This document shows, in pieces, positions 1-43,801 of a DNA stretch of 43,801 nt; position 1 is the first letter of the stretch; every line of letters starts with the position of its first letter. Location of the stretch: the IMG/VR virus record IMGVR_UViG_3300045973_001282, positions 1 to 43,801 of that record. One strand, 5' to 3'. The notes below the pieces were generated by a model that was not told the origin of the DNA, made no database searches, and saw only the letters and a program-made list of their open reading frames with translations. The position numbers were made by a program, and so were the translations under genes. Source of the DNA: a virus.

Positions 1-601
1 CGACACCAAGACGGACGAGGCCAGCTTCGACGGCCTGGCTCCGCGCATGGGCGCCGTCGCCACCGGCATCACCGGCTCCCAGGTGAAGAGCCACGGCACC
101 GTCACCGGCTCCGACGGCTGCTCGCTCTACATCATCGACTGGGGCGAGAGGGCGGCGCACCTGATCTTCCCGCCCAACACCACGGCCGGCCTCGACGTCC
201 AGGACCTGGGCGAGATCCCGGTCAACGACGCGGACAGCGCCAGCTTCCAGGCCGGCGTCACGGTCTACGAGTGGTTCGTGGGCCTGGCCGTCAAGGACCC
301 GCGCCACATCGCCCGCATCGCCAACATCGACCTCTCCGACTCGCTGGTCGACGCGCCCACCACGGGCAAGCTGTTCGACGACCTGGAGCAGGTCATGTCG
401 AAGATGCCGGAGCCGGGCGGCGCCCAGCGCGTCATCTACTGCCCGCTGGCGCTCTACGCCGGCTTCCTGAAGCAGGCCCGCACCGTGAGCAACCTCGCGC
501 TCTCGATGCAGGACTACCTGGGCAAGCCCACCCCCAGCTTCTGGGGCTACCCCATCCGCCGCTCCGACCAGCTCTCCATCACCGAGGCCACCGTCAGCTA
601 G
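1..601 (+). CDS. Major capsid protein, C-terminal 199 codons (gene split by contig ends)
   Basis: This is the 3' part of the capsid gene that begins at 43271. Joined across the circle it gives a protein of about 330 residues. The first full codon here is at base 2, and the TAG stop is at 599-601. The sequence resembles the GP7 family of major capsid proteins of epsilon15/BPP-1-like podoviruses: a conserved LAPR segment, a region that reads as a GWG-type strand followed by AGL and QDLGE, and a C-terminal YPIRRSDQL segment. It forms the icosahedral shell. An internal ATG at base 47 is not a real start; it is an ordinary Met inside the protein. The cement gene follows after 32 bases. Family assignment is from remembered sequence pattern, not a search. 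Confidence 0.9.
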   Translation, partial: DTKTDEASFDGLAPRMGAVATGITGSQVKSHGTVTGSDGCSLYIIDWGERAAHLIFPPNTTAGLDVQDLGEIPVNDADSASFQAGVTVYEWFVGLAVKDPRHIARIANIDLSDSLVDAPTTGKLFDDLEQVMSKMPEPGGAQRVIYCPLALYAGFLKQARTVSNLALSMQDYLGKPTPSFWGYPIRRSDQLSITEATVS

Positions 602-633
602 TTGCTGACCTGAGCCAGGAAAGGAACCGAACC

Positions 634-1068
634 ATGATCCTCGACTACGACAACGAGTTCACCACCCTCGCCGGGCTGGCCGTCACGGCCGCCGCCATCG
701 GCACCAAGGTGAACGACGCCGGCTCCGGCTACACCCGGGACTGGGCGGCGGGCGAGCCCGTCGCGGCCTACGCGCGCGTCACCGGCGCCGCGGCCTCCAA
801 CCCCACCACCTCGATGACCATCGACATCATCGCGGCGGACAACGCGGCGCTCACCACCAACCCGGTGGTCCTCTCCACCGTCACCGTGCTCGCCGCGGCC
901 CTCGTGGCCAACAGCGTCCACGCGCTGCCGCTGCTCAAGGCCGGCGCCAACAAGCGCTACCTCGGCTGCAAGTTCACCCCGAACGGCGGCAACGCCACCA
1001 CGGGCTCCTTCATCTGCGGGCTCGTGCCCGCCGAGGGCCGCCCCCAGGACGGCGTGAACTTCCTGTAG
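634..1068 (+). CDS. Capsid cement (decoration) protein, Bbp16-like
   Basis: This 144-residue protein starts at an ATG preceded by an AGGAAAGGA ribosome site. It follows the capsid gene directly, the usual place for the protein that stabilises the shell after expansion. Its content fits a beta-rich decoration protein: a short N-terminal helix-like stretch, then Thr/Ala/Val-rich strands and a C-terminal GLVP segment. It resembles the Bbp16 capsid cement family of Bordetella phage BPP-1 and epsilon15-like phages. A strong stem-loop follows 6 bases after the stop, so capsid and cement mRNA may end or be processed there. The in-frame extension upstream into the capsid gene is not used. Confidence 0.75.
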   Translation: MILDYDNEFTTLAGLAVTAAAIGTKVNDAGSGYTRDWAAGEPVAAYARVTGAAASNPTTSMTIDIIAADNAALTTNPVVLSTVTVLAAALVANSVHALPLLKAGANKRYLGCKFTPNGGNATTGSFICGLVPAEGRPQDGVNFL

Positions 1069-1074
1069 TCCCCT

Positions 1075-1111
1075 GACCGGGCCGGCCCTGCAGCTCGGGG
1101 CCGGCTCGGTC
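1075..1111 (+). terminator. Strong stem-loop after the capsid/cement genes
   Basis: A 14-base left arm (1075-1088) pairs with 1098-1111, with a single G-U wobble and a 9-base loop. It lies between the cement gene stop and the next gene. There is no real U-run after it (TCTCCCC), so it may be a partial terminator or an RNA-stabilising 3' end for abundant capsid mRNA rather than a strict intrinsic terminator. Confidence 0.55.
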
Positions 1112-1128
1112 TCCCCTTCGGAGACACC

Positions 1129-1542
1129 ATGACCGCTCAGTTCATCGTCACCAGCGACCCGGGCACCTTCGTCCAGGGCGTCGGCTTCGTCCGCCCCGGC
1201 GAGATGTACACCGCCCCCCCGGGCCACGTCCCGTCCCGCACCGTCCTGCCGGTCAACGCCGAGGCGGTCGCCGAGCTCAAGAAGCTCAAGGACCAGATGC
1301 TCGCCGTCGGCAAGGCGTACCGCGACGAGGCCGCCGTCCAGGGCATCGACGCCGACGACAAGAAGCTCGCCCTGGCGCGCGCCAAGCACGTCGAGAACCA
1401 AGCCAAGGCCATCAAGAGCGAGACCACCCCGGTCGAGCGGAAGGCGCCGGTGGTCGAGAAGGCCCTCTCCCTCGAGCAGCTGGGCCACGCGATGGCCGGC
1501 TCCGACGCTCCCGGCGAGAAGCAGCAGAACCGCAAGCTCTAG
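1129..1542 (+). CDS. Structural-module protein of unknown function
   Basis: This 137-residue protein begins with an ATG preceded by GGAGACACC. The N-terminal 45 residues look like a small beta domain (a TxDPGTF start followed by VRPGEMYTAPPG). Residues 46-85 are rich in Lys, Ala and Glu and look helical, and the C-terminus is charged. I do not recognise a family with confidence. Its position between cement protein and tail adaptor suggests a head-completion or minor head role, but that is only positional inference. The opposite strand carries long shadow ORFs typical of GC-rich coding DNA; they are not genes. Confidence 0.7.
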   Translation: MTAQFIVTSDPGTFVQGVGFVRPGEMYTAPPGHVPSRTVLPVNAEAVAELKKLKDQMLAVGKAYRDEAAVQGIDADDKKLALARAKHVENQAKAIKSETTPVERKAPVVEKALSLEQLGHAMAGSDAPGEKQQNRKL

Positions 1543-1557
1543 GCAAGGAGGCGCCCC

Positions 1558-2253
1558 ATGGCGGAGAGCGACGTCGACATCTGCAACCGAGCGCTCGCCT
1601 CCGTGGGGAGCACCAAGCTCATCGAGGCCCTCGACCAGACCGGCAGCACGGAGGCGGAGCAGTGCCTCCTCTGGTACGAGCGGCTCAGGGACGAGATCCT
1701 CCGGGACCGCGTCTGGAAGTTCGCCACCCGCCGCGCCACCCTGGCGCTGGTGGCGGGCGAGACCCGCACCGACTGGGGCTTCGTCTACGCCCTGCCCAGC
1801 AACTGCCTCCAGGTCCGCGGCCTGGTGCTCCCCGGCGCGCGCAGCCCCTGGATGCTGCAGGGCTACCCCTTCGCCTACTACCAGGGCGCCACCAGCTACA
1901 CCGGCGTCGGCGTACCGGCCTCCAACAAGACCGTGCCCTTCGACATCGAGGCCCGGGTCGACCCGGTCACCGACGAGGTCATCGGCAAGGTCCTCCTCTG
2001 CGACATGGAGAGCGCGGAGCTCGTCTACACCGTCCGCGTCACCAACCCGCAGGCCTTCGACCCTGACTTCGAGGCGGCCCTCGAGCTCTACCTGGCCTCC
2101 AAGCTGGCCCTCGCCCTGCCCAAGGACACGGCCCGCTCCCGCGAGCTGATGAACGAGTACCTGGTCGCCTGCAGGAAGGCCGGCGCCAACTCGGTCAACG
2201 AGGAGACGGCCGACCCCGAGGGCGCCTCCACCTTCGAGGCCTCGAGGCGCTGA
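1558..2253 (+). CDS. Tail adaptor protein (T7 gp11 / tail tubular protein A-like)
   Basis: This 231-residue protein is preceded by AAGGAGGCG. It has the pattern of podoviral tail tubular A/adaptor proteins: an N-terminal ICNRAL helix, a downstream RDEILRDRVWKFATRR helix, then a DWGFVYALPSNCLQVRGL segment that usually precedes the beta-barrel part. In T7-type tails this protein forms the ring joining the portal to the nozzle. The stop overlaps the start of the nozzle gene (TGATG), so the two are translationally coupled, as expected for partners that assemble in sequence. Confidence 0.85.
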   Translation: MAESDVDICNRALASVGSTKLIEALDQTGSTEAEQCLLWYERLRDEILRDRVWKFATRRATLALVAGETRTDWGFVYALPSNCLQVRGLVLPGARSPWMLQGYPFAYYQGATSYTGVGVPASNKTVPFDIEARVDPVTDEVIGKVLLCDMESAELVYTVRVTNPQAFDPDFEAALELYLASKLALALPKDTARSRELMNEYLVACRKAGANSVNEETADPEGASTFEASRR

Positions 2254-4772
2254 TGGCCGAGTTCCGCCAGACCTCCTTCGCCGGCGGCGAGTTCAGCCCG
2301 ACCCTCTGGTCGCGGATGGAGCTCGAGCGCTTCGCCACCGGCCTGCGGACGGCGCGGAACTTCTTCATCACCGAGCACGGCGGCCTGAAGAACCGGGCCG
2401 GCACCGACCTGGTCGATGAGATGCTAGGCAGGACCCGCATCCTGCGGTTCGTCTTCAGCGACAGCCAGAGCTACGTCCTCTGCTTCACCGACCTGAAGCT
2501 CCGCATCTCCAGCCAGGGCGGGATGCTGGAGAGCTCGCCCGGCGTCCTGCTCGAGGTGACCACGCCCTACCTCGAGGCGGACCTGGCGCGGCTCAAGATC
2601 GCCCAGCAGGGCGACATCATCTCGATCACCATGCGCGGCTACGCGCCGCGGGAGCTCCGCCGCTCCTCGCACACCAGCTGGGCGCTGGCCACGGTGGACT
2701 TCACCGCCCCCACGCCGACCTTCACCGCCACCATCGCGGTCCAGGCGCCCACGCTCACCGGCGCCAACGACACCCACCCGGTGAAGGAGTGGCAGTGGGT
2801 GGTCACGGTGCTGGGCCAGGACCTCTCCACCGGCCAGATCACCGAGTCGGCGCCCACCCTGGTCTCCCAGAAGTGGTCGACCACCACGCCGATCTGGAAC
2901 ATGACGACGACCTACGGCGCCGGCGTCCGGGTCTTCTACCAGGGCTCCACCTACGTCTCGACGACGGCCGCCAACCTCGGCTTCCCTCCCACCAACACCA
3001 CCTGGTGGACGAAGGACGTCACCCCGGTGGTCACCATCACCTACGCGCCCCTCGAGGTGCCGGTGGTGCTCTACCCGGACCGCGTGGTGGTGCTGGACTG
3101 GTCCTACGACGGCGCGGGGAAGGGGACCATCCCCAACTGCCGGACCATCGCCTACCGGATCTACCGAGGCCGCAACGGCATCTTCGGCTTCGTCGGCGAG
3201 ACCTCGATCACCGAGTTCCGCGACGACGGCGTCATCCCGGACTTCAGCGTCAACCCGCCCCAGGGGACCGACCCCTTCGCCGTCTACGACGCCAGCGGCG
3301 CGGTGGTGAGCCACGACTACCCGGACGTGGTCACCTACTACAGCCAGCGGCGCTGGTTCGCCCGGCTGGGCCGCCTGCAGGGCTCGACCATCAACGCCTA
3401 CTCCAACTTCGACGTGAGCTCCCCGAGCCGCGCCGACCAGGCCGTCGACTTCACCCTGGCCAGCCGCTCCTTCGAGGAGATCCGCTCGCTGGTGGGGCTC
3501 GACATGCTGGTGCCCCTGACCGCCTCGAGCGAGTGGTCGGTCCGCGGCTCCGGGCGCGAGGAGGTCGTCACCCCCACCTCCATCTTGGCCCGGGTCGGCT
3601 CGGAGAGTGGCTCGAGCTGGTGCGACGCCCTGGTGGTCGACGACATCATCCTGCACGTCACCACCAAGGGCACCCGGGTGCGCGAGCTCGTCTTCGACGC
3701 TGGCCGCGGGCGCTACGCCGGCGGGGACCTAACCGTCTACGCCAAGCACCTCTTCGTCGGCCGCACCATCGTGGACTGGGCCTTCCAGGAGGAGCCCGAC
3801 CACATCATCTGGTGCGTCCTCGACGACGGCGAGCTCGTCAGCCTCACCTACATGCGCGAGCAGCAGCTCTGGGCCTGGACGCGCCACGACACCCAGGGGA
3901 CCGTCGAGGCGGTCTGCGTGGTGCCGGAGACCACCGAGGACCACCTCTACCTGGTGGTGCTCCGCAACGGGCGGCGCTTCCTCGAGCGGATGGCCAGCCG
4001 GGTGGTCACCGACGTGCGCGAGGGGCTCTTCCTCGACTGCGCCCTGTCCTACGACGGCCGCAACACCACCTCGAAGACCCTCACCGTGTCCGGCGGCTCG
4101 ACGTGGGAGCCCGACGACGTGGTGACCATCACCGCCTCGGCCGACACCTTCTCCGCCTCCAACGTCGACGACGCCGTGGTCCTCGACGCCGACGGCTCGC
4201 CGGTCGAGCTCGTCATCACCGGCTACACCAGTTCCACCGTGGTCACCGCGCGCCTCGAGTCGGCGGTCCCGACCGCTTTCCAGGCCCAGGCCACCACCAA
4301 CTGGGCGCTGGCCCAGAACCAGATGAGCGGCCTCGACCACCTCGAGGGGCTCGAGGTCAACGCCCTGGCCGACGGCTCGCCGGCCGGCCCGTTCCTGGTC
4401 TCCGGCGGCACCATCACCCTCGACACCCCGGCGGTCATCGTCCACGCCGGCCTCGGCTACGACCAGGAGGTCGAGACCCTCGACTTCGTCGGCCCGCCCA
4501 AGGCCAACGTCAAGGCCATCACCAACGTCAAGCTGGAGATCGACGGGACCAAGGGCCAGCTCGAGATCGGCGAGAGCCTCACCGACATGCAGGTCTGGGA
4601 TCAGCGGGCCGTCGAGCAGGGCTACGGCCCCATCCCCCTGGAGACCCTCGAGGCCGACGTGCGGCCCACCTCCAAGTGGTCGAGCTCCGGCCGGGTGGCC
4701 ATCCGCAACACCGAGCCCACCCCGGTCACCATCCTGGCGATCACCCGCGAGGCGGACGTGGGGGGCAAGTGA
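2253..4772 (+). CDS. Tail nozzle protein (tail tubular protein B-like) with a carbohydrate-binding-like insert
   Basis: This 839-residue protein opens with the widespread podoviral nozzle signature: a FAGGEFSP motif, then a GLRTARNFF helix and a GGLKNRAGT turn. It closes with the short beta segments typical of nozzle C-termini. The protein forms the distal tail tube through which DNA leaves. Residues about 208-252 look like an inserted CBM5/12-type module: Trp215, a TYGAG turn, VFYQGSTYVS, then Trp251-Trp252. Such modules often bind sugars. The GTGA overlap at the 3' end couples it to the next gene. The size is typical of nozzle proteins with insertions. Confidence 0.85.
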   Translation: MAEFRQTSFAGGEFSPTLWSRMELERFATGLRTARNFFITEHGGLKNRAGTDLVDEMLGRTRILRFVFSDSQSYVLCFTDLKLRISSQGGMLESSPGVLLEVTTPYLEADLARLKIAQQGDIISITMRGYAPRELRRSSHTSWALATVDFTAPTPTFTATIAVQAPTLTGANDTHPVKEWQWVVTVLGQDLSTGQITESAPTLVSQKWSTTTPIWNMTTTYGAGVRVFYQGSTYVSTTAANLGFPPTNTTWWTKDVTPVVTITYAPLEVPVVLYPDRVVVLDWSYDGAGKGTIPNCRTIAYRIYRGRNGIFGFVGETSITEFRDDGVIPDFSVNPPQGTDPFAVYDASGAVVSHDYPDVVTYYSQRRWFARLGRLQGSTINAYSNFDVSSPSRADQAVDFTLASRSFEEIRSLVGLDMLVPLTASSEWSVRGSGREEVVTPTSILARVGSESGSSWCDALVVDDIILHVTTKGTRVRELVFDAGRGRYAGGDLTVYAKHLFVGRTIVDWAFQEEPDHIIWCVLDDGELVSLTYMREQQLWAWTRHDTQGTVEAVCVVPETTEDHLYLVVLRNGRRFLERMASRVVTDVREGLFLDCALSYDGRNTTSKTLTVSGGSTWEPDDVVTITASADTFSASNVDDAVVLDADGSPVELVITGYTSSTVVTARLESAVPTAFQAQATTNWALAQNQMSGLDHLEGLEVNALADGSPAGPFLVSGGTITLDTPAVIVHAGLGYDQEVETLDFVGPPKANVKAITNVKLEIDGTKGQLEIGESLTDMQVWDQRAVEQGYGPIPLETLEADVRPTSKWSSSGRVAIRNTEPTPVTILAITREADVGGK

Positions 4773-5236
4773 GCGGCCTGGTCACCATCCTCCCGGCGAC
4801 GAAGGAGCACGCCCGCCAGATGGCGCCGCTCATGCGCGCCGCCGACCAGGACGAGGTCCGGGCCTCCGGCGGCTACGAGCCCATCGACGCCCTGCTCGAG
4901 GCGCTGGCCTGGTCGGCCGAGGCCTACGCCGGCTTCATCGACGGGGAGCTCGCCTGCCTCTTCGGCATCGTTCCTGGAACCTTCCTGACCGGGGAGGCTG
5001 TCCCGTGGCTCCTCACCTCCAGCGTCGTCCAGCGCAAGCCCCGCGCGTTCCTGCGGGCATCCCGGGAGGTCATCGCCGACTGGATGGGCAAGTACCCCGT
5101 CCTCGTCCAGCAGGTCGACGCCCGCTACGCCCAGGCCCTGCGCTGGGCCGCGCACGTGGGCTTCCAGGTGGAGGCCCCGGTGCCCTGGGGCATCGCCGGT
5201 GAGCCGTTCTGCCGCATCAGCATGAGGAGGAACTGA
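4769..5236 (+). CDS. GNAT-like virion assembly protein (T7 gp13-like)
   Basis: This 155-residue protein has a GTG start overlapping the nozzle stop (GTGA). It has the look of the small acetyltransferase-fold proteins found at this place in T7-like and epsilon15-like phages: an AGFIDGELACLFGI strand pair, an LLTSSVVQRKPRAFLRASREVI helix and a QALRWAAHVGFQVE motif near the C-terminus. In T7 the corresponding gp13 is needed for assembly of the internal core. Whether this copy binds acetyl-CoA cannot be told. No classical QxxGxG/A loop is obvious, so an enzymatic role is doubtful. Confidence 0.7.
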   Translation: MSGLVTILPATKEHARQMAPLMRAADQDEVRASGGYEPIDALLEALAWSAEAYAGFIDGELACLFGIVPGTFLTGEAVPWLLTSSVVQRKPRAFLRASREVIADWMGKYPVLVQQVDARYAQALRWAAHVGFQVEAPVPWGIAGEPFCRISMRRN

Positions 5237-5238
5237 GC

Positions 5239-5817
5239 ATGTGCGAACCCGTCACCCTCGGCATCGCCATCGGCGCGACCGTGCTCGCCGGAGGGGTGAA
5301 GGCCTACGGCGAGTACCAGCAGGGCGAGGCCGCGGCCAAGGCCGCCCAGCAGCAGGCCACCATGGAGCGCGCCGCCGCGGCAGACGCCCTGCAGCGCGGC
5401 GCCACCGAGCAGGGAAGGGCGCGCACCGCCGGCTCCCAGGCCATCGGCGAGAACGTGGCCGCCCTGGCCGCCGCCGGCGTCGACGTGCAGGCCGGCTCGG
5501 CCGGTGCCTCCCTCGCTGACACCCGGTCCCAGTCCGAGCTCGACGTGGGCACCATCCGCTCCAACGCGGCGCGGGCCGCCTGGGGCCACGACGTCCAGGC
5601 CGGGCAGCTCGACTACTCCGCCAAGAACGCCCGCTACCAGGCGAAGCTGGCCATGGCGGGCACCTTCCTCGGGACCGCGGCCAGCGTCGCCTCCATCGCC
5701 GGCGCGGCGCCCAAGGGCGCTCCGGCCGGAGCAGCCCCCACCGCCAGCGGCATGGGCGGCCCGACCTTCGGCGCCGAAGGCTACTACGTCAACATGCCCA
5801 CCAAGATCGGCAGGTAG
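5239..5817 (+). CDS. Internal virion (ejection) protein, T7 gp14-like
   Basis: This 192-residue protein has a hydrophobic N-terminus followed by a long Ala/Gln-rich helix (residues about 25-75), a Gly/Ala segment at 140-175 and a short C-terminus. This is typical of gp14-type core proteins that enter the cell envelope first during DNA ejection. AGGAGGAACTGAGC just before the ATG is the ribosome site and overlaps the previous gene's end. The gp14-gp15-gp16 order of T7 is kept here, which supports the call more than the sequence alone. Confidence 0.75.
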   Translation: MCEPVTLGIAIGATVLAGGVKAYGEYQQGEAAAKAAQQQATMERAAAADALQRGATEQGRARTAGSQAIGENVAALAAAGVDVQAGSAGASLADTRSQSELDVGTIRSNAARAAWGHDVQAGQLDYSAKNARYQAKLAMAGTFLGTAASVASIAGAAPKGAPAGAAPTASGMGGPTFGAEGYYVNMPTKIGR

Positions 5818-5820
5818 CCG

Positions 5821-7707
5821 GTGCCCACCGTCCGCGTCTACCAGCCGCAGGTCCAGCAGGCGGCCCTCCCGTCGCCCCGCATCATCCAGGGGGACACCTC
5901 CGGCTACGACGCCCTGGCCCGCGGCCTGGGCACGGTGGCCTCGGTGGCCAAGCAGCAGGCGGACCAGGAGATCGAGAAGACCCGGAACGCCCGGCTCATG
6001 GACGCCTACGCCGAGCTGGCCACGGGCCGGCAGGACATCGAGTCGGTGGCCCAGCAGCAGAAGGGGAAGAGCGCCCTCGAGCAGGACCTGGTCAGCCAGA
6101 CCGGCGAGCTGCTCGACAACCACGCGGCCAAGATCACCGACAGCCTGAGCAACGACCAGGAGCTCGTCGACCGCTTCAAGAAGATCCAGCTCGAGCAGAA
6201 GATGCAGCTGCGCGGCACGGTCGAGCGCCACGTCACCACCGAGAGCGAGAACTACCAGAAGGTCTCCTTCGACACCGCCCTGCAGAAGGCGACCGAAGGC
6301 GCCAAGCGGGAGGCGCTCCTCGGCAACGTGCCGGGCGCCCAGGCCGAGCTCGGGAACCTCCGCGGCGTCATCGACTCCTACGGCGCCGGCCAGGGCTGGG
6401 ACAAGGACACCAGGGACCGGGTGCTCCTCAACGCCACCAGCGCCACGCACGCCGGGGTGGTGAAGGGGCTCCTCGCCGGCGACGCGCCCCGCCCCGACAT
6501 GGCGACCGAGTACCTGCGGACGCACCGCGCCGAGATGACGACGGAGGCGATCAGCACGGCCGAGACCGAGATCCGACCTGCCTCCATGTCGGTGAAGGCG
6601 GAGCAGCAGAAGAGCGCCATCGTGGCCGGCGCGACCGACCCCAAGACCGGCGTCTTCGACCCGGCCAAGGCGCTGGCCGGGGCCGAGGCGCTGCCGGACA
6701 CCGACCTGACGAAGCCGATGGTGCGCCAGCTCGTGCACCAGGCGGTCGCCGCCACCCAGCAGCTGCAGCTGACCGGCGCGGCGCAGGCCGCCTCGGTGAT
6801 CTCCTCCCTCTACGAGCGGAACGGCCACAACCTGCAGGGCGCGGTGGCCACGCCCGAGGGCGCCAAGGCGCTCCTCTTCCTCCAGGACTCGAAGAACGGC
6901 CTGACCGCCCAGCAGCACTGGCAGGCCCTCGAGGCGCTGGCGCACGCCGACATCCAGCGGTCGAAGGCCGAGAGCGCCCAGGCCGAGGACAAGGACGTGG
7001 CCCCCTGGGTGAAGTTCCTGGGCGACACGGCGAGCCCCGAGCAGCAGGAGGCCGTCGCCTCCATGACGCCCGAGGCCTTCACCTCGCTCTACGTCCTCGG
7101 CATCGACCCGAAGACGGGGAAGCAGGTCCGGGATCCGATGCCGGAGAAGTACCGCCCCCAGGCCGCCGCGCACTTCGGCGCCATCAAGCAGAACGGCACC
7201 AAGGAGGCGCTGCCCGAGCAGCTCATCCTCCAGCGGATGCGGGTCCAGCGGCAGGCGCCGGAGGACGGCCCGGGCGTCAAGGCCAACGACCCCTCCACCT
7301 GGTCGACCTCGCAGCAGGTCCGCTTCACCTTCGTGCGCGAGGCCGTGCGGAAGGAGCTCGCCACCTTCCGGGCGCTGAACGAGGGCGCCGCGCCGAAGGA
7401 CCCGCAGGTCTGGCAGGACTGGATCGACAAGTCGATGGTCACCGTGATGACCGAGGGCCGCGTCTACGGCAGCAACGAGCGGAACCTCGCCCTGGTGGCC
7501 ACCGACCCCTCGGCCCAGGCGCACCGGATCGTCGACTTCAAGGGCTCCATCCCGAAGAGCGACCTGACAGTCATCAACGCCGAGATCGCCGCCTACAACG
7601 CCGCCCACCCCACCGCCCCGCTCCCGCTCGACGAGAGCACCCGTCGCAAGGGCTACATCCGCCTCCTTCGCCAGCGGGCCGGCCAGCCGCTCGAGGACCC
7701 CAAGTAG
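5821..7707 (+). CDS. Internal virion (ejection) protein, T7 gp15-like
   Basis: This 628-residue protein starts with GTG three bases after the previous stop. It is almost entirely predicted helix, with many Ala, Glu, Gln and Lys residues, as in gp15-type core proteins that form the periplasmic tunnel. The N-terminus has a conserved-looking QPQVQ stretch and the GYDALARGLGTVASVAKQQAD helix seen in many podoviral ejection proteins. The gene ends immediately before the giant partner (stop 7705-7707, ATG at 7708). No enzymatic motif was found. Confidence 0.75.
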   Translation: MPTVRVYQPQVQQAALPSPRIIQGDTSGYDALARGLGTVASVAKQQADQEIEKTRNARLMDAYAELATGRQDIESVAQQQKGKSALEQDLVSQTGELLDNHAAKITDSLSNDQELVDRFKKIQLEQKMQLRGTVERHVTTESENYQKVSFDTALQKATEGAKREALLGNVPGAQAELGNLRGVIDSYGAGQGWDKDTRDRVLLNATSATHAGVVKGLLAGDAPRPDMATEYLRTHRAEMTTEAISTAETEIRPASMSVKAEQQKSAIVAGATDPKTGVFDPAKALAGAEALPDTDLTKPMVRQLVHQAVAATQQLQLTGAAQAASVISSLYERNGHNLQGAVATPEGAKALLFLQDSKNGLTAQQHWQALEALAHADIQRSKAESAQAEDKDVAPWVKFLGDTASPEQQEAVASMTPEAFTSLYVLGIDPKTGKQVRDPMPEKYRPQAAAHFGAIKQNGTKEALPEQLILQRMRVQRQAPEDGPGVKANDPSTWSTSQQVRFTFVREAVRKELATFRALNEGAAPKDPQVWQDWIDKSMVTVMTEGRVYGSNERNLALVATDPSAQAHRIVDFKGSIPKSDLTVINAEIAAYNAAHPTAPLPLDESTRRKGYIRLLRQRAGQPLEDPK

Positions 7708-10700
7708 ATGGCCCAGCCTGCCTACCTCGGTCTCTTCGAGCCGTCCGCCACGCCCCCGGTCCCGGACCCGGGCGCCACGCCGACCGCCCCGCCCGCGCCG
7801 TCCACGCCCGGCGACCTGGGCTCGACGCCTGCGGCCCCGCCGGCCCCCGCCTCGGCGGCCGCGCCAGCGCCAGCAGCCCCCCCTCCGGCGCCCCCAGCTC
7901 CGCCGGCCGGGTACATGGGGCTCTTCGAGGCGCAGGCGCCCGAGTACGACGCCCGCCAGAAGCGCGAGCTCGAGGACCTCAAGGCGGCCGACATCGCGTG
8001 GCTCGCCGAGTCCCAGACCATCGACCCGGAGCGGCAGGCCGAGATCCTCAAGCTCTCCGCCGCCACGGGGATGAAGGCCTCCCTGGTCGCCACCAACTTC
8101 GACCTGGTCAAGCGCCGGCTCCACGCCCAGCAGATCGACCCGGGCCGCGTGGTGGCCACCAACCCGGCGCTGGCCGCCATGCTCGCCGACCCCGAGCTGG
8201 CGCCGATGGTCCGCGACGACGTGGCCAAGCTCGACGACCTGGCCTGGTTCTTCAAGGTGCCCGGCGCGGCTCTCGCCGGCGGCATGGAGCAGGCCCACTA
8301 CCAGGTCGACACCCTGCAGAAGTTCTCGGGGCTCAACACCACCGCCAACGAGGCGGACGTCGAGTACCTGAAGAAGAACCACATGGCGCGCGACTACGGC
8401 GCGCGGAGCTGGCTGGGCAAGGCCTGGCAGGGGCTCTGGTTCAACCTCCCCACCTTCCCGATCAGCATCGGCGGCCGGGTGGCCGGCACCGCCATCGGCA
8501 CCGCGGTGGGCGGCGGCGCGGGCATCGAGACCGGCCCGGGCGCCGTGGTCACCGCGGGCGCGGGCGCCATCGCGGGCGAGTACGCCGGCGGCGCCACCGT
8601 CGACTTCCTGCAGATGGTCGGCCCCCTCTACCAGCAGATGCTCGACCTCAAGGACGAGCAGGGGAACCAGCTGCTCTCCGACGACGAGGCTCGGGCCTAC
8701 GCCTTCAGCGGCGCTGCCACGGCCTCCGCCATCACCGGGGCGCTGGACCGGCGCGTCGCCCGCTTCATCCCGGGCGTCGACGCCCTCCTGGCCAAGGTGG
8801 CCGGCGTCGAGGTGAAGAAGACCCTCACCAAGATCACCCTGGGCGAGGGCATCAAGACCTTCAGCAAGGAGACCGCGAAGAACGTGGCCACCGGCGCGGC
8901 GGCCGTGGCCACCATGAACGCCATCAACGCGGCGACCATGGAGGCGGCGCAGATCAACCACGGCACCGCCCAGCTCGACCTGGCGGCCGCGGGCCGGGTC
9001 GGCACGGCCGCGCTCGAGGGGCTCCGGCAGGGCTTCACCGACATGGCGCTGCTCTCGGCGCTCCACCCCGCCCTCGACTTCTACAAGAACGTCGGCTGGG
9101 TGCGGACCAGCCAGGAGAACTTCGCCAAGATCACCGCGATGACCGACACGGTGGAGGGCGCGAAGCTGCGCCTCCGCTCGCCCCAGCTCTTCGAGAAGTA
9201 CCTCGGCCGGCTGAAGCAGGAGGGGGAGGGCGCCACGCACCTCTTCTGGGCGGTCGACGACTTCGACAAGGCGGCCGCCGAGCAGAAGCTCGAGCCCCGC
9301 GCCATCGCCGCCGAGATCATGGGCGACGGCGGCTCCGGCTACGACCAGGCCAAGGCCAACGGCGGCGACATCTCGGTCCCCATCGAGCAGGGCCTGGCCC
9401 GGCTGGCGCAGACCAAGGAGGGGCTCGCCCTCGTCGCCAGGGACGCCCGGCTCGACCAGAAGGACCTCTCCGGCCGGCAGCTCGAGGCGCTCCAGGCGAA
9501 GGCCAAGAAGCTGGCGGAGCTCGCCCCCGAGGCGATGAGCGAGCCGCAGCGGCGCATCCTCGATGACTGGAAGAAGCGCTGGGAGGGGAAGACCTCCCCC
9601 GACGACGCCGAGGCCACCGGCCGCCAGCTGGCCGCCTTCTACGAGGTGATGGCCGGCTACCAGAAGGACCGGACCACCAGCTGGGACCTCTACGAGCGCA
9701 CCACCTCCAAGCTCACCACCCACGGCCCGAAGGACACCGCCGGCGCGCCGCCGGACGCCAAGGTGGCCTACCTGCAGTCGGCCATCGGCCTGGTCGAGCA
9801 GAAGCTCTCCGCCATCACGCCGGCCGCCGCGGCGCGCGACCTCACCGAGCACTACCTGAAGGCCTCCCCGGCCGACCAGGCGCGCATCTACTACGTCGAC
9901 CCGAAGACCGGGCTCCACAACGACCGCGCCCTCTGGGACGCGCCGGCGGACCCGGAGAAGCCGCTCTTCGCCCAGGTCCAGATCTCGGGAAAGAAGGCCG
10001 CCAACGACAAGCACGGCCACGACACCGTCGACCGGACCTTCCGGGCGGTGGGCAAGGCGCTGCTCGAGGCGGGCGGGGACCATGTCGCCAAGGTGGGCGG
10101 CGACATCATGTTCCGGGTGAAGGACGCCGCCGAGGCGCAGGCCATCCTCAAGGCCGCCCGGGCGAAGCTGCCCGCCTGGATGGAGCTCTCCGTCGGCGTG
10201 GGCCAGCGGGGGGAGAGCCTGCGCGCCACGGTGGACGGGATCAACGCCGGCCACGGGTCGCTCGTCGAGGCGGCGCGCAAGGCCGGGACCTTCGCCGGGC
10301 GGGAGGCCATGCCGGCCACCTTCCAGGCGCTGGGGAAGTCGAAGGGGAAGAAGGCCTACGGCACGGCGCTGGCGGCGCTCTCGCCCGACCAGGCGCAGGT
10401 CCAGCTCTCCCCCGAGCTCCAGGCGGCGCACGCCCAGCTCGACCCGCGGACCGCCGCGGAGAAGGCCTACCGGACCGAGGGCGGGCTGCTCACGGCCGCT
10501 GGCTGGGCGGCGCGGCGCGCCGAGGGCGTGGCCAAGAAGCACGTGGCCTCGGCCGACCTGCGGAAGATCGCCCGGCTGAACGGCGTCTTCGGCACCGAGG
10601 CCACCGACCGGATCCTGCTCGACCTGGAGGCCATGGTCCGGGACGCCGGCGGCGCGGAGTTCGACGCGGCCCACCTGAGCGGGGACGAATTCTCCTTCCA

Positions 10701-13700
10701 GCACGACGACTTGGCCAAGCTGGAGGCCTTCAAGGCGAAGCTGAAGGCAGCAGGTAGGGAAATGTGGTACAGGTTGGAGGACACGAAGGACGGCTCTATC
10801 CTGTCTGCGGACGGGCTCGAGTTGGCCGTTGGAGTGGGGAGGACCTGGGATGAAGCCGACGGAGCAGCCCTCGCAGCCGACAAGCAGGCCATCGACAAGC
10901 AGCTCGGTCCCGGCTGGGAAGAGCGTCGGATCGCTCGACGACTTCCTGGCGAAGGCGGAGGCGGAGAAGACCCCGCCCGGCCGCTACCGCCTGGTGGCGA
11001 TGGGTCGCGGCTCCCGGGTGACCTGGCAGGATCCGAGCTACTCGGCCCCGACCAGTCCCTCCCCGGCCTCGCCGCCGACCGAGCCGACGAAGTAAGGAGC
11101 CTCCTCGAGGAGCGGTCCCGCCTCCGCGCCGAGCTGGCGCAGGAGGCCACCTCCCTGGCGCAGCAGGAGGCCGCCCAGGCCGTCGACGCCGCCTACTGGG
11201 GCGAGGACGGGGGGCAGGGCCGCGGCGCGGCCGCCCGAGGGCTGCAGGAGGCCCCTGACCCCGGTGGCAGCGCGGTCGTCCCCCGCGCCGACCTCCAGGC
11301 CATCGCCGACGCCACCGGCACCCCCGTCGGGGAGCGGGGCGAGGTCAACGCCGGCGAGGTGCTGGCGGTGCTCGGCCAGACCCGCGACTGGCAGGGCTGG
11401 TTCGACCGCTTCTCGAAGAACGAGCTCGTCCAGAAGCACTACACGCCGGAGGCCCTCGAGGCCTTCCGGGTGGGCCTCGAGCGGACCGCCGCCATGTTCG
11501 GCGACTTCAGCCTGGTGCCGCCCGAGCTCGGCGAGAGCCCGATCCGGGGCAACTCCGACCCGCTCTTCAAGGTGACCTTCGACGTCACCACCATCTGCCC
11601 GCGCCAGGACGCCTACGTCTCGACGGTCTACAACGTCGAGCGGAAGCTGGGGCACCTGCTCAACCCCTACGAGCGGCACCTCGTCGGCATCATGCTGAAG
11701 GACGAGGGGATCATCCCCCCCTGCTGGTTCTGCTACGGGCAGGCCGGCCGCAACGCCTTCGACCTGGCCGTCGGGAAGGCGCTCACCATCGCCCGCGACT
11801 ACGTGGCGGTCCGCCAGGGCGTGAAGAAGCCGGCGGCCGGCGCGCTCGACGGCGTCTTCTTCAAGGCGGGCCAGTACGACTGGAACCCGAAGGCCTCCTG
11901 GCGCGGCTTCCTCGACGCCAACTGGAAGGCGCTGGCCGCGAAGGGCGGCATGGACGAGGTCCGCATCCGAGACATCATCCGCGGCGAGGCCACCGCCAAG
12001 GACGCCCACGAGCAGCAGCTGGCCGACGCCACCAGGGCGCTGGCGCAGTCGGTCTCCAAGGGCAACAAGCCGAAGGGCTTCGGCTCCCTCAAGGAGCAGC
12101 TCTTCCGCATCGCCGACGAGAAGATGCGGCGCTACAACGCCATCGCCGGGATCCGCATGAACAGCCAGACCGACTTCCGGCCCTGGCACTTCCTCGAGGT
12201 CTCCGAGTTCCTGGGCCAGCTGGCGGCCCGCTCCGGCCTGGCGCACGTCTACACCAAGGAGGCCGACTTCGTCCGGGCCTTCGGCGCCACCGGCGTGAAG
12301 TTCAACCTCTCCCTCTCCTACGCCACCGACAAGGCCGGGCGCATGGTGGTGGAGGCCGGCGGCCGGCCCGTCTTCGACTCGGTGCGCGGCATGGCCGGCG
12401 AGGACGCCACCGCCCTGCGCGCCCAGTACCCCCGCGACGTGGGCGGGATGCTGGTGGCCCTCAACGACGAGCAGCTGCTCGCCGGCCTGGTCGACGGGCG
12501 CGTCGACATGATGATCCCGTACCACGCCGGCACCGTGCCGGGCGCCGTGGACCGGGCCGAGGGCGCGCGCGACTACTCCAACTGGCAGCACGAGCACTGG
12601 CCGGAGGGGACGAAGAAGGGCGAGAAGATCACCGTCCGCCTCTCCAACGGGAAGAAGGTCACCGTCGAGGGGCTGCTGCCCATCACCAGGGCGCACCACT
12701 TCAACGACGCCAAGCTCTACCTCGAGCTCTGCGAGAAGTTGGGAGTCACTCCAAAGTTCGCCAACGTCCCGAGCTCGGCCGACCCGGCGCAGCTGCTGCC
12801 CCTCCTGAAGTGGGACGGCAAGGCCAAGACCGCCGAGGTCAACCCCGAGTACATGAAGCTCGTCCGCGACGTGGCGCGCGAGCCCAACAACCAGGTGGTG
12901 GTCGACCCACTGAAGATCGACTTCACCTTCGGCGGCTCCCTCATCGACAAGTGGCGCTCCGCCGGCGGCGACACCGCGGCGAAGGGCGACCCGGCGCTCA
13001 TCGACCGGGTGATGCAGCGGATCGAGATGCAGGACTGGCCGAAGGGCGTGGTCGACGCCGACGGCAAGGCGCTGGTCCAGCTCGGCGCGCGGCCGCGCGC
13101 GGACGGCGAGCCGGTCACCCGCCTCGAGGGCGCCCAGACCGTGCTGGCCCAGTCGGCCGAGCTCTTCGCCGGCAAGGACCAGGGCTACATCCTCTTCAGC
13201 CTGCCGGACGGGACGGGGGAGCCGCGCCGCTTCGAGATCCACCGGCTCCGGGGCGCCAACCGCTCCACCCTGGCGCACGAGACCGCCCACTTCATGCTCG
13301 AGGTGCTCTCCGACCTCGCCGGCGCGCCCAGCGCGGACCCCACGCTGCGCGCCCAGTACGACGGCCTGGTCAGCTGGATGGGCTACGCCTCCCACGACGA
13401 GCGGCTCGCCGCCGGCAAGGAGCGGGTGGCGCTCGGCGCCGCCGCGGCGCGCGACGCCGGCCAGGAGGCCCGCCTCAAGAAGCTCACCGCCAACGAGGAG
13501 CGCTTCGCCTACGGCTGGGAGCAGTGGCTGGCCGAGGGCAAGGCGCCGTCCAAGGAGCTCGAGGGCGTCTTCGCCCGCTTCTCCTCCTGGCTGCGCCGGA
13601 TCTACCGGGTCGCCGACGCCATCGGGGCCAAGTACGAGGCCAACTTCGGGGAGGCGCTCGGCCTCACCGACGACGTCCGCGGCATCTTCAAGCGGCTCCT

Positions 13701-16700
13701 CGCCACCGAGGACGCCATCGCCGCGGCCGACAAGGAGATGGAGGCCGGGTCCTTCACGCCGCTGCTCGACCGGATGACGCCGACCCGGCGGGCCGAGTAC
13801 GAAGCCCTCCGGGAGGAGGAGCGGCGCGAGAAGGAGGCGGAGCTCTTCCGCATGGCCTCCGAGTCCGACCTCTCCGAGGGGCGGAAGATGGTGGGCGAGG
13901 ACCGGGCGCGCCTGACCACCGAGGTCGAGGCCGAGCTCGAGAAGGAGCCGGTCTACCGCGCCATCGACTTCCTGCAGCGCGACCTCACCCCCGAGAGCTC
14001 GGTGGTGGACATCGCCACCGGCCGCCTCTCGGCCGACCTGGTCGACGAGCACGGCCGCCCCTGGAAGCTCGACCGCAAGGAGCTCGTCCAGGCCTACGGC
14101 GAGGACTACGTGAAGACCCTGCCCCGGGGCGCCCTGGCGCGCGAGGGCGGGGTGCCGGCGGACTTCATCGCCGAGCGGCTGGGCTTCGGCTCGGGCGACG
14201 AGATGCTCAAGGCGATCCAGACCGCCAAGGATCGGAAGGCCGTGCTGGCCGCCGAGGTCCAGGCCCGCCTCGAGGCGATCTACGGCAAGGCCCTCATCGA
14301 CGACCCGACCAAGCTGGCCGCGGCCGCGCTCGACGCCGCCCACTCGCCGGCGGACGCCCGGCGCATCCTCTTCGAGATCCAGGAGCTCGCCCGGGCGGTG
14401 AACGCCGAGGCGGCGCCCTCCAGCGTGGCCAGCCGGGAGACCCTGAAGGCGACCGCCGACCGCCTGGTCAACGCCGACCCGGCGCCCAGCGAGGCCCCGG
14501 CCGCCGACGCCTTCGTCAACAAGGGGACCACCGGCGACGCCCGGCGCCTCGACACCGAGCTCTACAAGGCCGCGGCCGCTCGCGCCGAGGACCTGTCCCT
14601 GCTCGAGCGCCAGCTCGCCGCCGCGCGCGACGCCGTCGACGCCCGGAAGGGCAAGGCGACCGCCGAGGAGGAGGCCCGGGTCAACGCCGCCTACGAGCGG
14701 CTCAAGGCCGCCCGGGACCGCCGGGACGCCTTCGCCCGGCTCCGCGGCATCACCGTCGAGCACGCCCGCGCCGCCGCGCGCGACCAGGTCAGCCGGCTCC
14801 TGGTGGGCGACCTCAACCCCAGCTACTACCTCGACGCCGAGAAGGCGGCGGCCCGCCGGGCCATCGAGGCGGCGGCCCAGGGCGACCTATCCCTGGCGGC
14901 CGACGAGAAGGAGACCCAGCTGCTCAACTGGGCGCTCTTCCGCGAGGCCTCCAAGGCGAAGGCCGAGGCGGAGACGATCACCGGGCGGCTGGCGCGGTTC
15001 ACCACCGACCGGGAGCGGGCCAAGCTGGGGAAGGCCGGGGGCGAGTACCTGCCCCGGGTCGACAGCCTGCTCGGCGCCTTCGAGCTCAAGACCTCGGTCA
15101 CCCCGGCGGAGATGAAGGGCCGGCAGTCGATGCTGGCCTGGCTCGAGGTGGAGCGGGCGGCCGGGCGCGAGCCGGTCATCCCGGACTCGATCCTCGAGAA
15201 GCTCGACCGCAGCGTCTCCTGGCGCGAGCTCACCATCGGCGACCTGCGCGACCTCTCCGACTCGGTGGAGAGCATCGTCCACCAGGCGAAGCTGAAGAAT
15301 ACCCTGATGACCTCGAAGGGCCGGCGCGAGCGCGCCGCGGCCAAGGCCGAGCTCATCAACGCCCTCACCGGCAACCTGCCGGTGCACGACATCATCGTCT
15401 CGAAGAACACGGTCCCCTACCTGCTCCAGAAGGCCCGTATCGGGAAGCGCCTCCGGGCCGGCCTCGTCAAGCCGGAGGAGCTGCTCCGCGAGATGGACGG
15501 CGGCCAGATCGACGGCCCCTGGTCCACCTACCTCTGGAACCCGGTCAACGACTCCACCTACGCCTGGCTCGATCTCGCCGACAAGACGGCGAAGCCGGTG
15601 CGGGACGCCATCCAGGCCCTGCCGAAGGAGGACATGAAGCGGCTGGTGAACACGCGCTTCAAGCTGGCCGGCCAGACCTGGACCATGGAGGAGGCCCTGG
15701 TCGTCGCCCTCAACTGGGGCAACGAGTCGAACGCCAAGAAGCTGCTCGAGGGTTGGAGCCAGAGCAACGTCTCCCGCTACCGCCTCGAGGGGTGGACGGC
15801 CGACACCGTGGAGGCCTTCCTCTCCAAGCTCAACCGCAAGGACTGGGAGCTCGTCCAGCAGGTCTGGGGCCAGCTCGAGACCCTGTGGCCCGAGATGGCC
15901 GCGCTCGAGAAGCGGCTCACCGGCCTCGAGCCGCCCCGCGTGAAGCCGCGCCCCTTCACCCGCCAGCTGGCGGACGGCACCACCATCGAGATGCAGGGCG
16001 GCTACTACCCCGTCTCCTACGACCCCCGCTTCAGCCGGCAGGGCGCCCGCCAGGAGGAGAAGACCAGCCTCCGCTCGGTGCAGCTCTTCGACCCCGGCTA
16101 CTACCGGGCCTCGACGCCTACCGGCCACCTGCAGGCCCGCATCGAGGAGTTCGCCCGGCCGCTGGCGCTGTCCCTCGACGCCCTGCCGAAGCACGTCACC
16201 GAGGCCTCCAAGGACATCGCCATGCGCGAGTCCCTGCTCTCGGTGCACGACATCCTCACCGACGGCGACGTGCGGGCGGCCATGCTGCAGACCATAGGCG
16301 AGGACGGGATCAAGGTCCTCGACGGCTGGCTGCGCGACAGCGCCAACGACCTGGTCATCCCCGACGGCGGCGCCGGCGCCATCATCAACTTCAGCAACAA
16401 GGCGCGGACCGGCTTCACCGGCATGGTCTTCAGCTTCAACGTCGCCCAGATGCTGCAGAACTTCGCCAACGCGGCGAACGCCTTCGACGCGGTGCCCGTG
16501 AAGTTCCTAGGCAGTGGCCTGGCGCGGCTCGCCAAGGACCGCAGCGCGGCGATCCAGGAGATGCACGACCTGTCCGCGACGATGAAGCAGCGGTCCACCT
16601 CCTTCGAGCGCGACATCGGCGACTCCCTGCGCGCGCTTCGCGGCCAGGAGGGCGTGCTCGCCCGGACCCGCGAGGTCGGCCTCTGGGGGATGCAGGTGGT

Positions 16701-17514
16701 CGACCAGGTCGTCGCCGTCCCGACCTTCTGGGGCGCCTTCGAGCACGCCATCGCGTCGAAGGAGGAGGGCGGCCTGGGGCTCTCGAAGGACCTGGCGGTG
16801 CGGCACGCCGAGCAGACGGTCCGGCTCCGTATGGGTAGCGGGCTCACCAAGGACCTCGCGGCGGTCATGCGCGACCCGCGCGCGAAGTTCCTCACCATGT
16901 TCATGGGCTTCGCCAACGGGCAGCTGAACCAGCTCTTCGCGGCGCACGCCGACGCCAGCCTGGCCTGGAGCCAGGGAGACCGCTACCGGGCGCTCCGCCG
17001 CCTCACCAAGACCTACTTCTGGGTCGCGCTCATGGGCACCGTGGCCTCCGAGCTCTTCACCGGCCGGTCGCCGAAGGAGGAGGACGAGGAGGGGAGGAAG
17101 CGCTGGGGGAAGTGGGCCGTGACGAAGGCCGCCATGGCCCCGGTGATGTGGGTCCCGCTGCTCGGCCAGGTCGCCAAGGCGGCCGAGTCCGGGCGGGACG
17201 CCAGCATCACCCCCTACGCCCAGCTCTTCACCACGACGGCGAAGGCCACCGCCGGCGCCTGGCGCATCGGCGAGAAGGCGCTCGACGAGGACCAGGAGGT
17301 GAGCGTCGAGGAGCTCACCAAGGCCGGACTCAACATCGTCGAGGCCGCCGCGACGTGGAACGGTCTGCCCGTGTCCCAGGCCAAGGCCACGGTGGGCTAC
17401 TGGAACGACCCGAACCGCAACGAGAGCGCCTCGGTGCCCGAGGACGTGATCGGGTCGCTGTACGGCAAGCAGCGCAAGGGCAGGCTCAACGAGGCCATCT
17501 TCGGACAGGAGTGA
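7708..17514 (+). CDS. Giant polyvalent ejection protein (gp16 position) with GGDEF-like, split-Cys and metallopeptidase-like domains
   Basis: This 3268-residue protein occupies the gp16 slot but is far larger than T7 gp16 (1318). Segments in order: a Pro/Ala linker (13-65) between two short repeats (YLGLFE, YMGLFE); a helical head; a Gly/Ala-rich hydrophobic stretch (252-300) that could enter membrane; a GGDEF-like domain (about 725-880: DPKTGLHND at 731, NDKHGHD at 766, GGDIM at 797); a second one (about 925-1050: SGDEF at 991-995); a domain with C1297, C1339 and C1342 (CPRQ...CWFC) and NSQTDFR at 1485; a HETAH motif at 1857-1861; long helices; and a C-terminal LPD38-like region (about 2880-3240). 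This composition fits the large polyvalent proteins described by Iyer and colleagues. No lytic transglycosylase domain was seen. It is probably injected into the host with the DNA. Confidence 0.85.
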   Translation: MAQPAYLGLFEPSATPPVPDPGATPTAPPAPSTPGDLGSTPAAPPAPASAAAPAPAAPPPAPPAPPAGYMGLFEAQAPEYDARQKRELEDLKAADIAWLAESQTIDPERQAEILKLSAATGMKASLVATNFDLVKRRLHAQQIDPGRVVATNPALAAMLADPELAPMVRDDVAKLDDLAWFFKVPGAALAGGMEQAHYQVDTLQKFSGLNTTANEADVEYLKKNHMARDYGARSWLGKAWQGLWFNLPTFPISIGGRVAGTAIGTAVGGGAGIETGPGAVVTAGAGAIAGEYAGGATVDFLQMVGPLYQQMLDLKDEQGNQLLSDDEARAYAFSGAATASAITGALDRRVARFIPGVDALLAKVAGVEVKKTLTKITLGEGIKTFSKETAKNVATGAAAVATMNAINAATMEAAQINHGTAQLDLAAAGRVGTAALEGLRQGFTDMALLSALHPALDFYKNVGWVRTSQENFAKITAMTDTVEGAKLRLRSPQLFEKYLGRLKQEGEGATHLFWAVDDFDKAAAEQKLEPRAIAAEIMGDGGSGYDQAKANGGDISVPIEQGLARLAQTKEGLALVARDARLDQKDLSGRQLEALQAKAKKLAELAPEAMSEPQRRILDDWKKRWEGKTSPDDAEATGRQLAAFYEVMAGYQKDRTTSWDLYERTTSKLTTHGPKDTAGAPPDAKVAYLQSAIGLVEQKLSAITPAAAARDLTEHYLKASPADQARIYYVDPKTGLHNDRALWDAPADPEKPLFAQVQISGKKAANDKHGHDTVDRTFRAVGKALLEAGGDHVAKVGGDIMFRVKDAAEAQAILKAARAKLPAWMELSVGVGQRGESLRATVDGINAGHGSLVEAARKAGTFAGREAMPATFQALGKSKGKKAYGTALAALSPDQAQVQLSPELQAAHAQLDPRTAAEKAYRTEGGLLTAAGWAARRAEGVAKKHVASADLRKIARLNGVFGTEATDRILLDLEAMVRDAGGAEFDAAHLSGDEFSFQHDDLAKLEAFKAKLKAAGREMWYRLEDTKDGSILSADGLELAVGVGRTWDEADGAALAADKQAIDKQLGPGWEERRIARRLPGEGGGGEDPARPLPPGGDGSRLPGDLAGSELLGPDQSLPGLAADRADEVRSLLEERSRLRAELAQEATSLAQQEAAQAVDAAYWGEDGGQGRGAAARGLQEAPDPGGSAVVPRADLQAIADATGTPVGERGEVNAGEVLAVLGQTRDWQGWFDRFSKNELVQKHYTPEALEAFRVGLERTAAMFGDFSLVPPELGESPIRGNSDPLFKVTFDVTTICPRQDAYVSTVYNVERKLGHLLNPYERHLVGIMLKDEGIIPPCWFCYGQAGRNAFDLAVGKALTIARDYVAVRQGVKKPAAGALDGVFFKAGQYDWNPKASWRGFLDANWKALAAKGGMDEVRIRDIIRGEATAKDAHEQQLADATRALAQSVSKGNKPKGFGSLKEQLFRIADEKMRRYNAIAGIRMNSQTDFRPWHFLEVSEFLGQLAARSGLAHVYTKEADFVRAFGATGVKFNLSLSYATDKAGRMVVEAGGRPVFDSVRGMAGEDATALRAQYPRDVGGMLVALNDEQLLAGLVDGRVDMMIPYHAGTVPGAVDRAEGARDYSNWQHEHWPEGTKKGEKITVRLSNGKKVTVEGLLPITRAHHFNDAKLYLELCEKLGVTPKFANVPSSADPAQLLPLLKWDGKAKTAEVNPEYMKLVRDVAREPNNQVVVDPLKIDFTFGGSLIDKWRSAGGDTAAKGDPALIDRVMQRIEMQDWPKGVVDADGKALVQLGARPRADGEPVTRLEGAQTVLAQSAELFAGKDQGYILFSLPDGTGEPRRFEIHRLRGANRSTLAHETAHFMLEVLSDLAGAPSADPTLRAQYDGLVSWMGYASHDERLAAGKERVALGAAAARDAGQEARLKKLTANEERFAYGWEQWLAEGKAPSKELEGVFARFSSWLRRIYRVADAIGAKYEANFGEALGLTDDVRGIFKRLLATEDAIAAADKEMEAGSFTPLLDRMTPTRRAEYEALREEERREKEAELFRMASESDLSEGRKMVGEDRARLTTEVEAELEKEPVYRAIDFLQRDLTPESSVVDIATGRLSADLVDEHGRPWKLDRKELVQAYGEDYVKTLPRGALAREGGVPADFIAERLGFGSGDEMLKAIQTAKDRKAVLAAEVQARLEAIYGKALIDDPTKLAAAALDAAHSPADARRILFEIQELARAVNAEAAPSSVASRETLKATADRLVNADPAPSEAPAADAFVNKGTTGDARRLDTELYKAAAARAEDLSLLERQLAAARDAVDARKGKATAEEEARVNAAYERLKAARDRRDAFARLRGITVEHARAAARDQVSRLLVGDLNPSYYLDAEKAAARRAIEAAAQGDLSLAADEKETQLLNWALFREASKAKAEAETITGRLARFTTDRERAKLGKAGGEYLPRVDSLLGAFELKTSVTPAEMKGRQSMLAWLEVERAAGREPVIPDSILEKLDRSVSWRELTIGDLRDLSDSVESIVHQAKLKNTLMTSKGRRERAAAKAELINALTGNLPVHDIIVSKNTVPYLLQKARIGKRLRAGLVKPEELLREMDGGQIDGPWSTYLWNPVNDSTYAWLDLADKTAKPVRDAIQALPKEDMKRLVNTRFKLAGQTWTMEEALVVALNWGNESNAKKLLEGWSQSNVSRYRLEGWTADTVEAFLSKLNRKDWELVQQVWGQLETLWPEMAALEKRLTGLEPPRVKPRPFTRQLADGTTIEMQGGYYPVSYDPRFSRQGARQEEKTSLRSVQLFDPGYYRASTPTGHLQARIEEFARPLALSLDALPKHVTEASKDIAMRESLLSVHDILTDGDVRAAMLQTIGEDGIKVLDGWLRDSANDLVIPDGGAGAIINFSNKARTGFTGMVFSFNVAQMLQNFANAANAFDAVPVKFLGSGLARLAKDRSAAIQEMHDLSATMKQRSTSFERDIGDSLRALRGQEGVLARTREVGLWGMQVVDQVVAVPTFWGAFEHAIASKEEGGLGLSKDLAVRHAEQTVRLRMGSGLTKDLAAVMRDPRAKFLTMFMGFANGQLNQLFAAHADASLAWSQGDRYRALRRLTKTYFWVALMGTVASELFTGRSPKEEDEEGRKRWGKWAVTKAAMAPVMWVPLLGQVAKAAESGRDASITPYAQLFTTTAKATAGAWRIGEKALDEDQEVSVEELTKAGLNIVEAAATWNGLPVSQAKATVGYWNDPNRNESASVPEDVIGSLYGKQRKGRLNEAIFGQE
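10850..11095 (+). CDS. Overlapping small ORF inside the giant gene, +1 frame
   Basis: This 81-residue ORF starts at an ATG preceded by GGGGAGGACCTGGG, a good ribosome site, and ends with TAA. It is in the +1 frame relative to the giant gene. By eye nearly all its third codon positions are G or C, while the giant frame over the same bases loses that bias. The giant frame here encodes a Gly/Pro-rich linker just after the second GGDEF-like domain. The small protein has a Pro/Ser/Thr-rich N-terminus, a central SLDDFLAKAEAEKTPPGRYR segment and a Pro-rich tail. I do not recognise it. A frameshifted version of the giant protein is the alternative explanation. Confidence 0.45.
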   Translation: MKPTEQPSQPTSRPSTSSSVPAGKSVGSLDDFLAKAEAEKTPPGRYRLVAMGRGSRVTWQDPSYSAPTSPSPASPPTEPTK

Positions 17515-17517
17515 CGC

Positions 17518-19662
17518 ATGGCAGTGACGACGACGTCGAACACCGCAATCTACGCCGGCAACGGGTCCGCCACCGTCTTCGGGGTGCCCTTCCGCTTCCT
17601 CGAGGCGAGCCACCTGGTGGTCACCGAGACCGACGCGCTCGGCAACGTGAGCACGCTCTCGCTGGGAAGCAACTACAGCGTCTCCGGCACCGGCCAGGCC
17701 TCGGGATCGATCACCTGCAGCTCGGCGCCGGCAAGCGGGACCACGCTCACCATCACCCGGGTGGTCCCTTACACCCAGCCCACGACCTTCCGACTCGCGG
17801 GCACCTTCTCGCCTCGTTCCCATGAGGACGGGTTCGACCGGGCCGCGATGGCCACGCAGCAGCTGGCCAACCTGGTGGGCGCCGACCCGGCGCAGAAGAG
17901 TTACGTCGACCAGGCCGTGAACGACCGGGTGGCGGCGGTCGGCGTACCGATGACCAACGCCAACCTGGCGACCGTGGTGGCCACCGGCCACGCGGTGGCC
18001 CGCACCCTCGCGGACCACCTGGCGACTCTGCCGGATGCTGCCATCACGGCAGCGGGGTCGCTGACTGCTCGGACGCTCGCAGTTCGAGCTGCTGACGTGG
18101 TCAACGTGAAGGACTTCGGAGCGGTGGGCGATGGGACCACCGACGACAGCGCAGCAATCCAGGCAGCCCTGGCCTCTGCCGTGAGCACCAAGGCCGAGGT
18201 CTTCTTCCCGGGTGGAACCTTCGTAGCCGCAAATCTGCCCGTGACTCCCGGGTTGCACCTGCGCGGCTCTGGTCGAGATCGAACCACCATCCTGAGCACC
18301 GATGGCAGCACGGTGTTCACGTCCACGACTACGGCGGGCCTCCTGGAGCACGTCATCATAGAGGGAATGACGATCTCCGGCCGCGGACCAGGGGTTGGAA
18401 CTGGCCACGGCATTCACATGCCCGATGATGGCTCCGGGTCGGGCGGAATCTTCCGGTCCACGTTCCGTGACCTCTACGTGGTCGGCTTCGGCGGCCGAGG
18501 CATCTACCTCCCGGGCTCCTGGAACATCACGCTCATCCACGTCGCCTCGGACAACTGCGGCGACAACCTGTTTGAGATCCAGGGTGGCAACACCACCACG
18601 ATGGTCGGCTGCTACGCCATGCGGGTGTCGCCGGGCAGAGTGGGCTATCGCATCTACGGCGGCAAGGTCACCATGATTGGCTGCAACGGCATCGACAACG
18701 CCGGAGCTGGCAGTGCGTCATGGGGGTGCTTCGGCAAGATCGCCCGCACAGCGTGGGCTGGGCTCACGGCATATTCCAGGGGAGACATCCGAGCGGTGGG
18801 CGGGTACGAGTACCTGTGCATCACCGCTGGTAACTCTGCGGCTTCTGGTGGGCCATCGGGATACACGCAGGACATCACCGACGGCACGGTGCACTGGGCA
18901 TACCTAGGAACCGCCGACACCGGGGCGACCAACTATGCCCGGATGACCCTGATTGGGTGCAACGTCGAGGCCTATCAGCTTCACGGCTTGCGCTTCAAGG
19001 ACGGGTCTTGGTTCACCTCCACCGCCAACACCTTCATCGCTTCCAGCGCCGGTGTCGTGCGCGCTCTCGTCTACGACTACTCGCCCGGTACCGGGGCAAC
19101 GATTGACAACGCCACGTCGATGCTCTCGTCCTACGGCGCCACCTTTGCCAATGGCACCGCAGTTCACGTTCTGACCGGGTCCTCACCGTTCACCATCCTG
19201 GGGGTCCCCGACGACGTGACGCTGCCGACCACCTACTGGTCCACGCCCTCCAACGCGGCCATCAAAATCGCGTCGATTACGACCGGCTACGAGTCGGTCT
19301 CGCTGTCGTCCTCCTTCTATTCCACCTCCGTGAAGGTGCCTTACTTCCATGCCGGGATCGGCCTGGTGGACAGGTTGATCACGCAGGCCAGCGTCGATCG
19401 TGGAGACGCCAGCCAGACGCTCACCGCGGGAACCGACAAGCAGATTCAGAGGTGGGCCACGGCACTAACCGCGAATCGAACCGTCACGCTCTCGACCACC
19501 GGAGCAGTCAACGGCGACACCTTCCGGGTGGTTCGCACCGGGCTGGGTGCCTTCACTCTGGACGTGGGTGGGCTCAAGACCATCCCCAGCTCCACGGCGG
19601 CATTCGTCGACGTGGCCTACGACGGGACGGCCTGGCGGCTCACCGGGTACGGGACGCTCTAG
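17518..19662 (+). CDS. Tailspike with T7-fibre-like N-terminus and pectate-lyase-type beta-helix
   Basis: This 714-residue receptor-binding protein has three visible parts. Residues 1-120 look like the virion-attachment domain shared by T7-type fibres and tailspikes (start MAVTTTSNTAIY, later RSHEDGFDRAAMATQQL). From about 193 it reads as a right-handed beta-helix of the pectate lyase superfamily, opening with VKDFGAVGDG at 197-206 and DDSAAIQAAL. Residues about 412-465 look like a CBM5/12-type insert (WAGLTAYSRGD ... DGTVHW). The spike probably binds and cuts a surface polysaccharide; the active residues cannot be named. Codon use becomes visibly less GC-biased from about 18040, suggesting that the receptor-binding part was exchanged. 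Confidence 0.85.
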   Translation: MAVTTTSNTAIYAGNGSATVFGVPFRFLEASHLVVTETDALGNVSTLSLGSNYSVSGTGQASGSITCSSAPASGTTLTITRVVPYTQPTTFRLAGTFSPRSHEDGFDRAAMATQQLANLVGADPAQKSYVDQAVNDRVAAVGVPMTNANLATVVATGHAVARTLADHLATLPDAAITAAGSLTARTLAVRAADVVNVKDFGAVGDGTTDDSAAIQAALASAVSTKAEVFFPGGTFVAANLPVTPGLHLRGSGRDRTTILSTDGSTVFTSTTTAGLLEHVIIEGMTISGRGPGVGTGHGIHMPDDGSGSGGIFRSTFRDLYVVGFGGRGIYLPGSWNITLIHVASDNCGDNLFEIQGGNTTTMVGCYAMRVSPGRVGYRIYGGKVTMIGCNGIDNAGAGSASWGCFGKIARTAWAGLTAYSRGDIRAVGGYEYLCITAGNSAASGGPSGYTQDITDGTVHWAYLGTADTGATNYARMTLIGCNVEAYQLHGLRFKDGSWFTSTANTFIASSAGVVRALVYDYSPGTGATIDNATSMLSSYGATFANGTAVHVLTGSSPFTILGVPDDVTLPTTYWSTPSNAAIKIASITTGYESVSLSSSFYSTSVKVPYFHAGIGLVDRLITQASVDRGDASQTLTAGTDKQIQRWATALTANRTVTLSTTGAVNGDTFRVVRTGLGAFTLDVGGLKTIPSSTAAFVDVAYDGTAWRLTGYGTL

Positions 19663-19672
19663 GAGGTCGGTC

Positions 19673-20350
19673 ATGCGCTCATTCACTCTTGCCCTGCTGC
19701 TCCTTGCCCCGGCCGCCGCATCGGCTCAGGGCATCTTTAGGACCCCATCGCTGCGCTCCGACCCCACCCGGACCAACTACGCGCTGCGAAGCGAGACGAG
19801 CTGCGTCTCCAACCTGGTGCAGGCGCCCTGGACCGGACAGGGCGCGACCGAGACCTGCACCTCGGACTCGGCGAGCTCGCCCTTCGGCGCTGCGACCGCC
19901 GAGACCTTCACCTTCCCGTCGGGTACGACCTCGATCTACCAGACGCCCACCACGGCCACTGCGTCGACCTTCACTGCCGGGGAGTGGTTCTCCGCGACTT
20001 CGGGAACCACCTCGATGGTGGCCGGGATGCAGTGCCCTGCGGCCAACAACGCCTTGTCCTGCGGCTGCTCCAGGTCGGACGGGGTCTTCTGCACGGCCAC
20101 GCCCTCGACGCGCTTCTGCTACGCACCGACAACTGTAGGAACCACGCCAGTCAGGGTATCCGTATCGATCACCTGCACCACGCCGCATACGACGCCCACC
20201 TGGCAGTTCTGCATGGGCGCTGGGACCTGCCCATCCGCCACCACTGGAACCCTGGTCGCCTGGGGATCTCAGCTCGAGGTCGGGACAGGGCTCACCAAGT
20301 ACATCGCCACCACCACTGCCGCCGTGAAGCGCGTCCGCCGCGTCATCTGA
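19673..20350 (+). CDS. Signal-peptide-bearing, Cys-rich jelly-roll-like protein
   Basis: This 225-residue protein has an ATG at 19673, 6 bases after AGGAGG, which overlaps the tailspike stop. The first 19 residues are a classical signal peptide (MRSF, a Leu/Ala core, ASA before the likely cut). The rest resembles the carbohydrate-binding beta-sandwich found in many phage head-spike or fibre proteins: a TNYALRSE start, a Trp about 30 residues on, and a C-terminal GSQLEVGTGLTKYI segment. About ten cysteines follow, which is unusual for a cytoplasmically assembled virion protein and suggests export and disulphides. Composition is less GC-rich, as in the tailspike beta-helix. Confidence 0.7.
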   Translation: MRSFTLALLLLAPAAASAQGIFRTPSLRSDPTRTNYALRSETSCVSNLVQAPWTGQGATETCTSDSASSPFGAATAETFTFPSGTTSIYQTPTTATASTFTAGEWFSATSGTTSMVAGMQCPAANNALSCGCSRSDGVFCTATPSTRFCYAPTTVGTTPVRVSVSITCTTPHTTPTWQFCMGAGTCPSATTGTLVAWGSQLEVGTGLTKYIATTTAAVKRVRRVI

Positions 20351-20360
20351 GGAGACCACC

Positions 20361-20774
20361 ATGAAGAAGCTCTTCGCCGTCCTGCTCGTCGCCCTCTTCG
20401 CCCTCCAGGCCCTGGCCACCACCACCTGGTCGAACGGCTCCTCGGCCCGCGTCTCCATCGCCACCTGCTCCACCGGCTCCGAGTCGGCGCCGACGCTGGC
20501 GACCCAGGGCCTCGAGCTCGCCAACGTCAGCGGCTTCACCGTCCACGCCGAGACGGCCGGCACGATGACCGCCGGCGGGGTCCTGCAGGCCTACCTCTAC
20601 AACCCCGAGAGCTCGAGCTGGATCCGCTCGCCCGACCTCGACCTGGTGGTCCAGGCCCTGGCCAAGCAGAGCTTCGCCGGCTTCCAGGTGACGAGCTACG
20701 CCGGCCGGCTCGCCTTCGTCCCCAGCGGCGTGGGCGTGGCGGTCACCGTCTACATCGTCGGGACCTTCCGCTAG
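20361..20774 (+). CDS. Small exported protein of unknown function
   Basis: This 137-residue protein starts at an ATG 6 bases after a GAGGAGA ribosome site. It has a clear signal peptide: MKK, a Leu/Val/Phe core, then ALA at about 17-19. The mature part is about 118 residues, Ser/Thr/Val-rich and apparently all beta, ending in VTVYIVGTFR. I do not recognise the family. It follows another signal-peptide gene and precedes small tail-type proteins, so it may decorate the cell surface or the virion after release. Unlike its upstream neighbour it has the normal GC-rich codon use of the phage. Confidence 0.65.
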   Translation: MKKLFAVLLVALFALQALATTTWSNGSSARVSIATCSTGSESAPTLATQGLELANVSGFTVHAETAGTMTAGGVLQAYLYNPESSSWIRSPDLDLVVQALAKQSFAGFQVTSYAGRLAFVPSGVGVAVTVYIVGTFR

Positions 20775-20777
20775 GCC

Positions 20778-21056
20778 ATGCGGAACCTCCGGGTCCAGTA
20801 CGAAGACTCCGAGCGGATCTCGCAAGAGATCACCGCACGGGGAGGCTCGTCTGAACCCGGGGTGCCCGTGCTGTCCATCAACACGATCCAGCTCGGAGGG
20901 CTCGACGCCTCGGCCTACCAGCAGGTCACGGCGCGGAGCGCGAAGCTCGGCGAGCTCGGCATCTGGGTGGGCGCCAGTCCGCCGGCGAGTCCCATCACCT
21001 ACGCCGCGTGGATCAGCGGCACCACCGGCTACTGGGGCTGGATCTCGACCCCGTAA
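20778..21056 (+). CDS. Small protein of the surface module, unknown function
   Basis: This 92-residue protein begins 4 bases after the preceding stop. The N-terminal half is polar and charged. The C-terminal half reads as a beta strand series with several Trp residues (IWVGASPP, AAWISG, YWGWIS). I do not recognise it. It lies in a run of six small same-strand genes between the tailspike and the lysis cassette. It could be a fibre-tip or assembly factor, but nothing in the sequence proves this. Confidence 0.6.
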   Translation: MRNLRVQYEDSERISQEITARGGSSEPGVPVLSINTIQLGGLDASAYQQVTARSAKLGELGIWVGASPPASPITYAAWISGTTGYWGWISTP

Positions 21057-21065
21057 GGAGAGCGC

Positions 21066-21473
21066 ATGGCGAACTGGACTCAGGAGGGCAGCAACTACGC
21101 CCTGACGCAGCTGGCGAAGGGCGGCATCATCGCCGCCGACACGCTCTATCTCGGCCTGGCTACGGCGGCGCCGGTCGCCGGCTCGACGCTGGCCACCATC
21201 TCCGAGCACACCACGGTCGGCGGCTACGGGCGGAAGCAGGTGACCTCGGCCAACTCCAACATCTCGGCCGGCGGCGTCCTGACCATGGGCGCGGCGGTCA
21301 CCTGGGGAACGGGCATCACCCTCACCAGCGCCACGCACTGGTTCCTCTGCACCTCGGCCAGCGGCACCGCCGGGAAGCTCATCGCCTGGGGCGCGCTCTC
21401 GGCCACCAGGTCGCTTACCACCGCCGACTCCCTGACCGAGCAGATCTCCGGCTCTGGCATCTCCATCAGCTGA
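21066..21473 (+). CDS. Tail fibre-type protein (phage gp80-like)
   Basis: This 135-residue protein is preceded by AAGGAGAGCGC. It resembles a small family of phage tail fibre proteins (the gp80-like type): a short N-terminal helix, a DTLYLGLATAAP strand, a GGYGRKQV turn and a C-terminal GALSATRSLTTADSL segment. These proteins are mostly beta and occur near receptor-binding genes in many siphoviruses and podoviruses. The family call is by pattern memory. Its neighbours on both sides are similar-sized beta-rich proteins, which supports a role at the virion surface. Confidence 0.6.
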   Translation: MANWTQEGSNYALTQLAKGGIIAADTLYLGLATAAPVAGSTLATISEHTTVGGYGRKQVTSANSNISAGGVLTMGAAVTWGTGITLTSATHWFLCTSASGTAGKLIAWGALSATRSLTTADSLTEQISGSGISIS

Positions 21474-21474
21474 C

Positions 21475-21849
21475 ATGGGCGCCTCCGGCACTGCCACCAT
21501 CGACTTCGGCGCCTTCCCGGGGTGCAGCGACGCCCACGTGGACGTGACGGGCCAGGGAGCCATCGTCGCCGGGTCGCTCGTCGAGGCGTGGCTCCGGCCG
21601 GCGGACACCGCCGATCACCTGGCGGACGAGCACTGGGTCGAGACGATCCGGGTGGTGGCCGGGAGCATCATCGCGGGGACCGGGTTCACCATCTACGCGG
21701 CAAACACCGGCCAAATCAACGAACCCCTGCCGGAGTGGCAGGGGACGGCCCGCACGACGGGTAGCGTCGGGACCATCCGGCCCGACACGGTGAGCGGCAT
21801 GGGCACGCGCCTCTACGGCCTCTGGTCGGTAGCGTGGGTTTGGAACTGA
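21475..21849 (+). CDS. Beta-rich phage protein of unknown function
   Basis: This 124-residue protein has an ATG one base after the previous TGA. It contains a repeated strand/turn pattern (TATIDFGAFPG, HVDVTGQGAIVAGSLVEAWLRP, ADEHWVETIRVVAGSIIAG, FTIYAANTG) and ends in YGLWSVAWVWN. This arrangement, in particular the SLVEAWLRP and FTIYA segments, is one I associate with small hypothetical proteins next to tail fibre genes in other phages, but no function is known to me. Tight spacing suggests co-translation with the upstream fibre-type protein. Confidence 0.65.
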   Translation: MGASGTATIDFGAFPGCSDAHVDVTGQGAIVAGSLVEAWLRPADTADHLADEHWVETIRVVAGSIIAGTGFTIYAANTGQINEPLPEWQGTARTTGSVGTIRPDTVSGMGTRLYGLWSVAWVWN

Positions 21850-21859
21850 AAGGGACGAC

Positions 21860-22531
21860 ATGGCGATCCAGCAGCAGGGATACAGCGGCACCATCTCGGA
21901 GATCGAAGCGGGGACGCGGGCGCAGCGGGTGGTCGCCAAGCCCTTCGACCACGGCGCGCTCGGCGCCTACCGATACGGCGGCCTGTCGGGCATCCTGCCG
22001 GCGGCGCTCGCGGCCAACTCGGAGATCTTCCAGTTCCGCTGGACGGACGCGACCCGGCTCTGCGTCGTGCGGAAGATCCGCATCAGCGCCTCGGTCACCA
22101 CCACCTTCTTCGCTGCTGGCGTGCCGGTGCAGATCGACCTGGTGAAGGCCACCGGGTGGACCGTCGCCGGTTCGGGCGGCACGCGCGCCACGCCCGCCGC
22201 CATGCTGAAGCGCGAGACCTCGATGGGGTCGACGCTGGTGGCCGCCAACGACATCGGGATCGCGTCCACCGCCGCCCTCACCGCCGGGACGAAGACCCTG
22301 GAAACGCTGTCGATGGCAACGATCCTGGCGGGCGGCCCGATCACCGCCTCGCTCAACGGCACGATCATCCCTCCGGGCACGGTCCTCTGGGAGTCGGAGG
22401 TGGGTGACGGCGAGCACCCGCTCATCCTGGCGCAGAACGAAGGGTTCGTCATCCGCAGCGTGGCCGTCCCCGCCACCGGCACATGGCAGGCGGCCATCGG
22501 CATCGACTGGACCGAGGTCGCGAGCTTCTAA
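21860..22531 (+). CDS. Beta-rich structural-type protein, unknown function
   Basis: This 223-residue protein follows AAAGGGACG. The N-terminus (MAIQQQGYSGTISEIEAGTRAQRV) is the type seen in phage minor structural proteins. The rest is a series of Thr/Ala/Val-rich strands ending in GTWQAAIGIDWTEVASF. It is separated from its neighbours by only a few bases on both sides. It could be a fibre or receptor-binding accessory protein. No catalytic motif was found. Confidence 0.65.
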   Translation: MAIQQQGYSGTISEIEAGTRAQRVVAKPFDHGALGAYRYGGLSGILPAALAANSEIFQFRWTDATRLCVVRKIRISASVTTTFFAAGVPVQIDLVKATGWTVAGSGGTRATPAAMLKRETSMGSTLVAANDIGIASTAALTAGTKTLETLSMATILAGGPITASLNGTIIPPGTVLWESEVGDGEHPLILAQNEGFVIRSVAVPATGTWQAAIGIDWTEVASF

Positions 22532-22534
22532 GCC

Positions 22535-23152
22535 ATGTCCCTCCTCCTCGCGCTCCTCGGTGGTGGTGGCGGCTCGGTCTACACCGAGACCGCCTCCGCC
22601 GCCGGCGTGGCGTCGGTAGCAGGGGCCGACGTGCTCCTGGCCGTCGAGGTGGCCACCGCGGGCGGTAGCGCGAGCGTCACCGCGGCCGACGCCGCGCAGC
22701 GGGTGGAGACCGGAGCGGCCGGCGCCACCGCCACCGTCACCGGGACGGACGCCTGGCTCGGGGTCGAGACGGCCAGCGCCGCGGCGGCAGCGGTCGTCAT
22801 GGGCGCGGACGCGGCAGCCCGGGTCGAGGTGGCGAGCGCCGCCGGCGCCGCGGTGGTCACCGGGACCGACGCCCTGCAGCTGCTCGAGCTCGCGGCCGCC
22901 GGCGGCATCGTCTCGGTCGCCGGCGTCGACGCGGCCGTCCTCCTCGAGCTCGCCGCGGTGGCCGCCACGGCCTCGGTGAACGGCACCGACGTCTTCTACT
23001 CGGGCAGCGGCACCATCTACACCGAGACGGCCAGCGCGGCCGCCACGGCGAGCGTCAACGGGCGGGACTTCTTCCTGCCGAACGGGCTCGCCCTGGTGTC
23101 CCCTGGCGGGCAGCTGGGCCTGAAGGTCTGGAATGGGAGCGCGTGGACATGA
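22535..23152 (+). CDS. Ala-rich protein made of eight 20-residue repeats
   Basis: This 205-residue protein starts with a short hydrophobic segment and a Gly5 run. Seven 20-residue units follow in direct tandem (residues 18-157). After a 6-residue break an eighth partial unit follows (about 164-183). The unit reads roughly E-x-A-S-A-A-x-x-A-S-V-x-G-x-D-A-x-x-x-V, so its Glu, Val, Gly and Asp recur at fixed spacing. The C-terminus (PGGQLGLKVWNGSAWT) looks like the tip of many small phage fibre proteins. A repeating beta stalk or adhesin-like rod is a reasonable inference. The gene is the last before the lysis cassette and its stop overlaps the next start (ATGA). Confidence 0.7.
   Translation: MSLLLALLGGGGGSVYTETASAAGVASVAGADVLLAVEVATAGGSASVTAADAAQRVETGAAGATATVTGTDAWLGVETASAAAAAVVMGADAAARVEVASAAGAAVVTGTDALQLLELAAAGGIVSVAGVDAAVLLELAAVAATASVNGTDVFYSGSGTIYTETASAAATASVNGRDFFLPNGLALVSPGGQLGLKVWNGSAWT
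22586..23083 (+). repeat. Degenerate 60-bp tandem repeat (8 units) encoding 20-residue motifs
   Basis: Seven units of 60 bases run from 22586 to 23005 and an eighth follows at about 23024-23083. Conservation is clear at the protein level and much weaker in the DNA, so the duplications are old or kept by selection on the protein. Copies differ mostly at the residues between the fixed Glu, Ala-Ser, Val, Gly and Asp positions. Confidence 0.75.
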
Positions 23153-23433
23153 GCACTGAAGTACTCCTGCAGCTAGCCGGTCTGCTTGGCACCTTGCTGA
23201 TCGCCATCCTGGCCTGGTCCCTGCGTCGCAACATTCAGTCGCTGGATGGCCAGATCAAGAACGTCGCCACCGACGTGCGCCAGCTCGCCGCCCAGGGCGC
23301 GCGCCACGGCGAGTCGCTCGCCGCCGGCGTCCAGCAGTTCAAGGCCGTCGAGAAGCGGCTCGACAAGCTCGAGGAGAAGCAGGACCAGTTCCAGGCCGAC
23401 TGCATCGCCTGCCGGACGGGCCGCGGCCCATGA
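23149..23433 (+). CDS. Membrane-anchored coiled-coil protein, lysis cassette
   Basis: This 94-residue protein uses the ATG that overlaps the previous stop (ATGA); an in-frame GTG lies 6 bases upstream. Residues about 5-24 form one hydrophobic membrane span. A long amphipathic helix follows (about 30-80) with heptad-like Leu/Val spacing, and a CxxC pair (CIAC) lies near the C-terminus. One span plus coiled coil next to a lysozyme fits a holin accessory or spanin-type protein, but the sequence does not decide between them. Confidence 0.6.
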   Translation: MSTEVLLQLAGLLGTLLIAILAWSLRRNIQSLDGQIKNVATDVRQLAAQGARHGESLAAGVQQFKAVEKRLDKLEEKQDQFQADCIACRTGRGP

Positions 23434-23723
23434 CCCCTGCCGACTACATGGTCCTGGCGATCTCCGTCTCGCTGGTGCTCATCCTGGCGGTGGTGCTGGT
23501 GGTCTCTATCGGCCGGCTCAAGGTCTGGGAGGCGAACCGCCAGGACGCCCACGAGCGCCGCGCCACGGAGCGCGAGAAGCGCGCCTTGGAGCGGCACGAC
23601 CTCCAGATGCGCGCGCTCGACCACAACAGGGCGATGACGCTCCAGGCGGTCAACCAGAGGATGCGGCTCGAGGACGTGGTGGGCGAACTGGACAGGCGGC
23701 TCACGGCCCTGGAGGCACGCTGA
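23430..23723 (+). CDS. Second single-span coiled-coil protein, lysis cassette
   Basis: This 97-residue protein has an ATGA overlap with the preceding gene. Residues about 7-28 are a strong hydrophobic span. The rest is a highly charged helix (Arg/Glu/His-rich, then a Leu-heptad stretch LEDVVGELDRRLTALEAR). Its architecture matches its upstream neighbour, so the two may be a paired envelope-spanning complex. Its own TGA overlaps the endolysin ATG (TGATG). Confidence 0.6.
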   Translation: MTPADYMVLAISVSLVLILAVVLVVSIGRLKVWEANRQDAHERRATEREKRALERHDLQMRALDHNRAMTLQAVNQRMRLEDVVGELDRRLTALEAR

Positions 23724-24238
23724 TGGACATGGCCCAGCTGGTGAAGGACCTCACCGTCGACGAGGGCCGAAGGCTCAAGCCCTACCGAGACAGCCTCGGC
23801 TTCCTGACCATCGGGGTGGGCCGATGCCTCGACAAGATCGGCCTCACCTCCGAGGAGGCGGTCTGGTTCTTCCAGGCCGACCTCAAGCGCGTCTGGCGTG
23901 GGCTGCAGGATGGGATCACCGAGGCCGAGTGCGATCTCCTGCTGCAGAACGACATCAACCGGGAATGGGAAGCGCTCCGCGCCCACCACCCCTGGGTCGA
24001 CCAGCTCGACGAGGTCCGCCAGGGCGTGCTGGCCAACATGGCCTTCAACCTTGGCGTCGACCCTCCGGGCCACCTGCTCGAGTTCGTCTCCGTGCTCGGC
24101 GCGGTGAAGTCCGGGCGGTACGGCGACGCGGCGGGCCTGATGCTCGTCACCCTCTGGGCCAAGCAGGTGGGTCCGCGGGCCTTCCGGCTCGCGGAGAAGA
24201 TGCGGACCGGCCAGGCGCCCGTCCTGGAGGTCGCATGA
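23723..24238 (+). CDS. Endolysin, T4-lysozyme-type muramidase (GH24)
   Basis: This 171-residue enzyme cuts the glycan strands of peptidoglycan at the end of infection. The catalytic triad has the exact spacing of T4 lysozyme: Glu14, Asp23 and Thr29 (DEGRRLKPYRD followed by SLGFLTIGVGR). The C-terminal lobe holds the usual NMAFNLGV segment and a Trp-Ala-Lys-Gln stretch before RAFRLAEKMRTG. No signal peptide or signal-anchor is visible, so it should need a holin to reach the wall. The start overlaps the upstream stop. Length is normal for the family. Confidence 0.92.
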   Translation: MDMAQLVKDLTVDEGRRLKPYRDSLGFLTIGVGRCLDKIGLTSEEAVWFFQADLKRVWRGLQDGITEAECDLLLQNDINREWEALRAHHPWVDQLDEVRQGVLANMAFNLGVDPPGHLLEFVSVLGAVKSGRYGDAAGLMLVTLWAKQVGPRAFRLAEKMRTGQAPVLEVA

Positions 24239-24549
24239 TTCAGCCGCTCAACGGGACTCGCACCCTCGTCGCCGTCCTCTTCGCCATCACAGCTCTGACG
24301 CTCGGCCTCTGGTTCATCGTGGCCGACCAGCGGCACATGGCCTACGGGGCCTTCTCGCTCGCCATCGTCGGCGTAGTCGGGGCCATCGCCACCAAGGCCT
24401 CGGTCGACGCCCTGTCCGCCGGCGACGGGACCAAGGGGGCCTGGGCCAACCTGACCACGCCGAAGAAGCCCGGGGAGCCGCCGGCGCCAGAGCCGCCCCC
24501 GCCGGCCGGCACGGTCGAGACCAAGACGACAACCACGGTGACGCCGTGA
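24235..24549 (+). CDS. Putative holin (two membrane spans)
   Basis: This 104-residue protein has an ATGA overlap with the endolysin. Two hydrophobic segments (about residues 10-27 and 37-56) are separated by a short polar turn. They are followed by a Pro/Thr-rich tail with an EPPPP stretch. Size, spans and position directly after the endolysin fit a class II holin. The hydrophilic tail is proline-rich rather than strongly basic, which is less typical, so the call is by context. Confidence 0.55.
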   Translation: MIQPLNGTRTLVAVLFAITALTLGLWFIVADQRHMAYGAFSLAIVGVVGAIATKASVDALSAGDGTKGAWANLTTPKKPGEPPAPEPPPPAGTVETKTTTTVTP

Positions 24550-25325
24550 CCCGCCTCCGCGCCATCCTCACCGCCTGGTGGTTCCTGCCCCTGCTGCTCC
24601 TCCTGGCGGGCCTCTGGCTGGCCTGGCAGCTGAACGCCGGACGGGAGAGCGAGGCGACCGCCCGCCGCCTGGCGGACGAGGCCCGGCTGCGCGCCGAGGG
24701 CATCCTGGTGGTGGAGCAGGCCAAGGGTCGGGACCTCGAGGCGGAGGCGCGCCGGCTGGGCGCCAGGGTGCCGGAGCTGGAGGCCGAGCTCGAGCGGGCG
24801 CGCAAGGCCGCGCCGGGCGCCCGGGTGACCGGGACCGTCTCGACCTCCACCGGCGGGGTGGTCGCCGGCGGGTCGCCCCGGCCCGGCCCGGCCTGCCCGG
24901 CGGCCGCGCCCCCCGCCGCCGCTCCGGCGCCGCCGTCCGGCCCGCCCGCGCCGGCCTGCGTCCTGGCCGACGGGGACGTGGGGGAGATCCGCGTCGACCA
25001 GGTCGCCATGGAGACGCGCGAAGGCGCGCAGCTGCTGGTGGGCTCGACCTCGGCCTGGCGCCTCGACCCGGGGCCGGCCACCAAGGTCATGTCGGGCAGC
25101 TTCCGGTCGGCCCTCTCGACGGCCAAGACCGAGCCGCCGCCGGCGCCGCCGGGGTGGGGGGCCGGGCTCTACGCCGGGGTCTCGCGCGAGGGGTGGGCGC
25201 TGGGGCCTGCTCTGGCGCTCCCGCCGGCCCGCCTGTGGGCGCTGCAGCTCGAGGTGGTCCTCGGAGCCGGGGTCGGTCCCGGCGGCGTCTGGACGGGCGC
25301 TGGAACGGCCCTGGCGCGGTGGTAG
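24546..25325 (+). CDS. Spanin-like protein with N-terminal anchor and Pro-rich periplasmic part
   Basis: This 259-residue protein starts with GTG overlapping the putative holin stop (GTGA). Residues about 8-27 form an N-terminal span. A charged helix (about 33-90) follows, as in Rz-type inner-membrane spanins. Next come a Pro/Ala-rich segment (about 105-137) and a beta-rich C-terminal domain with alternating Gly and hydrophobic residues (GLYAGVS ... LEVVLGAGVG) that could be an outer-membrane-facing hairpin. It may be an i-spanin or a single-protein spanin. No lipoprotein box was found, and no separate o-spanin was seen in another frame. Confidence 0.5.
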   Translation: MTRLRAILTAWWFLPLLLLLAGLWLAWQLNAGRESEATARRLADEARLRAEGILVVEQAKGRDLEAEARRLGARVPELEAELERARKAAPGARVTGTVSTSTGGVVAGGSPRPGPACPAAAPPAAAPAPPSGPPAPACVLADGDVGEIRVDQVAMETREGAQLLVGSTSAWRLDPGPATKVMSGSFRSALSTAKTEPPPAPPGWGAGLYAGVSREGWALGPALALPPARLWALQLEVVLGAGVGPGGVWTGAGTALARW

Positions 25326-25386
25326 GCGGGCGGCCCTGGTAGGGCGGGTGGTTGCGCTGGGCCGCGCACGTCCACAAGTGTGGGAC

Positions 25387-25563
25387 ATGGCCCCCGCCCC
25401 TGACCCCCGCCCGTTGACGCCTGCCCAGCACCTCCTCGTCGCGGCCGCCCTACGGCGCGCCGCGGCGCTGGAGCTGGCGCTGGGCGACGACGTGGCGGCG
25501 GGCCGGAGGCTGCTCGTCCTGGTCGAAGAGGCGCGCCAGGGCCGGGCGGCGGCCGCGCAGTAG
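25387..25563 (+). CDS. Possible small protein before attP
   Basis: This is a 58-codon ORF from an ATG at 25387 (an alternative GTG lies at 25348). It encodes an Ala/Leu/Arg-rich helix (TPAQHLLVAAALRRAAALELALG). Third-position bias is acceptable, but composition alone allows this by chance in GC-rich DNA. The ribosome site is poor. It is the last ORF of the rightward late operon. Bases 25326-25386 hold no gene; a small GCCCT/AGGGC hairpin at about 25334-25346 is the only structure seen there. Confidence 0.3.
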   Translation: MAPAPDPRPLTPAQHLLVAAALRRAAALELALGDDVAAGRRLLVLVEEARQGRAAAAQ

Positions 25564-25582
25564 CTGCAGTCGTTCTGCAGTC
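25564..25582 (+). repeat. Left arm-type integrase site pair (P arm)
   Basis: This is a 19-base element of form CTGCAGTCGYYCTGCAGTC, two CTGCAGTC copies 11 bases apart. The same element recurs at 25820-25838, on the other side of the att core and in the same orientation. The two differ only at the two Y positions. Paired arm sites on both sides of a core are typical of tyrosine integrase attP. Confidence 0.65.
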
Positions 25583-25600
25583 ATGGCCGGCAGGCAGCGT

Positions 25601-25692
25601 GCGATCCGTGCTACCCGTGCTCCAGGGCTGGCCGCGGTCGGTGTAGAGGATCCGGGTACTTAGCGACGAGCGAGGTCCTATGCGACCCGTGC
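25601..25692 (+). repeat. Second repeat family in attP (GCGAYCCGTGC)
   Basis: GCGATCCGTGC at 25601-25611 and GCGACCCGTGC at 25682-25692 are near-identical. A third partial copy, ACCCGTGC, is at 25613-25620. They lie between the left arm sites and the tRNA-like core, where excisionase or host-factor sites usually sit. GGATCCGGG (25648) and ACTTAGCG (25658) also recur in swapped order at 25776-25791. Confidence 0.45.
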
Positions 25693-25709
25693 AAGGGAAG
25701 GCTGCCGGG

Positions 25710-25754
25710 TTCGGGACCAAGGGGTCGCAGGTTCAAATCCTGTCTCCCCGACCA
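25710..25754 (+). other. attP core: 3' half of tRNA-Pro(CGG)
   Basis: This stretch reads as a tRNA from the anticodon loop to CCA. Anticodon loop TTCGGGA (25710-25716, anticodon CGG) is followed by 3' stem CCAAG, a 5-base variable loop and a T-stem/loop GCAGG-TTCAAAT-CCTGT (25727-25743). Acceptor strand CTCCCCG, discriminator A and CCA (25752-25754) complete it. The bases before the loop do not pair with CCAAG, so no complete tRNA is present. This is the expected form of a phage att core that rebuilds the host tRNA-Pro gene after integration. The integrase lies just downstream on the opposite strand. Confidence 0.85.
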
Positions 25755-25760
25755 CTTTTA

Positions 25761-25802
25761 GGCCCGGATTCGCGCACTTAGCGGATCCGGGCCTTCTTCT
25801 TT
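25761..25802 (+). terminator. Intrinsic terminator overlapping the integrase 3' end
   Basis: A perfect 9-bp stem (25761-25769 with 25785-25793) and a 15-base loop are followed by TTCTTCTTT. On the + strand it would stop late transcripts before they run antisense through the integrase. Because it follows the tRNA 3' end by six bases, it may also have come from the host tRNA terminator. The integrase stop codon (25778-25780) lies in its loop. Confidence 0.7.
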
Positions 25803-27154
25803 CCGCCGACCACTGAATCCTGCAGTCGCCCTGCAGTCGTTTCCGAGGGAAGAGGCGCTGCCGGCTGCACTTGGACTTCCGGCTTGACCGCCGCTCGCGC
25901 GGCTTGCGGACCCGTTGCGCCACTCGGAGAGGCTGACGGGTCAAGCCGCCGCTCCGTAGCCGGGAAGGCTACCAGCATCCCCTGTCGCAGGTCCTCGAGC
26001 TCGAGGTGCCCGTAGGTGTCGGCGGTCAGCCGGCTGTCGCTGTGCCGGAGCCCCTGCTGCGCCACCGCCAGGCCGGCCGCGCGCACCAGCTGCGTCCCGA
26101 AGCTGTGCCGGGTGTCGTGGAAGCGGACGTGCCGCGGCACCGCCTTGGCCCAGGTGGTCAGGTGGTGGCACTTCGGGCACTCCGCCGGCACGGCCTTCGA
26201 CGGGCGGCGCTCCTTCCAGCCGCAGCGCCAGGCCCGGCAGCGCCACTCCCACCCGGTGACCAGGCCGGCCGCCGCCACCGCGCGCCGCAGGACCTTGCCC
26301 AGGCGCAGGCTGGTCGGGTGCATGGTCCCGTCGGCCTGGGGGAAGACGAGCTCGCCCCGGCTCTTCAGCGCCTCCTCGAGGTAGGGCACCAGCGCGGCCG
26401 CCACCGGCACCGGCAGCGCCTTGGCGTCCTTCGTCCTCGCCGCGTCCCAGCTCCGCCAGACCATGATGACGCCGGCCACCAGGTCGACATCGCGCTTCAG
26501 CAGCCCGAAGACCTCGCCCTCGCGCAGGCCGGCGAAGAGCGCCACCGCCACCGGCCCCTTCCACGGGTCGTCGACCAGGTCGATGACCGGCTGCATCTCG
26601 TGGGGCTGGAGGATGTAGCGGGGGACCTTCGGCACCTTGATCGGGGGCACGTCCTCGATGGGGTTGGTGCGGCCGTGCCACGGCCCGCCCGGCCGCCGCG
26701 CGAGCTCGAAGATCCCGAAGAGGTAGCCGCGGAGGTGCTTCCGGCTCTTCGGCGAGAGCTGCTCGGCCTTCTCCTCGAGGAGCCGGCTCACCCGGCTGGC
26801 GGTGATGAAGCCGAGCGGCTGGTCGAGCAGTTCCTTCAGGTGCTTCTCGAGGAAGGGCTTGATGTCGGGGCTCTTCAGCATCGAGCCCCGGGCCTTCCAC
26901 CACCAGGTCAGCAGCCAGGCCAGGTCGTGCTTCAGGACGGCGCTGGAGATCGAGGCCAGGCCGGCGCGCTGGCGGTCCACCTCGAGCTCGTGCTCGGCGA
27001 GCCGCCGGCGGCCGTCGCGCTCCAGGGTCCGGCGGGCGAGCGGCGCGCCGTCGAGCGACCTGGAGCGGACGGTCTCCTGCTTTAGCTTGCCCAGGGCGTC
27101 GTACCACTGCACCACCAGGCGGCGGCCGTCCTCCCTCCAGAGCAGAGACCCCAT
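25778..27154 (-). CDS. int: Tyrosine integrase with zinc-ribbon-like insert
   Basis: This 458-residue site-specific recombinase should insert the phage at the tRNA-Pro site. Catalytic residues are visible: Arg211 (AGLREGE), His346-x-x-Arg349 (HDTRHS), the LRHSD His near 372, and the nucleophile Tyr381 (ADTYGHL). The N-terminal about 180 residues form the arm-binding and SAM-like core-binding parts. An insert just before the HxxR box holds C306, C311, C326 and C329, spaced like a zinc ribbon. A Pro/Ala-rich tail of about 70 residues ends in KKKARIR, encoded next to the att core. The right arm-site pair lies inside this tail's coding DNA. Confidence 0.93.
   Translation of the reverse strand: MGSLLWREDGRRLVVQWYDALGKLKQETVRSRSLDGAPLARRTLERDGRRRLAEHELEVDRQRAGLASISSAVLKHDLAWLLTWWWKARGSMLKSPDIKPFLEKHLKELLDQPLGFITASRVSRLLEEKAEQLSPKSRKHLRGYLFGIFELARRPGGPWHGRTNPIEDVPPIKVPKVPRYILQPHEMQPVIDLVDDPWKGPVAVALFAGLREGEVFGLLKRDVDLVAGVIMVWRSWDAARTKDAKALPVPVAAALVPYLEEALKSRGELVFPQADGTMHPTSLRLGKVLRRAVAAAGLVTGWEWRCRAWRCGWKERRPSKAVPAECPKCHHLTTWAKAVPRHVRFHDTRHSFGTQLVRAAGLAVAQQGLRHSDSRLTADTYGHLELEDLRQGMLVAFPATERRLDPSASPSGATGPQAARAAVKPEVQVQPAAPLPSETTAGRLQDSVVGGKKKARIR
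25820..25838 (+). repeat. Right arm-type integrase site pair (P' arm), inside int
   Basis: This is the second copy of the 19-base CTGCAGTCGYYCTGCAGTC element, 65 bases beyond the CCA of the core and inside the integrase C-terminal coding region. It has the same orientation and internal spacing as 25564-25582, so integrase binding here could also affect int transcription. Confidence 0.65.
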
Positions 27155-27167
27155 GGGCCGCCTCCTA

Positions 27168-27410
27168 TCAGACCCGGCGGCGGGAGCCCAGCGGCACCAC
27201 CGGCGCGCCGCGCGGCGCGGGCGCCAGCTCGCCCCGCCCGAAGGCGCGCACGAGCTCGGGCGAGAAGCGCCAAAGCGCGCCCACCTGGATGCCGGGCAGC
27301 TGCCCCTCGCGGCGCAGCTTGTAGACCATGGAGAGCGAGACCCGGAGGAAGCCGGCCACCTCCTCGGCGGTCATCATCGGCTCCGGCTGCAGCGGCGTGG
27401 CGGTGCTCAT
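27168..27410 (-). CDS. Excisionase-type helix-turn-helix protein
   Basis: This 80-residue protein starts at an ATG overlapping the previous gene's TGA. Residues about 13-55 match the MerR-like excisionase/helix-turn-helix 17 pattern: MTAEEVAGFLRVSLSMVYKL, then a wing with PGIQVGALWRFSPELVRAF. It sits 13 bases upstream of the integrase in the same operon, the normal place for a recombination directionality factor. It could bend attP DNA at the GCGAYCCGTGC repeats, but this is inference. A longer upstream in-frame start is unlikely, because it would run through the neighbouring Cys-rich gene. Confidence 0.8.
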   Translation of the reverse strand: MSTATPLQPEPMMTAEEVAGFLRVSLSMVYKLRREGQLPGIQVGALWRFSPELVRAFGRGELAPAPRGAPVVPLGSRRRV

Positions 27411-27631
27411 GGTCCGTTCCTCATGTCGTGGTGGATGGCGGCCATCCCGCAGGCAGAGCAGGTAGCGGACGACATGCAGCCGTCTTGGCTCTCCCAGGCT
27501 GGACCGTCCCACTTGTGGTCGCAGTCCTTGACGAAGTGCTGCCCGTCGGTGGCGCTCAGGCAGTCCCAGCCCTTCGCCTTGCAGACGCCCGGACCGCCGC
27601 AGCGGTAGCCGCATCGGCACCGGCACGTCAT
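27407..27631 (-). CDS. Small Cys-rich zinc-binding protein
   Basis: This 74-residue protein has about ten cysteines: an N-terminal CRCRC-x-x-x-C cluster, a central CxxxxxxC/DC-x-H group and a C-terminal CSAC near two His residues. It should bind one or two zinc ions and be a small nucleic-acid or protein-binding factor. The start ATG overlaps the stop of the upstream gene and its own stop overlaps the excisionase start. No family recognised. Confidence 0.7.
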   Translation of the reverse strand: MTCRCRCGYRCGGPGVCKAKGWDCLSATDGQHFVKDCDHKWDGPAWESQDGCMSSATCSACGMAAIHHDMRNGP

Positions 27632-28467
27632 GGCTTGGCCTCCAGGGCGGCGGCGAGCTGACGGTGGGGGCACGGCTTGGCGGTGTCGCCGGTGCCGTTC
27701 CAGATGCAGGTGCAGGCCGGGTCCGGGTTGCCGTACTTGCGGGCGACCTCCGCGACGTGGCGGAGCCGCTCGAGCTCGGCCTCGGCGGCGTCGGCCCGAG
27801 CCTTGTGGTGCTGGACCAGGGAGGCGTGGGACAGGATCACGTCCACGTTGGCAGCGTGGCTCTCCTTCCACCTCGCCACCTCGGCCTCGGCGGCCTCCGC
27901 TCGCTTGAGCAGGGCGAAGGACAGGGCGTTCGACTTCCCGGCGGCGTTGTCCGTGTTCTCCGTGAACAGGTAGACCGCCCTGGTCAACTTCTCCACCTCG
28001 GCCTCGGCGGCGCGTGTCTGCTCCCGGGCCTTCCCCATCGACACGCCGAAGTCATGCTTGGCGGCGACCCAGTCCTGCTCAAACTGAGCAGCCTTGGCCT
28101 CGGCGGCGTTGCGGGCGGCCTTCGCCCGCTCCACCTCGCCCTGGCGGCCGGCGGCCCAGGCGTAGAGGATACGGAGGTCACCCTCGGACACGCTGTCGAG
28201 CATCGCCGGGGTCATCACCTTCCCGGCCTCTAGGGCCTTCTCCGCGGCCTCGGCGCGCTTCTGCCACCCGGCGTGAGCCCGCTCGGACCACGCCTCGCTG
28301 GCGGCCTTCCACTCGTCGCGGTCCTTCGTCAGCCGCTCCACCTCGGCGCGGAGCTGCGCGATCCGACGAGCGAAGGCCTCGGCCAGCCTCACGTCCATCT
28401 CGATCTCGCTGGTCTCCGGGTCGCACCACGCCTGCCCCGCCAGCTGCCTGTCCTCGTTGGTGATCAC
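27628..28467 (-). CDS. Coiled-coil early protein with a common phage N-terminus
   Basis: This 279-residue protein uses a GTG start overlapping the HNH gene stop (GTGA). Residues 1-35 (WCDPETSEIEMDVRLAEAFA) match a short N-terminal segment seen in many unrelated phage early proteins. The middle is a long coiled coil, very rich in Ala, Glu, Lys and Arg, with a recurring KRAEAAEAE pattern. The C-terminus carries a CxC/C/H group (ACTCIWNGTGDTAKPCPHR), possibly a small metal site. Function unknown. A longer version starting at 28518 is possible but would overlap the HNH gene. Confidence 0.65.
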   Translation of the reverse strand: MITNEDRQLAGQAWCDPETSEIEMDVRLAEAFARRIAQLRAEVERLTKDRDEWKAASEAWSERAHAGWQKRAEAAEKALEAGKVMTPAMLDSVSEGDLRILYAWAAGRQGEVERAKAARNAAEAKAAQFEQDWVAAKHDFGVSMGKAREQTRAAEAEVEKLTRAVYLFTENTDNAAGKSNALSFALLKRAEAAEAEVARWKESHAANVDVILSHASLVQHHKARADAAEAELERLRHVAEVARKYGNPDPACTCIWNGTGDTAKPCPHRQLAAALEAKP

Positions 28468-28946
28468 CGGCGGAACTCCTTCCTCTTCGGCAGCGGGTAG
28501 CCGTGGCGCTGGCACCAACCGCGGACCGCCTCGACGAAGGAGGCCACGTTCATGTGGTAGGCCTCGTGGCAGGTCGAGTGGACCGCCATCACGTTGCCGA
28601 TCCGCTCGAGCTTGGTCTTGGCTGGGCCGCCCTCGAGGTGGTGGGGCACCAACTGCTCGCCGTGCCGGGCCGGGGCGCCGCAGAGCTCGCAGCGTCCGTC
28701 GGCGCGGAGCCGCACCCGCTCGACCAGGCGGCGGTGCGCCTCGAGGTCCTGGAGCGCGGCCATGGCCTTGTCCTTCCGGGTGGGCAGGGTCTTCTTCAGC
28801 TTGCGGCGCCGGGCGCCGGAGTCGTCGTCGAGCATCCTCTTGGCCCTCCTGGCCATGTCCTCGAGCGAGGGCGCGTCGTTCTCGTGCCCCAGCACGTCGT
28901 CGAGCTTCACCACGTCTAGCAGCATCCTCTTCACCTGGCGGTTCAC
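28464..28946 (-). CDS. HNH endonuclease
   Basis: This 160-residue protein has a GTG start overlapping the upstream stop. Zinc ligands C86xxC89 precede the HNH core: His102-His103, Asn118, then C126-His127 and His131. The CELC, PHHLEGG, NVMAVHSTCHEAYH pattern is the common HNH fold. It may nick or cut DNA. In phages such enzymes are often found beside terminase as packaging helpers; here it lies in the early recombination operon instead, far from the terminases, so a homing or DNA-processing role is more likely. The helical N-terminal 80 residues are not recognised. Confidence 0.8.
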   Translation of the reverse strand: MNRQVKRMLLDVVKLDDVLGHENDAPSLEDMARRAKRMLDDDSGARRRKLKKTLPTRKDKAMAALQDLEAHRRLVERVRLRADGRCELCGAPARHGEQLVPHHLEGGPAKTKLERIGNVMAVHSTCHEAYHMNVASFVEAVRGWCQRHGYPLPKRKEFRR

Positions 28947-29140
28947 AGGGTCCGTCCCGAGGCCAGCCAGGCCGTCATCGCCCGGCGGTTGCAGCGCTCG
29001 AGCTGGTCGAGCATCTTGGTCTCGCGCCTGGTGTCGAGCTCGGTGCGGAGGACCAGGCAGGCGTCGCCCTGGGCCTGGGTCCGCTCCCGGACGGCGCCGG
29101 TGGGCCAGCTCTCCCGGATGACGAGCTCGAGCGTGGTCAC
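28943..29140 (-). CDS. Small helical early protein
   Basis: This 65-residue ORF has a GTG start overlapping the upstream stop and a stop overlapping the HNH start. It is Arg/Glu/Leu-rich and probably helical throughout. The double GTGA overlaps and the good codon bias support it as a real gene despite its size. Function unknown; a partner of the HNH enzyme is possible from position only. Confidence 0.6.
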   Translation of the reverse strand: MTTLELVIRESWPTGAVRERTQAQGDACLVLRTELDTRRETKMLDQLERCNRRAMTAWLASGRTL

Positions 29141-30024
29141 GGCTGAACCTCCGGGAACTGCTGGACGCGGAGGTCCACGGGCCACTCGGCGGGGTCACGG
29201 CCGGCCCGGTCCACGCACGGCCAGGTGAGCGGACCGGGCTCCATGATCGGGTTGGCCCCGAGCTGCTTCACAAAGACCGGCGTGCCCGCGTCGAGGCACT
29301 GCTGGGCCAGGCGCCGCACGTGGGCCACGTTGCACGGCCGCGCGCTCGGCCCGCTCTCCCCGCCCACGATGACCCAGCCGATGCTGCCCGGGTAGGGAGC
29401 CCCGTCCCCGTCCTCCGGGAGCGGACCCAGGTAGGTGTCGATGTTCACCGGCCCGAGGAGCGGCTCGCAGGAGAGGAACCGAACGGCCGCCGGCGTGGCC
29501 AGCAGCTCGGGGATCCGCTCGTCGGCGGCGCGCTGGTCCTCGACGCTGACGCCCAGCCACACGTTGCGGAACGGCCAGGCGGTGCTCCACCCTTCCTTGC
29601 CGCCGGTGGGGATCGTCACCACGGCGCGCAGCCAGGCTGCCCGGCCCTCGTTGGTGTCGAGCCACTGGAAGAACTCGGCCATCCGGGCGGCCCGCTTCGT
29701 GAGCACCTGGAAGGTGTGGTGCTGGGCGAGCTGCATCACGGCGAAGATCCGGGCCACGTACTCGAAGGGCACCGCCTCGTGGAACACGTCGCTCATGCTG
29801 TTGACGAAGATGCGGCGCGGCTTCTTCCAGCGGAGCGGCAGGTCGATCGCCTCGGGCACCAGGCGGAGGTCGAAGCCCTGCTCGAAGGCGTGGCCGGGGA
29901 CGCCGCGCCACCGCTCCGCGAAGGTCTCCGCGTAGCAGTTCTTGCAGCCGGCCGAGACCTTGGAGCACCCGCGGACGGGGTTCCACGTGCTGTCGGTCCA
30001 GGCGATCCCGGTCGTCTCACCCAC
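29137..30024 (-). CDS. Gp37/Gp68 (DUF5131) family protein, radical-SAM-like Cys motif
   Basis: This 295-residue protein has the family's sequence order: an N-terminal TGIAWTDSTWNPVRGC motif, then Cys20, Cys27 and Cys30 (C-x6-C-x2-C), RIFVNSMSDVFHEAVP, FQVLTKRA, WLGVSVEDQ and a C-terminal WVIVGGESG. The three cysteines are placed like those that hold an iron-sulphur cluster in radical SAM enzymes. The biochemical role of the family is not established. A GTG start is used. Its neighbours are a recombination nuclease and an HNH enzyme, so it may act on DNA or on a host nucleotide target, but this is inference. Confidence 0.85.
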   Translation of the reverse strand: MGETTGIAWTDSTWNPVRGCSKVSAGCKNCYAETFAERWRGVPGHAFEQGFDLRLVPEAIDLPLRWKKPRRIFVNSMSDVFHEAVPFEYVARIFAVMQLAQHHTFQVLTKRAARMAEFFQWLDTNEGRAAWLRAVVTIPTGGKEGWSTAWPFRNVWLGVSVEDQRAADERIPELLATPAAVRFLSCEPLLGPVNIDTYLGPLPEDGDGAPYPGSIGWVIVGGESGPSARPCNVAHVRRLAQQCLDAGTPVFVKQLGANPIMEPGPLTWPCVDRAGRDPAEWPVDLRVQQFPEVQP

Positions 30025-30208
30025 GCGCCACCGCCTTCCTGACGCGCAGCGCGATCTCCTCCGAGACCTGCTGGTAGCTCTCGGCCGCGGAGGCCAGGTC
30101 CTGGGCCATGATGATGGGGTCGCCGCCCTGGTCGAGCGCCACCATGGCTCGGCGCCGGCACTCCTCGGCGCCGTTCAGCAGGGCCGCCTCGATCTTGTTG
30201 AGCTTCAC
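30017..30208 (-). CDS. Small helical early protein
   Basis: This 63-residue protein uses a GTG start that overlaps the nuclease gene stop, and its own end overlaps the next gene by 8 bases. The sequence is amphipathic helix (KIEAALLNGAEECRRRAM, DLASAAESYQQVSEEIALRVRKAV). Similar-sized helical proteins often accompany phage recombination genes. Function unknown. Confidence 0.6.
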   Translation of the reverse strand: MKLNKIEAALLNGAEECRRRAMVALDQGGDPIIMAQDLASAAESYQQVSEEIALRVRKAVARG

Positions 30209-31443
30209 GCGGCCTCCTTCGAGCCGCTCTTCTTCGGGGTGAAGGCCTTCACCGTGCCGCCCTTGATGACCCGGAGCAGGCCGCGCTCCTTGAGCAGCTC
30301 GTCGGCCATGTCGTTGAACCGCTTGAGGTCGCCGCGCTTGATGTCGGCGCCCAGGTACTTCTTGGTGGCGCGCTCGATGCCGGAGAAGGTGACGTCGACG
30401 CTGGCGGCCTCGTCCGCGGCCGGGCCGAAGATGGACTCCAGCGCCTTCACAGCCGCCTTGCCGTCGACGATCTCCCGGGTCTCGCTGTCGGGGTTCACGC
30501 CGTAGACCCGGCCGTCGGGGAGCGGGATCGGGGTCTGCCGGGCGAAGTCGCGGAGCGCGTCCTTCACGGCGTCCAGGATCTTGTCGGCCTGGGAGACGAG
30601 CTCGCGGAGCCGAGGCGCGTTCTCGATGTCGATGAGCGCCACGCCCTGCTTCACCAGGTCGAGGATCTCCTGGCTGTCCTGGCCGATGGTGGCCCGGGCG
30701 AGCGCCATCTTGGCCGGGCAGTAGCGGAGGCTGGGGCAGTAGCGGCAGTGGTCGCCCACCTCGGCGTCTGGGATCTCGCCCCGGGCGAAGGCGGCCCGGT
30801 CGTCGTGGATTCGGTGGCCCAGCTCGACGAGCCGGTCCTCGAAGGTGTCGAGCTCGAAGGCGCCGACGGTAGCCGTGGAGTGGTAGGGCTCGCCGTCGAT
30901 GACCCGGATGATCTCGAGCTCCGCCTGGTTGCGCCCGTGGATGCGGCAGGCGCAGAGCGCCGCGGCGAGCAGCTGCTCGTCCTGGGCGGCCGGCCGGCGC
31001 CGCGCCCTGCCCTTGAAGTCACCGATGTAGACGGACCGCTCACCGGCGAGGCCCAGGCGGTCGGTGGTTCCGACGAACTCGGTGGGGCGGGCGCTGGAGT
31101 AGTCGCGGTCGAGGCCGCGGCCGAGTTCGCGCGCCTGGCCGGTGGCGGCGTCGAAGGCCATGGCCACCTCGGGGGCCACGTTGGCCATCTGCAGGTTGTC
31201 GAGAGGGATCATGGCCAGGACCTCGCGGTCCTCCTCGGAGGCCTCGGACAGGGCCAGGTCGCGCGCCTCGTCGACGGTCTTCCCGGTCTGGCTGATCTCC
31301 GAGACCCGCTGGAAGAACAGGTGGCGGGTGGTCCCCTCCTGGGCGAAGGCGCTGGTGGAGTCGACGCGCGGGAGGACGCAGGAGAGCCTGCAGGCGAAGG
31401 CGCGGGGGAGGGAGCTGAAGGTGGGCAAGGTCATGGTGGTCAC
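30205..31443 (-). CDS. PD-(D/E)XK nuclease, Cas4/RecB-like, with an iron-sulphur-type Cys cluster
   Basis: This 412-residue nuclease starts at a GTG overlapping the RecT-like gene stop. Near the N-terminus is an EGTTRH motif typical of RecB-type exonucleases. The catalytic core shows Asp128 (GTTDRLG) and Asp142-x-Lys144 (YIGDFKG). A C-terminal cluster, C233-x2-C236-x5-C242, may with an N-terminal Cys hold a 4Fe-4S centre as in Cas4 and AddB. The C-terminal about 120 residues (IERATKKYLGA, KPKK-type end) look like a separate DNA- or partner-binding part. Paired with the annealing protein next to it, it would resect phage DNA ends for recombination. Confidence 0.82.
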   Translation of the reverse strand: MTTMTLPTFSSLPRAFACRLSCVLPRVDSTSAFAQEGTTRHLFFQRVSEISQTGKTVDEARDLALSEASEEDREVLAMIPLDNLQMANVAPEVAMAFDAATGQARELGRGLDRDYSSARPTEFVGTTDRLGLAGERSVYIGDFKGRARRRPAAQDEQLLAAALCACRIHGRNQAELEIIRVIDGEPYHSTATVGAFELDTFEDRLVELGHRIHDDRAAFARGEIPDAEVGDHCRYCPSLRYCPAKMALARATIGQDSQEILDLVKQGVALIDIENAPRLRELVSQADKILDAVKDALRDFARQTPIPLPDGRVYGVNPDSETREIVDGKAAVKALESIFGPAADEAASVDVTFSGIERATKKYLGADIKRGDLKRFNDMADELLKERGLLRVIKGGTVKAFTPKKSGSKEAA

Positions 31444-32381
31444 CGGGTGGAGGCGGAGTAGAGGTCGGCGCCGGCCTTCTGCAGGTCCTTCGGCAGGCGG
31501 TTGATGGCGGCGCGGGCGCCGGCGCGCTGCCCGGCGGAGAGGAGGGTGCGGATCTCGACGAGCTCGGCCGGCTCACCGTCCATGGCCACGGGGTCGAAGC
31601 CGGGCTCGAGGGTGCGGTCGTGCGGCGCCACCTCGACGTGGACGGCGTCGACCACCTGGTGGGCGGCGGGCGCCGGCGCGGCGGCCGGGGGCGGCGGGGC
31701 GACGAGTCGCGGCGCCTCCACCTCCTGGCGCTGGTCCTCGAGCTGGTCATCGCTCGGGAGGCCCAGGGTGCCCTCCGGGTAGAACTGCTGCGCCCAGTAG
31801 CTGGCGGAGCGGTAGACGAACATCTGGTCGGGCATCGTCTGCCACTTCGAGTACTCCCCGCCGGAGCGGCCCTGCTTCGACCACCAGCCCTCGCCCTTGG
31901 CCATCTTCACGGTGATCCAGGTGCCCTGGCAGACCACCCGGTCGGAGAGGCGGGTGGCGACGCAGCGGACGCCGTACTCGTCCTGGTAGGGCTCGCCCTT
32001 CTTCTCCCAGGTGAGCGCGCTGAACTTCCCGCTCTTGTTGATGAGGGCGATGAAGAACTTGCCGAGCCAGCCCGGCTTCCCGTCCACCACGCTGATGTTC
32101 TGCATGACCATCATCGGCGGGAGGTCGAGGCGGGTGGCGAGCTCGACGGCGACGAGGCAGTTGCTCCAGCCCTCGGTGCCGGGCCGGCCGCGGAAGGTCT
32201 GGGGGACCACGCTCGAGGCGGCGAGCGCAGAGACCAGGCGCTGGATGGCCTCGAAGCCCTGGACCGTCTCGAAGCCCATCTTGATGAGGACGTTGCGCTG
32301 CTGGCGCTTCGGCTTCGCCAGGGCGGTGACCGGCGGCGCGGCCGGGGCGGTGTCGGTGGTGGAGGCGGCGGCGGTGGTCAT
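31440..32381 (-). CDS. RecT-like single-strand annealing protein
   Basis: This 313-residue protein starts with an ATG overlapping the small upstream gene's stop. The core (about 40-210) shows the order seen in phage RecT-type proteins: an early helix, CLVAVELATRLDLPPMMVMQNISVVDGKPGWLGKFFIALI, a middle strand set, and MPDQMFVYRSASYWAQQFYPEGTLG. The C-terminus is Pro/Ala-rich with a small helical end that may be a partner-binding tail. Immediately downstream is the PD-(D/E)XK nuclease, the usual exonuclease/annealing pair. Pattern recognition supports the call; a profile search would settle the exact RecT subfamily. Confidence 0.75.
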   Translation of the reverse strand: MTTAAASTTDTAPAAPPVTALAKPKRQQRNVLIKMGFETVQGFEAIQRLVSALAASSVVPQTFRGRPGTEGWSNCLVAVELATRLDLPPMMVMQNISVVDGKPGWLGKFFIALINKSGKFSALTWEKKGEPYQDEYGVRCVATRLSDRVVCQGTWITVKMAKGEGWWSKQGRSGGEYSKWQTMPDQMFVYRSASYWAQQFYPEGTLGLPSDDQLEDQRQEVEAPRLVAPPPPAAAPAPAAHQVVDAVHVEVAPHDRTLEPGFDPVAMDGEPAELVEIRTLLSAGQRAGARAAINRLPKDLQKAGADLYSASTR

Positions 32382-32587
32382 CGGGCGATCCTCTGGTCCA
32401 GCTGGTGGGTGGTGGCGATGTCGTCGTGGGTGTCGGCCAGGTCGAGCTCGAGGCAGAGGGCGCTGCAGTGGTCGCCCTCGTGCGCGACCTCGGCGCCGCA
32501 GCCGCCGGCGCAGAGGTAGTCGGGCTCGTTGGCCTCCTGCTCGTGGATGCAGGTGCGCCAGGGGTTGGGCTCGGCGACGCGGGCCAT
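32378..32587 (-). CDS. Small zinc-binding early protein
   Basis: This 69-residue protein has a C/H set in its middle: C-x-H at 13-15, a CAGGC pair, then His-Glu-Gly-Asp-His-Cys and CLE. It probably binds zinc. The C-terminus is acidic. ATGA overlap with the RecT-like gene. Function unknown. Confidence 0.6.
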   Translation of the reverse strand: MARVAEPNPWRTCIHEQEANEPDYLCAGGCGAEVAHEGDHCSALCLELDLADTHDDIATTHQLDQRIAR

Positions 32588-32589
32588 GG

Positions 32590-32871
32590 TCAGGCGACCT
32601 CCGCCAGCGTCGCGCCGAGGAGCCGGGCGGCCCGGGCACGGGTGGCCTCGAAGAAGCCGTCGGCGTGCGCCATGACCCGCTCGACGCTGGAGTGGCAGAG
32701 GCAGACCGAGTGGTGGCCGGTCGGCCCGCGGAAGTGGATGCGGACCTGGTGGCCGGGACCAACCTCCGCCTCGACGCTCACCGTCACGCCGGACGGGGCC
32801 GCCTTGGTGAGGTCCTCCGCCAGCACCTTCGCCTCCCGCCACGCCAGCTTCTCGTCACCCGTCGTCGCCAT
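32590..32871 (-). CDS. First gene of the leftward early operon, unknown function
   Basis: This 93-residue protein is the first coding region after the leftward promoter-operator. GGGGAG about 10 bases upstream of the ATG is the ribosome site. It has a helix, then two or three beta strands (VTVSVEAEVGPGHQVRIHF, HHSVCLC) and a C-terminal helix. The fold might be a small alpha/beta domain. The first early gene of a phage is often an anti-host or regulatory protein, which is a hypothesis only. Confidence 0.6.
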   Translation of the reverse strand: MATTGDEKLAWREAKVLAEDLTKAAPSGVTVSVEAEVGPGHQVRIHFRGPTGHHSVCLCHSSVERVMAHADGFFEATRARAARLLGATLAEVA

Positions 32872-32909
32872 GTGGTGTCTCCCCTTCGGCGCTCCGTTGC
32901 GCTCGATGG

Positions 32910-32943
32910 TTGGAAGCCTATTCCAAGTAGAATTGGAACGCAA
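32910..32943 (-). promoter_or_regulatory. Leftward early promoter-operator (PL)
   Basis: On the minus strand this reads TTGCGTTCCAAT-N5-TTGGAATAGG-C-TTCCAA. TTGCGT (-35-like) and TAGGCT (-10-like) are 17 bases apart. They are covered by two overlapping dyads: TTCCAA-N6-TTGGAA, and the 17-base TTGGAA-N5-TTCCAA. It lies 39 bases from the first gene of the recombination operon. The same 34-base arrangement occurs at 33867-33900 with 28 of 34 bases identical. Confidence 0.75.
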
Positions 32944-32965
32944 CTCCAACGGAAGGAAACTCCAA
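32933..32965. promoter_or_regulatory. Two weaker extra operator sites
   Basis: TTGGAA-N5-CTCCAA (32933-32949, one mismatch to the 17-base dyad) overlaps the leftward promoter's -35 side. A partial site ending CTCCAA at 32960-32965 is next to it. Together with the main dyad they would make a graded three-site operator. Confidence 0.5.
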
Positions 32966-32993
32966 TCCGCCCGACATGACGTGGGGTTGCGGA

Positions 32994-33224
32994 CTACCGG
33001 GCTGAGCGCAGGGCGCGCTGGAGGTGCTCGTCCAGCAGCTGCAGGAAGCCCAGGGAGGCCTCCGGGTCGGGGCCGCTCAGCGCGCCGGCCGCGAGGCTGA
33101 GCGTGCGCTGGAGCTGCTCCAGGTGCTGCGGGAGCACGGCGCGGAGGTGCTGCCTGGACGCTTCGACCGCGGATTCAGGCGTCGCCTCGAGGGCGGCGGC
33201 CGCGGACCCAGGAAGGCGGGCCAT
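32994..33224 (-). CDS. Small helical protein at the end of the putative lysogeny operon
   Basis: This 76-residue ORF is Ala/Leu/Gln-rich and helical (LRAVLPQHLEQLQRTLSLAAG, FLQLLDEHLQRALRSAR). It is the last ORF before the leftward promoter and is on the same strand as the HTH and membrane protein genes upstream, with 40 bases between it and the membrane protein gene. Codon bias is normal. A real gene is likely but not certain; function unknown. Confidence 0.5.
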   Translation of the reverse strand: MARLPGSAAAALEATPESAVEASRQHLRAVLPQHLEQLQRTLSLAAGALSGPDPEASLGFLQLLDEHLQRALRSAR

Positions 33225-33264
33225 GCGTTCAGTGGTAGCACGCCCGACGGACAGCCGGCGATGC

Positions 33265-33549
33265 CTACAAGGAGGGCTTCTTCATCCTCCACAGGATCAC
33301 TGGGAAAATCGGCAGGCAGGGGACCAGAGCGGAGCCAGCGACGAGGGCGGAGGCGGGCCGGCCGAGGCTCGCTCGAGCGGCGCGCCAGCCCAGGAAGACG
33401 GCCAGCGCCACCAGCAGCGCCGTGGCAGCGGCGAAGGGGCCGGCGATGGTGCGGCCTTCGCCGAAGCCGGCGCCGAGGAAGTAGGCGCCCATCGCCAGGC
33501 ACCAGGCGAGGGCAGCTCCGCGCCGCTGGCGCTGCCAGGCCGGCGTCAT
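33265..33549 (-). CDS. Small membrane protein, possible superinfection exclusion
   Basis: This 94-residue protein has three hydrophobic spans (about residues 11-29, 36-55 and 65-85) and basic ends. The ATG overlaps the HTH gene stop (ATGA), so the two are co-translated. A membrane protein made with the repressor-side HTH gene is a common arrangement for superinfection exclusion (compare the lambda cI-rex operon), but there is no sequence similarity to Rex that I can see. Confidence 0.6.
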   Translation of the reverse strand: MTPAWQRQRRGAALAWCLAMGAYFLGAGFGEGRTIAGPFAAATALLVALAVFLGWRAARASLGRPASALVAGSALVPCLPIFPVILWRMKKPSL

Positions 33550-33815
33550 CGCTTGCCCCCGAGCTCGCGGTCGAGCACCAGGCCGGCGCTCCACTCGATG
33601 AACGGCCAGCCGCTGGGCGCCTTGAAGGACTCGGCGATGCGCCCGATCTCCTCGACCTTGAACGGCGTGGTGCCGTCCGCCTTCTTGTACCAGCTCCACT
33701 CCGAGAAGCCGGCCACGTCCGCCGCGGCCGCCACCGTCACCTCGAGCTCCTTCCGCTTGGCCTCGATCCGGTCGGCGATGAGCTGGTCGGGGTAGCGACT
33801 CTTGGTGGGCGGCAT
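33546..33815 (-). CDS. Helix-turn-helix regulator of the minus-strand (lysogeny) operon
   Basis: This 89-residue protein has a helix set compatible with a lambda-repressor-type HTH (RIEAKRKELEVTVAAAADVAGFSEWSWYKKADGTTPFKVEEIGRIAESF). Its C-terminus (WPFIEWSAGLVLDREL) is too short for a cleavable repressor domain. The ATG lies 3 bases from a 17-base operator-like dyad (33818-33834), so its mRNA could be leaderless. It faces away from the other HTH gene at 33903, giving a cI/cro-like divergent pair. Which of the two is the lysogenic repressor cannot be decided from sequence. Confidence 0.65.
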   Translation of the reverse strand: MPPTKSRYPDQLIADRIEAKRKELEVTVAAAADVAGFSEWSWYKKADGTTPFKVEEIGRIAESFKAPSGWPFIEWSAGLVLDRELGGKR

Positions 33816-33817
33816 GG

Positions 33818-33834
33818 CTGGAATACTAATCCAA
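33818..33834. promoter_or_regulatory. Operator at the minus-strand HTH gene start
   Basis: On the minus strand this reads TTGGAT-TAGTA-TTCCAG, two mismatches from the TTGGAA-N5-TTCCAA dyad. It ends 2 bases before the ATG at 33815. TAGTAT inside it resembles a -10 box, which would place the transcript start at or next to the ATG. Confidence 0.55.
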
Positions 33835-33866
33835 TCGCTGGCTTACGTGGTGAACCGCGCCTGTCG

Positions 33867-33900
33867 TTGCGTTCCAATGAGGATTGGAATAGGTTTCCAA
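33867..33900 (+). promoter_or_regulatory. Rightward early promoter-operator (PR)
   Basis: This reads TTGCGTTCCAAT-N5-TTGGAATAGG-T-TTCCAA, the same element as the leftward promoter, differing only in the 5-base spacer and one base of the -10 region. TTGCGT and TAGGTT are 17 bases apart. The element ends 2 bases before the ATG at 33903, so transcription would begin about at the start codon. A repressor bound here would block both promoter and start. Confidence 0.75.
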
Positions 33901-33902
33901 GT

Positions 33903-34142
33903 ATGCGGACCGGAACCGAGAAGGGCCTGGGCGACGTCATCAGAAGCAGGCGCACCGCCCGGAAGATGACGCTGGCGCAGCTGGGCGAGGCGGCCGAGAT
34001 CGACGTGAGCCAGCTCTCGAAGGTCGAGCGCGGGCTCTGCCGGACTTCGGTGGAGACCTACGACCGGATCGCCGTGGCGCTCGGCTGGACGCCGGCGCTC
34101 TTCTGGCAGCACGCCACTAGGTCTCCGCGGTCCGCCGCCTGA
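33903..34142 (+). CDS. XRE-family helix-turn-helix regulator (cro- or repressor-like)
   Basis: This 79-residue protein has a standard XRE domain (about residues 8-62): LGDVIRSRRTARKMTLAQLGEAAEIDVSQLSKVERGLCRTSVETYDRIAVALG. It is the first gene of the rightward early operon and its ATG abuts the operator, so it should control its own synthesis. No ribosome site is visible and a leaderless mRNA is likely. It has no dimerisation or cleavage domain, as expected for Cro-type proteins, but it could equally be the main repressor. The cognate site is most simply the TTGGAA-N5-TTCCAA dyad. Confidence 0.8.
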   Translation: MRTGTEKGLGDVIRSRRTARKMTLAQLGEAAEIDVSQLSKVERGLCRTSVETYDRIAVALGWTPALFWQHATRSPRSAA

Positions 34143-34143
34143 C

Positions 34144-34479
34144 ATGAGCCCCTCCGCTCCCGCCCACGCCGCCGCTGCCCGCCCACTGGAAGTATCGGCA
34201 CATCCAGTGAAGCCCGAGAAGGGCCATCCCGGGGCGGCGCCTTCGGGCGGGGTCGCCTCTCCGGGTCAGCTCGAGACCCTGCGGCTCATCGCCGCGCACC
34301 TGAAGCTCAACGGCTACCCGCCCACGGTGCGTGAGCTCGTCGCCGACCTGGGCATCCGCTCCACCAACGACGTGGCCGAGCGGCTGCGCGCCCTCGTGAA
34401 GAAGGGCCTCATCCGCCGCGGCGCCCGTTCGGCGCGCGCCATCGCCATCACCGACCTCGGGCAGGCCGCGCTCCGGTGA
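34144..34479 (+). CDS. LexA-type DNA-binding domain protein without peptidase domain
   Basis: This 111-residue protein has an unstructured Pro/Ala-rich N-terminal 40 residues, then a LexA N-terminal domain (about 41-105): QLETLRLIAAHLKLNGYPPTVRELVADLGIRSTNDVAERLRALVKKGLIRR. The Ser/Lys self-cleaving half of LexA is missing. It may read or compete for host SOS boxes, or regulate phage genes downstream. The ATG comes one base after the XRE gene stop. Function beyond DNA binding is inference. Confidence 0.7.
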   Translation: MSPSAPAHAAAARPLEVSAHPVKPEKGHPGAAPSGGVASPGQLETLRLIAAHLKLNGYPPTVRELVADLGIRSTNDVAERLRALVKKGLIRRGARSARAIAITDLGQAALR

Positions 34480-34937
34480 GCCCCCCGGCCGCACAGGTCT
34501 CGCTGCTCGACTGGCGCCCGCCGGAGGTGAAGCCCACCTCCTGGCGCTGCCTGCAGCAGATCGAGGCCGAGGGGCTCCTCTCCGAGATGCGGCTGCTCGT
34601 CTACCGGGAGCTCATCCGGCGCGGGCCGGTGACCGGGCGCGAGCTCGACGCCGCGCTGGCCCGGCCGGGCGAGACCAGGACCAGCTACCACAAGCGCCTC
34701 TCCGAGCTCGAGCGGGCCGGCCTGGCGCGCGTCGCCCTGGTCCGCCCGTGCCAGGTGACCGGGCGCGAGGCCGAGGCCTGGGAGGCGGTCGACGCGCTGC
34801 CCCTCGAGGTGGCCGGTCGGACGACCCGCGTCGAGGCCTTCGCCGCCGAGCTGGCGGCCTTCTTCGAGGACAACCAGCAGACCTGGACCGGGCCGGAAGT
34901 GGCCCACCGGATCCGGCAGCTGCTCAGGGGGGACTGA
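34476..34937 (+). CDS. Winged-helix-like early protein
   Basis: This 153-residue protein has a GTG start overlapping the LexA-like gene stop. Residues about 20-85 look like a winged helix: EMRLLVYRELIRRGPVTGRELDAALARPGETRTSYHKRLSELERAGLARVALVRPCQVTGREAEAWEAV. The C-terminal helix may pair subunits. Proteins of this shape occur next to replication and methylase genes in many temperate phages and are thought to bind DNA. Its TGA overlaps the methyltransferase ATG. Confidence 0.6.
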   Translation: MSPPAAQVSLLDWRPPEVKPTSWRCLQQIEAEGLLSEMRLLVYRELIRRGPVTGRELDAALARPGETRTSYHKRLSELERAGLARVALVRPCQVTGREAEAWEAVDALPLEVAGRTTRVEAFAAELAAFFEDNQQTWTGPEVAHRIRQLLRGD

Positions 34938-35455
34938 TGGCTGGGTACATGGCGCGAGCCGCGAAGGCGGACTGGCGCACGCCGACGGAGGTGGTGGAGC
35001 TGCTGCACGTGCTGTGGGAGGGCGGGCCGGACCTCGACCCGTGCGCCTCCCACGAGGCAACGCGCGACGAGCTGCTCGGCCGGCGAGAGAACATCTTCCT
35101 CGAGGCAGGCCCGGGCATCGACCCGAACCACCTCGACGGGCTGAAGCAGCCCTGGACCGGCCGCGTCTACGTGAACCCGCCCTTCGGCGAGCTCGCCGAG
35201 TGGATGGCCAAGGCGGTGGCGGAGCACGAGCTGCACGGCGCCGAGGTGGTGGTCCTGCTGCCGTCGCGCACCGACACCCGCTACTGGCACGACCTGGTGG
35301 CCAAGGCCGACGCCGTCTGCTTCTGGCGCGGCCGCATGACCTTCGTCGGCGCGCCGGCCGCGGCGCCCTTCCCGACGGCGCTCGTCTACTTCGGCCCGCG
35401 CCCATGGGACTTCCAGCGGGTCTTCACGTCGAAGGGGATGGTGGTCTGCCCATGA
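34937..35455 (+). CDS. Phage DNA N6-adenine methyltransferase (Dam-type)
   Basis: This 172-residue enzyme matches the phage Dam family: an ADWRTPTEVVELLHVL start (residues 11-26), DLDPCAS at 32-38, and the catalytic NPPF motif at 80-83. Later come VVVLLPSRTDTRYWHDLV and CFWRGRMTFVGAP, which also fit. It should methylate adenines in phage DNA, possibly to protect it or to time replication. No restriction partner is nearby. It is coupled by overlap to the genes before and after it. Length is normal. Confidence 0.88.
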   Translation: MAGYMARAAKADWRTPTEVVELLHVLWEGGPDLDPCASHEATRDELLGRRENIFLEAGPGIDPNHLDGLKQPWTGRVYVNPPFGELAEWMAKAVAEHELHGAEVVVLLPSRTDTRYWHDLVAKADAVCFWRGRMTFVGAPAAAPFPTALVYFGPRPWDFQRVFTSKGMVVCP

Positions 35456-36222
35456 GCGGTCTCCCGTGGATCAAGGTCTGGACCGCCATCGGGAACCACC
35501 CGAAGGTCCAGCGGCTCGAGAAGGAGCTCGGGGTGCGCGACGCCCTGGGCATCGTCATCCGCCTGTGGTGCTGGACGGCGGACTACTGCCCCGGCGGCGA
35601 CATCCCGGCCGGCGACGGCGACGCCGCGGCGCGGGCGGCCCGCGGGGACGCCTGTCGGAAGACGCCGAAGGTGATGCTGCAGGCGCTCGTCACGGCTGGC
35701 CTCATCGACAAGACCCCGCTCGGCTTCCGGGTCCACGACTGGGACGAGATGCAGGTCCGGCACGTCGAGGAGGAGGAGAAGCGGCGGGAGCAGGCCCGGG
35801 ATCGGAAGGCCCGGCAGCGCGCCCGGGAGACCGTGACAGTCACGCGTGACGTCACGCGTGACATGGGTGACGAGTCACGCGAAGTCACGCGACAGATAAG
35901 AGAAGATCAAGACAAGACAGAGACTCCTACCGTTCTTCCCATGCCCGCTCGCAGGCGGGCGGGCGAGGCAGGGAAGCTGGGACCTCTGGCAGCTGACCTT
36001 CGGAAGGCCGTCGAGCAGGGGGTCAGTCACGGGCTCATCCCGCTCGCCACCCAGCCCGAGGCCGACGAGCTCGAGCAGCTCATCGAGCGCTTCGGCGGCG
36101 TCGACGAGGCGGTGGCCTTCGTGGCCGCCACCGTCCGCAAGCGCGACACCGACCCCCAGAGCATGGCCTGGCTGCTGACCGTCCTTCGCCCTTCGGCCGA
36201 GCAGGGAGCCAGGCCCCAGTGA
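35452..36222 (+). CDS. Replication initiation-type protein, lambda O-like position
   Basis: This 256-residue protein begins with the phage replisome organiser-like segment (WIKVWTAIGNHPKVQRLEKELGVRDALGIVIRLWCWTADYC), a winged-helix shape at residues about 5-100. A charged, repetitive linker (about 125-150) follows, then a helical C-terminus (MAWLLTVLRP end) of the sort that recruits helicase or primase. The linker DNA carries a block of GTCACGCG repeats followed by an A-rich stretch, as in genes whose product binds an origin inside its own coding region. No helicase gene lies downstream, so host DnaB would be used. Both ends overlap neighbours (ATGA, GTGA). Confidence 0.7.
   Translation: MSGLPWIKVWTAIGNHPKVQRLEKELGVRDALGIVIRLWCWTADYCPGGDIPAGDGDAAARAARGDACRKTPKVMLQALVTAGLIDKTPLGFRVHDWDEMQVRHVEEEEKRREQARDRKARQRARETVTVTRDVTRDMGDESREVTRQIREDQDKTETPTVLPMPARRRAGEAGKLGPLAADLRKAVEQGVSHGLIPLATQPEADELEQLIERFGGVDEAVAFVAATVRKRDTDPQSMAWLLTVLRPSAEQGARPQ
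35839..35918 (+). other. Candidate replication origin (iterons plus A-rich stretch) inside the replication gene
   Basis: Two perfect 12-base palindromes, GTCACGCGTGAC, lie back to back at 35839-35862. Two more GTCACGCGA copies start at 35874 and 35884. A purine-rich stretch with far lower GC than the genome follows directly (35892-35918, AGATAAGAGAAGATCAAGAC type). Repeats followed by an easily melted region are the standard form of an iteron origin. Confidence 0.6.
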
Positions 36223-36392
36223 GCGACGACACCATGGACCGCCTCCGGGCCTCGCTCGAGCGGATCCGCGCCCGGGCACACCGCCAGCCCGTCCCGGAGC
36301 CGGTGGCGAAGCCCACCCCGATGCCCACCACCAACGCTACGCCGCCGCGGCCCTGGTCTGAGACCGACCGCGAAGTTGGGGAGGACGGCTGA
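36219..36392 (+). CDS. Small early protein, unknown function
   Basis: This 57-residue ORF has a GTG start overlapping the replication gene stop and a TGA overlapping the next ATG. It has an Arg-rich helix (DRLRASLERIRARAHRQ) and a Pro-rich tail. The double overlap supports it as a gene. Function unknown. Confidence 0.55.
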   Translation: MSDDTMDRLRASLERIRARAHRQPVPEPVAKPTPMPTTNATPPRPWSETDREVGEDG

Positions 36393-36529
36393 TGGTCATC
36401 GCCCTGCTCTGGCTGCTCATGGCCGGCTCCATCGCGCTGACCTTCCACGCGCTCCGCCACCGCGACCCGCCCGGCGTCATCCCGCCGGAGGAGCGCCCCA
36501 TCGACTTCACCACCCGCAGGAGGACCTGA
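36392..36529 (+). CDS. Very small single-span membrane protein
   Basis: This 45-residue ORF starts at the ATG overlapping the previous stop. Residues about 2-19 (VIALLWLLMAGSIALTF) form one membrane span; the rest is basic and Pro-rich. The gene lies in the replication operon, where small membrane proteins may act on host functions. Its 3' end holds the AGGAGG ribosome site of the next gene. Confidence 0.5.
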   Translation: MVIALLWLLMAGSIALTFHALRHRDPPGVIPPEERPIDFTTRRRT

Positions 36530-36531
36530 CC

Positions 36532-37140
36532 TTGGGCATCCAGAAGATCAAGCTCGGACCGAAGAGCCGCTTCTCGCCGGACGTGCCGGCCGAGGTGCAG
36601 GAGGCCGTCGACCAGGTGCTGGCCGCAGCGCCTCGGGAGGCCTTCGTCGAGGCGGCGGTCCAGGCCTCGGGCTGGCCCGAGACCTTCGTCGACCACCCAA
36701 GCGTGGAGGTGGGCGGGCTCGGCTGCGCCTGCGGCCGGCAGCTGCTACCCACCCGCGAGGCCACCTGGGAGCACCAGGGTGTGGTCCACCGGCACGGCCT
36801 GCCCTGCTACCGGAAGGGCGAGTCGAAGCAACTGGGCGCGCTGCCGGTGGTGGGCGCTGCCACCCCGGAGCCGCCGCCGGCGCCCGGCCGCGCCAACGTC
36901 CTCGACGACCTGGTGGTGCTCCTCCGGGAGCGGAGCGACTTCGGCCTCCGCAAGTACGGCACCCGCCTCGAGACCTTCAACGGCCGGGACGCCCACCTCG
37001 ACCTGCTGCAGGAGCTGCTCGACCTGTTCGTCTACGCCCACCAGGCGCACATGGAGCGGGCCGAGCTCGAGCGGGAGAACGCCGCGCTGCGCGCCAAGGT
37101 CGCCGCCGCCTGCTGCGGGAAGGGCGGTTGCGCGGGGTGA
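36532..37140 (+). CDS. Protein with MazG-like nucleotide-pyrophosphohydrolase domain
   Basis: This 202-residue protein starts at TTG, chosen because AGGAGG lies 8 bases upstream and no ATG/GTG fits. The N-terminal part is a polar domain with a CACG pair and His residues (about 64-100). The second half (about 120-185) has the pattern of phage MazG-like or dATP/dGTP pyrophosphohydrolase domains: VLDDLVVLLRERSDFGLRKYGTRLETFNGRDAHLDLLQELLDLFVYAHQA. Such enzymes trim nucleotide pools or alarmone signals. The C-terminal CCGKGGC may bind metal. Confidence 0.6.
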   Translation: MGIQKIKLGPKSRFSPDVPAEVQEAVDQVLAAAPREAFVEAAVQASGWPETFVDHPSVEVGGLGCACGRQLLPTREATWEHQGVVHRHGLPCYRKGESKQLGALPVVGAATPEPPPAPGRANVLDDLVVLLRERSDFGLRKYGTRLETFNGRDAHLDLLQELLDLFVYAHQAHMERAELERENAALRAKVAAACCGKGGCAG

Positions 37141-37817
37141 GCACCTTCCTCGAGCAGCACCCGCTCCAGGACCAGCACCTCGATGACGCGCCTACCCCCC
37201 CCCCACCACTTTCCGTGCCAGGGGCGCCGATGCTGAACGAGCCGAGCGACCTGGGCACCGCGGGGCTGGTGGCGGACGCCTTCGCCGGCGTGGACGCCGA
37301 GCGCAAGGCCTACCTCGACTGGATCGTGAAGCGGGGCGGGACCTGCCGTGGCTGCGGCGCCACCGTGGGCGACGCCCAACTGCAGCTGCACCCCGGCGTC
37401 TGCGGAACCTGCCACCGGAAGAAGCACCTCACGCCGCTGAAGCCACCAGCACCAGTCGCTGCGCCTGAACCAGATCACCAGGAGGGGACCATGCCGAGAG
37501 GGAAGCCGAGCGAGAAGAGGACCTGCTGCGACAGCAACGGGACCAGGCACCGGGCCATCTGCCCGACGCAGCAGAGCAAGGCGCCGGCCGCCGGGCGGGC
37601 GCCGAAGGCGGAGAAGGTCCAGGCGCTGCCGGTGAGGCGAGCCAAGGCGCCCACGCTGGTGCGGGTGGCCAGCAGCAAGCTCTTCGACACCCAGGAGGCC
37701 ACGGTCGAGCAGCTGGTGGAGACCATCGCCGCCTGCCGCGCCGAGCTCGAGGAGCGCCAGGAGCAGCTCCGCGCCCAGCTCGAGGCGGTGGCCAAGGCCA
37801 TCGGGACCGCGGCGTGA
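37137..37817 (+). CDS. Zinc-finger protein with possible internal start
   Basis: This 226-residue reading frame has a GTG start overlapping the previous stop. A Pro-rich segment encoded partly by a run of ten C (37195-37204) is followed by a zinc finger (CRGCGATVGDAQLQLHPGVCGTCHRKK) and a second Cys group (CCDSNGTRHRAIC). The C-terminus is a helical coil. An in-frame ATG at 37491 has a strong AGGAGG site, so a shorter product of about 108 residues may also be made. Alternatively these are two genes joined by a miscounted C-run. Function unknown. Confidence 0.55.
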   Translation: MSTFLEQHPLQDQHLDDAPTPPPPLSVPGAPMLNEPSDLGTAGLVADAFAGVDAERKAYLDWIVKRGGTCRGCGATVGDAQLQLHPGVCGTCHRKKHLTPLKPPAPVAAPEPDHQEGTMPRGKPSEKRTCCDSNGTRHRAICPTQQSKAPAAGRAPKAEKVQALPVRRAKAPTLVRVASSKLFDTQEATVEQLVETIAACRAELEERQEQLRAQLEAVAKAIGTAA

Positions 37818-38176
37818 CGTCCGGGGAGGGTGGGAACGGCAGGTTGGCGGCGGAGATGGTGGCCCACCGCTTCCAGGACGAGGACGACCGGCGGCGCCAG
37901 GAGCTCGACGCGCAGCTGGCCAACGACCGGAGGCGCTCGCCCCGCGGCGGCCGCCGGAAGACGGACGACGGTCTCTGCTCGGTCTGCCGGGCGAACCCCA
38001 TCCGCAAGGACAACACCAGCGGGGTCTGCTACCGCTGCCAGGTGGCGCCGGCTCGCGGCCGCTCGGTGGCCAAGGGCGAGTCCCCTCCGGTCCAGCTCGA
38101 GGTGCTGACCGAGCGCCAGCTCAGGGGCCTGATGGACGCCGCCTCGGCCGAGCTCCGCCGGAGGGCAGGGGGATGA
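37814..38176 (+). CDS. Small zinc-binding protein of the early-to-late junction
   Basis: This 120-residue protein has a GTG start overlapping the previous stop. The centre holds two CxxC knuckles (CSVC, then CYRC) that should form one zinc site. A helix with LTERQLRGLMDAASAELRR ends the protein. Function unknown; the third zinc-type protein in this part of the genome. Confidence 0.6.
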   Translation: MTSGEGGNGRLAAEMVAHRFQDEDDRRRQELDAQLANDRRRSPRGGRRKTDDGLCSVCRANPIRKDNTSGVCYRCQVAPARGRSVAKGESPPVQLEVLTERQLRGLMDAASAELRRRAGG

Positions 38177-38376
38177 GCCGCCCGGCGGGGGTCCTGGAGC
38201 GCGCCGCCTGGGCTCGGGACGACGCCGAGCACGCGCTCCATGCCCGCGTCCCCGACGACGAGGTGCCCGTGTCCCAGTGGGACCTGTGGGCCGGCGGCTT
38301 CGGCCGGCTCGACGCGCCCGACGAGGCTCGCGACGACCTGGTGGTGCGGAACTCAACTTTGCGCGCTCCGGCGTGA
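38173..38376 (+). CDS. Small protein before the terminase genes
   Basis: This 67-residue ORF has an ATGA overlap with the previous gene. Its charged sequence is rich in Asp, Arg and Ala, with no recognised motif. Bases 38377-38424, between this gene and the small terminase, hold no gene; they are the one clear break between early and packaging genes and so might contain a late promoter, though none is visible. Confidence 0.5.
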   Translation: MSRPAGVLERAAWARDDAEHALHARVPDDEVPVSQWDLWAGGFGRLDAPDEARDDLVVRNSTLRAPA

Positions 38377-38424
38377 ACTGCCACGACCGTCCTTGGCGGC
38401 AGCACGGGCCAAGGGCGGGTACGG

Positions 38425-38832
38425 GTGACCGAGGGCACGAAGCGCAAGACCGGAGGTCGAGCGGGGGCTGCCCCCCCCGGTTCCCGTTCGACCTCCGGCC
38501 GTGCAATCGCTCCCGGGGGGAAGGGGGCTCGCATCTCCAGGAGCTCGAAGCGACCCTCCCGCGCCGCACCTGGCGCCCGCTCCGCCGCCGAGCTGCTCAC
38601 CGAGGTCCAGGTCACCGACGGCCTCCGCCTCGACGCCGAGGACCTGGCGGTGCTCAAGCGGTGCTGCTCCCTGCGCCCGCCCCGCAACGCCGCCGCCATC
38701 GTCTCGGCCATCAAGGCCCGGCTCGAGTACTCCCAGCGCAAGCCGACGACCGCGGTGGAGCACTCGGGTGGACTGCACCTGACCTTCGTCTCGAGCTACG
38801 CCGACCCGCCCAAGGAGCCGCCCGGTGGGTGA
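38425..38832 (+). CDS. Terminase small subunit
   Basis: This 135-residue protein uses a GTG start (no ATG is suitable). The N-terminal 50 residues are basic and disordered. A helical DNA-binding part (about 53-105, ELLTEVQVTDGLRLDAEDLAVLKRCCSLRPPRNAAAIVSAIKARLEYSQRK) is followed by a short beta end (GLHLTFVSSYADPP) of the type that contacts the large subunit. It overlaps the large terminase start by 8 bases. The call rests mainly on position and size; small terminases are poorly conserved. Confidence 0.7.
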   Translation: MTEGTKRKTGGRAGAAPPGSRSTSGRAIAPGGKGARISRSSKRPSRAAPGARSAAELLTEVQVTDGLRLDAEDLAVLKRCCSLRPPRNAAAIVSAIKARLEYSQRKPTTAVEHSGGLHLTFVSSYADPPKEPPGG

Positions 38833-40171
38833 CGTCACCGTCCACGGGGCGATGAAGCCCAGGCCCCACCAGCGGGCCGCCCACGCGATGCGGGCGCTGT
38901 TCCGCTTCCTGGTGCTGGTCTGGCACCGCCGCGCCGGGAAGACCGTCTTCGCCATCGAGGAGCTCATCGAGGGGGCGATGGAGGCCACCGCGGCCGGCCG
39001 CGCCAACGCCCGCTTCGGCTACGTGGCACCGCTCCTGAAGCAGGCCCGCGCCGTCGCCTGGGACTACCTCCGCCAGCTCACCGCCCACATCCCGGGCGTC
39101 CTGGTGAACGAGACCAACCTCGAGGTGACGCTGCCCGGAGGGGCTCGCATCCGGCTCTTCGGCGCCGACAACCCGGACGCCATGCGAGGCCTGTACTTCG
39201 ACGGCGTGGTCCTCGACGAGGTCGCCGACATGCGACCGCAGACCTGGGGCGAGATCATCCGCCCGGCCCTCGCCGACCGCCAGGGGTGGGCCATCTTCAT
39301 CGGCACGCCGAAGGGCGTGAACCTGTTCTCGGACCTATACCAGCAGGCGCTGAAGGGCGAGGAGGGCTGGGGCTACGACATGCGCCGGGCCGACCAGACG
39401 GACGCTCTGGATCCGGCCGAGGTCGAGTCGGCCCGGCGCCAGATGTCGCCTCCCCAGTTCGCCCAGGAGTTCGACTGCGACTTCTCGGCCGCGGTGGCCA
39501 ACACCGTGTGCCCGCTCGACGCCGTGCTGGCGGCGCAGCGCCGGGTGCCGCCTCGCTCGGTGGTGGATGCCAGCCCGAAGATCCTGGGCATCGACGTGGC
39601 CCGCGAGGGCGACGACCGCTCGGTCATCTTCCTGCGCCAGGGGCCGGCCAGTTGGGAGCCCAAGGTCTTCCGCAAGCTCGACCTGATGGAGCTCTGCGGC
39701 CAGGCCGCGGTGGTCATCGCCAAGCACGAGCCGGACGCGGTCTTCATCGACATGACCGGCGTCGGGGCCGGCGTGGTGGACCGCCTGCGCCAACTCGGCC
39801 ACGGCGTCACAGGCGTCCACTTCGGCGCCACCGCCCAGCCGTGGTCCGGGGAGCCCGCCTTCCGCAACCTGCGCGCCGCGATGTGGTGGCGCATGGCGGA
39901 CTGGATCAAGTCCCAGGGCTGCCTGCCGGAGATGCCGGAGCTCGTCCGCGACCTCACCGCCCCCACCTACCACCACCGCAACTCCGCCGGCTCGTGGCAG
40001 CTCGAGTCGAAGGACGAGATGAAGGACCGCGGCATCGACTCGCCCGACCTGGCCGACGCGCTCGCCCTGACCTTCGCGCTTCCAGTGGTGAAGCGCTCCC
40101 GCTTCCACGACCAGGAGTCGGCCTACGCGAGCGCCCGCTCGGTGGCTGACTTCCAGCCGTCCATCGGCTGA
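38825..40171 (+). CDS. terL: Terminase large subunit (DNA packaging ATPase/nuclease)
   Basis: This 448-residue motor pumps and cuts DNA during packaging. Walker A is HRRAGKT (residues 34-40). Walker B is GVVLDE, with Asp131-Glu132. The RNase H-like nuclease acids are Asp257 (LGIDVAREGDD), Asp309 (FIDMTGVGAG) and Asp411 (LADALAL). The GTG start is chosen because it gives the family's usual N-terminus and overlaps the small subunit. The GTP-like coupling motif region IFIGTPKG is also present. Length is normal for podoviral terminases of this type. Confidence 0.95.
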   Translation: MGDVTVHGAMKPRPHQRAAHAMRALFRFLVLVWHRRAGKTVFAIEELIEGAMEATAAGRANARFGYVAPLLKQARAVAWDYLRQLTAHIPGVLVNETNLEVTLPGGARIRLFGADNPDAMRGLYFDGVVLDEVADMRPQTWGEIIRPALADRQGWAIFIGTPKGVNLFSDLYQQALKGEEGWGYDMRRADQTDALDPAEVESARRQMSPPQFAQEFDCDFSAAVANTVCPLDAVLAAQRRVPPRSVVDASPKILGIDVAREGDDRSVIFLRQGPASWEPKVFRKLDLMELCGQAAVVIAKHEPDAVFIDMTGVGAGVVDRLRQLGHGVTGVHFGATAQPWSGEPAFRNLRAAMWWRMADWIKSQGCLPEMPELVRDLTAPTYHHRNSAGSWQLESKDEMKDRGIDSPDLADALALTFALPVVKRSRFHDQESAYASARSVADFQPSIG

Positions 40172-40182
40172 CCGGAGAGACC

Positions 40183-40386
40183 ATGGGCAAAGCCCCCAAG
40201 CCACCGCCTCTGCCACCCGCCCCGCCGCCGCCGCCGGACCCGGTCGACCAGGCCATCCGCGACGCCGCCGCCGGCGAGACCCGCCGCCAGGCCGCCTCGA
40301 GCGGGCGCCGCGCCAGCTTCATGACCGGGCTCCTCGGCGACACCTCGACCGTCCCCACCGCCACCAAGAAGCTCCTGGGGGCCTGA
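40183..40386 (+). CDS. Small Pro-rich protein between terminase and portal
   Basis: This 67-residue protein has a Pro-rich N-terminus (PPPLPPAPPPPP), a short helix (VDQAIRDAAAGETRRQA) and a C-terminal GLLGDTSTV...KKLLGA segment. A small protein with this look is often found at the same site in T7-like and epsilon15-like phages and may help head assembly. GGAGAG precedes the ATG. Confidence 0.65.
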   Translation: MGKAPKPPPLPPAPPPPPDPVDQAIRDAAAGETRRQAASSGRRASFMTGLLGDTSTVPTATKKLLGA

Positions 40387-40387
40387 C

Positions 40388-42133
40388 GTGCTGACCCCTC
40401 GCCAGCGCTTCGTCTCCCGCCTCGGCTCGCTGAAGAAGCTGCGCGCCCCCTGGGACGAGCGCTACCGCGAGATCGGCGACTACCTGCTCCCCTGGCGCGT
40501 GGCCTTCGGCGCCAGCGACCGGGTGAAGCGCACCGCCTCCGACAAGATCCTCGACCCCACCGGCACCTACGCCCTGCGGACCTGCGCCGCCGGCATGAGC
40601 GCCGGCATCTGCTCCCCGGCGCGCCGCTGGAAGCGCCTCACCACCCCGACGCCCGACCTCGCCCAGAAGGGCGCGGTGAAGAAGTACCTCTACGACGTCG
40701 AGCAGATCATGGACTGGATCCTGCTCCGGTCCGGCTTCTACGGCGTCACCTCGGGCGCGGTCTTCCCCGACCTCATCGCCTTCGCCACCCACGGGCTCCT
40801 GGCCGAGGAGGACCACCGCACCATCGTCCGCTGGAAGCCCATGCCGGTGGGCCAGTACTGGCTCGCCGCCGACGCCGACGGCCAGGTCGACACCGGCTAC
40901 CGCGAGTTCCAGCTGACGGTGGGCCAGCTCGTGGGCGAGTTCGGCCTCGAGGCCTGCTCCACCATCGTGAAGGACCAGTACAAGCGGGGCCAGTACGACG
41001 TGGCCCACAAGATCCTCCACGTGGTCGAGCCCAACCGGCGCGACGAGGAGACCGGCTTCGACGGCGCGCGGGCCGGGCGCTGGGGCTGGGAGGGCATGGA
41101 GGTCCGCTCCGTCTGGATGGAGACCTCCACCCCGGTCGGCGACGAGACCAGGTTCCTCCGCACCGCTGGCTACCGCGACTTCCCCATCATCGCACCGCGC
41201 TGGGGCCGCACCCAGCCGGAGGACACCTACGGCACCGGGCCGGCCTTCGAGGCCATGCCCGACGTGAAGCAGCTGCAGACGATGAAGCGCCGGCTGCTGC
41301 AGATGATCGAGAAGCAGTCCATGCCCGCGCTCACCGGCCCGGACATCCTGAAGGTCCCCAGCCAGCTGCCGGGCACCTACTTCGCCTCGCCCCCGGGCAC
41401 CGAGCGGGTCCAGCCCATCTACGTGCCCGACCACGGCGCCGTCACCCAGGTGCGTGAGGAGATCCGCTCCCTGCAGTACGCCATCAAGGAGGGGCTCTTC
41501 GCCGACCTCTGGCGCGTCATCACCGACGACGAGAGGACCCAGCCGGCCACCGCCGAGGAGGTCCGGGCGAAGCGCGAGGAGCGGCTGCTCCAGCTCGGCC
41601 CGGTCGTCGTCAACGTGGAGGAGGAGTACCTCCGCCGCGTCATCGACCGGATCTACAACCTGGCCGAGCGCTCCGGGATGCTGCCGCCGGCGCCGCCCGA
41701 GCTCGACGGCGTGGAGCTCAAGGTCGAGTTCCTCTCCATCATGGCCGACGCCCAGAAGGCGCAGCAGATCCCGGCCATCGAGCGGACCGCCGCCTTCATC
41801 CTCTCCCTGGCCCAGATCGACCCCGAGGTCCTGGACGACGCCGACGGCGACAAGTTCGCCGAGCGGTACGCCGAGGTGGCCGGCCTGCCGCCCGACCTCA
41901 TGCGCTCGCCCGAGGGTCGAGATGCCCGCCGCAAGGCCAAGGCTGCGGCTGCCCAGGCGGCCCAGCAGGGCGCTGCCATGGCGGTCGCGGCCAAGAGCGC
42001 CAAGGACCTCTCCGGCGCCTCCCTCGAGAGCGACAACGGCCTCACCCGCATCCTCGGCGCCATGCCGCCCGGCGTCTCCTCGCAGGCCGGCGGCGGCATG
42101 AGCGCTCCCTTCGGGCCGGGGGTGCCGGCGTGA
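40388..42133 (+). CDS. Portal protein (head-to-tail connector)
   Basis: This 581-residue protein belongs to the T7-type head-tail connector family: an N-terminal RFVSRLGSLKKLRAPWDERYREIGDYLLPWR, a conserved ILDPTGTYALRTCAAGMSAGICSPARRWKRL segment, a middle GWRT-like core, and a C-terminal EVRAKREERLLQLGPVVVNVEEEYL helix. Twelve copies would form the ring through which DNA enters and leaves. The GTG start lies two bases after the previous stop. The last 70 residues are Ala-rich and flexible. Overlap (GTGA) with the next gene. Confidence 0.93.
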   Translation: MLTPRQRFVSRLGSLKKLRAPWDERYREIGDYLLPWRVAFGASDRVKRTASDKILDPTGTYALRTCAAGMSAGICSPARRWKRLTTPTPDLAQKGAVKKYLYDVEQIMDWILLRSGFYGVTSGAVFPDLIAFATHGLLAEEDHRTIVRWKPMPVGQYWLAADADGQVDTGYREFQLTVGQLVGEFGLEACSTIVKDQYKRGQYDVAHKILHVVEPNRRDEETGFDGARAGRWGWEGMEVRSVWMETSTPVGDETRFLRTAGYRDFPIIAPRWGRTQPEDTYGTGPAFEAMPDVKQLQTMKRRLLQMIEKQSMPALTGPDILKVPSQLPGTYFASPPGTERVQPIYVPDHGAVTQVREEIRSLQYAIKEGLFADLWRVITDDERTQPATAEEVRAKREERLLQLGPVVVNVEEEYLRRVIDRIYNLAERSGMLPPAPPELDGVELKVEFLSIMADAQKAQQIPAIERTAAFILSLAQIDPEVLDDADGDKFAERYAEVAGLPPDLMRSPEGRDARRKAKAAAAQAAQQGAAMAVAAKSAKDLSGASLESDNGLTRILGAMPPGVSSQAGGGMSAPFGPGVPA

Positions 42134-42501
42134 ACCAGACCACCACCAGCCGCCAGGCGCGCGCCGTCCAGGAGGACGCCCTCCGCCAGGCGGCGCGCCA
42201 GCTCCGCAAGGACGCCCTCCAGCTGCTGAAGCTGTCCGCCTTCCACCGCTTCATGGCCTCGCACTGGTACGGCGAGCTCGGCCTGGGCAGCGACCCCTGC
42301 CGCCCCAGCGCCTTCGAGGCGCAGCGCGCCGCGGCCCGCATCGGCGTCGCGGTGGAGCAGCGGAAGCGCCTGCTGATCCTCGACGCCGGCGGGGTCCGCA
42401 AGATCGACGACGCGCACCACGACCAGGTCGCCGCAGAGCTGGGGCTGCTCGACACCATCCAGGACGAGCCAGTCCCCGAAGAGGAGAGCAGCGATGGCTG
42501 A
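42130..42501 (+). CDS. Small structural-module protein, unknown function
   Basis: This 123-residue protein has a GTG start overlapping the portal stop. It has a long basic helix (about 5-40), a middle ELGLGSDPCRPSAFEAQRAAARIGVAVEQRKRLL segment and an acidic C-terminus. Similar small proteins lie between portal and scaffold in other podoviruses. Function unknown. Confidence 0.6.
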   Translation: MNQTTTSRQARAVQEDALRQAARQLRKDALQLLKLSAFHRFMASHWYGELGLGSDPCRPSAFEAQRAAARIGVAVEQRKRLLILDAGGVRKIDDAHHDQVAAELGLLDTIQDEPVPEEESSDG

Positions 42502-43249
42502 ACCCACCACCACGCCCGCCAAGGAAACCACCGCGGCGGCCCCGGAGGCTGGCGCTGCAGCTGCGCCCGCCGCCACCACGCAGGACCCGAAGAGCACCAC
42601 GCCCCCGGCGAAGGCCGAGGGCGAGAAGAGCACCACCGAGACGCCGAAGACCGAGGAGGGCAAGAAGCCCGAGTCGTTCCTCGACGCCTCGAAGACCGAC
42701 CCGGAGAAGAAGCCCGACGAGTCGCCCAAGGGCGAAGAGACGCCGGCCTTCAAGCTCCCGGAGGGGGTCAAGGCCGACGAGCCGCTGGTCGCCGCGTTCA
42801 CGTCCACCGTCAAGGATCTCAAGCTCTCGGGCGAGGCCGCCCAGAAGCTCGTGGATGCCTACGCTGGCGTCATCGCGGAGCAGAACAAGGCGGCGCAGGA
42901 AGCCTGGGCGAAGACGCTGGCGGACAACCGCAAGGCGCTCGAGGCCCACCCGGAGATCGGCGGCACGCACCTGGAGAAGAGCCAGGCCGAGGCGAGGAAG
43001 GCCATCGTCTTCCTCGACCAGCAGCACGGCGGCCTTGGCTCGCGAGTGGTCGGCAAGCTGTCCCAGCTCGGGCTCGGAGACGACCCTGACCTGGCGCACT
43101 TCCTGACGCTGGCGGGCCGCAGCATGGCCGAGGACCGAACCGGCGACCGAAGCACTCCGAGCACGCCCAACCAGACGAGCGAAGAGGCTCGCATGGCCAA
43201 GCGCTACCCCACCATCAAGGGCATCCAGTCCGGCAAGTCCGGCGGATAG
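42494..43249 (+). CDS. Scaffolding protein
   Basis: This 251-residue protein has an acidic, Pro/Thr/Glu/Lys-rich N-terminal 90 residues (disordered), a helical middle (about 95-175) and a basic C-terminal end (ARMAKRYPTIKGI). This is the usual form of a capsid scaffold, placed just before the capsid gene: the disordered half fills the prohead and the C-terminal helix binds the shell. No protease motif was found. The start overlaps the previous gene by 8 bases and the ATG has a GAGGAGAGC site. Confidence 0.8.
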   Translation: MAEPTTTPAKETTAAAPEAGAAAAPAATTQDPKSTTPPAKAEGEKSTTETPKTEEGKKPESFLDASKTDPEKKPDESPKGEETPAFKLPEGVKADEPLVAAFTSTVKDLKLSGEAAQKLVDAYAGVIAEQNKAAQEAWAKTLADNRKALEAHPEIGGTHLEKSQAEARKAIVFLDQQHGGLGSRVVGKLSQLGLGDDPDLAHFLTLAGRSMAEDRTGDRSTPSTPNQTSEEARMAKRYPTIKGIQSGKSGG

Positions 43250-43270
43250 CCCAGCTGAAAGGAAAGCACC

Positions 43271-43801
43271 ATGGCTGACCCTCGTCTCACCCTGCTCGAC
43301 TACGCGAAGAGCAAGGACCCGGACGGCACCCAGGCTCAGGTCATCGAGCTCATGAATCAGTTCTCGCCGGTGCTGCAGGACGCGCCGGCCTACCCGTCGA
43401 ACGCGCCCTACGGCAACCGGACCACCCTCCGGCGCAGCCTCCCGGCCGTCGGCACCGCCAAGATCAACAAGGGCGTGGCCAAGTCGAAGAGCGTCACCGA
43501 CCAGCGCGTCGACTCCATCGGCTTCTTCTCGGGCCGCTCCGAGGTCGACGCCCGCATCCGCAAGGTCGAGGGCGACGGCGCCTTCGCCACCCGGCGCAAG
43601 GGCGAGGACATGGCCTTCGAGGAGGCCCTGGTCCAGCTCGTCACCAACACGGTGTTCTACGGCGACACCAAGACGGACGAGGCCAGCTTCGACGGCCTGG
43701 CTCCGCGCATGGGCGCCGTCGCCACCGGCATCACCGGCTCCCAGGTGAAGAGCCACGGCACCGTCACCGGCTCCGACGGCTGCTCGCTACATCATCGACT
43801 G
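43271..43801 (+). CDS. Major capsid protein, N-terminal part (continues at base 1)
   Basis: This is the start of the GP7-type capsid protein. The ATG follows AAAGGAAAGC. The first 131 codons (to 43663) join base 2 of the window in frame. The N-terminus (TLLDYAKSKDPDGTQAQVIELM) is the helix expected of this family, and residues about 50-85 form the LPAVGTAKINKGV/VTDQRVDSIGFFSG strand set. Bases 43663-43801 repeat the start of the window but lack two bases (CT) near 43789. The frame breaks there, so the copy at 1-141 is the reliable one. Confidence 0.93.
   Translation, partial: MADPRLTLLDYAKSKDPDGTQAQVIELMNQFSPVLQDAPAYPSNAPYGNRTTLRRSLPAVGTAKINKGVAKSKSVTDQRVDSIGFFSGRSEVDARIRKVEGDGAFATRRKGEDMAFEEALVQLVTNTVFYGDTKTDEASFDGLAPRMGAVATGITGSQVKSHGTVTGSDGCSLHHRL
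43663..43801 (+). repeat. Terminal overlap with window bases 1-141
   Basis: The last 139 bases match the first 141, apart from a CTCT/CT difference about 14 bases from the end. This shows that the sequence is circular, or a circularly permuted assembly, and that the window holds the genome plus a short overlap. The difference lies in the final bases, where assemblies are least reliable. Confidence 0.9.

Follow-up and report, generated by a model that had tools for sequence, protein, structure and literature searches.

A putative immunity control region with a 17-bp candidate operator at three predicted promoters of a high-GC short-tailed phage

Divergent early operons that are headed by the same short element raise the question of which sequence unit is recognized there, and by which protein. 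In the viral DNA considered here (one virus record of 43,801 bases, hereafter the window), a 34-bp element precedes both a leftward recombination operon and a rightward operon with regulator and replication genes. A preliminary description had interpreted each copy as two overlapping dyads, together forming an operator new to phages through which one repressor would silence both operons.

The paired 34-bp elements and their gene neighborhood

The pattern TTGCGTTCCAAT-N5-TTGGAATAGG-Y-TTCCAA has two mismatch-free matches in the window, at 32910-32943 (minus strand) and 33867-33900 (plus strand); none occurred in 100 shuffles and none is expected by chance. These putative promoter-operators, PL/OL on the left and PR/OR on the right, are identical at 28 of their 34 positions, and the exact pattern match bears out the preliminary description of two such elements, one before each early operon. 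The two overlapping dyads described there are literally present in both copies as TTCCAA-N6-TTGGAA and TTGGAA-N5-TTCCAA, with perfect 6-base arms throughout (extended to 7 bases in the first dyad at PR), and so is the pair of hexamers TTGCGT and TAGGYT, 17 bases apart. In the right copy these are found at 33867-33872 and 33890-33895 (TAGGTT), and in the left copy at the same places, as a putative -35 TTGCGT (32938-32943, minus strand) that matches the consensus poorly and a putative -10 TAGGCT (32915-32920, minus strand). The G+C content falls from 71% for the window to 43-48% in the stretches around the elements, which include some of the least G+C-rich 50-mers of the window, as expected of promoters.

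That 28 of 34 bases agree despite different downstream gene sets could mean that an early promoter was recently duplicated or exchanged by recombination, with palindromes of little import. We consider this highly improbable, since the identity between the copies ends at the element edges and breaks in the 5-base spacer while the palindrome arms are kept, and since separate, less similar copies of a palindrome start at 32933 and 33818.

The leftward operon begins with a gene of no assigned family (32590-32871, minus strand, 93 aa), whose ATG is preceded by the ribosome site GGGGAG, and continues with a RecT-like single-stranded DNA annealing protein (31440-32588, minus strand; phrog_561, E 3e-43) and an exonuclease (30205-31443, minus strand; phrog_69, E 2e-16). 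Between the 34-mers lie three leftward genes, of which the first (33546-33815, minus strand) encodes an 89-aa helix-turn-helix (HTH) regulator, a putative CI-like repressor (phrog_2328 transcriptional repressor, E 5e-5). The second (33265-33549, minus strand), which overlaps the end of the regulator gene, encodes a 94-aa protein with apparent hydrophobic segments and no family, and is placed like an exclusion or conversion gene (the rex position of lambda) on the presumed prophage transcript. The third (32994-33224, minus strand), a 76-aa protein of unassigned function, would be carried on the same presumed transcript of the leftward regulator.

Rightward, a 79-aa HTH regulator, putatively Cro-like (33903-34142, plus strand; HTH_31, E 1.5e-10), is followed directly by a 111-aa protein (34144-34479, plus strand; PF01726, E 3.7e-17) that consists of the LexA-type DNA-binding domain only, lacks the peptidase part and is possibly an additional regulator. 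The replication initiation protein is encoded at 35014-36222 (plus strand; phrog_9474, E 1e-19). Inside the initiator gene, a cluster of GTCACGCG/CGCGTGAC repeats (35838-35930), composed of two perfect 12-bp palindromes back to back and then AGTCACGCGA twice, runs straight into a stretch whose G+C content (46%) is among the lowest in the phage; its sequence has the appearance of an iteron origin embedded in the initiator gene, comparable to that of lambda gene O.

An integrase gene (25778-27154) suggests that the phage is probably temperate, and its portal, terminase, tail and protease genes are those of a short-tailed (podovirus-type) phage. Nearly a quarter of the record is taken up by an open reading frame for 3268 aa (7708-17514) that matches phrog_9880; the tRNA-Ala reported by ARAGORN on the opposite strand within it (14397-14488, minus strand) is probably a false positive.

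The operator unit

Both dyads were scanned as separate patterns over the 43.8-kb window, with simulated sequence as the expectation. The divergent dyad TTCCAA-N6-TTGGAA has just two copies, both inside the 34-mers. The convergent dyad TTGGAA-N5-TTCCAA, allowing at most two mismatches, has four sites, starting at 32910 (no mismatch), 32933 (one), 33818 (two) and 33884 (none), where a mean of 0.15 would be expected per window, and all four fall within the control region of about 1 kb, at three putative promoters.

At the left promoter, the site OL-c (32910-32926, minus strand; TTGGAATAGGCTTCCAA, 12 of 12 arm bases) lies over the -10 hexamer and OL-b (32933-32949, minus strand; TTGGAGTTGCGTTCCAA, 11 of 12), 23 bp upstream of it, over the -35 hexamer. 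A weak possible site, OL-a (32949-32965, minus strand; TTGGAGTTTCCTTCCGT, 9 of 12), is uncertain by itself, as 2.3 sites of its quality are expected per window. At the right promoter, OR-c (33884-33900, plus strand; TTGGAATAGGTTTCCAA, 12 of 12) covers the -10 hexamer, and a possible upstream site over the -35, OR-b (33861-33877, plus strand; CTGTCGTTGCGTTCCAA, 8 of 12), has a good right half only; the start-to-start spacing is again 23 bp. The remaining site, OM (33818-33834, minus strand; TTGGATTAGTATTCCAG, 10 of 12), covers the putative -10 hexamer in front of the leftward regulator gene. OM, the full OL-b and the weak OL-a had been overlooked in the preliminary description.

These additional sites bear on what the operator is. 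In the left cluster, the first dyad follows from the right half of one 17-mer and the left half of the next, 23 bp apart, and the half-site that is predicted by this tandem reading alone fits at 5 of 6 bases, for which the chance is about 0.005 given the local base composition. At OM, the convergent dyad stands alone, with only one of six bases matching at the position of the first-dyad partner. The corresponding half-site at PR is CTGTCG, which matches at 2 of 6 bases, and there the palindrome of the first dyad is accordingly better than that of the tandem site. As operator unit, a single convergent 17-mer, TTGGAA-N5-TTCCAA, is thus the best-supported candidate, rather than an overlapping double dyad: the tandem reading is well supported at PL and a single-site reading is supported at OM, while the tandem arrangement is less clear in the right cluster, where the upstream site has one good half. 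That the 17-mer recurs at a third promoter without the first dyad also weakens the claim of a novel dual-dyad operator.

It could still be that the 34-mer is a composite operator in which three alternating half-sites (TTCCAA, TTGGAA, TTCCAA) form two overlapping dyads and give a two-state promoter, either because one dimer occupies one dyad at a time or because each dyad is read by a different regulator. Both dyads are indeed perfect in both copies, the recognition helices of the two HTH proteins differ (as judged by eye), and the tandem reading has to accept a poor upstream half-site at PR. An HTH dimer, however, usually recognizes half-sites in one orientation and at one spacing, and the lone convergent dyad at the third promoter and the tandem-specific half-site at PL count against the composite as well, so that we think it unlikely. 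The specific form in which the dyads have a half-site in common and are bound in mutual exclusion, each by a different HTH protein, seems quite unlikely; if it were true, the balance between the regulators would be read by one 29-bp stretch present at either early promoter.

The suggestion that the operator might also control integrase or late genes was rejected, as the best site upstream of their starts has 6-7 mismatches.

Relatives add little to the case for the 17-mer. A motif search for the 34-bp element in related phages, as proposed in the preliminary description, found no relative carrying it, in collection scans that may leave out records very near the window. The triple-half-site pattern had two matches in IMG/VR, both in coding open reading frames of lower-GC phages and judged to be chance, and TTGGAATAGGYTTCCAA occurred in 30 contigs, every one of which had a lower GC (0.30 to 0.53) and no second strong copy nearby, which we likewise attribute to chance. 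The portal and terminase relatives L008 and L041 (83% and 91% identical) are fragments that end short of the control region. When the two regulators, RecT and the replication initiation protein served as queries, no relative that shares the locus was revealed, and the control region had no match in the phage collection; it also had none in 396 genomes from the phylum of an actinobacterium locus, a result of little weight. Since the near relatives are fragments, the operator unit stands on this one record and not on comparison.

Promoter register, regulators and the proposed switch

In all three promoters a TAGNNT hexamer occupies positions 7-12 of the 17-mer: TAGGCT at PL, TAGGTT at PR and TAGTAT at the putative promoter of the leftward regulator gene, PM (33823-33828, minus strand). 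The interiors of the stacked sites (TTGCG and TAGGY) are kept between PL and PR while the 5 bases between them differ, which fits -35 and -10 boxes lying under the operators. At both PR and PM the ATG begins exactly 7 nt after the hexamer, so leaderless messages are predicted for both regulators, with the rightward HTH gene probably leaderless; in the leftward operon, by contrast, about 35 nt of leader precede the first gene and include its ribosome site. Each hexamer shares only about 3 of 6 bases with the sigma-70 consensus, a poor match, and a promoter scan reported no promoters, for which reason we put forward promoter activity, like the leaderless transcripts at PR and PM, as a prediction. 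Phage PY54, whose cI and cro mRNAs are described as leaderless, offers a precedent (PMC4488713).

Weak hexamers would also suit an activated promoter, and the elements could be an activator box resembling those used by restriction-modification controllers, with the 79-aa protein activating from the upstream site and repressing from the downstream site, at its own leaderless gene as well as at the leftward operon. The size of this HTH protein, an operator just before its own start and the probable leaderless start are in keeping with such a controller, and C.Esp1396I provides a precedent of two adjacent operator sites (PMC4041747). We nevertheless regard activation of this kind as very unlikely: the proteins scanned in the neighborhood of the locus included none from a restriction-modification system; the -35 and -10 hexamers are straddled by the sites, which do not lie upstream of them, and this makes repression the simpler outcome; and the third site precedes the second HTH gene, as in phage switches.

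For a repressor, the same operator over the same promoter register suggests that the leftward recombination and rightward replication operons are probably under joint control by one DNA-binding protein, and the gene content is in line with this (RecT and exonuclease on the left; the HTH protein, the LexA-like HTH protein and the replication initiator on the right). To this extent the single repressor of the preliminary description gains from the shared operator, the promoter register and the gene content, while the assignment of the actual binder is an inference. By position and by its best matches, the 89-aa leftward protein is the likelier lysogenic repressor and the 79-aa rightward protein the likelier Cro. 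The best tblastn matches of the leftward protein, to phage CI/repressor proteins, are weak (E 0.009 to 2), as is its HTH assignment (Pfam HTH_31 below the cut-off). Apart from the HTH, no C-terminal dimerization or self-cleavage domain was found in it, which leaves lambda-like cooperative binding and SOS induction unsupported. The roles could also be swapped, as the HTH relatives of the 79-aa protein in two phage contigs (L005, 38%; L006, 33%) run on, in a reading of the DNA by eye, into a longer CI-type protein. Each of these contigs carries several TGCGC/GCGCA inverted repeats between divergent HTH genes (2938-3010 in both L005 and L006), apparently another multi-site switch.

Taken together, the region likely serves a temperate, short-tailed phage of high G+C content as its immunity (lysis-lysogeny) control region, with the 17-bp operator over the -10 hexamers of three promoters. 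The 17-mer would lie over the -10 of PL (recombination), PR (regulator and replication) and PM (leftward regulator gene). A second copy, 23 bp upstream and over the -35, would accompany it at PL, where it is complete, and at PR, where one of its halves is degenerate. The prophage would express a small HTH repressor from PM, most likely the protein encoded at 33546-33815, which would bind the tandem sites as dimers and block RNA polymerase at PL and PR, keeping recombination and replication genes silent. At higher repressor levels the weaker site at PM would be bound as well, so that the repressor would limit its own synthesis. Once the phage infects or the prophage is induced, the Cro-like 79-aa protein expressed from PR would probably take the same sites and shut off PM.

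Such a switch would be compact, at about 1 kb, and would use two HTH proteins of very small size, with no C-terminal domain visible on the repressor, in a high-GC podovirus-type phage that has no close described relative. If correct, this reading tells which genes the prophage should keep silent and gives a defined operator for studies of immunity groups; the general understanding of phage switches is unchanged by this region alone.

Comparison with known systems

The present phage is distantly similar to Bordetella phage BPP-1 and its short-tailed kin: the portal protein shows 37.6% identity across 87% of the length, and the tail genes are of podovirus type. The DNA of the control region has no match in any phage record. 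In C.Esp1396I, two adjacent operator sites, OL and OR, span 35 bp in all before the gene (PMC4041747), and may be compared with the present stretch of about 35 bp before a short HTH gene, in which one full palindromic site adjoins one half site. C.Esp1396I differs in belonging to a restriction-modification system in which dimers occupy two separate sites, and its activation finds no support here. The immB regions of N15, PY54 and phiKO2 have a lambda-like gene order and a 16-bp palindromic operator before the repressor gene (PMC4488713). The leaderless cI and cro messages of PY54 parallel those predicted here, but PY54 Cro binds a single site, the only operator found there (PMC4488713), and these telomere phages are of a different type.

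The closest parallel in layout is lambda, whose annotated operators (NC_001416) are 17 bp long, are spaced 24 and 20 bp apart in OL and 23 and 24 bp in OR, and flank leftward rexB-rexA-cI and rightward cro. Both phages have 17-bp palindromic operators, which start about two helical turns apart (20-24 bp in lambda; 23 bp here, with both sites good at PL and one half degenerate at PR). Both also have operators clustered at a pair of divergent early promoters, a leftward regulator gene between the clusters, and a site before that gene (here 33818-33834). In both, the genes to the left serve recombination and those to the right regulation and replication, and the leftward HTH gene between the clusters diverges from a Cro-type HTH gene, with the roles here assigned by inference. 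Unlike in lambda, the clusters are about 1 kb rather than 2.4 kb apart, the operator sequence differs, and the 89-aa regulator lacks the C-terminal dimerization and self-cleavage domain. Nor are there three operators per cluster: the left has two strong sites and one weak, and the right one strong site and a half, with a separate site 66 bp away. The likeness thus concerns layout and logic, and we do not claim membership of the lambdoid immunity family. Two divergent early promoters overlaid by 17-bp operators at a spacing of 20-24 bp are what lambda has, and the novelty proposed for a dual-dyad operator is not well supported; most likely, the operator sequence is new and the kind of switch is ordinary, arranged much as in lambda.
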